Source of the DNA: a virus
Virus record (IMG/VR): IMGVR_UViG_3300020596_000005
Location: 1-36,730 of that record
Reading direction: 5' to 3' (one strand)
Length of the DNA stretch: 36,730 bases
The translations under genes and the position numbers were made by a program. Position 1 is the first letter of the stretch; every line of letters begins with the position of its first letter. This document shows positions 1 through 36,730 of this stretch, piece by piece. The notes under the pieces were generated by a model. The model made no database searches and was not told the origin of the DNA. It saw nothing but the letters and a program-made list of their open reading frames with translations.

Positions 1-778
1 TTTTAATGCTGGTCGCTATCAAGCTGACGGTGTAACAGTCCTAGCAACAACCTCCAACTCCGTCTATATAGGAGAAGGAACCAGAGGCTTTGACAACAGC
101 GACGACAACACAATTGTCATTGGTGACGGTGCAATCGGACTAGGGGCAAATACAGCAGTGTTGGGTAATAGTTCAATAACAAGGACAGTATTGCAGGGGA
201 ATGTAGGCATCGGTACTTCAACTCCATACGCCAAGCTTTCAGTCGTAGGTGAAATTGTTGGTCGAAACTTCACAGCAACATCAACAACCGCTTCAACATT
301 CCCTTATGCTTCAACAACCGCTCTAACTGTTTCTGGTTCACTATACAACTCATCCCTATCGAACGGATGTTTGAATGTAACCTCTGGTCTTATAAATTCA
401 ACTGGTTTGGCTTGTGGTAGTGGTGGTGGTGGAGCCTCGTTTGGCCCTGCGTTCACTCAAATAGCGACAACAACGTCAATAACAATCGATATGTGCAATA
501 CATCCTATGCAACATCATCAATTATTGCTCTTGGCGTGGGTACTTCAAATATAGCTGTTACTATGACGGGTTCAACATGTCTTGGGAAAGATTTGTGGGT
601 GGATGTATGGGCGCCTAGTACAGGCGTGATTGGAACAACTACATTCTCTGGAGTTTATTGGAGTGGACAAATCAATCCAGGTTCGAGTGTAGTGAATGGG
701 TTAACTGATAGGTTCCGCTTTGCTATGACAGCTTCTTCGACAACATTTATTAGCGCTAAACTTGATTCATCATACTAA
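1..778 (+). CDS. Repeat adhesin/tail-fibre-like surface protein, C-terminal part (continues from the right end of the window)
   Basis: Open from base 2 (no start inside needed) to TAA at 776-778, 258 residues. The first 93 bases equal the last 93 bases of the window and are in the same frame as the gene starting at 34221, so this is its C-terminal part; joined length would be about 1064 residues. Order: end of a YadA-head-like segment (IGEGTRGF...NTIVIGDGAIG), then a GIGTSTPYAKL module followed by Thr/Ser-rich TSTTASTF sequence, a Gly run near 423-435, and a unique C-terminal beta-type domain. This module type is known to me mainly from Parcubacteria surface proteins; that the protein is exported is inferred from the signal peptide on its 5' part. 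An internal ATG at 158 could be mistaken for the start, but the frame is open upstream. The next gene starts 1 nt after the stop. Confidence 0.85.
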   Translation, partial: FNAGRYQADGVTVLATTSNSVYIGEGTRGFDNSDDNTIVIGDGAIGLGANTAVLGNSSITRTVLQGNVGIGTSTPYAKLSVVGEIVGRNFTATSTTASTFPYASTTALTVSGSLYNSSLSNGCLNVTSGLINSTGLACGSGGGGASFGPAFTQIATTTSITIDMCNTSYATSSIIALGVGTSNIAVTMTGSTCLGKDLWVDVWAPSTGVIGTTTFSGVYWSGQINPGSSVVNGLTDRFRFAMTASSTTFISAKLDSSY

Positions 779-779
779 T

Positions 780-1112
780 ATGAAAACAATTAAAGTCCTT
801 ATTGATACAAATGTAATAGAGACAAATACTAAAGACAGTCTGGCCGTAGAGATAGAAAACATTGAGACGGTTACGGAAGGAGAGGTAGTGACGAGTTTGG
901 GTACAATCAAGGGAGACAACATAACCTTAAGTAGCAAGTATGTAGTGTATTTGGGAAATTTTAAAAATGAATTATTAGAAATTGCTGGCAAAATTGAGGC
1001 ACTAATTCAAAAGAGGTCAGAAATAGAAGCAGAAATCCTTCTTATCGAGCCAAAACTTGACCTCGCCATCTCTACCAAATTAGAAGATAGTGGTGTAATC
1101 GACAATAGATAA
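780..1112 (+). CDS. Hypothetical protein with C-terminal coiled coil
   Basis: 110 residues from ATG 780, one base after the adhesin stop; an in-frame ATG at 762 lies inside the adhesin gene and is less likely. The N-terminal half (residues about 1-60) is a Val/Thr/Ile-rich probable beta domain; residues about 62-95 are charged and heptad-like (KNELLEIAGKIEALIQ), predicting a short coiled coil. No signal peptide or membrane segment is seen and no family is recognised. Position between the adhesin and the LamG protein in a gapless run suggests a fibre-associated or chaperone-like role, which is inference only. Confidence 0.7.
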   Translation: MKTIKVLIDTNVIETNTKDSLAVEIENIETVTEGEVVTSLGTIKGDNITLSSKYVVYLGNFKNELLEIAGKIEALIQKRSEIEAEILLIEPKLDLAISTKLEDSGVIDNR

Positions 1113-1865
1113 ATGAAAATCATACTATTTATAATCATATTACTTGCAAGCAGTGGCGTTGCCTATGCCTTTGTTCCGCAGTACGGTATAAATAATGGTT
1201 TGATTAATTATTGGTCATTAGATAATCGAATGACCAGGTGGTCATCCCCTACTGCGGCAGATACCGTAGATTCAAGTGGTAATGAAAAGAACGGAGTATT
1301 AACTAACATGGCATTAAGTACAGCTCGTGTAACTGGAAAAATACAGACAGCCCTAAAATTTGACGGAACAAATGACTATGTTCTTACAACTAGCACAGGA
1401 GGGAGTAACCTTGCTGCCCTTACTATATCTGTATGGGTGAATACATCATCGGTGCAAACTAAAATGTTGATTGAGGATGGTACAGCATTTAATACGAATT
1501 CCTTTTATCTTTACTTAAACGCTGGCAAGCCAGAATTTGAGGTTTATGATGTCTCGAATGATACATTTAAAACAACAGCCAATTTGCCTCTAAATAGGTG
1601 GGTTCACGTTGTTGGAGTATGGAGGACGGGGGTAAGAGCTAATATTTTTATTGATGGTGCGCCTGCAGCGGGGGCAAGTACTGGGACTTTACAGAGCACA
1701 AACTTAATAACCGGGAATACCTTTGTAATGTTAGGCGCTCGTCCTGTAGGTAGTCCTGCAACTTCTTCAACTTTGAATTTTAACGGTTCCTTGGATGAGG
1801 TTCGTATCTTCGACCGCGCACTGTCTAATGGGGAGATAAGGGAATTATATAGACAAGGATTATGA
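1113..1865 (+). CDS. Secreted LamG-like (concanavalin A-like lectin/glucanase fold) protein
   Basis: 250 residues starting directly after the upstream TAA. Residues 1-19 form a clear Sec signal peptide (MKIILFIIILLASSGVAYA). The rest matches the LamG/Laminin_G_3 pattern: NYWSLDN near residue 33, DSSGNEKNG near 54-62, ALKFDGTNDYV near 81-91, a WVHVVGVWR strand with IFIDG, and a closing FNGSLDEVRIFDRALSNGEI block. Such domains bind glycans or proteins on surfaces and are frequent in Parcubacteria exported proteins. Together with the adhesin it forms a pair of exported surface proteins. Its last 4 bases (ATGA) overlap the next gene's start. A virion appendage is an alternative, but a signal peptide would be unusual for that. 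Confidence 0.82.
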   Translation: MKIILFIIILLASSGVAYAFVPQYGINNGLINYWSLDNRMTRWSSPTAADTVDSSGNEKNGVLTNMALSTARVTGKIQTALKFDGTNDYVLTTSTGGSNLAALTISVWVNTSSVQTKMLIEDGTAFNTNSFYLYLNAGKPEFEVYDVSNDTFKTTANLPLNRWVHVVGVWRTGVRANIFIDGAPAAGASTGTLQSTNLITGNTFVMLGARPVGSPATSSTLNFNGSLDEVRIFDRALSNGEIRELYRQGL

Positions 1866-2269
1866 TTGATCAAACCTTTTCAAAAGTAACAGCAAGGGAA
1901 CAACATGATGATATTATGGTAGCAGTTCATCGGGGTATTGTCGCCTCTAAAGCATCAGAAAGTGTCTTCATGGGGGAGTTCAAAAATACTTTGAAACAGG
2001 TTGAAGAATATCAGAAAACACAAAACGGTAGAACAGAAAAACATTCAATAGTATTAGAAGAACATTCGTTAAAACTACAAGGACTTAAAAATAGTGTTGA
2101 CGTAGCAACAACTAAAATATCGACGGCTCTATGGTCGTTTGGTATCACGTCTGGTATTATTGTTTTACTTATTGCAGTCATTTATGGTAATATGGTGAGA
2201 GACATTCAAGATACTTCTATTAATGTAAAAGAGTTAACAGCACTTGTTATTAAACAATATGAAAAATAA
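1862..2269 (+). CDS. Membrane-anchored coiled-coil protein (spanin/lysis-accessory candidate)
   Basis: 135 residues; start codon overlaps the LamG stop as ATGA. Residues about 35-85 are helical and charged (KQVEEYQKTQNGRTEKHSIVLEEH), and one strong transmembrane helix lies at about 92-114 (FGITSGIIVLLIAVIYG), followed by a short charged tail. No catalytic motif. Such single-TM coiled-coil proteins next to endolysins are common in phages, often labelled hemolysin XhlA-like or spanin-like; I do not see a diagnostic motif for either. Downstream the peptidase/lysin gene overlaps it by 11 nt, supporting a lysis-cassette role. Confidence 0.68.
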   Translation: MIDQTFSKVTAREQHDDIMVAVHRGIVASKASESVFMGEFKNTLKQVEEYQKTQNGRTEKHSIVLEEHSLKLQGLKNSVDVATTKISTALWSFGITSGIIVLLIAVIYGNMVRDIQDTSINVKELTALVIKQYEK

Positions 2270-3269
2270 TTGGTTTAAATCCTTCTTCACTTGGAATCCT
2301 CCACTTATAACAACGGGTGCTTTAATCAGCACTGATATTGCCCCTGTTGTATTTTCAGATATTGTCGGTAAAGCTAATGTAGTAAACTGGGATAAAACTA
2401 CCTTTCGTTCATTCCCTGTACTAAATCAAAAGTCATCATATATGTGTGGCGCTTTTAGTGCTAAAAAACATCTTGGTATAGGTTATGCGCAGAAGTATGG
2501 TAAATATATAGATTTTTCAGAAGAAGATGTTTATCAACGAAGACGAAATTTTGGTGAACAAGGGATGTATTTTACAGATATAACTAAAATAATGACAGAG
2601 GGTGTGACGTTAAAGATTTTAACCGATGTTAATATAAAAAGAGATTCTGATGCAGATGATTATGTGATAGCTCTTTGGAAACGTGATGTCGGCAAAGTAT
2701 TTGCTATTAGTCAACCTGTTTACATTCCGACAGGTGCTTTTGAAACAATAGCATCTGTGATACAAACTACAGGCAAATCAGTAATTGGACTAATGTATTT
2801 TACTTATGATGAATGGGCAACAGAATATCCAAAAGTAGTAAAATCTATGGATTATGATAATCCTTCTGCGTTTCATCACTTCATTAACTTCGTGGACTAT
2901 GTAACCATAAACGGTATTAAGTATTTAGTAGTTGAAGACTCTGCTCACTTTGGTGGTATTTCAGTACGCTTTGTTAGTAAACATTTTCTAGAGGCTAGAA
3001 ATATCCCTACACCTATGGCAAACGCTTATCTTATGAATTTCAAATTTGAGAAGACAGAGATAGCTAGTAAACATTTTACAGGTTCTATAATTTCATTACA
3101 GGAATGCCTACAAGCCTTGGGGTACTTTCCAACAAACGTGTCTAAGGCAGAGAATATTGGGCCAACAACTAAAAAAGCATTAGAGAAGCTCCAAAATGCT
3201 TATAGTTTACCTGTAACAATGAAGTTGGATGATGCAACACGGTCACTCGTGACGAGACTGTTCCCGTAG
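2259..3269 (+). CDS. Papain-like cysteine peptidase with C-terminal peptidoglycan-binding domain (candidate endolysin)
   Basis: 336 residues from ATG 2259; an in-frame ATG at 2244 would overlap the upstream gene more. Papain-like landmarks are visible: Gln57 exactly six residues before Cys63 in LNQKSSYMCGAFSA (papain has Gln19/Cys25), a His pair at 206-207 in SAFHHFINFVDYV, and Asp227 in VVEDSAHFGG where papain has the NSWG Asn. The last about 50 residues (SIISLQECLQALGYFP...GPTTKKALEKLQ) fit a PG_binding_1 domain. A cell-wall peptide hydrolase for lysis is the likely role, in line with the upstream TM protein and downstream holin candidate. No signal peptide is apparent, so it would need a holin. 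A structural or maturation peptidase is the alternative. Confidence 0.75.
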   Translation: MKNNWFKSFFTWNPPLITTGALISTDIAPVVFSDIVGKANVVNWDKTTFRSFPVLNQKSSYMCGAFSAKKHLGIGYAQKYGKYIDFSEEDVYQRRRNFGEQGMYFTDITKIMTEGVTLKILTDVNIKRDSDADDYVIALWKRDVGKVFAISQPVYIPTGAFETIASVIQTTGKSVIGLMYFTYDEWATEYPKVVKSMDYDNPSAFHHFINFVDYVTINGIKYLVVEDSAHFGGISVRFVSKHFLEARNIPTPMANAYLMNFKFEKTEIASKHFTGSIISLQECLQALGYFPTNVSKAENIGPTTKKALEKLQNAYSLPVTMKLDDATRSLVTRLFP

Positions 3270-3281
3270 TTCGAAGGCAGA

Positions 3282-3360
3282 TGTCGGAGGTATAAGCCAA
3301 TCGTTTTTATAAAAAAAGCTTCACAACCTCCGACACCTCCCCTTGAACAAACGATAGGGG
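3282..3360 (+). other. Pseudoknot-capable inverted repeats downstream of the lysin
   Basis: Perfect 10-bp arms TGTCGGAGGT (3282-3291) and ACCTCCGACA (3326-3335) close a 34-nt loop. Inside that loop ATCGTTT (3300-3306) is complementary to AAACGAT (3349-3355) beyond the second arm, giving an H-type pseudoknot topology. A small CCCCT/AGGGG hairpin (3339-3343/3356-3360) would compete with it. There is no long U-run, so a simple intrinsic terminator is less likely. Function unknown. Confidence 0.45.
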
Positions 3361-3387
3361 TAGTTTGGACTTTTACAAATCAATACA

Positions 3388-3576
3388 ATGAAATACCGTC
3401 ATGGTGTTAGGTGTTTCCGTTCACGTTGTCAACTTCGTATTAGCTTGCTCAAAGCTATTCCGAGTAATGGTGAGTACTTCTGCTCACGCCACTGTTTAAC
3501 ACAATGGGAGCGTGAGTGCGAAAGACTTATTATTTTTGCCCCACGTTGCAAGTTGGTTAACAATATCAGTGATTAG
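3388..3576 (+). CDS. Small zinc-finger-like protein
   Basis: 62 residues, Arg/Cys-rich. Cys9 and Cys14, then Cys32 and Cys36 (FCSRHC) form a plausible treble-clef/zinc-ribbon binding site similar to the MYM/FCS type. It lies 118 bases after the lysin gene and ends 4 bases before the HNH gene. It may act with the HNH protein as a DNA-binding partner, but this is inference. It has no recognised family; the coding call rests on the clean Cys pattern and its place in a compact gene run. Confidence 0.5.
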   Translation: MKYRHGVRCFRSRCQLRISLLKAIPSNGEYFCSRHCLTQWERECERLIIFAPRCKLVNNISD

Positions 3577-3580
3577 ACTT

Positions 3581-3820
3581 ATGAAAGTCACAAAATGTCC
3601 AAAGTGCGGAAGAAGATTTGATAGTCTTGCTCAAAAAACAAGACATCACATCAAACCTAAATCACTCTTCCCGGGAAGTTATGAGATTATCTACATCTGT
3701 AGAGACTGTCATAATGATCTACATCAGATCATACCCGTAAGGGAGAGAATGGAAGAAAGTTACTATTATTCAATAATCAATAAGTTTGTAGGTTACAATC
3801 TTGTTAATTATCATAGATAG
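3581..3820 (+). CDS. Small HNH endonuclease
   Basis: 79 residues from ATG 3581; the longer frame from 3512 overlaps the upstream zinc protein and is not preferred. A zinc-ribbon CPKCG (Cys6, Cys9) pairs with CRDCH (Cys40, Cys43); the HNH core is His22-His23 in TRHHIKPKS, then CHNDLH with His44, Asn45 and His48. This is the compact HNH type common in phages as free-standing nucleases, either homing or acting near packaging. Here it is away from the terminase, between the lysin and the holin candidate. A terminator follows immediately. Confidence 0.72.
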   Translation: MKVTKCPKCGRRFDSLAQKTRHHIKPKSLFPGSYEIIYICRDCHNDLHQIIPVRERMEESYYYSIINKFVGYNLVNYHR

Positions 3821-3825
3821 TCAAC

Positions 3826-3850
3826 AAGGGCTTTTAATAAAGCCCTTTTT
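3826..3850 (+). terminator. Intrinsic terminator after the HNH gene
   Basis: Perfect 9-bp stem AAGGGCTTT/AAAGCCCTT (3826-3834/3839-3847) with a TAAT loop, running into a T-tract to 3850. It ends the lysin-HNH transcription unit just before the holin promoter. Confidence 0.8.
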
Positions 3851-3852
3851 CA

Positions 3853-3861
3853 TGCTATAAT
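3853..3861 (+). promoter_or_regulatory. Extended -10 promoter for the holin-like gene
   Basis: TGCTATAAT (extended -10, TGn plus consensus TATAAT at 3856-3861) lies directly after the terminator and about 30 nt before the ATG at 3892. No good -35 box is visible, as is usual for extended -10 promoters. The downstream leader is AT-rich (TTAATTAA) with no Shine-Dalgarno sequence. Confidence 0.6.
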
Positions 3862-3891
3862 GTAATCAGTTTATTAAATTAATTAATCTTT

Positions 3892-4176
3892 ATGAAGAAT
3901 CTTATTACATTCTTTACACAGTCAAGTGAAGACCCAGCAAAGACAAGTGCAACTTTAACAGGAATATTAATCGCATTAGCTTCTTATATACAGCAAGCAG
4001 GAGAGTTCATGCCAGTTATCAGTGCTTTCTATGAATCACCATTAGGAAAAGACCTAAGTCCTATCCTAACAGCAATAGGTATGATATTTGGAGGAATTTG
4101 GTTTTTGTTTGGTATCTTTAGAAAGTTGACTAACAAAGTTGAAGAAAAAGTACTAGATAACTATACTACTAGATAA
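3892..4176 (+). CDS. Holin-like two-TM protein
   Basis: 94 residues with a hydrophobic helix at about 21-40 (ATLTGILIALASYIQQ), a second at about 56-78 (LSPILTAIGMIFGGIWFLFGIF), and a charged C-terminal tail (RKLTNKVEEKV). Size, two-helix topology and charged tail fit class II-like phage holins. It has its own promoter and is the last gene of the plus block before the convergent terminator. The 3' end contains near-tandem CTAGATAACTATA repeats, so the exact C-terminus may be variable. No family assigned by sequence identity. Confidence 0.65.
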   Translation: MKNLITFFTQSSEDPAKTSATLTGILIALASYIQQAGEFMPVISAFYESPLGKDLSPILTAIGMIFGGIWFLFGIFRKLTNKVEEKVLDNYTTR

Positions 4177-4192
4177 CTATAGTACTCTTTAC

Positions 4193-4220
4193 TAGTATAG
4201 TAGTATAGTAGTATAGTAGT
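4193..4220. repeat. Tandem TAGTATAG repeat
   Basis: Three perfect 8-bp units TAGTATAG (4193-4200, 4201-4208, 4209-4216) plus a partial fourth, between the holin stop and the terminator. Low-complexity repeat likely to vary in copy number. Confidence 0.8.
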
Positions 4221-4225
4221 AAAAG

Positions 4226-4257
4226 AAATACCGCCTATATCACTTTAGGCGGTATTT
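4226..4257. terminator. Bidirectional terminator between the convergent gene blocks
   Basis: Perfect 11-bp stem AAATACCGCCT/AGGCGGTATTT (4226-4236/4247-4257) with a 10-nt loop. A T-rich run follows on the plus strand. On the minus strand the hairpin would end the early operon, with T-rich sequence after it too. The right arm lies in the 38-bp direct repeat that bounds the methyltransferase cassette. Confidence 0.8.
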
Positions 4258-4281
4258 TAATTGAATTTTGTTTTGACGCCC
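4244..4281. repeat. 38-bp direct repeat, left copy, flanking the methyltransferase cassette
   Basis: Identical to 5233-5270 over 38 bases (TTTAGGCGG... to ...GACGCCC). Read on the minus strand this copy continues the frame of the gene at 5184-5444 and would end it with a TGA at 4240-4242, showing the likely ancestral 3' end of that gene. Confidence 0.92.
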
Positions 4282-4295
4282 CTCCGATGATAGGA

Positions 4296-5180
4296 CTAGG
4301 TGTAGTTGCGAATGATAAGCTCGCTTTCTTTTCCTCGCCCAGCGGATTTACATGAGATGGTTCGGGAGGCATCGACATTCTCTATAGTGTAGCCCCTATA
4401 TAGGTTTCTTACAAAAGGTGTATCCGAGTTAGAAAGCATGAAGTAGCCGCCAGCTTTGTCTATTTTCCTGCAAAACTCCGCAAGCTTTGTATGCCCATCG
4501 TCCCCGAAGCCGCCTGAAGCGTAGCCCTCATAGGTTTCGTGATACGGAGGATCGAGGTAGTAGAAGTCGTCCTTATATATTTTCGCGTGGCCAAAGCTCT
4601 GTTGCGATATACCCGCTCCTTTCAGTGCCTCCGAGCAAGCGTGGAGGTTGCTTTCGTCAACGATGAGGGGGTTCTTGTAGTCGCCCATAGGAACATTGAA
4701 GCCGCCTGCTTTGTTCACACGGTACAGTCCATTGAAACAGGTTTTGTTGATGTAGATAAAGAGCGCGGCGAGCTTTGCAGGGTCTTTCTCGCGCATGAGA
4801 CGAGTACGCGCTTTTAGGTAGTGTTCCTTGTCGTGCTTACTTGCGTGGGCTTTCAGGTACTTAATCACTTCTTCTACATTGTCGCGCACGGCTGTGAAGG
4901 TAATAACGAGATAGAAGTTGATGTCGTACAGGTACGCTTCCTTTGGCTTGAGTGCAAAAAAGAGCGCACCGCCCCCCATGAACGGCTCGTGATATGCGTC
5001 ATACACTGCGGGTACGCGCCTTAATAGTTCAGGCATAATAGAGCGTTTGCCGCCTACCCACTTGAGGAATGGACGGGCTACCACTTGCTTTACAAGCGGC
5101 TTATTCTCATCCGCTATAACGCCTAAAACGTCAGCGAAGAAGTGGGGGAGCGGATCGTGGAAGTCAGGGTTTCGTCCCAT
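4296..5180 (-). CDS. DNA adenine N6-methyltransferase, D12/Dam type
   Basis: 294 residues. Motif X PFLKWVGGK at 37-45, AdoMet-binding motif I HEPFMGGGALFF at 64-75, CFNGLYRVNKAGGFNVP typical of the Dam/DpnM group near 148-163, and catalytic DPPY at 210-213. The family methylates adenine, mostly in GATC; the specificity here is inferred. In a phage it would protect DNA from host restriction. It is the last gene on the minus strand and sits between two 38-bp direct repeats; its GC content is clearly higher (near 50% by eye) than the roughly 35% neighbours, with many GCG/CGC codons, so it looks like a recent acquisition. No matching restriction enzyme gene is next to it, so it is an orphan enzyme. 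Confidence 0.93.
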   Translation of the reverse strand: MGRNPDFHDPLPHFFADVLGVIADENKPLVKQVVARPFLKWVGGKRSIMPELLRRVPAVYDAYHEPFMGGGALFFALKPKEAYLYDINFYLVITFTAVRDNVEEVIKYLKAHASKHDKEHYLKARTRLMREKDPAKLAALFIYINKTCFNGLYRVNKAGGFNVPMGDYKNPLIVDESNLHACSEALKGAGISQQSFGHAKIYKDDFYYLDPPYHETYEGYASGGFGDDGHTKLAEFCRKIDKAGGYFMLSNSDTPFVRNLYRGYTIENVDASRTISCKSAGRGKESELIIRNYT

Positions 5181-5183
5181 ACA

Positions 5184-5444
5184 TTAAGCGGTTAGTGTCT
5201 TATAAGGAAGCGTAGCATGTGCGCTTGCACGTTTTAGGCGGTATTTTAATTGAATTTTGTTTTGACGCCCATATAAGACCTTGTAGTCTTCTTTAATCCC
5301 ATTATCAGACGGGATTATGACAGGCTTATAATTGTTTTTGTAAGCCATGATCACGAACAAATCTTCTCCAACATCTATTACGTCAAGAGAGTCTCTACCA
5401 CCTCTTGAATCAAGCCAAGCTTTTTGAATTTTAGTTATTTTCAT
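5184..5444 (-). CDS. Hypothetical protein with a C-terminus altered by cassette insertion
   Basis: 86 residues from ATG 5444; an in-frame ATG at 5465 would add seven residues and lengthen the overlap with the upstream gene. The body (MKITKIQKAWLDSRGG, then a beta-like VIDVGEDLFVIMAYKNN) is not a family I recognise. The C-terminal GRQNKIQLKYRL is encoded by the right 38-bp repeat; after it the frame enters cassette sequence and gains KRASAHATLPYKTLTA. At the left repeat copy the same frame would end as ...QLKYRLK and TGA. So the present tail is most likely an insertion product of about 16 foreign residues. Confidence 0.65.
   Translation of the reverse strand: MKITKIQKAWLDSRGGRDSLDVIDVGEDLFVIMAYKNNYKPVIIPSDNGIKEDYKVLYGRQNKIQLKYRLKRASAHATLPYKTLTA
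5233..5270. repeat. 38-bp direct repeat, right copy, flanking the methyltransferase cassette
   Basis: Identical to 4244-4281, 989 bp away. This copy carries only the right arm of the terminator hairpin, so it cannot form the terminator. It lies inside the 3' end of the preceding minus-strand gene. Confidence 0.92.
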
Positions 5445-5856
5445 AAATTTGTTTTCTTCTTTCATTTTCTGCTTGCTCTCTATCCTCTACTCTAGCGAGG
5501 TAAGAAGCAGACTTAATTGATAATTCTATTGCTCTATTTGAATAAGCAGCTTTTACAAGTTTAATATTCCATGCAGCTGCCATTGCCGCCTCTTTAGCAC
5601 ACTCTCCTGCATACTCCGCCGCTTTGGCTTCAGGAGACCACTCTAGCTGCCATTTTGTTTTTCCTTTAATATCGCAAGGTGAGAGTTTAATCGCAGCAAA
5701 CCTTGCTTCCCTTCTACTTTGCTCTGTCTTGAAAAGATAACAATTCTTGGCAGCCTCTATCACCCTGTGGGGGGTCTTATTTAGTGGATAAAATCTCTCA
5801 AACGAGGGGAGGCAGAGTAGAGCGGCGCGTATTGCTAGTTCAACAGAGTTGTTCAT
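5431..5856 (-). CDS. Hypothetical Ala-rich helical protein
   Basis: 141 residues, rich in Ala, Glu, Lys and Arg, almost certainly all helical (EAKAAEYAGECAKEAAMAAAW near 75-95), with Cys at 14, 39 and 61. No membrane segment or catalytic motif and no recognised family; helical bundle proteins of this composition are frequent among early phage genes. Its ATG overlaps the stop of the upstream small TM gene, and its 3' end overlaps the next gene, so it is inside a translationally coupled operon. Confidence 0.65.
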   Translation of the reverse strand: MNNSVELAIRAALLCLPSFERFYPLNKTPHRVIEAAKNCYLFKTEQSRREARFAAIKLSPCDIKGKTKWQLEWSPEAKAAEYAGECAKEAAMAAAWNIKLVKAAYSNRAIELSIKSASYLARVEDREQAENERRKQIYENN

Positions 5857-5972
5857 ATTATTCTAAAAATACTATAAATAAATATCCCTAGTGTTATTAT
5901 GGTGAGCAGTATTGAACCAAGCACATAACCTAATTCATTATTGGACCCGAACATTTCAAAATCTTCTTTCAT
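5853..5972 (-). CDS. Small single-TM protein (39 aa)
   Basis: ATG at 5972 to TGA at 5853-5855, reading MKEDFEMFGSNNELG, then a hydrophobic helix (residues about 16-38, VLGSILLTIITLGIFIYSIF). Its start overlaps the stop of the upstream gene (start 5972, upstream stop 5976-5978 is 3 bases away) and its TGA overlaps the next ATG. The tight packing on both sides and clean amphipathic/TM pattern support a real gene. Function unknown. Confidence 0.6.
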   Translation of the reverse strand: MKEDFEMFGSNNELGYVLGSILLTIITLGIFIYSIFRII

Positions 5973-5975
5973 ATA

Positions 5976-6149
5976 TTATAATTGCATTAGTGATCTCACT
6001 TCATCTCTTGCAAGAGCTAATCTCTTTTGAAGAGCTTGTTTTTTCAAATTAAAGTTTTCTAAATCTTTATCAAGGGCAACCATTTCGCATAGAACTAATT
6101 TCAATTCATCTACAGCAGAAACAATCTCTTTGGTGGATGTTTTAGGCAT
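5976..6149 (-). CDS. Small coiled-coil protein (57 aa)
   Basis: ATG 6149 to TAA 5976-5978, 57 residues: MPKTSTKEIVSAVDELK followed by a heptad-like helix (LDKDLENFNLKKQALQKRLALARDEV). No Cys pair or membrane segment. The leader is TTAATTAA-rich with no Shine-Dalgarno sequence, as for its neighbours. Unknown function; possibly a regulator or an oligomeric accessory protein. Confidence 0.6.
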   Translation of the reverse strand: MPKTSTKEIVSAVDELKLVLCEMVALDKDLENFNLKKQALQKRLALARDEVRSLMQL

Positions 6150-6152
6150 ATA

Positions 6153-6440
6153 TTAATTAATTAACTTATATCTTTTACCGTCAATAATTTTAATTTCATC
6201 TTCTTGTGCATCTATTTCTTCACATTTAGCTAGGTAGGTTTTGTATGCTGGGTCTCTTATAGCTTCGTAGGCTTTGAGTGTTGGGGCTATTATAGCTTCG
6301 TAGACTTTGTATGCTGGGTCTCTTATAGCTTCGTAGGCTTTGAGTGTTGGGTCTATTATAGCTTCGTAGACTTTGAATGCTGGTGCTATTATAGCTACGT
6401 AGTCTTCGTATGCTTCATTTTTTTGTTCTTGTTTAGTCAT
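6153..6440 (-). CDS. 11-residue-repeat protein, paralogue A (five repeats)
   Basis: 95 residues. After the common head MTKQEQKNEAYEDYVAII come five 11-residue units of the form (D/A)P(A/T)xK(V/A)YEAI(I/R), visible as 33-bp tandem repeats in the DNA, then the common tail YLAKCEEIDAQEDEIK and IIDGKRYKLIN. The 11-residue period with one Pro per unit suggests short helices stacked regularly (hendecad-like). Two shorter paralogues lie directly upstream in the same orientation with the same head and tail. I know similar IRDPAYKAYEAI repeats from uncharacterised phage proteins; the function is unknown. Confidence 0.75.
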   Translation of the reverse strand: MTKQEQKNEAYEDYVAIIAPAFKVYEAIIDPTLKAYEAIRDPAYKVYEAIIAPTLKAYEAIRDPAYKTYLAKCEEIDAQEDEIKIIDGKRYKLIN

Positions 6441-6457
6441 GTTATTTATTAATTAAC

Positions 6458-6607
6458 TTATTTAATCTCTTGTGCATCTATTTCTTTACATTTAGCTAGG
6501 TAAGCTTTGTATGCTTGGTCTATCATATCTTCGTGGGCTTTGAATGCTTGGTCTATTATAGCTACGTAGTCTTCGTATGCTTCATCTTTTTGTTCTTGTT
6601 TAGTCAT
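6458..6607 (-). CDS. 11-residue-repeat protein, paralogue B (two repeats)
   Basis: 49 residues from ATG 6607 to TAA 6458-6460. Head MTKQEQKDEAYEDYVAII, two units beginning DQAFK and DQAYK (Gln replaces the repeat Pro), then YLAKCKEIDAQEIK. It ends early compared with A and C, lacking the IIDGKRYKLIN tail, so it may be a decaying copy, although the frame is intact. Upstream and downstream spacers share the AT-rich TTAATTAACTTA sequence. Confidence 0.65.
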   Translation of the reverse strand: MTKQEQKDEAYEDYVAIIDQAFKAHEDMIDQAYKAYLAKCKEIDAQEIK

Positions 6608-6611
6608 GTTT

Positions 6612-6800
6612 TTAATTAATTAACTTATATCTTTTACCGTCAATAATTTTAATTTCATCTTCTTGTGCATCTATTTCTTCACATTTAGCTAGGTAGGCTT
6701 TGAATGCTGGGTTTATTATAGCTTTGTAGGTTTTGTCTGCTGGGTCTTTTATAGCTTCGTAGGCTTTGTATGCTTCATTTTTTTGTTCTTGTTTAGTCAT
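6612..6800 (-). CDS. 11-residue-repeat protein, paralogue C (two repeats)
   Basis: 62 residues: head MTKQEQKNEAYKAYEAIK, units DPADKTYKAII and NPAFKAYLAKC, and the full tail ending IIDGKRYKLIN. Its start overlaps the end of the upstream zinc-protein gene (6793-6800). Paralogue of the two genes that follow; differences in repeat number between copies point to slippage or unequal recombination within the array. Confidence 0.7.
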   Translation of the reverse strand: MTKQEQKNEAYKAYEAIKDPADKTYKAIINPAFKAYLAKCEEIDAQEDEIKIIDGKRYKLIN

Positions 6801-6957
6801 GTTTTAGTTGTTGATTAACAATACATAAACAAACTGTGTTATCACCTTCCAAAACATCGGACATTAACCCTGTACCATCACAAATTATACAGTTAACATT
6901 TACTTCTACATCTTTGATCTCTTCGATATATCCAGACTCTTTGTTTAGTTGAAACAT
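6793..6957 (-). CDS. Mini zinc-binding protein (CxxCxGTG...CLC)
   Basis: 54 residues from ATG 6957, the start that directly follows the 77-bp promoter repeat; an in-frame ATG at 6981 lies inside that repeat. Cys-x-x-Cys-Asp-Gly-Thr-Gly (NCIICDGTG, near residues 22-30) followed by CLC near 43-45 resembles half of a DnaJ-type zinc centre. A second protein with the same pattern is encoded at 15089-15190. Zinc binding is inferred from the Cys spacing. Possible roles are a zinc-ribbon regulator or protein-interaction module. Confidence 0.68.
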   Translation of the reverse strand: MFQLNKESGYIEEIKDVEVNVNCIICDGTGLMSDVLEGDNTVCLCIVNQQLKHD

Positions 6958-7032
6958 ATTTTTATTTATTATTGATAACATTTACAGTGTATACCTTTAT
7001 ACAATAGTATACAAGTTTAGTTGGGGATAACT
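6956..7032 (-). repeat. 77-bp direct repeat (promoter unit), copy 1
   Basis: Identical to 7467-7543. On the minus strand it encodes the last codons of the upstream gene (VIPN and stop), then carries TTGTATAC...TTGTATAA...GTATAC elements and an AT-rich leader ending at the ATG of the next gene. It probably holds a promoter plus operator; the exact -35/-10 pair is uncertain. Confidence 0.85.
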
Positions 7033-7466
7033 GTATAGCCTTTAATATTAAAATTATTTAACTTTATTTTAATACCTTCTTTTAATTCTATTACTTCGTA
7101 TCTATCTCTTCGTACTACTACACAGTCAGAACCAGTATTGAAGGTGCAGTTATGAAATGTGTCGAAGGTACAGTCAGAACCAGTATTGAAGGTGCAGTCA
7201 GAATCAGTATCGAAGGTACAGTCAGAATCAGTCTTGAAGGTACAGTCTCTACCAGTCTTGAAGGTGCAGTTATAACCAGTATTGAAGGTACAACAAGAAC
7301 CAGTATTGAAGGTGCAGTTAGAATCAGTCTTGAATGTCCAACCAGTCTCATTAATAAAATCTAAAACTAATCTCCATTCATTACTAGAAAACGTCTTCGT
7401 CTTTTCATCTATAGTATAAAGACTTTTATCTAACGGTATTCCAAACTTTGTTATTGAGTAACTCAT
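7017..7466 (-). CDS. Octapeptide-repeat (CTFxTGSD) predicted beta-solenoid protein
   Basis: 149 residues. After a unique N-terminal part (1-42) come about nine 8-residue units of the type CTF(N/K/D)TGSD (residues about 43-115), visible as 24-bp tandem repeats, then a C-terminal cap CVVVRRDRYEVIEL and GYTVIPN. Regular Cys-Thr-Phe-x-Thr turns suggest a solenoid with stacked Cys and Phe, similar in concept to pentapeptide-repeat proteins, which often mimic DNA. I know such TFNTG/TFKTG repeat proteins as uncharacterised phage or metagenomic families. A DNA-mimic or anti-defence role is only a suggestion. It is framed by the two copies of the 77-bp repeat. Confidence 0.75.
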   Translation of the reverse strand: MSYSITKFGIPLDKSLYTIDEKTKTFSSNEWRLVLDFINETGWTFKTDSNCTFNTGSCCTFNTGYNCTFKTGRDCTFKTDSDCTFDTDSDCTFNTGSDCTFDTFHNCTFNTGSDCVVVRRDRYEVIELKEGIKIKLNNFNIKGYTVIPN

Positions 7467-7543
7467 ATATTTTTATTTATTATTGATAACATTTACAGTG
7501 TATACCTTTATACAATAGTATACAAGTTTAGTTGGGGATAACT
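7467..7543 (-). repeat. 77-bp direct repeat (promoter unit), copy 2
   Basis: Second copy, offset 511 bp from the first, identical over 77 bases. It spans the 3' end of the resolvase-like gene (again coding VIPN and stop) and the leader of the octapeptide-repeat gene. A repeat covering both a 3' end and the next promoter indicates duplication or insertion of a gene-plus-promoter cassette. Confidence 0.85.
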
Positions 7544-7914
7544 ATTATTGCTAACTCTTTAGCACGAGCTTCGGTAAGCGAACGGCGATTGCTTCGTTTA
7601 GATTCGATATCAAAAGTTTCAACATCAATCATTACGAAACACTTGGGGTATTTTATAACAATATAGGCGGGGAGTTCTCTGCACCAAATGTAATCAGGCA
7701 TCCCTTCAAATATAGCTTCGACACGAATTAAAACCCCTCTCTTGCTTTTTATTCTTAGTCCATAATCTATCTGAACCTGCTTTACTTCTTTGAAGAGTAA
7801 GTAATTCTTTCCCCTTGTATCCTTCAATTCCAATGCACACGAGTAACGTGGGTTTTTCTCTATCCAATCTCTAAATTTAAGAGAGAAAATAGCTTCTCTT
7901 GATTTTCTAATCAT
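7528..7914 (-). CDS. PD-(D/E)XK nuclease, RecU/Holliday-junction-resolvase-like
   Basis: 128 residues from ATG 7914, which overlaps the helicase stop by 8 bases; the frame is open back to 7989 but that would put 83 bases inside the helicase gene. ALELKDTRGKN carries the ExK motif (Glu29, Lys31), followed by a helix with Gln (VKQVQIDYGL) and beta strands AYIVIKYPKCFVMIDVETF, the order seen in RecU and VRR-NUC-type resolvases. It likely resolves or trims recombination intermediates together with the SF2 helicase just upstream. The last codons are part of the 77-bp repeat, so the C-terminus may have been replaced. Confidence 0.68.
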   Translation of the reverse strand: MIRKSREAIFSLKFRDWIEKNPRYSCALELKDTRGKNYLLFKEVKQVQIDYGLRIKSKRGVLIRVEAIFEGMPDYIWCRELPAYIVIKYPKCFVMIDVETFDIESKRSNRRSLTEARAKELAIIVIPN

Positions 7915-9046
7915 TGGCAACCCAGGTAGAGGGGATAAAGGAAAGTCCTTTTTGAATGGTTTCATAGATTTTGTTATCACAACGACCACTAATTAAATAA
8001 TAATATCTTACAGGATGAAGGTTATGTATCCTTCTCACTCTAAATTTCATTTGTACAAAATCTCGAATCTTATAAGACATACTTACAAAGATGACCACGG
8101 AAAAAGTGTCGGCATCAAAGCCCTCGCCTAGAGAAGCTTGGACTATTAAAAAACATTCATCTACTTCGTTAGCCTCCTTTAATATTTCCTCTTGATGTAA
8201 AGTCCCACCATGCACCATAAATGTCTGGCGGTATTTTGATAGTTCCTTATTAAGATCCTCCACCTGTTCAACATAGTAGGCAACAACCAACACCTTTCTA
8301 AAATCTTTACTTATTTCTAAAATAGATTTTAATTTATTCCCCTGCTCGTGGCGATGTTCTTCAAAAAACCGTCCAGAAGGGGTAAGTTCTTGCCACGGTC
8401 CTTGAAATCTTGCTCTCTTCGATTTTATAACAAACTCTTCGGCAGGTGGAAGATAGAGTACGCAGTCTTTCAAAAGTACTACATCAGAATACTTTTCTAT
8501 TAACGGGCGCATCTCTTTCTCCCAACCTTGTTTCTTGAACCAAGCTGGCCATTTCAGAAAAGGTCGAGACTCTAAGATAAAAAAAGCTCTACGCCAATCT
8601 TTCCAATCAATATATATACCTAAAAAGCAAAGAAGTGTGTGCAGATTCCAAGGTGTTGACCTTATCGGGGTCGCAGTTTGTAGCATTATAGGTGTGTTTG
8701 GAAAAGCTTTGATGAGTTCATAGAGCCTTATGGACCGTTTAGAAGTCCCCTTAATGAAGAGTGGTGAAGCAAAGTTATCTGCTTCATCAACCACAATGGC
8801 CGACCATTCCTTTATTTCAAGCTTATAATCCATTGGGACAACTGTGGCTTTTGTCTGCCATTTAGTTAACTCATTTTTCCATTTTTTGATGATACGTTTT
8901 GGACAGATGACTAGAGCGTCTCTATCACGATTATCACGTAACCAGACACATGCTCCAATGGTTTTCCCTGTGCCACCTTCCCAAGTCAAAAACGCCTTAT
9001 CAGAATAGCTTTGTGCACATTTTTTTTGGTGAGGCATCAACAACAT
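7907..9046 (-). CDS. Superfamily II DNA helicase (DEAD/SNF2-like)
   Basis: 379 residues. Walker A WEGGTGKT at 22-29, motif II VVDEAD at 85-90, motif III LQTATPIR near 123-130, and motifs V/VI ASLGEGFD and QMKFRVRRI in the C-terminal RecA fold. MPHQKKCAQSY at the start fits the Q-motif-like PxQ of SNF2/DEAD phage helicases. It is shorter than most SNF2 ATPases (two RecA domains with little insertion), typical for phage versions. ATP-driven DNA unwinding or remodelling in replication/recombination is likely. It overlaps the nuclease genes on both sides, forming a helicase-nuclease unit. Confidence 0.9.
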   Translation of the reverse strand: MLLMPHQKKCAQSYSDKAFLTWEGGTGKTIGACVWLRDNRDRDALVICPKRIIKKWKNELTKWQTKATVVPMDYKLEIKEWSAIVVDEADNFASPLFIKGTSKRSIRLYELIKAFPNTPIMLQTATPIRSTPWNLHTLLCFLGIYIDWKDWRRAFFILESRPFLKWPAWFKKQGWEKEMRPLIEKYSDVVLLKDCVLYLPPAEEFVIKSKRARFQGPWQELTPSGRFFEEHRHEQGNKLKSILEISKDFRKVLVVAYYVEQVEDLNKELSKYRQTFMVHGGTLHQEEILKEANEVDECFLIVQASLGEGFDADTFSVVIFVSMSYKIRDFVQMKFRVRRIHNLHPVRYYYLISGRCDNKIYETIQKGLSFIPSTWVAND

Positions 9047-9681
9047 TTTTTATAATCTTCTTCTATCTCTATTGCTAATCTAAGAACCCACCTCTTAGTC
9101 TCCTCTAATTCCTCTAGGGTTAGAGTACGTTCAAAAATAACATGCCTCCCTGTGAGTATAAGGTTTTTTGAAAATATGAGTTCGCACGAACCCACCTTCT
9201 TTTTCTTAACATCCCATGCGGATTCAAGAAATACTAGAGTTGTTTTTGGAACAAACATATCCATTTTTTCTTTAATACACATAGCGTAGAAAGGTAACTG
9301 TTTCCACTTGTTTACAGTAGACTGTGTCCACCTATCAGTACCGTCAGGCTTGTTAATACCGGTCTTATACTCAATAAATGCACCTGTGGGAGGATCAAAA
9401 CTGTCAATATAACCTTTTAGAGGGACTCCTTGTAGTGTGATACATATTTCAGATTCCATTACGCTGTAGTGAGGTATATGCGACATTGTACTAATGAGCT
9501 CATGTGACTCCTTTCCGAATAGAGTGTAGGGGGTATTTACCGTTGGCTTATTCAAATAATACCTATCACGAAATTGTGCAGGACTTTTTTCCCACAAAAG
9601 TAGTGAGGAATAAGACAAGTAGCCACGGGGGAATTTATTTGAATTTGTTTCCATAACCATGCAGTCAAACTTTGACTGCAT
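9037..9681 (-). CDS. PD-(D/E)XK (RecB/Cas4-like) exonuclease
   Basis: 214 residues. LSYSSLLLWEKSPAQF near 22-37, GKESHELI with His60, GYIDSFD with Asp93, and FIEYKTG with Glu104-x-Lys106 give the order of the PDDEXK_1/RecB nuclease family. The His-Asp-ExK arrangement predicts metal-dependent exonuclease activity, probably in recombination with the downstream helicase. A 23-bp perfect palindrome covers the first codons; internal ATGs at 9660 and 9654 are alternative starts that would leave the palindrome upstream. The C-terminus ends in two Cys; no iron-sulfur Cys cluster of the Cas4 type is seen. Confidence 0.82.
   Translation of the reverse strand: MQSKFDCMVMETNSNKFPRGYLSYSSLLLWEKSPAQFRDRYYLNKPTVNTPYTLFGKESHELISTMSHIPHYSVMESEICITLQGVPLKGYIDSFDPPTGAFIEYKTGINKPDGTDRWTQSTVNKWKQLPFYAMCIKEKMDMFVPKTTLVFLESAWDVKKKKVGSCELIFSKNLILTGRHVIFERTLTLEELEETKRWVLRLAIEIEEDYKKCC
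9659..9681. promoter_or_regulatory. Perfect 23-bp palindrome at the nuclease start (operator or hairpin)
   Basis: ATGCAGTCAAA (9659-9669) and TTTGACTGCAT (9671-9681) are exact inverted complements around C9670. It includes the outer ATG of the nuclease gene and ends just before the two internal ATGs. It could bind a dimeric regulator or form an RNA hairpin that hides the start. Confidence 0.75.
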
Positions 9682-9696
9682 AATATGTAAGCAATA

Positions 9697-10287
9697 CTAG
9701 AAATCAATTGCACCGTATAGTGAATGTTTGGATATTTCAACAAGCAAAAACTTACGAGCAGTCATTTTCCAATCATCTATGTCGAACTTATCACTCCCCT
9801 CTGGAAAAGCAGGGTAACCATTAGTAACTACATACTTCTCTCCTACCTTACTCCCATAATTACTAGGTATCTTTTTATCATCTTGATAAATGGTAACTCC
9901 TTTACGCTTCTTTCCTGATTCATCTTCAAACGAATATGGAACGAGCTTAACTTCCTTAGTCACATCGATTAGTGGGAGCTTCTTCATAAAGTCTTCACCG
10001 AAAGATGATTCGGAGTTTAGGGAAATAATTATCTTTTCTTTTTCATCACCTAGAGTTACTTGAATCATTTTTCCATAATCACTTTCATACACATTTAGGC
10101 TAATCATCTTTCCCTGAATACTCTCCACAATGAATTCATTCTTCACACCTTTCTTACCGTCTGAGGTTTTATATTCACGCTTTACTGAACCTTCTGCACC
10201 CTCTCCAGCCTCTGTATGAAACTTACCGTCTGATAAAACACTGTAATATGGTGACCGATTTTTTGCATAACTTATTTGTATAGTCAT
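9697..10287 (-). CDS. Putative phage single-stranded-DNA-binding protein
   Basis: 196 residues with no catalytic motif. Mostly beta: YYSVLSDGKFH, ISLNVYESDYGKMIQVTLGD, then SSFGEDFMKKLPLIDVTKEVKL and PYSFEDESGKKRKGVTIYQD; the C-terminal part is acidic/aromatic (DKFDIDDWKM). The pattern (FGxxFMKKLPxID, KVKLxPYSF, GKxRKGVTIYQ) resembles proteins annotated as ssDNA-binding in many tailed phages, and the place between replicative helicase and recombination nuclease fits. This is a family resemblance from memory, not a motif proof. The leader is AATAAATAAA, with no Shine-Dalgarno sequence. Confidence 0.6.
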   Translation of the reverse strand: MTIQISYAKNRSPYYSVLSDGKFHTEAGEGAEGSVKREYKTSDGKKGVKNEFIVESIQGKMISLNVYESDYGKMIQVTLGDEKEKIIISLNSESSFGEDFMKKLPLIDVTKEVKLVPYSFEDESGKKRKGVTIYQDDKKIPSNYGSKVGEKYVVTNGYPAFPEGSDKFDIDDWKMTARKFLLVEISKHSLYGAIDF

Positions 10288-10316
10288 TTTATTTATTTAT
10301 TATTTAATATTATTTC

Positions 10317-10361
10317 GACCTTTTTACTACTTTGCAATTAAAGCAAAATAGTTAAAAAGTC
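10317..10361 (-). terminator. Hairpin between the HTH gene and the ssDNA-binding-protein gene
   Basis: Arms 10317-10335 and 10343-10361 are inverted complements at 16 of 19 positions with a 7-nt loop. The structure overlaps the stop codon of the HTH gene. It could partly end transcription or act as an operator; there is no clean T-run. Confidence 0.5.
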
Positions 10362-10518
10362 ATAATTTATTTACTACAGATATTGTGTTTCTAGGTAAAC
10401 GGAAAATATAAGAAGCCTCCGATTGAGAGTAACCTTTTTTTAAGCACAGTTTTATTAAACGATTTCGTTCCTTAATAAGCCCCTTTTCTTTTCCTTTTGG
10501 TTTGCCTCCTTTATTCAT
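10360..10518 (-). CDS. Small HTH DNA-binding protein (52 aa)
   Basis: ATG 10518 to TGA 10360-10362, 52 residues. The N-terminus is very basic (NKGGKPKGKEKG), then a helix-turn-helix of the resolvase/invertase HTH_7 or sigma-region-4 type: RLIKLCLKKGYSQSEASY followed by IFRLPRNTISVV. It likely binds DNA in its own upstream region, where two TATGTAATAG copies stand 11 bp apart (10539-10559). A -10-like TATAGT lies 6 bp before the ATG, so its mRNA may be leaderless. Candidate regulator of the early arm. Confidence 0.68.
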   Translation of the reverse strand: MNKGGKPKGKEKGLIKERNRLIKLCLKKGYSQSEASYIFRLPRNTISVVNKL

Positions 10519-10524
10519 AGAAAT

Positions 10525-10568
10525 ACTATAGCATAGATTATGTAATAGCTATGTAATAGTTATCCACA
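10525..10568 (-). promoter_or_regulatory. Control region of the HTH gene with direct repeats and a DnaA-box match
   Basis: Contains TATAGT (plus-strand ACTATA 10525-10530) 6 bp before the HTH start, two direct TATGTAATAG copies (10539-10548 and 10550-10559) spaced one helical turn apart, and TTATCCACA at 10560-10568, an exact DnaA-box consensus. Autoregulation by the HTH protein is inferred. Confidence 0.55.
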
Positions 10569-10573
10569 CATGG

Positions 10574-12112
10574 TTAAAAAGTCATATTTTTTTCATTATC
10601 TACATCTGATTTTAATTTCAATCCTGTATACCCTCTAACCGCCCTATGTCCTATTCTTTTAGGTTGTAATATTTTATATTCTCCTGAGTGGCGCTTGAGT
10701 TCAAATTGAAATTTGAGCAATGAGCAGGTTTTAATTCCTTGTTCATAGCAGAACTTTATATATCCCGTAGGGCTTATTCCTGCTTTTCCGTATAATTCTT
10801 TTGATTCTATTGCTTCTGTAAATGTAGAATCGAGGTCATACTCGCTATCAATGAAAGCATACGTTGAATTACTTTGATGAATATTGTCTTTTAGGTCTTC
10901 TTTGCTAGCCTCGCTTATAATAAACCCGTCCTTGAGTGTTTTTGCGCCTTCTATAGCCCAATTAAGGATGCCTGAGCCTTCCTCTTTAAGTAAAATATCC
11001 TCGTAACGGAGAATCCTTTCTTTTTCTTTAAGCTGATAGCGAAAAGGAATTGAAATCATACGATGTTTCATTCCTTGAAAATCATTGAAGCGAGGTAAGT
11101 CATTACAAGCAATGATAAACTTTGCTTTGACGGAATAGCGAAAAGAGTTTTTATACTTTGGATTTATATCTATAACGCCCTCCGATGACATTGCGGTAAG
11201 TCTTGACGATTCTATAAATTTAGATGAGATTTCATCAGAGAAATTTAGCTGCTTGCCAACAAGAGCTGTTAGGATAGAGGAATTTTCACCTTCTATTTGG
11301 TGAAGGGATAGGGTAGATACATTGCCCCAACCAATAAGACCGCATAATATTTTTGCTGTTGTTGATTTTCCATTACGAGCTGTATCGCCATATAGAAAAA
11401 AGACTTTGTGCATAGGATTGCCTTCTCCAATTGAATAACCAAACATTTGTTGAATCATAAATGCGTTTGATTTATCTTCTTTTGTTATTTTCTTTATAAA
11501 ATCATCAAACTTTTGACACTTTGCTTCGGGGTTATATTCATAGGGGACTTGTACTGTAGAGAAGTAGGTTGCTATGTGAGGTTTAATTTCAAACGTCTCC
11601 ATATCTAGAAGGCCATTCTTTAGATTAAGAAAGAATTTCTGGTTAAGAAGTGCTTCCTCGGTAAAATTTCTTTCGGGAGTACGAGATAGTAATGAACTAA
11701 TACGAGTGACGGTATCTTTAACATGTCTACTTGATGACCTATCTTCAAGTAAGGAGAATTTTTTCATGAGTTCGTCTACAAGGTTATAGATATCTTGATC
11801 AAAAACAAAAACATACACTCCATTTTTATATTCATAGAAACTTGAATTTTCTTCACGGCGGAATAATACTATTTGAGGGTACTCTATTATAAACTTTTCA
11901 TCCAGTATGTTATATAAAGTTGCTTTTTCAGCTTTACTGGCAAAAAGAGTAGCAGAAAACGCACGAGATTTAGCCGTATTACTTAACCAAGATTTAACCT
12001 CATCTGTAGTAATTTCAAATTCTTTAGTTAATTCATATACATCTTCCTCTGTACCTCCTGCATTTACCAATTTTGTAGCGGCTAAATAAAACTTTGTTTT
12101 TATTTTTTTCAT
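10574..12112 (-). CDS. D5-type SF3 replicative helicase
   Basis: 512 residues. Residues about 60-220 correspond to the D5_N region (ERNFTEEALL, LNLKNGLLDMETFEIKPH). Walker A is YGDTARNGKST at 241-251, Walker B LNFSDE at 289-294, and the SF3 motif C is near FIIACNDLPRF around 334-344 with downstream arginines (GMKHRMISIPF). The family forms hexameric 3'-5' helicases that work with a primase in phage and plasmid replication; the primase-polymerase gene is directly upstream and overlaps by 4 nt. Residues 20-45 (TEEDVYELTKEFEITTDEVKSWL) look like a small extra HTH-like N-terminal domain. Confidence 0.92.
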   Translation of the reverse strand: MKKIKTKFYLAATKLVNAGGTEEDVYELTKEFEITTDEVKSWLSNTAKSRAFSATLFASKAEKATLYNILDEKFIIEYPQIVLFRREENSSFYEYKNGVYVFVFDQDIYNLVDELMKKFSLLEDRSSSRHVKDTVTRISSLLSRTPERNFTEEALLNQKFFLNLKNGLLDMETFEIKPHIATYFSTVQVPYEYNPEAKCQKFDDFIKKITKEDKSNAFMIQQMFGYSIGEGNPMHKVFFLYGDTARNGKSTTAKILCGLIGWGNVSTLSLHQIEGENSSILTALVGKQLNFSDEISSKFIESSRLTAMSSEGVIDINPKYKNSFRYSVKAKFIIACNDLPRFNDFQGMKHRMISIPFRYQLKEKERILRYEDILLKEEGSGILNWAIEGAKTLKDGFIISEASKEDLKDNIHQSNSTYAFIDSEYDLDSTFTEAIESKELYGKAGISPTGYIKFCYEQGIKTCSLLKFQFELKRHSGEYKILQPKRIGHRAVRGYTGLKLKSDVDNEKNMTF

Positions 12113-12978
12113 ATTAGTTTATTAACTATTTTATAATTTTCCATTACGAGTGCTTTGGAAGCCTTAAAGAAATCACCACCATGAACAAGTGTGGTATAGA
12201 GGGTAAACTTTGAATACCCTTTCATTTGTACAAGGCCTTGAACAGAAGTTGTGTAGGGGAAGAAGAGATCGTATCCTTTCCAGTTAGTGGAAGCTGAAAT
12301 ACCATCTTTTTTATCTGGCCGCCTCCAGTATTGAATTGGGTTCCCACTACCAACCTTAGTCCAACCTAGAGGAAGGAGTACGTCATCCCACGTTGCAAGG
12401 GTATTAAATATGTCTCCCGGTCTGCCCCCTATAAATGTTTTATTCTTTGGAGGTGGAGTAACTGATTCTTTTTCTGGCTCGAGGGCATCTAATACTTTAA
12501 TAAGAATATCATCCGGTATCTCTCCTACAGGAAAATTTTCCTCAATTGTATATGTACCATTTTTGAAAAACGTAGGTGGAGCGAATACCAACGAGCCATT
12601 GGATTGAACATCAACAGCCTTGAGTATTCCTTTATGATCCTGTCTTTTATGTTTTGTGGTTTTAAGAAGGGGATTGTATAAAGTGTAGAAATGATAGCCA
12701 CCAGAAGGTGTGCGAATTTGAAACATCCCTTTATTTAAGAATGGAGTGGGGTCACCACCATTTTTAGTATCAACATCAAAAACGATGAGATTAGATATCT
12801 CACCACAAACAATTGCATAATTTTGAGTCGGCCACTTTAACCACGATGCAACCTCTTTAAGAGTTGGTTTGCGTGATTGAAATTTAGTCCAACTCGTAAG
12901 TATCTTTTTTTCTGCTAAACCTGTATTGAAAAATGAATAACCCTTTTCTACGTAACTTTTTATAAAATCTTTTTGCAT
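12109..12978 (-). CDS. Primase-polymerase (archaeo-eukaryotic type, Prim-Pol N-terminal domain)
   Basis: 289 residues. The AEP catalytic pattern is clear: LIVFDVDTKNGG with Asp68 and Asp70, SGGYHFYT with His96, and AVDVQSNGSLVFAPPT with Asp123. It makes primers, and possibly extends DNA, for phage replication with the D5 helicase in the same operon. Residues about 180-280 form a separate region (TWDDVLLPLGWTKV and KGYSKFTLYTTL) that matches the domain often linking Prim-Pol to D5 helicases. It is the first gene of the minus block, 32 nt after the -10 box of a strong promoter. Confidence 0.9.
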   Translation of the reverse strand: MQKDFIKSYVEKGYSFFNTGLAEKKILTSWTKFQSRKPTLKEVASWLKWPTQNYAIVCGEISNLIVFDVDTKNGGDPTPFLNKGMFQIRTPSGGYHFYTLYNPLLKTTKHKRQDHKGILKAVDVQSNGSLVFAPPTFFKNGTYTIEENFPVGEIPDDILIKVLDALEPEKESVTPPPKNKTFIGGRPGDIFNTLATWDDVLLPLGWTKVGSGNPIQYWRRPDKKDGISASTNWKGYDLFFPYTTSVQGLVQMKGYSKFTLYTTLVHGGDFFKASKALVMENYKIVNKLI

Positions 12979-13010
12979 ATTTTTTTAATTAATACTGTCA
13001 TAATGAAATT

Positions 13011-13039
13011 AGTATAAATGATTGAAAGTTTAAAGTCAA
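13011..13039 (-). promoter_or_regulatory. Strong sigma-70-type promoter of the replication operon
   Basis: On the minus strand TTGACT (13034-13039) and TATACT (13011-13016) are spaced exactly 17 bp. The start of transcription would fall near 13004, giving a leader of about 26 nt to the primase ATG at 12978. Confidence 0.82.
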
Positions 13040-13086
13040 CATGATAGACTGTGGATAGGCATAGTTTAATTACTAAGCTGTCAACG

Positions 13087-13128
13087 AAAAGCCCGATGAT
13101 ATGGAGGTTCTCCACATTACGGGCTTTT
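13087..13128. terminator. Two-tier hairpin terminator, left
   Basis: Outer stem AAAAGCCCG/CGGGCTTTT (13087-13095/13120-13128) with an inner hairpin TGGAG/CTCCA (13102-13106/13110-13114). T-runs follow on both strands, so it can stop transcription in both directions. It separates the primase promoter from the repeat region. Confidence 0.78.
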
Positions 13129-13144
13129 TGTTTTGATTATATTA

Positions 13145-13170
13145 TATGCTGACAGACACCTGTCAGCATA
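13145..13170. repeat. Perfect inverted repeat at the first 19-bp iteron
   Basis: TATGCTGACAG (13145-13155) and CTGTCAGCATA (13160-13170), 4-nt spacer ACAC. The right arm is the first half of iteron copy 1. Confidence 0.85.
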
Positions 13171-13455
13171 AACGTGGCTCTGTTCAGTCGTTAAAGTTAA
13201 AAAGCAGACCATGCTGTCAGGTACGTTTTACAACCTGTCAGCATAAACGTGGCTTAACACGGGCTTATTACCAGGGAACCAGAGATTTTTGATTTAGAAA
13301 GAGGTATAAGGGATTATCATCATCACATTATCATCATCATCATCTTCTATACGAATTTGTTTACCCCCCTTTTTGGTCATTCTCTGTCAGCATAAACGTG
13401 GCCCTGTTAAGCCACCCTTTTTTTTGCTTGAGACACCTGTCAGCATAAACGTGGC
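13160..13455 (+). repeat. Four copies of a 19-bp iteron-like repeat
   Basis: CTGTCAGCATAAACGTGGC occurs without mismatch at 13160-13178, 13235-13253, 13384-13402 and 13437-13455. Copies 3 and 4 share a longer right flank (CCTGTTAAGCCA), copies 1 and 4 a left flank ACAC. Related half-sites (CTGACAGCAT, GACAGGGTGG) lie at about 13489-13506. The reading frame on the minus strand across this stretch is a by-product of the repeats. Confidence 0.85.
13316..13344. repeat. ATC trinucleotide repeat tract
   Basis: Run of ATC/CAT units with one interruption (ATCATCATCACATTATCATC and more). Low-complexity tract between iteron copies 2 and 3. Confidence 0.75.
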
Positions 13456-13518
13456 CCTGTTAAGCCATTTAAAGCCACCCTGACAGCATTTTGACATGAC
13501 AGGGTGGCAGTAAAAACG

Positions 13519-13545
13519 TGTTTCTATATTATTAGCCATATAATC
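13519..13545. repeat. 27-bp long-range inverted repeat, left arm
   Basis: Exactly complementary to 14040-14066, about 495 bp away. Key core: ATTATTAGCCATATAATC. The two arms enclose the right two-tier terminator, the TA tract and most of the smaller palindromes. Confidence 0.85.
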
Positions 13546-13685
13546 GTGACTAGCATTTTTATGAATAACCTCTTTACACCTCAATAATGAGAGCAAACAT
13601 TGTTAATAACAAAAGTTTAAAGTCAACAGGTACACTTTTTAGTAGTTGTATGTTAAGATAACAACAGCATTATTACTATGTGACT

Positions 13686-13738
13686 AACAAAAAGAATGTC
13701 TTTTGATAGCGTTGCTATCTCTTGACATTCTTTTTGTT
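13686..13738. terminator. Two-tier hairpin terminator, right
   Basis: Outer 15-bp stem AACAAAAAGAATGTC/GACATTCTTTTTGTT (13686-13700/13724-13738) with an inner GATAGC-GTT-GCTATC hairpin (13705-13719). Same architecture as the structure at 13087-13128 but unrelated sequence. Confidence 0.75.
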
Positions 13739-13763
13739 TATAGCTAATACCCGGCATGTCCAG

Positions 13764-13796
13764 CTCACCCAGCATGAGAAAAAGATGCTGGGTGAG
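13764..13796. repeat. Perfect 12-bp inverted repeat
   Basis: CTCACCCAGCAT (13764-13775) and ATGCTGGGTGAG (13785-13796), 9-nt spacer. Part of a family of CAGCTCACC/GGTGAG(A)GCTGG elements between 13750 and 14120. Confidence 0.85.
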
Positions 13797-13974
13797 ATAA
13801 TATGGTTTAACTTGAACGTACAAATCACAATTACCAGCTCACCTAGCATAATATAGAGAGATTGTATATATATATTTATATATATATATATATATATATA
13901 GGGGTTGCCCCCCCTTTTATGCTGGTTATGCTGGGTAAACTGTGGTATACTAACCAGTTAAGCCATATTATCTC
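13794..13974. other. TA-rich tract centred in nested inverted repeats (candidate unwinding/cruciform site)
   Basis: 13794-13811 and 13957-13974 are inverted complements at 17 of 18 positions; their centre (about 13884) lies in an alternating TA tract at 13865-13900. A GGGG-TTG-CCCC mini hairpin (13901-13911) and T-run follow. A further inverted pair is 13777-13791/14082-14096 (15 bp perfect). Such a layout is easily melted and fits a replication origin. Confidence 0.65.
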
Positions 13975-14039
13975 TTTTTCTGAGCTGGGTGAGAGCTGGG
14001 TAGATACTGGTCTTTACCCCATCACAACATGGGTATTGT

Positions 14040-14066
14040 GATTATATGGCTAATAATATAGAAACA
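14040..14066. repeat. 27-bp long-range inverted repeat, right arm
   Basis: Inverted complement of 13519-13545 with no mismatch. It is followed at 14067-14079 by TGTTTATAGCTAA, which also occurs directly at 13735-13747 after the right terminator. Confidence 0.85.
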
Positions 14067-14211
14067 TGTTTATAGCTAAGACCAGCATCTTTTTCTAAGC
14101 TGGACATCATGCAGGGTATTTACCTCATCACAACATTAAAAGATGTTTTTATAAAATTCTCCTTCTACAACAACCAAACCATTTCTAGGAGTATAGTTGA
14201 TGCCTTTATGG

Positions 14212-14313
14212 TATTAAACGCATTAAAACGCATTAAAACGCATTTTTGAGCCTCCTAGGCTATGTTATTAACTATGTTATTAACTATGTTATTAACATAA
14301 AAAGTTATCCACA
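14212..14313. other. Candidate replication origin core: tandem AT-rich repeats and DnaA box
   Basis: Tandem ATTAAAACGC units (about 14212-14243), then three perfect copies of TATGTTATTAAC (14261-14272, 14273-14284, 14285-14296), then an exact DnaA-box consensus TTATCCACA at 14305-14313. Three AT-rich 12/13-mers next to a strong DnaA box are the classical arrangement of a bacterial oriC unwinding element. The location between the divergent gene blocks fits. Confidence 0.7.
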
Positions 14314-14320
14314 GGTGCAC

Positions 14321-14348
14321 TTGCAATTATTTTACACAGTAGTATAAT
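14321..14348 (+). promoter_or_regulatory. Promoter of the rightward (late) block
   Basis: TTGCAA (14321-14326) and consensus TATAAT (14343-14348), spacer 16 bp, 37 nt before the ATG at 14386. The leader is TTAATTAATTAA-like without a Shine-Dalgarno sequence. Confidence 0.7.
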
Positions 14349-14385
14349 AACTATGTTAAGAAATTATTAGTAATTAATTAAATAT

Positions 14386-14886
14386 ATGAAAGTTACAAAA
14401 ATATTTTATGGAAACCAGCACATTGATAACATGTATTGTGGAAAGACTAAGATGCAAGTGTTTAGGTATAAAGCAAAGCGTTTAGCTGTTCGTGTAGTAT
14501 TTGTTATCATAGCTATGGACATTATTGGTTGGTCTGGTGTTGCAGGGTATCATTATGCAAAGAAAAATATTGTCCCAGAGATTGTTGAAGCTGAAGTAAT
14601 AAAGGAAGTTATGATTGAAAGTGATGCACCTGTAATGGCTAGAATATTCAAATGTGAAAGTGGTGGTAAGCACTTGGGTAAGAATGGACAGGTTATAATT
14701 GGTGTAAATACCAATGGAACAGTTGATATTGGTATTGCACAAATTAACACTGTTAACTTTGCACAGGCAACAAAGCTTGGGTTTGATATTACAAAGGAAA
14801 AGGATAACATTGCTTTTGCTAAGTGGTTGTATGCTAATAGAGGTAGCGAGCCTTGGTATTCAAGTAAAGGTTGTTGGAATAGGTAA
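14386..14886 (+). CDS. Membrane-anchored lysozyme-like/lytic transglycosylase
   Basis: 166 residues. A positively charged N-terminus (KTKMQVFRYKAKRLAVR) precedes one transmembrane helix at about 36-54, then a short linker. Residues 84-166 carry an SLT-like fold: RIFKCESGG with catalytic Glu91, VDIGIAQINTVNF, and LYANRGSEPWYSSKGCW. Cys90 and Cys164 may form a disulfide outside the cytoplasm. It would cleave peptidoglycan glycan strands near the membrane. It is the first gene after the origin, far from the lysis genes, so an early or entry-related wall-remodelling role is possible rather than lysis. Confidence 0.78.
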   Translation: MKVTKIFYGNQHIDNMYCGKTKMQVFRYKAKRLAVRVVFVIIAMDIIGWSGVAGYHYAKKNIVPEIVEAEVIKEVMIESDAPVMARIFKCESGGKHLGKNGQVIIGVNTNGTVDIGIAQINTVNFAQATKLGFDITKEKDNIAFAKWLYANRGSEPWYSSKGCWNR

Positions 14887-14895
14887 GTATTAATC

Positions 14896-15005
14896 TGCCC
14901 CTAGTTACATCTGTTCAATGAAGAAATTAGATAGCCCTTAGCTTGTGAATAACTCGCTAAATGGTAAGTCATAAAGTAGTTGTTGAACAGATTTAACTGG
15001 GGGCA
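14896..15005 (+). ncRNA. Long hairpin: candidate structured RNA or regulatory element
   Basis: Arms 14896-14918 and 14983-15005 are inverted complements at 21 of 23 positions and close a 64-nt loop with a further TTAGC/GCTAA helix (about 14938-14960). It lies between the transglycosylase stop and the next start. No T-run follows, so it is not a simple terminator. No known RNA family recognised. Confidence 0.45.
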
Positions 15006-15014
15006 ATCAATAAA

Positions 15015-15128
15015 ATGAAAACACTAGATGATATGCAAGATGATTTTTTGAAAGGTCGATTTTACAAGAAAGCAATAATAATAATTCTATGCCTAATTGC
15101 GATATGTGTGATGGTACTGGTCATGTAA
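15015..15128 (+). CDS. Small single-TM protein (37 aa)
   Basis: ATG 15015 to TAA 15126-15128. MKTLDDMQDDFLKGRFYKK then a very hydrophobic helix (AIIIILCLIAICVMVLVM). Acidic-basic head with a C-terminal TM helix. It overlaps the zinc mini-protein out of frame by 40 nt. Likely a real small membrane protein, function unknown; the alternative is that only the zinc protein is translated. Confidence 0.5.
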   Translation: MKTLDDMQDDFLKGRFYKKAIIIILCLIAICVMVLVM

Positions 15129-15190
15129 ATGTTGGACCAGAAGATGATAAGCCTTGTTTGTGTGTTATTGAAGAGCAGATTGAAGAGTAA
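15089..15190 (+). CDS. Mini zinc-binding protein, paralogue of the gene at 6793-6957
   Basis: 33 residues from ATG 15089 to TAA 15188-15190: MPNCDMCDGTGHVNVG, then DKPCLCVIEEQ. The same CxxCDGTG and CLC pattern occurs in the minus-strand protein at 6793-6957, which makes chance very unlikely and supports both as genes. Two Cys pairs could bind one zinc. Followed by a terminator, it ends the first rightward unit. Confidence 0.68.
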   Translation: MPNCDMCDGTGHVNVGPEDDKPCLCVIEEQIEE

Positions 15191-15194
15191 ATAT

Positions 15195-15240
15195 AATTGA
15201 CCCTATTGATTTAATTAAATTAGTAGGGTCAATTTGCTTT
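15195..15240 (+). terminator. Terminator after the zinc mini-protein
   Basis: AATTGACCCT (15195-15204) pairs with AGGGTCAATT (15225-15234), with further pairing inside, followed by a T-rich run. The T-run overlaps the -35 box of the next promoter. Confidence 0.68.
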
Positions 15241-15263
15241 TTATTATACAGTAGTGTTATAAT
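15234..15263 (+). promoter_or_regulatory. Promoter for the basic small protein, leaderless type
   Basis: TTGCTT (15234-15239), 18-bp spacer, TATAAT (15258-15263). The start codon ATG 15270 begins 6 nt after the -10 box, so transcription should start at or next to the start codon. Confidence 0.68.
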
Positions 15264-15269
15264 CTTTGT

Positions 15270-15437
15270 ATGTCAGAAGCTCAAAGTCAAGCAAGAAAAT
15301 TTCAGTGGTCATTAAAGACGGCTAAACAGAGGAAAGCTATAACAAGAAAAGCTTTCGAAGCTCGTTGGAAGAATAAAAGTATTGCAGAGCGTAGATCACA
15401 TTCGATAATGATGTTAAAAAAGAGGTGGAAAAAATAG
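15270..15437 (+). CDS. Small basic protein (55 aa)
   Basis: ATG 15270 to TAG 15435-15437; 55 residues, about one third Lys/Arg (KTAKQRKAITRKAFEARWK), likely helical and nucleic-acid binding. It is placed right behind a consensus -10 box, which supports translation. Its end overlaps the GTG start of the next gene by 13 nt, implying translational coupling. Similar short Arg/Lys/Ala-rich proteins occur before terminase genes in phages; whether it packages or regulates is not known. Confidence 0.6.
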   Translation: MSEAQSQARKFQWSLKTAKQRKAITRKAFEARWKNKSIAERRSHSIMMLKKRWKK

Positions 15438-16219
15438 ATTATATTTACCAAAACAGAACTGGTAAGAAGATAAATTCTACGATAGAAAAATCGGGTTCTG
15501 TTTATGCTTTAAAAGTAAAATCTATTAGATGTGACGATGGTATTTTTGTTTATTATGAGGGTGCTGAATTTCCACAAAAAGGTATAGCAACTCCTGAAAC
15601 TTTATTTTCAATAGATATATTAAAAGCAATCTTCATTGAAATCTTTAAATTGAGACCAACATTAAATAGTTTTTTTTCTGCTTTCAATCGATTTGCAGAA
15701 AAAACACTAGAAACACATATTTTAAAACCTGAGTATCGAATGGTTTGTATGAAAGAATTAGACGCTACTTTGTATAGCTTCTTAATTGGAATGGGTTTAA
15801 AAGAGATTGTAGCAAGCCAATTCTCCTTATATTTCTCGCATTTGATAGAATATGATAACGCATATAGATTGCGTTTAATAGATATTATGAGTGAGACATC
15901 AACTGAAAAACTCCTTGCTAGACCATTCAGAGAAGTAAAATATTTATCAAAAATCTTAATGTACAGAGAGGAATTTGATATGAAGAAGGTACAATACTTT
16001 ATAAATGTAGTTTTATTTGCTCTACTCTTTCCAAAAGTTAGACGAGCTTTTAGATCATCGGTTAAGTCAATGCAAATAAAGAATTTACAGTATGATAATA
16101 TTGATAAGTATTGGGCCTTCATGAGAGAAGATTATAAATCTTCGGGACTTTCTTATAGAATGAGAAAAGGGGCCCTATCAAACTATTCATTACCACCACT
16201 TAGTCTTCATCAATTATGA
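15425..16219 (+). CDS. Hypothetical protein, mostly helical
   Basis: 264 residues with a GTG start overlapping the previous gene out of frame. N-terminal about 60 residues look beta-rich (GSVYALKVKSIRCDDGIFVYYEG); the rest is helical (LKAIFIEIFKLRPTLNSFF, and KKVQYFINVVLFALLFPKVRRAF near 195-217, amphipathic or possibly membrane-associated). No catalytic motif and no recognised family. It lies just upstream of the terminase genes. Its stop overlaps the next ATG (ATGA). Confidence 0.68.
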   Translation: MEKIDYIYQNRTGKKINSTIEKSGSVYALKVKSIRCDDGIFVYYEGAEFPQKGIATPETLFSIDILKAIFIEIFKLRPTLNSFFSAFNRFAEKTLETHILKPEYRMVCMKELDATLYSFLIGMGLKEIVASQFSLYFSHLIEYDNAYRLRLIDIMSETSTEKLLARPFREVKYLSKILMYREEFDMKKVQYFINVVLFALLFPKVRRAFRSSVKSMQIKNLQYDNIDKYWAFMREDYKSSGLSYRMRKGALSNYSLPPLSLHQL

Positions 16220-16314
16220 TTATTTTACTATTACTCTTGGTAGCTTTAATAGTAGCTTTAATAAAAGCGGTCATTGTATACCATGACTTATTATGTTATA
16301 ATAAAAAAATATGA
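16216..16314 (+). CDS. Small TM protein (32 aa)
   Basis: ATG 16216 overlaps the previous stop as ATGA and its own TGA (16312-16314) overlaps the next ATG (16311), so it is chained to both neighbours. MIILLLLLVALIVALIKAVIVYHDLLCY is one TM helix with a short tail. Double overlap supports a real gene, although the next gene's promoter lies inside it. Confidence 0.5.
   Translation: MIILLLLLVALIVALIKAVIVYHDLLCYNKKI
16274..16302 (+). promoter_or_regulatory. Promoter for the terminase unit, leaderless type
   Basis: TTGTAT (16274-16279), exactly 17 bp, consensus TATAAT (16297-16302). The ATG at 16311 begins 8 nt after the -10 box, leaving no room for a leader. Confidence 0.75.
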
Positions 16315-16523
16315 ATGAAGAAGTTTCAAAATTAGTGTTTGTTGTCCAAGACTTAAAGACTAAAGGTGGGGAAAGTGTCGCTGTTCTGTCTGGTGATATT
16401 CACCTAAGGGATGTGAAGGTTCCGGTATCGTTTCAAATGCTATTATCCGATAATAAAGATTTCAAAAGATGTGTTGTTGATTTAATTGCACAGGCTCTAG
16501 AGCTATCAAATATAAAAATATAA
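16311..16523 (+). CDS. Hypothetical small protein
   Basis: 70 residues, beta-rich N-terminus (KLVFVVQDLKTKGGESVAVL) then SGDIHLRDVKVPVSFQMLL and a helical acidic end. No motif or family recognised. It is the first gene of the packaging unit, 3 bases before the small-terminase candidate, with a strong promoter right at its start codon. Confidence 0.65.
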   Translation: MNEEVSKLVFVVQDLKTKGGESVAVLSGDIHLRDVKVPVSFQMLLSDNKDFKRCVVDLIAQALELSNIKI

Positions 16524-16526
16524 TTT

Positions 16527-16784
16527 ATGACATTCGTAATGGGCCATAAAATTAAAGGCGGTCGACCAAAAGGTTCAAAATCAAAACCTCAACTTTCTGA
16601 TTACTTGGCATCGGGTACTGTCAAAAGACTTGTTGATAAAGCTATCCTAATGGCAGAGAATGGAGATCCTATTATGTTAAAATTTATACTTGAACATCAT
16701 TTTGGTAAAGCTGTTCAGTCATTCTCCAATCCCGACGGTACAAATATTATGCCAGATCCAATCGCAGTAGTTAAAAGAATATAA
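16527..16784 (+). CDS. Terminase small subunit candidate
   Basis: 85 residues; ATG 16527 (an inner ATG at 16539 is possible). GGRPKGSKSKPQ is the basic tract seen at the start of many phage DUF5681-like and small-terminase proteins, followed by helices LSDYLASGTVKRLVDKAI and AENGDPIMLKFILEHHFGK. It is shorter than typical TerS but ends right where the large terminase starts. DNA recognition for packaging is inferred from the basic tract and position. Confidence 0.6.
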   Translation: MTFVMGHKIKGGRPKGSKSKPQLSDYLASGTVKRLVDKAILMAENGDPIMLKFILEHHFGKAVQSFSNPDGTNIMPDPIAVVKRI

Positions 16785-17972
16785 ATGTTTGAGTTAACAA
16801 CTGCTTATGACAAAATAAGTAAGCTTTCTAAAAGAATCCGAATAATCCAAGGTGGTACTTCGGCTAGCAAGACTATATCAATACTTCTGTATTTAATTGC
16901 CTATGCTCAAACAGATACGGTTCCTACTATCACTTCGGTGGTAGCAGAGTCTATCCCCCACTTAAAGAGAGGTGCCCTACGCGATTTTAAGAGGATACTT
17001 CAATCTCATCACTACTGGAAAGACAGTAATTGGAATGTCCAAGACTCTACCTACACTTTTGAAACAGGGTCGAGGATAGAGTTTTTCTCAACTGATAATG
17101 GGGATAAATTAAGAGGTGCAAGGCGTGACAGATGTTTTATGAACGAGGCTAATAACAATACCTTTGATGCCTTTGAACAATTAGAAGTTCGTACAAAAGA
17201 GTTTTTCATTTTAGACTATAACCCTACTAATGAGTTTTGGGTTCAGACCGAATTGATCGCAAAGAGAAGTGATGTTGATTTTATTGTTCTCACTTATTTA
17301 GATAATGAAGGATGTCCGCCTGAAATTAGAGAATCGATTGAGCAACGTAAGAATAGAAAAGGTTGGTGGAAAGTTTATGGTGAAGGTTTGCTTGGCGAGG
17401 TGGAAGGAAAGATATATACCAATTGGCAAATTATTGACGAGATACCTGTTAATGCACGATTAGAAAGGTACGGGTTAGATTTTGGTTATACAAATGATCC
17501 TACAGCCATTTCTGCGGTACTCAAGTATGACGGTGGGTATATTTTTGATGAGGTTGTTTACCAAAAAGGTTTGTCAAATAAACAAATTGCTGATACTTTA
17601 CTTGCGCTAGAAGCGCCTGCCTTAATTATTGCAGACAGTGCTGAACCCAAGTCAATTGATGAAATAAGGAGTTATGGACTTAATATTATCGGTGCTAGCA
17701 AAGGTAATGATTCAGTAGAATTTGGTATACAATTTATTCAAGACCAAAAGATATCAGTAACAAAGCGTTCGGTAAATATTATCAATGAATATCGAAATTA
17801 TTTATGGATGACTGATAGAAATGGTAAAATATTAAATAAACCGGAACACATGTTTAGCCATTCTCTAGACGGCATACGTTATGCAATGTCCTCTATCGGT
17901 CCAACTCCTAAATTAGTTGCAACTGTTCAAACACAAGGTGTAGAGCCAATGGACGAACTCCTCGGTTTTTGA
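16785..17972 (+). CDS. terL: Terminase large subunit (packaging ATPase-nuclease)
   Basis: 395 residues. Walker A GGTSASKT at 23-30, Walker B with catalytic carboxylate FMNEANN near 113-119, a coupling motif LDYNPTNEF near 139-147 of the PBSX/Terminase_3 group, and RNaseH-like nuclease aspartates in GLDFGYTND near 228-236, IIADSAEPKS near 284-293 and HSLDGIRYA near 360-368. It moves genomic DNA into the prohead and cuts it. Length and motif order are complete, so it should be functional. The start follows the small-subunit stop directly. Confidence 0.95.
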   Translation: MFELTTAYDKISKLSKRIRIIQGGTSASKTISILLYLIAYAQTDTVPTITSVVAESIPHLKRGALRDFKRILQSHHYWKDSNWNVQDSTYTFETGSRIEFFSTDNGDKLRGARRDRCFMNEANNNTFDAFEQLEVRTKEFFILDYNPTNEFWVQTELIAKRSDVDFIVLTYLDNEGCPPEIRESIEQRKNRKGWWKVYGEGLLGEVEGKIYTNWQIIDEIPVNARLERYGLDFGYTNDPTAISAVLKYDGGYIFDEVVYQKGLSNKQIADTLLALEAPALIIADSAEPKSIDEIRSYGLNIIGASKGNDSVEFGIQFIQDQKISVTKRSVNIINEYRNYLWMTDRNGKILNKPEHMFSHSLDGIRYAMSSIGPTPKLVATVQTQGVEPMDELLGF

Positions 17973-18019
17973 TATAATTTAAGTCCATGGTGTTATTAAA
18001 CTAATATAAATATATATAT

Positions 18020-18331
18020 ATGTTAACAAATGATGTACTTCGAAAAGCAATTGTTACTCGCAACGGTGAAGAAGGTGAGTGTGTTCTTTCAGTTCAAAAG
18101 GACGGTCAACACTTTACAACAACAGTCAAACGAATCACTCCAGAAGTTGTTCCTGCTACAGAGGGTATAGCTCTAACTGTAGAACAAGTCAATAGTTTTC
18201 ATTCATTGAATGAAGCTAATGCACGTTTTGATGAGATCGTAGAAGGAAAGACAGCATGGAATTTAGTTAAAGGTGAAGAGGAAGTGGCTAAGGAAGCTAA
18301 GGAAGTTAAGAAAGTTAAGGAAGTTAAATAG
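18020..18331 (+). CDS. Hypothetical protein with charged KEV-repeat tail
   Basis: 103 residues. The N-terminal half is beta-like (AIVTRNGEEGECVLSVQKDG), the middle LTVEQVNSFHSLNEANARFDEI is helical, and the last about 20 residues are a Lys/Glu/Val repeat (KEAKEVKKVKEVK) with matching DNA slippage repeats. Not a family I recognise. Found between terminase and portal in the same direction; a TATAAT box stands 41 nt upstream. Confidence 0.65.
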   Translation: MLTNDVLRKAIVTRNGEEGECVLSVQKDGQHFTTTVKRITPEVVPATEGIALTVEQVNSFHSLNEANARFDEIVEGKTAWNLVKGEEEVAKEAKEVKKVKEVK

Positions 18332-18380
18332 ATAATTTCGAAAGAGAATAACATGGTATTCTCTTTTGTCGTATATTTTT

Positions 18381-18452
18381 ATGAAATATCAAACAGAATT
18401 AACAGCTATTAGGTCACTAAAATCTTTTGAAGAAGATTGGATTGCAGAATAA
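18381..18452 (+). CDS. Possible micro-ORF (23 aa) before the portal gene
   Basis: ATG 18381 to TAA 18450-18452, MKYQTELTAIRSLKSFEED and five more residues. Only its position in a short gap with no other gene supports it. It overlaps the portal promoter -35 box. Confidence 0.25.
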   Translation: MKYQTELTAIRSLKSFEEDWIAE

Positions 18453-18471
18453 GTACGACGTGTGTTATAAT
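18442..18471 (+). promoter_or_regulatory. Portal promoter, leaderless type
   Basis: TTGCAG (18442-18447), 18-bp spacer, consensus TATAAT (18466-18471); ATG 18479 begins 7 nt after it. This placement decides the portal start. Confidence 0.7.
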
Positions 18472-18478
18472 GTTTTTA

Positions 18479-20143
18479 ATGCAAAATGAATTTACAACTA
18501 CTACTAACACTGAAACCGATATTCTTGTAGCACAACATATCAAAGAAAAGGAAGCATCCTATAATTTTAAATTACGAAGACTTGAACAATGGAATGAAAA
18601 CTATTTTCTTTACCGAGATAAAATAATAACAAATCGTCTTACACAACGTCAGACAGTTAATATTCCTATTGTTCGTGAATCAATTCAGACTTGGATAAGT
18701 AAGATTGATGAAGCACCTATATTAAAGTTTGAGACTCGTGGCAAAGGTAATGAAGCAAAAGACGGAGAGATTGTCTTGAATGAGTTATGGGGTTATTACT
18801 ATGAAAAACTAAAGCTAGACATTCTTGATAACATGGAAAAGAAGGTAGTTGGGCTCCAAGGTAGAGGTTTTAAGAAATGGGGTTATGCTAAGAGTGAGAT
18901 ATTCTGCGACCTTATTGACCCTTTTGATATTGAAATTGACCCTAGAGCTAATTCTTTAGATATTGAAACAGCAGACTATGTTATTCATAAAAATATCTAC
19001 AAACCTTTACGAAACATTTTGGCTAATGATAAATACAGTACCAAAGGTAAGAAGGAACTCAAAGAATACCTTGATAGTAGTCAGGGATTAATTGCTTCTG
19101 CCACTTCAAGGGAAGATATGGAGGCTCGGAATCAAAGACTCATAACTCTTGGAGTGTCCAACTTTGATGAGTTTCGTGCTTCTGATGTCATTGTAGAGCT
19201 TAATGAGTCTTACAAAATGATATGGGACGAGGAAAAGAAACAATTTGTACGCCATTTATTGATTTTTGCCGCTGATAAAACTATTTTAGTAAACAAGACC
19301 CTTAAAGAGGCAATCGGTATTACAAGACTTCCAATCGTTTCGTGGGCTTCTGATCCAGATTTAAACGATTTGTGGAGTGACGGTATAGCTGATGCAACTA
19401 GAACATTTAACAAAGTGGTAAACATGTACTTTTCGCAGGATTTAGAGAATCGAACCTATCGTAACTTTGGTATGTACTTCTTTAATACACTTAATGGACA
19501 GTTTACCCCCAAAGCTTTTACACCTAAACCCTTTGGTATGTATGGAGTACCAGGTAATCCTAGAGAGATTGTACAGCAAATGCAGATTGAACCGTTAAAC
19601 GATACTTCACAACAAATAACCTTCTTAAAAGACCTAATACAGTCATCAGTAGCACAAACTCCTACTGAAAGAGGGGTTAGTCAGCCTGGTGGTGCAACAT
19701 TAGGAGAGATACAACTACAATTCCAACAGTCTCAAGGTAGGAATGAAGTCGTGTCAAAGAACTACAGGAGAGCGTGGAAAGAATCGGGTACATTATTCTA
19801 TGAATTATTAAACTCCAACTCATCTGGTGCTTTAACTTTATATAAGAAAGGTGGGGACGGGGCATATCAATCAAAAGAAATTTTACCGTCTACATGGCAG
19901 AATCCAGAAGGTTATGTTTGTTCAGTTGTTCTCAAGGAAGAACAAGACAAAAATAATGATTTTGATTTGAAGAAGTTAGCATATATTAAACAATCGTTCC
20001 AGACGAACCCTGTAGCTATACAGTTAGCACAAAAGAAAGAACTTGAGTTATTAGACTGGAGTCAAGATGATATTGATGCGGTAATGGAGTATCAAGCACA
20101 GCCACAGCAACAGCCACAGCCGATAGATAATCAAATACCATGA
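18479..20143 (+). CDS. Portal protein
   Basis: 554 residues from ATG 18479; the frame opens at 18437 but those codons overlap the promoter. The sequence has the layout of podovirus/siphovirus portals: a helical start (HIKEKEASYNFKLRRLEQWNENYFLYRDK), WISKIDEAPILKFETRG, LIDPFDIEIDPRA (a typical portal DPFD turn), LPIVSWASDPDLNDLWSDGIAD, and a long C-terminal helical region with a Gln/Pro-rich tail (QPQQQPQPIDNQ). It forms the dodecameric DNA-entry ring. The place right after terminase and before scaffold and capsid agrees. Confidence 0.88.
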   Translation: MQNEFTTTTNTETDILVAQHIKEKEASYNFKLRRLEQWNENYFLYRDKIITNRLTQRQTVNIPIVRESIQTWISKIDEAPILKFETRGKGNEAKDGEIVLNELWGYYYEKLKLDILDNMEKKVVGLQGRGFKKWGYAKSEIFCDLIDPFDIEIDPRANSLDIETADYVIHKNIYKPLRNILANDKYSTKGKKELKEYLDSSQGLIASATSREDMEARNQRLITLGVSNFDEFRASDVIVELNESYKMIWDEEKKQFVRHLLIFAADKTILVNKTLKEAIGITRLPIVSWASDPDLNDLWSDGIADATRTFNKVVNMYFSQDLENRTYRNFGMYFFNTLNGQFTPKAFTPKPFGMYGVPGNPREIVQQMQIEPLNDTSQQITFLKDLIQSSVAQTPTERGVSQPGGATLGEIQLQFQQSQGRNEVVSKNYRRAWKESGTLFYELLNSNSSGALTLYKKGGDGAYQSKEILPSTWQNPEGYVCSVVLKEEQDKNNDFDLKKLAYIKQSFQTNPVAIQLAQKKELELLDWSQDDIDAVMEYQAQPQQQPQPIDNQIP

Positions 20144-20454
20144 AAGATACCTTAAGCAGATATTTAAAAAAGATTGGTGTCCTTAAATTCGAGGATTTGA
20201 ATGTTGAGGAGAAAGAGACTTATAGAAGCTGGGAAGTAGCTTTGTCAGGAAGAAATATCACTGAACAAGATTATAAACAATTTCTTGAAATGGAGTTAGA
20301 CCAAGCGGTTACCAGATTAACGGAAATTGACTTGAGTAGAGAGGCAGAAACATTTAGAAAGGTAGAGGTAAAGTTTATTAAAAAGGTATTAACATTCTTG
20401 GATATGCCACAAGTAGAAAAGAAAATGCTTGAGGGGCAAATAGAATCACTATAG
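20140..20454 (+). CDS. Hypothetical helical protein after the portal
   Basis: 104 residues, start overlaps the portal stop (ATGA). Entirely helical and charged (LNVEEKETYRSWEVAL, DYKQFLEMELDQAVTRLTEIDLSREAETF). Small proteins of this look are common between portal and scaffold in phages; it could be an assembly accessory. No motif seen. Confidence 0.65.
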   Translation: MKDTLSRYLKKIGVLKFEDLNVEEKETYRSWEVALSGRNITEQDYKQFLEMELDQAVTRLTEIDLSREAETFRKVEVKFIKKVLTFLDMPQVEKKMLEGQIESL

Positions 20455-20582
20455 CTCACCTCCTAGACACGAGGAAAAACTGGACTTTAATCGGTTCATT
20501 GAAAAATCAAAAGTACTATAGTACTATTAGTAAGAAATAATTGCCAAACCCCCCAATACATAAGGGACGGCACAAAACAAAA

Positions 20583-21323
20583 ATGAATCCAAACTCATTC
20601 GACCAAGAGTTAAAAGACGCTCAAAACGGAGCTAACCTCGAAACTCAAGAAGAAAGAACGGTATCAGAGCAAACTGAACAAAAACCAACCATTGAAGGCG
20701 AACAAGAGGTTGACTACCAAAAGAAGTTTGCCGAGTCATCAAAAGAAGCTCTAAGACTCTATGAAGAGAACAAGAGGCTCAATGAAGAACTCGCGGCAAC
20801 AGCCACAGTACCCGTTACAGAGAATTTATACCCCGGCTTCGAAGAACTATCACCAGAAGCTCAACAAAACCTTATCTCATATACAGATGTTGTGACTAAG
20901 CGTGCGCTAGCAGGTGTCTATAATGACCCCGCTATCAAGTATGCAAAAGAACAACATAATATAAGTAAGTGGGAAACAGCTTTTAGTAAAGTATCTGAAA
21001 AGTATCCTGATTTAAAAACATCGAAAGATGAATTCAAAATAAAGTATTTTAAAGCAGACAATGTTCCAGACAATATCGACTTGATACTGGAAGATGTCGC
21101 TAAGATTCATTTATTTGATAAAGCCAAATACTTAGGGGCCGAGGAGGAGAAAAAGAAATCTAGTCGTGTTGACAGTGAAAGAAGTGTTGGCGGAGATAAA
21201 ACACCACAATCTTCACGTTCATTAGATGATTGGGCTAGAATGGCTAATACAAATCCAGCCGAATTTGCTCAACATGCTAAAGAATTCAACGCTGATATGG
21301 CTTCTGGTAAGCTCAAGGTTTAA
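20583..21323 (+). CDS. Scaffolding-like protein
   Basis: 246 residues from ATG 20583; an upstream TTG at 20541 in the same frame is less likely. Very acidic and hydrophilic: Glu/Gln-rich start (ETQEERTVSEQTEQKP), a coiled-coil stretch (KKFAESSKEALRLYEENKRLNEEL near 51-74), a middle helical domain, and a KKKSSR basic patch near 197 and a final small domain (SLDDWARMANTNPAEFAQHAKEF). This is the usual composition of capsid scaffolds, and it is directly before the major capsid gene. Confidence 0.75.
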   Translation: MNPNSFDQELKDAQNGANLETQEERTVSEQTEQKPTIEGEQEVDYQKKFAESSKEALRLYEENKRLNEELAATATVPVTENLYPGFEELSPEAQQNLISYTDVVTKRALAGVYNDPAIKYAKEQHNISKWETAFSKVSEKYPDLKTSKDEFKIKYFKADNVPDNIDLILEDVAKIHLFDKAKYLGAEEEKKKSSRVDSERSVGGDKTPQSSRSLDDWARMANTNPAEFAQHAKEFNADMASGKLKV

Positions 21324-21371
21324 ATAACCTTTTAAATAATCTGTAATATTTATAAGTTAATATTACTAATT

Positions 21372-22499
21372 ATGGGAATAACAGAATTTATAGTAGGCCA
21401 ATCATTGGCTGCATTCACACCTATCAAATTTAATTTGAAGTTGATTGAATTGCTTTACAATGATTCGCTCTACAAATCTATAACCAACACCAAATATGAG
21501 GGGTTGATTAAAGACGCAGGAGACCGTGTTCGTGTTCGTACAGCAGGAAAAATAACTCTTGCAGATTATACAAAGGGTATGAAACTCGTCAGACAGGAAT
21601 TAACACCTACTACCGAGGATCTCATAGTTGATCAGCAGAAGTATTTTAGTTTCGGAGTGGATGATATTGATAAGTTTCAAAACGACACTAGTGCTATCAA
21701 TGAGTATGCCGCTTCTTCCAAGAGGGATATGGCAGAAGTTATAGACACTGCTTTGCTCGATTATGCCGCTAAGAATGTATACTTCTCAAATGCAGTTGGT
21801 ACAAACTATGCAACTGGTACAGTTTCTATTGCTGCAACAACAGGTGTTGTTACAGGTACAGGAACAACTTTTACCAGTGCTATGATCGGAGGTATTTTGA
21901 AAGTAGTAGGACAGACAAAGGGTTATCTAGTTACAGCACGTACATCAAACACATCAATTACAGTAGTTGACCAAGGTAGTACAACTTATACAGGAGGTTT
22001 ATTCTCCCTCGTTGCCGCTGGACAAGATTCCTTTATTATTTATGCCGCTACCGTAATCGCTGCTACAAAGTCAACGATTTACAAAAATCTTGTTGACCTT
22101 TCAACAGCTATGTCAGGTAACCTAGCGCCTCGTGATGGACGATGGATTGTCGTTAATGCCGCAGTAGAAGGCATTATCCGCCAAGCGCCAGAGTTTATTC
22201 CAGCCGTTCAGGGTGCTTATTCAGGTGTTGTAGAGTACGGACGTATTGGCTCGATTGCAGGTTTCAAGGTTTATACCTCGGAACTTATTGCAGGAAACAA
22301 TACAACAGGTTTTTATATAGTTGCAGGGACATCGGACTATATGTCTATGGCTATGCAAATTATGAAAGTGTCAGTTGTTCCTTCTGAAAGTGATCCACAG
22401 TCATTTATTACGACTGTAAAAGGACTTTTGGTCTACGGATTCAAAGCCTTTGAACAGAATCGCCGAAGAGGTGGAATGTTAAAAATAACAGTTTCATAA
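21372..22499 (+). CDS. Major capsid protein with an inserted beta domain
   Basis: 375 residues. N-terminal arm ITEFIVGQSLAAF, then SITNTKYEGLIKDAGDRVRVRT and VDDIDKFQ, and a late region with RDGRWIVVNAAVEGIIRQAPEF, IGSIAGFKVYTSELI and the C-terminal KGLLVYGFKAFEQNRRRGG all fit the HK97-like coat fold of the P22/podovirus-related type. Residues about 147-217 (GTVSIAATT... GTGTTFTSAM... TSNTSITVV) look like a separate surface beta domain inserted in the spine region. Transcribed after the scaffold; a hairpin follows at 22505-22530. Confidence 0.85.
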   Translation: MGITEFIVGQSLAAFTPIKFNLKLIELLYNDSLYKSITNTKYEGLIKDAGDRVRVRTAGKITLADYTKGMKLVRQELTPTTEDLIVDQQKYFSFGVDDIDKFQNDTSAINEYAASSKRDMAEVIDTALLDYAAKNVYFSNAVGTNYATGTVSIAATTGVVTGTGTTFTSAMIGGILKVVGQTKGYLVTARTSNTSITVVDQGSTTYTGGLFSLVAAGQDSFIIYAATVIAATKSTIYKNLVDLSTAMSGNLAPRDGRWIVVNAAVEGIIRQAPEFIPAVQGAYSGVVEYGRIGSIAGFKVYTSELIAGNNTTGFYIVAGTSDYMSMAMQIMKVSVVPSESDPQSFITTVKGLLVYGFKAFEQNRRRGGMLKITVS

Positions 22500-22504
22500 T
22501 CTCC

Positions 22505-22530
22505 ATAACCCATCTTCACAGGTGGGTTAT
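22505..22530 (+). terminator. Hairpin after the capsid gene
   Basis: ATAACCCA (22505-22512) and TGGGTTAT (22523-22530), 10-nt loop. No T-run follows, so it may protect mRNA 3' ends or weaken readthrough rather than stop transcription. Confidence 0.5.
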
Positions 22531-22562
22531 ATGAGGTTATAAGAAACCTTAATCAAATTAAA

Positions 22563-23183
22563 ATGCTAACAACCAATAACATAACAGGAATTGTAAGAAA
22601 GAGAATATTAGAAGCTACAACAGATATTGTTGATGATGTAACTTTGTTGATTTATGTTAACCTTACATATCAAGATATTCAAAAAAAGATATTCCCTAAT
22701 GACCAAATAACTTCTGCTACTGTTTCTTTTATAAGTGGTGTAGGTACACTACCCGCAACTTTTGGTACTCTTTATGGCAGTCCTGTAAATACAGCAACTA
22801 ATTCTTTTCCAGAACTTTCAATCGCAGATTTTTCAAATGGGACTCAAACACAAGGTGTGACTATTGAGGGTGGTGCGATTAAGGTGTTACCAACTTCTAC
22901 AACAAGTCTAAATATAAAATTCTATCCAAAGTTTCCAACACTTACTTCATCAGTTAATCCTACAATCAACGAGTACTTTCATGAATGTATCATCGATGGT
23001 GCAACTTTTCGATGTCTATTTGACTTACAAGACCCAGAGTTGGCTGCATTCTATAAGACAAAGTATGATAATGATTTGAGGGAAAAAATGGGTGTATTAA
23101 GTAATTTTGAAGAAACCAATCAGAATTCGGGTGAGATGTTTATTGGCCAAAATTTAATAGGTGGTAGTAGTTATACAATATAA
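22563..23183 (+). CDS. Head-tail connector (adaptor) protein
   Basis: 206 residues. The start TGIVRKRILEATTDIVDDVTLLIYVNLTYQDIQ is the typical helical beginning of phage adaptors (gp6/gp4-like head-completion), followed by a beta middle (VSFISGVGTLPATF, GGAIKVLPTSTTSLNIKFYPKFP) and a C-terminal helical section with DLQDPELAAFYKTKYDNDLREKM typical of P22-type tail accessory/adaptor. Located directly after capsid and overlapping the next gene by one base. Family assigned by layout and order. Confidence 0.72.
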   Translation: MLTTNNITGIVRKRILEATTDIVDDVTLLIYVNLTYQDIQKKIFPNDQITSATVSFISGVGTLPATFGTLYGSPVNTATNSFPELSIADFSNGTQTQGVTIEGGAIKVLPTSTTSLNIKFYPKFPTLTSSVNPTINEYFHECIIDGATFRCLFDLQDPELAAFYKTKYDNDLREKMGVLSNFEETNQNSGEMFIGQNLIGGSSYTI

Positions 23184-24745
23184 TGCCTGTAAAGTTATCA
23201 AATTTCATCATAAATATCAAAGACCTTGTCAAAAATATTGACGAGGATGATTCAGCAGGACGTTCATGTCCAATAAACATGAACTTCATTGAGACTGGCT
23301 ATCTATCTAAAGATACAGGGTGTTCTTTATACGGTGCTACCGAGGTAACATTGACTCATTCACCTTTTACATACAAGAAAAAGAGCGGTACATCTTACAT
23401 AATCAGGGTTATGGGTACAAAAATGCAGACTTTCAATACTACAACCCTATTGTGGGCTGATACTACATCTTCACCTACCTTCACAGCGGGTGCAGAGTTT
23501 GGTTACGTTGTTTATAATGATGATTTGTGGTTTGGCAACGCTGTTGAAGCTCTATACAAATGGGATGGGACAACTTTTACAGCCTATGCAAGTAATCCTA
23601 AAGGAAATATCCTTGAAATCTTTGAGGATAGGCTCTTTATCGGAGGTGTAACAGCCGAACCGCTATCCCTTTACTATTCAAAGACGTCAGATCCGACTGA
23701 TTTTACAGTATCAGCTTCCGCAGGAGGTGTTCTAAAGCCTCTAGGTACTGATTCTTTAACAGGGCTTGAGAACTATTACGGACAATTACTTGTCTTTAAG
23801 AAGAAATCTATCTGGAAAGTGACCTTTATCTACGATAACGTGGTGGCTCTATTCGTCCCTAAGTTAGAACTACAGTCAGGAAACTATGGGGCGTGTGGCA
23901 GGAAGGCAGTATCATGGGTAGAAAATGATATATGGTTTTTTACAGGTCGTGAAGTACGCTCAATCGGTTATAAAGACCAACAAACAGGCATACTCGGTAT
24001 CAATCAAGCAGTCATTTCAGACCAAATAAAGGACACTCTATACACTATCAATGTCACAGACTATCCAAAAGTTACTGTCTTTTATAACAATCGCAGGTTT
24101 TATTTGGCTTTACCTTTGGTAGCTGGAGGAGAGAACAACACAATTTTTGTATGTCATTTACTCTATTCATCAAGGTGGACAAAATACACTAATAGAATTA
24201 AGTCATCAGCTTACGGTTTCATGGAGATAGACGGGACAGTTTATTCCGCAAAGTCAATTACACCATTTGGAATATTAAAATGGGACGAAACATTGTTAAA
24301 CGATAACGCAGTAGCTATTTCTAGTGAGGTAGTATTTCTAAAAACAGAGGATGATGATTTTAATAAGTTTAATTTGTACAGATATTTGGATTTACAATTT
24401 AAAGATTTATCCGCAAGAGTTACTGTGATAGTAAAAAGTGATGCAAATGATATTAGAAAAGTTAAAACTAAAAACTTCTTTATTGGTTTACCTGCCGAGA
24501 ATGAGGAAAATACTGTAGGTGAAATTCCATTCGGACAATCACTTGTTGGAGATGCCTTTGGAGAAGATGTGGACAGTGCGCCTTTCTTGAAGAATAGGAT
24601 ATCAATGCTAATAAAAGCACAAACTATTACAATAGGATTATCTAACAATCGTTTAAACGAAACTTTTACTGTTTGTAGATATGTCCTACAAGGAAGTCAT
24701 GAGCCTCGTAAATTATTCAAACCAAATAACATTATAAGTATATAA
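23183..24745 (+). CDS. Tail stabilisation/needle-adaptor-like protein (beta-propeller type)
   Basis: 520 residues, almost wholly beta. Repeated W/Y-D-x-x motifs of a propeller are visible (LYKWDGTTFTAYASNPKGNILEIFEDRLFIGG, LYYSKTSDPTDF, LENYYGQLLVFKKKSIWKVTF, NDIWFFTGREVRSIGY). This is the pattern of podovirus P22 gp10-type tail stabilisation proteins, which form the ring below the portal and adaptor. The neighbouring adaptor agrees and supports a short-tailed phage. C-terminal about 120 residues are a distinct domain. Confidence 0.75.
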   Translation: MPVKLSNFIINIKDLVKNIDEDDSAGRSCPINMNFIETGYLSKDTGCSLYGATEVTLTHSPFTYKKKSGTSYIIRVMGTKMQTFNTTTLLWADTTSSPTFTAGAEFGYVVYNDDLWFGNAVEALYKWDGTTFTAYASNPKGNILEIFEDRLFIGGVTAEPLSLYYSKTSDPTDFTVSASAGGVLKPLGTDSLTGLENYYGQLLVFKKKSIWKVTFIYDNVVALFVPKLELQSGNYGACGRKAVSWVENDIWFFTGREVRSIGYKDQQTGILGINQAVISDQIKDTLYTINVTDYPKVTVFYNNRRFYLALPLVAGGENNTIFVCHLLYSSRWTKYTNRIKSSAYGFMEIDGTVYSAKSITPFGILKWDETLLNDNAVAISSEVVFLKTEDDDFNKFNLYRYLDLQFKDLSARVTVIVKSDANDIRKVKTKNFFIGLPAENEENTVGEIPFGQSLVGDAFGEDVDSAPFLKNRISMLIKAQTITIGLSNNRLNETFTVCRYVLQGSHEPRKLFKPNNIISI

Positions 24746-24757
24746 ATATATAAATAT

Positions 24758-25045
24758 ATGAAATTATATAAAGTACAAAACTTTTTTAGTACAACTCTCA
24801 AAGAACCGTTAAATAAGGATTCAAAGTTTTTGGTGTTGGATAATATTCCTACAGTTCTTGGTGGATATTTTAAAGTTGGAAGTTCTACTATAATAGGTTT
24901 TGAAGAGGGTTTGCGTATAACTTTTAAAAGTCGGGATGATATAACCTTCCCAAAAGGGACGACAGTTGTCATGACTGTAACTGCTGAGCTTTTGAATGAT
25001 ATTATTGGTGAGATTAAACTAATTAAAAGCCATTTATGTCTATAA
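24758..25045 (+). CDS. Small tail protein, shares start motif with the next two genes
   Basis: 95 residues. Begins MKLYKVQNFFSTTLKEPL; the next two genes begin with the similar MSITTIENFYKETI and MSLYIIQNFYKQTV, so the three seem to share a common attachment element. The rest (KVGSSTIIGFEEGLRITFK) is beta. The GWLVISPNN block of the two following genes is missing here. Last 10 bases overlap the next start. Likely a fibre or baseplate component. Confidence 0.62.
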   Translation: MKLYKVQNFFSTTLKEPLNKDSKFLVLDNIPTVLGGYFKVGSSTIIGFEEGLRITFKSRDDITFPKGTTVVMTVTAELLNDIIGEIKLIKSHLCL

Positions 25046-25500
25046 CTACAATTGAAAATTTCTATAAAGAAACAATACGCCGTAAACTTACAAGTATAAT
25101 TGCGGCTAATATTTATGTATCAGCATTACCTGTGCCAACATCAGGCTGGCTTGTTATTTCACCAAACAATGAATCATTAAGAGAGATCATAAAATATTCC
25201 GCAGTAGGATCAGACGTAAATGGTACTTTCGTTACTGTATCTCTGGACGTTGATAGAGGTGTTGGAGGTACTACAGCACAGACACATGAGGTCGGAGAGT
25301 TGGTGAATATGAATATCACAGCTGAACACTGGAGTGAGTTAAGTACGACCCTAGATAGTAAGCCCTTAATTTCAACAGGTATTTTGGCACCCACTTCGAC
25401 ACCAACAAAAATTGGTGACATTTTTGTGAATACGACAGGGAGTAAGGTTTATATATCAAAAGGCACTTCGTCTAGTGCAGACTGGTTAATTCTAAACTAA
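25036..25500 (+). CDS. Short tail-fibre-like protein (paralogue of the next gene)
   Basis: 154 residues. Shares with the following gene the block GWLVISPNNESLREIIKYS, the block RGVGGTTAQTHEVGELVNM and the segment NITAEHW; these fit a conserved fibre N-terminal attachment domain. The C-terminal third differs and reads TGILAPTSTPTKIGDIFVNT, a short beta motif common in fibre tips (KIGDIFVNTTGSKVYISKG). Likely a short fibre or a hub for the longer one. Confidence 0.7.
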   Translation: MSITTIENFYKETIRRKLTSIIAANIYVSALPVPTSGWLVISPNNESLREIIKYSAVGSDVNGTFVTVSLDVDRGVGGTTAQTHEVGELVNMNITAEHWSELSTTLDSKPLISTGILAPTSTPTKIGDIFVNTTGSKVYISKGTSSSADWLILN

Positions 25501-25501
25501 T

Positions 25502-26830
25502 ATGTCACTCTACATCATTCAAAATTTCTATAAGCAAACGGTTTCGCAGACGTGGGAAACTGGTACTGGTATTCGCTACATTTCAGTCAAGCCTACGCCT
25601 TCTACTGGCTGGCTTGTTATTTCTCCAAACAATGACTCGTTAAGAGAAATAATATTCTACTCATCTACTGGTACAGATGCTACAGGAGACTATGTAAATG
25701 TTACTACAAGAGGCGTGGGGGGTACTACAGAGCAAACACATGAAATAGGTGAGTTAGCACGAATGAACATCACTGCTGAACATTTTGACCAAATTAGTGA
25801 TGCTATTGACCAGATTGTGGCAGCTGGCGCACAGGACGGAACAGTGTCAATTAAAGGAATAGTAAAAGGTGCATCTGAAACAGAGTTAGGTTCTGTAGAG
25901 GAGGCAACAACTGCTGAAGTTTTAGCAGAAACAGCTACTGGAGCTACAGGGGCGAAGCTATTTGTTACACCTGCGAAGTTGAAAGCTAGTACCATTAAAT
26001 ATGGTGGCACAGCTGCAGACGGAGATCTTACTATTTCTAGCGGAACAACTACGCTTACATCTGATAAGAATTATGGTACCTTAACTGTTAATGTTGGTGC
26101 AACTTTAATAACTAATGGATATGCTGTATTTGCTCTTTCCGCCATAATCTGTGCAGGAACTATCCATAATAAAGGAAACCATGGAGTTTTGAATGTTTTT
26201 GGAACAGGAGCTGGGGGTGGAACATTTACTGCAGGAACTGATGGAAAAACAGGACCGTTAGGTCCAGTAGTCGGAGTAGCAGGAACTGCAAAAACGTGTC
26301 TTGGTTCATATGGAGCTGCGGGTGGCAGTGCAAATGGTGGTACTAGAGCGGGCGGTGCTGGTGGTGTAGCTACGTCTGAAACTGTTGTAATGAGACCAAT
26401 GGTTGCTACAGGGAATATCACCGCAGGTGTTGAGACTTCAGCTACAGAGTTATACCGATTCGTTGCTTCAACTAACGGAATATTGCTTTCTGCTTCGGCA
26501 GGTTCAGGTTCAGGGGCAGGTGATGGTAGCTTTAGTGGAGGAGGTTCAGGTGGTTCAGGGGGTGTTTTGTTTTTATCTTCTCCTACAATAACTAACACAG
26601 GCACAATTAGTGTAGCGGGAGGAAATGGTGGAAATGGTGGCACATATGGTGGAGGAGGTGGAGGAGGTTCAGGTGGAAATGTATTTCTTATTTATAAAAC
26701 ACTAACAGAAGGGACAATTACTCTTACAGGAGGAACTGGTGGGACAGGCGGTTTGAGTAGCACAAATGGGGACACAGGTTTAACAGGTAAACTTTATAAA
26801 GTTAAAGTAACTAATAATTTAATAGCTTAA
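25502..26830 (+). CDS. Tail fibre with Gly-rich beta-helix domain
   Basis: 442 residues. Residues about 1-100 are the paralogue of the previous gene (GWLVISPNNDSLREII, RGVGGTTEQTHEIGEL). Then KGASETELGSVEEATTAEVLAETATGATGAKLFVTPAKL is a phage-fibre linker pattern, and the C-terminal half is Gly/Ser/Thr-rich (GGSGGV, GGNGGNGGTYGGGGGG, TGGTGGTGG) as in Gly-rich receptor-binding fibre tips. This suggests host recognition. Starts 1 base after the previous stop. The Gly runs produce many false open frames on the other strand. Confidence 0.75.
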   Translation: MSLYIIQNFYKQTVSQTWETGTGIRYISVKPTPSTGWLVISPNNDSLREIIFYSSTGTDATGDYVNVTTRGVGGTTEQTHEIGELARMNITAEHFDQISDAIDQIVAAGAQDGTVSIKGIVKGASETELGSVEEATTAEVLAETATGATGAKLFVTPAKLKASTIKYGGTAADGDLTISSGTTTLTSDKNYGTLTVNVGATLITNGYAVFALSAIICAGTIHNKGNHGVLNVFGTGAGGGTFTAGTDGKTGPLGPVVGVAGTAKTCLGSYGAAGGSANGGTRAGGAGGVATSETVVMRPMVATGNITAGVETSATELYRFVASTNGILLSASAGSGSGAGDGSFSGGGSGGSGGVLFLSSPTITNTGTISVAGGNGGNGGTYGGGGGGGSGGNVFLIYKTLTEGTITLTGGTGGTGGLSSTNGDTGLTGKLYKVKVTNNLIA

Positions 26831-26834
26831 TTTT

Positions 26835-28892
26835 ATGTCATTTTTCAAAAAAATCGGTAACACCTTCTCAAAGATATCCAATAGTCTTTTTAGTGGGGTA
26901 AGTTCATCGGGTTATAACCCTAATACAAAATATACTGCTGGTGCCTTCAATGCTTTTTCATCTTTAGGTTATAATCCCGAAGCAAAATATGCTGGTATTT
27001 TACCACAACCCCCTATCGTTCCTAGACCTATAGAAAAGGAAAATCCACTAATACCAACTTCTATTCAGAATGGCACAAAATACTATAATGGATATACACC
27101 AGAACAAGAACCTGCTAGATATCACCAAGGTACACAAACATACTATCCTGCAGGAGGTAAGCCTGGGGTTTATGTGGGGAATGGAGAAGATCCTAATGTA
27201 GCTTACGGCCCATCCCTTCCTGCGGGAGGAGGAGGTGGATCTTATGGTGCATTTCAATCTTATACCCCACGCCCTTCTCCGGAAGGAGGTGGACCTTATG
27301 CTTTTACCTCACGTTCTTCTACGGAAGGAGGTGGACCTTATGCTTTTACCTCACGTTCTTCTTCTTCTCTAGGAGGAGGGGGATCAAATGAACCACTTCA
27401 ACCTAAACTTAATAAAAATTCAAGTAGAGCCTATCTAGCTAGTGCTGGGTTAGGTGACTCTGGCATTAACCTGCAAGGGATGAATTATGACGAGGCGCAA
27501 CAAAGAGTTGATGAGATTAAGGGTGCGCAAATGTCACAATCATCTGCTTTAAATTCTTTTACTTTCAGTCCCGATGCTCCTCAAAAAGCAGGTAGCATAG
27601 GTAACAATTTCAAACTATCTTTAGATAATTTACGAAACGAAGCGTGGACAAGTCCTAGCTCTAAACAAGATGCAATGACATCACTTCTTGGTGGTACAGC
27701 TAAAAGTATAGCCAGTCTTGTTGATTCACCAGAGGCTTTAGTAAACGCTGTAACTAATGACGCAAAATTCAATGACACTTATGGTCGCTTCATTGAAGCA
27801 GGAGGTACAGAGCAACAACTCGTTGACCAATTTGAAGCCAAGGGTACTACACCGCCTAATAATCAGACTACTTCTGAATACGTAGGGAATATGCAACAAA
27901 ATCAAATACTTTCAGATACTTCACTTATAAAGAATGAAATAGCTCGTCAATATAAGATGAACGAAGCAATGCAAAAGACTATCCTCGGTGACGGTAAAAC
28001 AGAAGGGTTGATACAGCAAAGAATAAATGTGGCTAAAGAAAATCTAAACACTCTTGAAAGAAAAATACAGAACGAGGTTAGTAACTATCGAGCGCAAGCT
28101 AGTTATCAGATAGAAAAGAATAACGCAGAGTTATCTGTTACTAAAGATACGATTGAACAAAATAGACTCAGTGCTAAAAACTACATGGTCGGGATGCTTG
28201 CTAAACTTGGCGCACTACAAACAACCAGTGCTTCACCTATTGCTATAACTGAACTTGATATGAAGTATCAAAAACAAAGTCAAGATGCTATACAAAAAGT
28301 AACACAGTCTAATCGTGACATTGAAATTAAATTACGCAATGCAATAAATGAAGTTGAATCTACAGGTGCAGAGAGAAAGATAACAGTAAGAGATGATTTG
28401 TCAAAGGATATGAAAACTGTCCAAAAGGAGATGATGAAAGCAGAAAATGATATGCAGAGAGAAATTTATAACTTAAATTTAAAGTGGAATAAAGAAGCGG
28501 AGAAATCGAGAGAGGCTTATAAGGCAAGTGCTACAGATTTGGCACAGAGTTGGGCTTCACAATTTGCAAACCTAATAGGAGGAGGGGCAACCAATGCGAA
28601 AGCGGCCGCCAGTGTAAATGTAAAACTATCCCCTAGTCAATCGGCTATATCACAACAAGCTCGTATTAAAGACCCTAGCGCAATATCATACTTCCAAAGT
28701 CTAGATAATGAATTCAAAAATCAATGGAAACAACATGTTTTAGGAACACCTGTTGGCACATTCTTCACGTTAGCTGATTTACAGGCTAACTATGAACCTT
28801 ATCTACAAGAAAAAAGGCAGGGAAAAGTAGACACACAAACAAACGCTGGAACAGGTGGCTTTCAGTCACGTTTAGAAGAAATGCTTAATTAA
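26835..28892 (+). CDS. Internal virion/ejection protein candidate with coiled coils
   Basis: 685 residues. Starts amphipathic (MSFFKKIGNTFSKISNSLF), then Pro/Gly/Ser-rich linker with YNPxxKY motifs and two 14-residue repeats (GGGPYAFTSRSSTE) which are 42-bp tandem repeats in DNA (27281-27320, 27323-27362). The middle part includes AMTSLLGGTAKSIASLVDSPEALVNAV. Residues about 380-590 are long coiled coil (RQYKMNEAMQKTILGDG... and KNYMVGMLAKLGALQ). The last residues are FLTLADLQANYEP-like in a globular end. Such proteins in front of a giant virion protein are usually ejected with DNA. Inferred by composition and position. Confidence 0.6.
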   Translation: MSFFKKIGNTFSKISNSLFSGVSSSGYNPNTKYTAGAFNAFSSLGYNPEAKYAGILPQPPIVPRPIEKENPLIPTSIQNGTKYYNGYTPEQEPARYHQGTQTYYPAGGKPGVYVGNGEDPNVAYGPSLPAGGGGGSYGAFQSYTPRPSPEGGGPYAFTSRSSTEGGGPYAFTSRSSSSLGGGGSNEPLQPKLNKNSSRAYLASAGLGDSGINLQGMNYDEAQQRVDEIKGAQMSQSSALNSFTFSPDAPQKAGSIGNNFKLSLDNLRNEAWTSPSSKQDAMTSLLGGTAKSIASLVDSPEALVNAVTNDAKFNDTYGRFIEAGGTEQQLVDQFEAKGTTPPNNQTTSEYVGNMQQNQILSDTSLIKNEIARQYKMNEAMQKTILGDGKTEGLIQQRINVAKENLNTLERKIQNEVSNYRAQASYQIEKNNAELSVTKDTIEQNRLSAKNYMVGMLAKLGALQTTSASPIAITELDMKYQKQSQDAIQKVTQSNRDIEIKLRNAINEVESTGAERKITVRDDLSKDMKTVQKEMMKAENDMQREIYNLNLKWNKEAEKSREAYKASATDLAQSWASQFANLIGGGATNAKAAASVNVKLSPSQSAISQQARIKDPSAISYFQSLDNEFKNQWKQHVLGTPVGTFFTLADLQANYEPYLQEKRQGKVDTQTNAGTGGFQSRLEEMLN
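27281..27362 (+). repeat. 42-bp tandem repeat inside the virion-protein gene
   Basis: Two 40-base identical blocks (27281-27320 and 27323-27362), offset 42, coding the PYAFTSRSS repeat. In-frame, so copy number can change without frameshift. Confidence 0.85.
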
Positions 28893-28897
28893 ACAAT

Positions 28898-31800
28898 ATG
28901 AGTATATTTGATTCAATTCTTAACTTTTCTAACACGATTCTAAAGGACGGCAAGCAAGCTGTGACAGGTGCTTTTGATGTAACTAAAAACTTTATTACAC
29001 CCGATCGTGGTTTTGACCTAATGTCCCCAATGGATTTGATTAAAGGGAAAATGGCAACACAAAATGACCCTGTCCTTCGAGCTAAACTTGATACACAGTA
29101 CAAGTCACAACAACCCACTTTTAAAGAAAATCTTTTAACTGTACCAAAAATAGCTTCTGAAATGATAAGTGGTGTAGGTAATCTTGCAGGAAGTGCATTG
29201 GGTAACAACCCTTTGTTTACTAAGGATAGTTTATTGGGAAAGTTAGGTGTTCCTGGTGCTGGTAAAACTCTAGAAGACATCTCACGAACAAAGGTAGGTG
29301 GTACTTTAGCTAATGCAGGAGGAAGGATAGAGGAGTTTGCAGTACCAAAGACAGCTGGACAAGCACAGGCCATGAGGATAGGTGATGTACTCTCCGTATT
29401 CCCTATGGGTAGTGTAAAATCGGTGGCTACTGCTTCTAAAATAATTGCAGCTTCTAAGGATGTTAATATTATTACTGGGCAGTTAAAAAAATTAGGCATA
29501 TTACCCGATGTTGTTAAAGATTTAGCACCTAAAATGGCAATCATCAATGATGAAAAATTTATCAATGAGTTATTAACTCAAAGGCTCAAACCTGAAAGAG
29601 TACCAGCAAAAACCGCTATAGCAAAAAATATCCATCCAGAGGATAGAGCTTTGATGTTGAAATACATTGATAATGTTCGATTGAAAAAGCACTTAACAGG
29701 TCCAGATTTATCAAAGGCTGATTTAAAAGGACTTTCTTTTCTTGCAGAAAAGTGGAAAATAAATACTGATCGTACACCTATATCAATGGCTGATGTCTTT
29801 GAAAAGATAGTAGAAGGTCGAAAGAAAGTTGTAGGTACAGCAATACCTGGGTCTATAGCCAAACCTAGACAAAACACGCAAGGTGGTTTCATTAACTTCG
29901 GTAAAATCTTTGAAGATATTACAGGAGTAGGAAAAAAGAAAGAAGTATCGCAATTGAAATCACCAGATATAGTGGCACAGAGTCCTGTTGTAAAGAGTGA
30001 TGTTTCATTAGAAGCTAGACAGATAGTACCAGAAAGAATATTAGAAAACAAAATAGCATCAAAACCAATCCGCTTAGATCCTTTTTCTCAAAACTCCAAT
30101 CCCCCCCCATCCACCCTAAAAGGAACACAGCTCCAGTCCCAAACAAAGTCAAAAGAATTAATTCCATCATTAGATTATAATGTTAATTTAATAAAACGTC
30201 CTTCATTAGTTAATACTGTAGCACCTAATACTCCTCTACGCAATTTAGATACTGTGGATAACTTAACAGCTAATCCTAAGGCCTTTAAAAAGGCAGAGGG
30301 TAAGATAAGTGAATCATGGGTAAAATTACGCGAAACTGTGCAAGATAATTGGATACGAGTAAAAAATATTCAAAGACAAAAAGGTGTTGTAGTTAAAGAG
30401 GGTGCTAACCCATATCAAGCAGAAACATTATTCCACGGTAGAGTAGCGTCAAGATTGAATGTGGTAAAAGATACAATTAAAGAGGTTGATAAAGATATTG
30501 TATCCCTATCCAAATCATTAAATATACCCGATAAGCAGATAACTAAAGAAGTAAACGACTATCTTCATGCAACTCATGCGCCAGAAAGAAACCTCCGATA
30601 TGGTGACGGTGCTTCTGGTATAACTAATGCAGAAGCTAAAACAATTCTTGATGGGATAAACCTATCTCCACGAGCAAAAGAAATTAAAGATTTTGCTCTA
30701 AAACTATCAGATGTAAATAAGTCTGTATTGACTGTATTGAAAGATTCACAGGTGATAGATCAAGCTACTTTTGATACTCTAACAAAAACATATAAGAATC
30801 ATGTTCCGCTCCAAAGAGTTATGGAAGGACAGGATATAGTAGGGTCTCTTACTGGTAGGGGATTCAATGTTAAAGGTTCGGGTATTATAAGAGCAAAGGG
30901 GAGTGAAAGAGAAGTTGCTGATATAATTACAAACATTACAGCTTCGGCAGAACAGGCTATAATTAGAGCTGAAAAGAATCTTGTTGACTTAAATACATTA
31001 AATTTTGCTAGAAATAATAAAAATTTAGGATTATTTGAGGAAATAAATGCTAGGGTTATTGGCAAAGATTTTGATGGTAAAATATTAAAAGAACAGATTA
31101 ACGACCCACAGATTTTGTCACTTCGAGAGAATGGAAAACCTGTTTATTTAAAGATAAACGATCCCCATATTGCTGCAGCATTAAAAGGAGTGAATGTAGA
31201 ACACATGCCTTCGGTCTTGAAATGGGTTTCGGAATTTACAAGATTGTATTCAGGGCTTCACACTAGATTCAATTACGAGTTTGCACTATCGAACAAGGTA
31301 AGGGATATTCAGGAAATGGTTGTATATATGGCTTCACAAAAAGGGGTTGGTTTTAAGGGGGCTTCTAGTGTTGTTACAAGAGAGCCTAAAAGCATAAAGG
31401 CTGTCTTAGATTCTATGAGGGGTATTGATTCAGAAGGGGCAAGGTTATACAACCAAATGAAACTTGACGGTGGAACTACTGGTGGTGTAGGACTTTCTAC
31501 ACGAAAACAAATAGAAGTTGATATAGATAAATTAAGAAAATTAAATAGAAGCAATCCTAGGCAAGCCGCTCAAAAGGTAATAGAAACTGTTGATAATTGG
31601 AATACATTATTTGAAGACTCGACTCGTCTATCAGTTTATAAGGAAGCTTTGGAAAGAGGATTAAGCCGTAATGAGGCGGCTGTTTTGGCTAAAGAATCTA
31701 CAATAAACTTTAATAAGAAAGGCACAGGAGGCTCTATTATAAATGGATTATACATGTTCTCAAACGCTTCCATTCAGGGTTCAACTAAAATGCTCCGAGC

Positions 31801-33241
31801 TATGAAGGATCCTAAAGTGGCAGCAACAGTTATTTCTTCTGTAGGATTAGGTGTATATGGTGTTAATTCATGGAACGACAAAGTTGACCCCGACTGGAGA
31901 GACAAAATATCGAAGTGGGATAGAAGTTCTAATATTACGATAATGCTACCTTCTCTCGGAAAAGCTAACTATATTACTATTCCAGTTTCGTGGGGATTAA
32001 AACCTATTAAGGTTGCTATGGAACATAGTTATGACCTTATAACGGGCAAGGGTGATAGTATAGGAAGTGCTTTTAAGGGTATCGCTACCGCTGCAATAGA
32101 GGCTTATAACCCTCTTGCAGGTAATGACAGTATTGTAAAGACTCTAACTCCAACATTCTTAAAAACACCAATGGAAATATACTCTAATAAATCATGGAGT
32201 GGAGGAATGATAGAGCCAAATTTCAATAATAACAAACCAGATTCGCAAAATTATTTTAGTAGTCTTACTAAGTCTTTTTCAGGTCGTAGTTCTATAAAAG
32301 TATCTAATGTCCTCTCAAATATTGGAATTGAAATATCACCTGCTAACTTCAATTATGCTTTTGAACAATATATTGGTGGAGTTGGTAGAGCTTTCAGTAG
32401 AGTCATAAACACATCATCGTCTCTTATTAAAGGGGAAGAATTGGAGACAAAAGAATTACCGGTTATCAATAGATTTTATAAAACAGAAATTGATAGGTCT
32501 ACAACAAACCCCAAAACCATTGCACAAGAAACTCTAGCACTAATGAAAACAGGTGTTGATGAGAAAACAGCAGAGGCCTCTTTCGAAGGTAAGATGAAAG
32601 AATATAAAACTGGAGAAAAGAAACGCCGCATGGATATGGAGCCAAGAAAGTATGCTACTGCCTTGTTGGAGGCAATGAAGAATAAATCAATGACAGAAGG
32701 GGAAGCGGAGAGAGAGTTCATGGAATATGAGAGGAGTATAGAAGTTAAAGAAAAGAGGAAAACTGAAATGGAGAAGGAGGTACCCAAAAGAGGTCCACTT
32801 CAACTCTTGGAAGATTATGCTAAAGCCTATGCCACAGATCCTATGAACGCTGCTAGGGGAACATTTACTTCGGAAAAACTAAAGAAGGTGGAGGGTAATG
32901 CTGTTGTCTTTGGACGTATGGGAGGAGTTAATTATCTTGACAAAGGCGGTTCAGAGGAGGTGATCGGTAGAAAACTAAAGGAAATGGGTATACCTGCTTC
33001 CAAAAGGGATAGATATAATTTAGAACATATTGTACCACTGATCACTGGTGGTAATAATTCTGAATCAAATTTAGTAGTTGTGTCTCGTAGTCTTCATGAT
33101 TCCTATACCAATTGGGATGTTCTTGCTGGCAAAGCTGTTACATCAGGCAGGATGACAAGAGGAGAGGTAACCGATATCGCTCGAAAGTTAAAAGTGAGTA
33201 GAAGTATTACTATAGATGAAGCAATAAGTTTATTAAAATGA
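28898..33241 (+). CDS. Giant virion (LPD38-type polyvalent) protein with C-terminal HNH nuclease
   Basis: 1447 residues, the largest gene. Residues about 905-960 (DSTRLSVYKEALERGLSRNEAAVLAKESTINFNKKG) and the LYMFSNASIQGSTKMLRAM stretch match my recollection of the LPD38 large polyvalent-protein domain of phages. The 1050-1250 region holds the LYxxTKSF-type helical domain. The extreme C-terminus has an HNH-type motif: LEHIVPLITGGNNSESNLVV... with His1377, Asn1391 and His1400. Thus a nuclease is fused to a virion protein, probably injected with the genome. Targets (host DNA or phage nicks) are unknown. A TATAAT stands just after its end for the next gene. Confidence 0.75.
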   Translation: MSIFDSILNFSNTILKDGKQAVTGAFDVTKNFITPDRGFDLMSPMDLIKGKMATQNDPVLRAKLDTQYKSQQPTFKENLLTVPKIASEMISGVGNLAGSALGNNPLFTKDSLLGKLGVPGAGKTLEDISRTKVGGTLANAGGRIEEFAVPKTAGQAQAMRIGDVLSVFPMGSVKSVATASKIIAASKDVNIITGQLKKLGILPDVVKDLAPKMAIINDEKFINELLTQRLKPERVPAKTAIAKNIHPEDRALMLKYIDNVRLKKHLTGPDLSKADLKGLSFLAEKWKINTDRTPISMADVFEKIVEGRKKVVGTAIPGSIAKPRQNTQGGFINFGKIFEDITGVGKKKEVSQLKSPDIVAQSPVVKSDVSLEARQIVPERILENKIASKPIRLDPFSQNSNPPPSTLKGTQLQSQTKSKELIPSLDYNVNLIKRPSLVNTVAPNTPLRNLDTVDNLTANPKAFKKAEGKISESWVKLRETVQDNWIRVKNIQRQKGVVVKEGANPYQAETLFHGRVASRLNVVKDTIKEVDKDIVSLSKSLNIPDKQITKEVNDYLHATHAPERNLRYGDGASGITNAEAKTILDGINLSPRAKEIKDFALKLSDVNKSVLTVLKDSQVIDQATFDTLTKTYKNHVPLQRVMEGQDIVGSLTGRGFNVKGSGIIRAKGSEREVADIITNITASAEQAIIRAEKNLVDLNTLNFARNNKNLGLFEEINARVIGKDFDGKILKEQINDPQILSLRENGKPVYLKINDPHIAAALKGVNVEHMPSVLKWVSEFTRLYSGLHTRFNYEFALSNKVRDIQEMVVYMASQKGVGFKGASSVVTREPKSIKAVLDSMRGIDSEGARLYNQMKLDGGTTGGVGLSTRKQIEVDIDKLRKLNRSNPRQAAQKVIETVDNWNTLFEDSTRLSVYKEALERGLSRNEAAVLAKESTINFNKKGTGGSIINGLYMFSNASIQGSTKMLRAMKDPKVAATVISSVGLGVYGVNSWNDKVDPDWRDKISKWDRSSNITIMLPSLGKANYITIPVSWGLKPIKVAMEHSYDLITGKGDSIGSAFKGIATAAIEAYNPLAGNDSIVKTLTPTFLKTPMEIYSNKSWSGGMIEPNFNNNKPDSQNYFSSLTKSFSGRSSIKVSNVLSNIGIEISPANFNYAFEQYIGGVGRAFSRVINTSSSLIKGEELETKELPVINRFYKTEIDRSTTNPKTIAQETLALMKTGVDEKTAEASFEGKMKEYKTGEKKRRMDMEPRKYATALLEAMKNKSMTEGEAEREFMEYERSIEVKEKRKTEMEKEVPKRGPLQLLEDYAKAYATDPMNAARGTFTSEKLKKVEGNAVVFGRMGGVNYLDKGGSEEVIGRKLKEMGIPASKRDRYNLEHIVPLITGGNNSESNLVVVSRSLHDSYTNWDVLAGKAVTSGRMTRGEVTDIARKLKVSRSITIDEAISLLK

Positions 33242-33247
33242 TATAAT
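33242..33247 (+). promoter_or_regulatory. -10 box of the fibre gene, leaderless type
   Basis: Consensus TATAAT 8 nt before ATG 33256; no clear -35 box. It lies immediately after the stop of the giant virion gene. Confidence 0.45.
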
Positions 33248-33255
33248 ATATACAT

Positions 33256-34218
33256 ATGGAAAAAAACCTAGAAATGGAGAGGCAAAAATATAAAATGACA
33301 AAGGAAGGAATTGGTAGCGTATCAACTTCTATAGATGACTTTTCCAAGAAAATGGAAAAGATTATTTTGAAAACAAAGTATGCTTCTATGTACGACGTAG
33401 AACAATTAACTTCTTTGTTTTTAGATAGTATTAAAAGTTTAAAATCAGATGTTGATGAAAAAAATAACGAAGTAAACACACTTTCTGTTAAGAATAAAGA
33501 TGAGTTATCAAAATCTATTAAAAGTTTAAATACAAAATTTGATGAAACATTATCAAAACAACATAGTAATTTACTTCAAAATGTTTCTAACTCTATAGAT
33601 ACTTTACGAAAAGAAATACCTGTAGTACCAGAATTAACGGATATATATTCTAAACTTGATATTCTATATTCTAAACTAAATGAATTTGGAAAGACTGGGG
33701 GTGAGTTAAGAAGAATAGAGGGGGAGGTAAAAAGTAACCTTCTTTCTATTAAAAACGAAATACCGAAACTAGACACTGGAGAAGAGTTAATTGCAAAGAT
33801 ACAAGCTGTAAAAAAACAATGGCTCTCTATCGAAGCCATTGACGGAGATTTTAATACAAAGGTTACAAAACAATTTGGTGGTGGTAATACTAGGCCATTG
33901 GATTTGCTTGTAAACGGTGTTAGTTATGGTGGTGTTAGAGAAATAAACTTTAAAGGTGGTGGTGTATCAGCAGATATTGTTAGTGGCGTTATGACTGTTA
34001 CTATAGCTGGGGGCGGTTCAACTGCAATAGACAATGAAGTACTAACTGGTTCTGGAACAGCATTTTCACTGGCTAATTCTCCAGTAGTGGGTAGTGTTAA
34101 GGTGTATGGGCTTGGTCAAAGATTAATACTAAGTACTGATTACAGTATAAGTAGTAACAATATAACAACAGTTAGTTCTTGGAGTGCTGGAGAGATTATT
34201 AGTGATTATTTAATATAA
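33256..34218 (+). CDS. Coiled-coil tail fibre protein
   Basis: 320 residues. Residues about 1-190 are charged and heptad-rich (KSDVDEKNNEVNTLSVKNKDEL, KLDILYSKLNEFGK), a long trimeric coiled coil. Residues about 210-320 are beta (NTRPLDLLVNGVSYGG, GGVSADIVSGVMTVTIAGGG, VGSVKVYGLGQRLILSTDYSISS), a type of fibre tip I know from metagenomic phage fibres. No signal peptide, in contrast to the next gene. It likely attaches at the tail. The next gene follows after 2 bases. Confidence 0.72.
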   Translation: MEKNLEMERQKYKMTKEGIGSVSTSIDDFSKKMEKIILKTKYASMYDVEQLTSLFLDSIKSLKSDVDEKNNEVNTLSVKNKDELSKSIKSLNTKFDETLSKQHSNLLQNVSNSIDTLRKEIPVVPELTDIYSKLDILYSKLNEFGKTGGELRRIEGEVKSNLLSIKNEIPKLDTGEELIAKIQAVKKQWLSIEAIDGDFNTKVTKQFGGGNTRPLDLLVNGVSYGGVREINFKGGGVSADIVSGVMTVTIAGGGSTAIDNEVLTGSGTAFSLANSPVVGSVKVYGLGQRLILSTDYSISSNNITTVSSWSAGEIISDYLI

Positions 34219-34220
34219 AT

Positions 34221-36730
34221 ATGAAATATATTCTTTTTTTATTACTACTTGTATTCCCAAATGTCATATTTGCACAAACTGTATTTAGGAGTAGGCAAGT
34301 AGGCACAACACCTATAAGTGGTTATTATTTACAAACTAATGGGACAGTATCAACATGGGCACCTGTATCAGGTGGTGGAGGTTCTGGCGGTGGCACATTC
34401 TCGACAACAACAGTGGTATCACGTCTTTTACAATTTCCTTACACATCACTTGTGACCTCACTAGACACCTCTGCAACAACAACATCAACGTGGTGGTTTG
34501 ACCCTGTACGACAGATAAATTACATTGGTGCAAACGTTGGAATTGGTACTTCAACTCCATACGCCAAACTTTCAGTTGTAGGTGAAATTGTTGGACGAAA
34601 CTTCACAGCAACCTCTACAACCGCAACTTCAACATTCGCAGGTAACATTGTTATAGGAAATGGTTATACAGCTCCTTACTTAAATGGACTATTAAGTTCA
34701 CCAACACAGGTTCAGTTAACAAATAAAGTTGCTGACTTAACTTCAAATTTGGTTTTAGGTAATACTGACCAAGGTATTTATAGTACAGGTGGTATTACTA
34801 TGGTTAATGCTAGAAGTACAGGTGGTCTATTTGGTACTTATTACGGATATTTAGGATTCTCTGGTAATAACTTTGCAGCCTTAACAGGACTTCCCCCTAA
34901 CAGTATGGTGTTGAATACAACAGATGGCAGTATTGTTCAGGGTGCAACTTCGGCTAATAATGCTTCATCAACTATCGCGTGGGCAGTTGGTAGCGGATAT
35001 GTCACAGCTAACTACGATATGGTATTAAGAAATATAACTACTCAAGTATCAGGTGCATCTACTGGAGGACTTGGTTTAGGCACAACAACACCTTATGCAA
35101 GACTTGCTATTGTCGCCTCAACAACCGCTCCATATCCATACTTTATAATAGCCTCAACAACAAATGCTGTTGCAACTCAAGGCGCTGTATTTCAGGTTAA
35201 TAATAATGGCAACGTCGGCATCGGTACTGCTAACCCAAACTACAAACTAGAAATCAACGGTTCTGCTTCTACCACTGCCCTATATCTACCAAACACCACT
35301 GGAGCTAATGTTGGTATTATCTACAAAGGCACAACACCATTCATACATGACTTTAAGCCAGTAAGTAATAATGGTTTCAATACTTTTGTTGGTTTTGATG
35401 CAGGTAACCTCACTATGGGTTCTACCACAGGAGCAGTTACTCTTTCTTCATACAATACTGCTGTTGGTTATCAAGCTTTGAAGGCTAATACGGAAGGAGG
35501 TTTAAACACCGCACAAGGATATCGTTCTCTTTACCTCAACAGCACTGGAAATAACAACTCCGCACAGGGTGCGTATTCTCTTTACCTCAACACCACTGGA
35601 AACAGTAACTCCGCACAGGGTTTGCAAGCTCTCAACTCCAACAGCACTGGAAATAACAACTCCGCACATGGTGCATATTCTCTCTTTAACAACACCACTG
35701 GAAGTAACAACTCCGCACAAGGTTTTGCATCTCTCTACTCCAACACCACTGGTGGCTTTAACTCCGCACATGGTATGTATTCTCTCTACTTCAACACCAC
35801 TGGAAGTCAAAACACCGCACTGGGTTATCAATCTCTCTTTACCAACACCACTGGAAGTAACAATGTAGCTATAGGTTTTAATGCTGGTCGCTATCAAGCT
35901 GACGGTGTAACAGTCCTAGCAACAACCTCCAACTCCGTCTATATAGGAGAAGGAACCAGAGGCTTTGACAACAGCGACGACAACACAATTGTCATTGGTG
36001 ACAATGCAATCGGACTAGGAGCAAATACAGCAGTGTTGGGTAATAGTTCAATAACAAGGACAGTATTGCAGGGGAATGTAGGCATCGGTACTGCTAACCC
36101 AAACTACAAACTAGAAATCAACGGTTCTGCTTCTACCACTGCCCTATATCTACCAAACACCACTGGAGCTAATGTTGGTATTATCTACAAAGGCACAACA
36201 CCATTCATACATGACTTTAAGCCAGTAAGTAATAATGGTTTCAATACTTTTGTTGGTTTTGATGCAGGTAACCTCACTATGGGTTCTACCACAGGAGCAG
36301 TTACTCTTTCTTCATACAATACTGCTGTTGGTTATCAAGCTTTGAAGGCTAATACGGAAGGAGGTTTCAACACCGCAGAAGGATTTCGTTCTCTCTTTAC
36401 CAACACCACTGGAAGTAACAACTCCGCACAGGGTGCGTATTCTCTCAACTCCAACACCACTGGAAGTAACAACTCCGCACAGGGTACATATTCTATCTTC
36501 TCCAACACCACTGGAAATAACAACTCCGCACAAGGTTTTGCATCTCTCTACTCCAACACCACTGGAAATAACAACTCCGCACAGGGTTATAAATCTCTCA
36601 ACTCCAACACCACTGGAAGTAACAATGTAGCTATAGGTTTTAATGCTGGTCGCTATCAAGCTGACGGTGTAACAGTCCTAGCAACAACCTCCAACTCCGT
36701 CTATATAGGAGAAGGAACCAGAGGCTTTGA
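34221..36730 (+). CDS. Repeat adhesin with signal peptide, N-terminal part (runs off the window end, continues at base 1)
   Basis: Open frame from ATG 34221 to the window end, no stop; continues in frame at 1-778 (93-base overlap removed, total about 1064 residues). Residues 1-18 are a Sec signal peptide (MKYILFLLLLVFPNVIFA). Then a Gly-rich linker, GIGTSTPYAKL near residue 110, TSTTATSTF, a beta domain, NVGIGTANPNYKLEI near 327, and 16-residue YadA-head-like units of type NSAxGxxSLxxNTTGxx: seven units (residues about 428-551), then after a repeated module five more (about 716-806). YadA-head-like repeats form trimeric beta-roll stalks that bind ligands. Parcubacteria-style modules suggest the host origin. 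Either a host-surface adhesin or an exported fibre. Confidence 0.85.
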   Translation, partial: MKYILFLLLLVFPNVIFAQTVFRSRQVGTTPISGYYLQTNGTVSTWAPVSGGGGSGGGTFSTTTVVSRLLQFPYTSLVTSLDTSATTTSTWWFDPVRQINYIGANVGIGTSTPYAKLSVVGEIVGRNFTATSTTATSTFAGNIVIGNGYTAPYLNGLLSSPTQVQLTNKVADLTSNLVLGNTDQGIYSTGGITMVNARSTGGLFGTYYGYLGFSGNNFAALTGLPPNSMVLNTTDGSIVQGATSANNASSTIAWAVGSGYVTANYDMVLRNITTQVSGASTGGLGLGTTTPYARLAIVASTTAPYPYFIIASTTNAVATQGAVFQVNNNGNVGIGTANPNYKLEINGSASTTALYLPNTTGANVGIIYKGTTPFIHDFKPVSNNGFNTFVGFDAGNLTMGSTTGAVTLSSYNTAVGYQALKANTEGGLNTAQGYRSLYLNSTGNNNSAQGAYSLYLNTTGNSNSAQGLQALNSNSTGNNNSAHGAYSLFNNTTGSNNSAQGFASLYSNTTGGFNSAHGMYSLYFNTTGSQNTALGYQSLFTNTTGSNNVAIGFNAGRYQADGVTVLATTSNSVYIGEGTRGFDNSDDNTIVIGDNAIGLGANTAVLGNSSITRTVLQGNVGIGTANPNYKLEINGSASTTALYLPNTTGANVGIIYKGTTPFIHDFKPVSNNGFNTFVGFDAGNLTMGSTTGAVTLSSYNTAVGYQALKANTEGGFNTAEGFRSLFTNTTGSNNSAQGAYSLNSNTTGSNNSAQGTYSIFSNTTGNNNSAQGFASLYSNTTGNNNSAQGYKSLNSNTTGSNNVAIGFNAGRYQADGVTVLATTSNSVYIGEGTRGF
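35217..35503 (+). repeat. 287-bp direct repeat, copy 1, in the adhesin gene
   Basis: Identical to 36081-36367 (offset 864) base by base over 287 bases. It codes the GIGTANPNYKLEI module to the start of the head-like repeats. Confidence 0.95.
35506..35875 (+). repeat. 48-bp tandem repeats (seven units), adhesin
   Basis: Each 48-bp unit codes about 16 residues around CACTGGAAATAACAACTCCG. Most codons are kept while two short segments per unit vary. Confidence 0.8.
35877..36088 (+). repeat. Repeat matching the left end of the window (third-type adhesin segment)
   Basis: Matches 1-212 with only three differences (in the GGTGACGG/GGTGACAA and GGGGCA/GGAGCA area). The first 93 bases are also the last 93 of the window, so this segment occurs twice in the circle and the window end repeats it. 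Confidence 0.9.
36081..36367 (+). repeat. 287-bp direct repeat, copy 2, in the adhesin gene
   Basis: Exact second copy of 35217-35503. Recombination between copies would delete 864 bp in frame. Confidence 0.95.
36370..36637 (+). repeat. 48-bp tandem repeats (five units), adhesin
   Basis: Second block of 48-bp units, coding SLxxNTTG units. Fewer units than block one, showing copy-number change after duplication. Confidence 0.8.
36638..36730. repeat. Terminal 93-bp direct overlap with bases 1-93
   Basis: Bases 36638-36730 equal bases 1-93. The adhesin frame is continuous across the join, which supports a circular or terminally redundant molecule of about 36,637 bp. The same 93 bases also occur at 35877-35969, so the join lies inside a repeat. 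Confidence 0.9.

Follow-up and report, generated by a model that had tools for sequence, protein, structure and literature searches.

A candidate fibre/lectin module with predicted export signals in an uncultivated tailed phage

Phage tail fibres are regarded as being built in the cytoplasm, and a search of the literature returned no report of tail fibres bearing signal peptides. The closest described relatives of the fibre considered here are the tail fibres and tail spikes with NTAxGYxSLxxNTTGxxN-type repeats (phrog_23837, phrog_6002 and phrog_4636), encoded by Pelagibacter phages HTVC111P/112P, Roseobacter phage CRP-1, Methylophilales phage Venkman and cyanophage P-SSM2. The present fibre shares with them a homologous repeat block (approximately half of the query, 35–39% identity) and a location near tail genes, which in several of these phages is also near lysis genes. 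Unlike the present fibre, these proteins start with polar N-termini and lack a signal peptide (17 of 17 checked). Phage lambda offers a precedent for an exported envelope protein encoded among tail-fibre genes: its Lom, which sits in the host envelope, is a signal-peptide-bearing outer-membrane protein whose gene lies between the tail spike and tail fibre genes (PMC12309495). The locus described here likewise encodes an exported-type protein in such a region; however, Lom is a beta-barrel expressed in lysogeny, whereas here the signal is borne by the fibre itself and by a lectin, and their operon is a late one. Genes for concanavalin-A-like lectins have been described in phages of groundwater Patescibacteriota and proposed to promote adhesion (PMC12911398), so that the lectin-adhesion idea for Patescibacteria phages is already published as a proposal. 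The lectin of the present locus is similarly of the LamG/ConA-like type and belongs to a probable Patescibacteria phage, but the published genes are treated as auxiliary metabolic genes, and that report mentions no signal peptides and, in its accessible text, names no fibre partner.

The window, i.e., the whole stretch of DNA that was analysed, corresponds to a virus record 36,730 bases long, and the fibre gene is divided between its two ends. The 5′ part is an open reading frame at 34221..36728 (836 aa) that runs open into the window end, and the 3′ part (2..778, 258 aa) is open at the window start. The two ends share an exact 93-nt overlap; with one copy removed, both frames join in phase into a fibre of 1064 aa ending at 778, in agreement with the first-pass annotation, which had traced a frame of about 1064 residues from 34221 through this overlap to 778. 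As delineated from the ORF, repeat analysis and PHROG matches, the N-terminal 836 residues (34221..36730, + strand) comprise a signal peptide (residues 1–18), GIGTxTP modules and two blocks of 17-aa repeats, while the C-terminal part past the junction (2..778, + strand) holds a GIGTSTP/TSTTASTF module, two Cys pairs and a small terminal domain. A module of ~860 nt, consisting of a GIGTANP segment and 17-aa repeats, is present twice within the fibre at an offset of 864 (35208..36071 and, continuing into the window end, 36072..36730; both + strand), and the module end is present a third time. The terminal direct repeat at 1..93 (+ strand) recurs internally at 35876–35968 and at the other end at 36638–36730. 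Since this 93-nt sequence occurs three times and lies inside the duplicated module, the end overlap is not an independent proof of circularity and the repeat copy number of the fibre is uncertain; an assembler would yield such an overlap at a repeat, and the true number of blocks may differ. A collapsed repeat, with the circle or the two-block fibre misassembled, would be in keeping with the threefold overlap and with the contig of a near relative in a separate record (L083), which, like the window record, breaks within the repeats. Nevertheless, such an artefact is very improbable. L083 independently carries the repeat block, uninterrupted and in frame, into the same C-terminal region, and its flanking proteins are mostly 97–100% identical to those of the window (a primase fragment is 54% identical); the fibre junction is thereby independently supported by sequence. 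Furthermore, the signal peptide and the upstream genes lie outside the repeat, and copy number alone is really at risk.

The repeat period is 51 nt, i.e., 17 aa; the two blocks noted in the first-pass annotation are present, but not the 16-residue unit that it had assigned to them. The best PHROG matches of the fibre are to phrog_23837 (E=2.8e-43; virion structural), phrog_6002 (2.3e-30; virion structural) and phrog_4636 (5.8e-19; tail spike). Among 50,697 phage records, 71 match the repeats, every one at <60% identity. None of the 17 annotated cultured-phage fibre homologues checked passes the signal-peptide rule applied here, and together with these matches this places the repeat blocks with ordinary virion fibres. 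Considered as a tail fibre or tail spike, the protein thus shows virion-fibre homology and a location in the structural/tail module, but carries a signal peptide in place of the N-terminus of a cytoplasmic protein. The most variable positions of the repeat are 12, 13, 16 and 17. The repeat blocks are 81–88% identical (the second window block and the L083 block, each compared with the first block), against mostly 97–100% for the neighbouring proteins. This block-limited divergence points to local diversification of a putative binding face, to which unequal repeat registers could add, and both it and the four variable positions fit a predicted binding surface. No reverse transcriptase of a diversity-generating retroelement was found among the ORFs scanned; according to a survey, phage targets of such elements lack the signal peptides that bacterial ones have (PMC6199706).

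The repeats had earlier been likened to YadA heads. Membership of the YadA-type trimeric adhesins is unsupported and was rejected at the Pfam level, as no Pfam family, YadA_head included, matched at E<=0.1. In an AlphaFold2 model, each repeat forms regular short strands at a pLDDT of ~60–70 only, and this low-confidence fold had no significant structural match. The model of the C-terminal domain was unusable (pLDDT 32), and PDB sequence searches gave no matches.

Signal peptides were called by a simple home-made rule based on n-region charge, a hydrophobic core and small residues at −3/−1, the sequence features of Sec export, all of which the fibre possesses. The predicted peptide is MKYILFLLLLVFPNVIFA, with Q as the following residue (34221..34274, + strand). 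The Sec signal peptide proposed in the first-pass annotation is upheld by this rule: the fibre scores 5.01, and a value of 5.0 is reached by only 1 of 5000 shuffles of its first 60 residues. Of shuffled internal fragments, 3.2% pass the rule at any score. Out of 38 window ORFs scored, the LamG gene reaches 5.71, and none of the other 36 is strong, the third passing ORF being weak (2.76, cut at residue 37). Both the fibre and the LamG protein display a charged n-region, a hydrophobic core and an A-X-A-like site. No recognisable surface anchor was noticed in the mature fibre (lipobox, sortase motif or transmembrane segment). The joined fibre contains four Cys, whose positions permit two local pairs.

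The genes around the fibre form a tight operon on the + strand with almost no intergenic space. Upstream lie an LPD38 protein (28898–33241, 1447 aa), a type frequent in phages as ejection-type proteins, and a 320-aa coiled-coil fibre-like protein without signal peptide (33256..34218), a possible virion fibre or anchor, which ends 2 nt before the fibre gene. The C-terminus of the LPD38 protein (~1370–1426) has a weak HNH-nuclease match (phrog_6050, E=0.00028). The fibre stop at 778 is followed by an ATG at 781 that opens the gene of a 110-aa protein (781..1112), and the LamG/concanavalin-A-like lectin gene, two genes downstream of the fibre, starts directly after the stop of this neighbour (1113..1865; Laminin_G_3, E=1.7e-26; signal peptide by the same rule, MKIILFIIILLASSGVAYA, with F following). 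A peptidoglycan-binding-domain protein (2244..3269; PG_binding_1, E=1.9e-7, scanned from 2262) is a probable endolysin.

The window virus is a tailed phage, probably podovirus-like. PHROG matches identify the terminase large subunit (16785–17972) and the major head protein (21372–22499), along with a DNA primase, helicase, exonuclease and DNA methyltransferase; no integrase was found among the ORFs scanned. Elsewhere in the window, two consecutive genes at 25036–26830 have related starts (IENFYK/IQNFYK, SGWLVISPNN) and resemble a duplicated tail/baseplate protein. A stretch of ~1.4 kb between leftward replication genes and rightward genes (12979–14385) contains a single short ORF (69 aa) and short direct repeats near 13154–13414, and may be an origin or control region. 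Small ORFs whose peptides contain internal repeats are clustered at 6153–7466 (− strand); among them are near-identical KQEQKNEAY..AYEAIRDPAYK proteins at 6153–6440 and 6612–6800 and, at 7017–7466, a protein of 149 aa in which Cys-rich NCTFNTG/CTFKTG repeats stand in tandem.

The host of the window virus is likely to be an ultra-small member of the Patescibacteria, judging from the sequence matches. The first matches of the GIGTSTPYAKLSVVGEIVGRNFTATSTTATSTF segment in bacterial genomes are to Patescibacteria, with weaker ones in Bacteroidota and others; the GIGTxTP/TSTTATSTF modules described in the first-pass annotation as Parcubacteria-type do occur in the fibre, and among bacterial genomes their closest relatives lie in Patescibacteria. 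Secreted GIGTxTP surface proteins of this phylum share with the fibre GIGTSTPYAKLSVVGEIV and TATSTTATSTF modules (47–90% identity over short stretches); many are large, and several have signal peptides. Unlike the fibre, they are for the most part larger, often >1000 aa, and have C-termini rich in Pro, Glu and Thr, whereas the repeat blocks of the fibre are of phage type and its gene belongs to a phage operon. Patescibacteria genomes also encode small secreted LamG proteins similar in build to the window lectin. The terminase large subunit is 66% identical over 95 aa to a fragment encoded on a contig from a genome that shares its phylum with a Parcubacteria genome, but a full-length match of the subunit (40%) lies in the phylum of Dyadobacter. 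On the former contig (L123; G190 contig C48) a large ORF occupies the portal position after the terminase fragment, possibly that of a related phage in a bin. LamG is uninformative on the host phylum, with matches in 70 of 380 genomes of the Parcubacteria phylum and 31 of 198 genomes of the Dyadobacter phylum.

The combination of signal peptide and fibre is not an accident of the window genome, since five other uncultivated viral contigs (L086, L087, L095, L098 and L103, of which L100 is a near copy) carry GIGTxTP fibres with a signal peptide, among 21 loci that match the GIGTxTP segment. The first-pass annotation had named, as evidence against its reading, homologues that are all structural fibres devoid of a signal peptide; this is the case for the 17 cultured ones checked and not for these five. 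In each of the five, a signal-peptide gene follows the fibre immediately. Over the three genes downstream, signal peptides occur in 8 of 15 genes after signal-peptide fibres vs 3 of 39 after the others (Fisher p=0.00065, an optimistic value because the pattern had been spotted by eye before counting). A LamG_3 lectin with a signal peptide is part of three modules (the window, L086 and L103), and a beta-helix protein is part of that in L098. Evidence of phage origin is firm for L087 (terminase, portal and major head protein), comprises a major head protein in L098 and an amidase with weak head-closure matches in L103, and is weak or missing in those genes of L086 and L095 that were scanned against PHROG. 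Further signal-peptide-like genes lie upstream of the fibre at 5205–8555 in L098, right after the major head protein, and at 722–3987 in L086; thus, export signals in these two contigs are not confined to fibre and lectin. The Cys number is even, with mostly local pairing, in the fibres of the window, L087 (10), L095 (6) and L103 (6), but L086 and L098 have one each, so disulfides are not general among signal-peptide fibres. A segment of ~235 residues is 60% identical between the fibres of L087 (8144–10891) and the window (34221–36730), and the two terminases have different best PHROGs, a combination that points to unrelated phages having exchanged segments of their fibres.

Among other viral relatives of the LamG protein, 2 of 70 (distinct and with a closed 5′ end) bear a signal peptide. 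Neighbours of signal-peptide LamG genes carry one in 3 of 7 cases vs 9 of 215 (p=0.004; two cases only). Phages thus seldom carry lectins with a signal peptide, and where they do, other exported genes tend to lie nearby, although two cases are few. The window LamG protein and the LamG protein and fibre of L103 had no match in cultured phages. Viral contigs queried with the whole window fibre or its C-terminal domain, with the LPD38 protein or with the fibres of L087 and L095 gave only the same records or no relatives. Taken together, the comparisons suggest a rare, recurrent fibre/lectin module with putative export signals in uncultivated phages.

Predicted export of the fibre is plausible, and the sequence favours it, as the same signal is found on fibre and lectin genes of other contigs and is absent from the cultured homologues. 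At the sequence level export is well supported, by the fibre signal peptide, that of the LamG protein in the same operon, the pairable Cys and the recurrence of the module. Our tentative preference is for a fibre that leaves by the Sec pathway late in infection and has its action outside the cytoplasm, probably at the surface of the dying host. The fibre of this late fibre/lysis operon would pass through the host Sec pathway together with the LamG lectin; the signal would be cleaved between FA and Q, the mature fibre would leave the cytoplasm and its four Cys would form two disulfides. Fibre and lectin would then bind surface glycans of the infected cell and, by occupying receptors, may make superinfection less frequent and keep progeny from re-adsorbing to the cell that is being lysed. 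Against host-surface action stand the homology of the repeat blocks to virion fibres that lack the signal, the want of a recognisable anchor, the late-operon position, which leaves little time for an exclusion function, the single Cys in L086 and L098, the simplicity of the signal-peptide rule and the weak or missing phage evidence for L086 and L095.

The homology to virion fibres in PHROG and BLAST comparisons would be accommodated if the exported fibre folded and formed its disulfides outside the cell and docked on virions at lysis or later, possibly through the coiled-coil protein at 33256–34218, making it a true receptor-binding fibre with an unusual route. The paired Cys, the variable repeat face and the position of the fibre beside structural genes after a coiled-coil fibre-like protein, a layout common to L087, L095, L098 and L086, agree with this. 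We know of no tailed phage that assembles its fibres extracytoplasmically, however; dilution after lysis would be costly and the lectin would need the same route, so that we consider this unlikely. It is slightly less likely still that the fibre is an ordinary virion fibre whose hydrophobic N-terminus serves as an anchor into the tail or a membrane during assembly or entry. Every checked cultured homologue of the repeat block is such a fibre with no export signal, yet those proteins have polar N-termini instead, and full signal features are found on fibre and LamG protein here and on neighbouring genes in the five other contigs. Display of the fibre on a Patescibacterium, changing its attachment to a partner bacterium to the benefit of the phage, would draw on the Patescibacteria-type modules, the secreted GIGTxTP and LamG proteins of that phylum and the published adhesion proposals for Patescibacteria-phage lectins (PMC12911398). 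The adhesion claim for the fibre is, nevertheless, speculation and highly improbable: the operon is late and contains lysis genes, no integrase was seen among the ORFs scanned and the host is only likely to be a Patescibacterium. Moreover, the sequences do not favour an effect peculiar to the attachment of Patescibacteria, because the signal-peptide fibres of L086, L098 and L103 lack the Patescibacteria-type TST-rich modules.

Beyond the single locus, it is quite possible, if short of probable, that certain tailed phages, several with Patescibacteria hosts, form a class whose fibre and lectin are Sec-exported, to work at the host surface or to be added to virions outside the cell; none of the cultured homologues examined is of this kind. 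If true, some phages would send a fibre and lectin out of the cell, either for late control of the host surface or for completion of virions outside. The published view of Patescibacteria-phage lectins as aids to host adhesion would be affected as well, since their genes may be components of a fibre module and not auxiliary metabolic genes.
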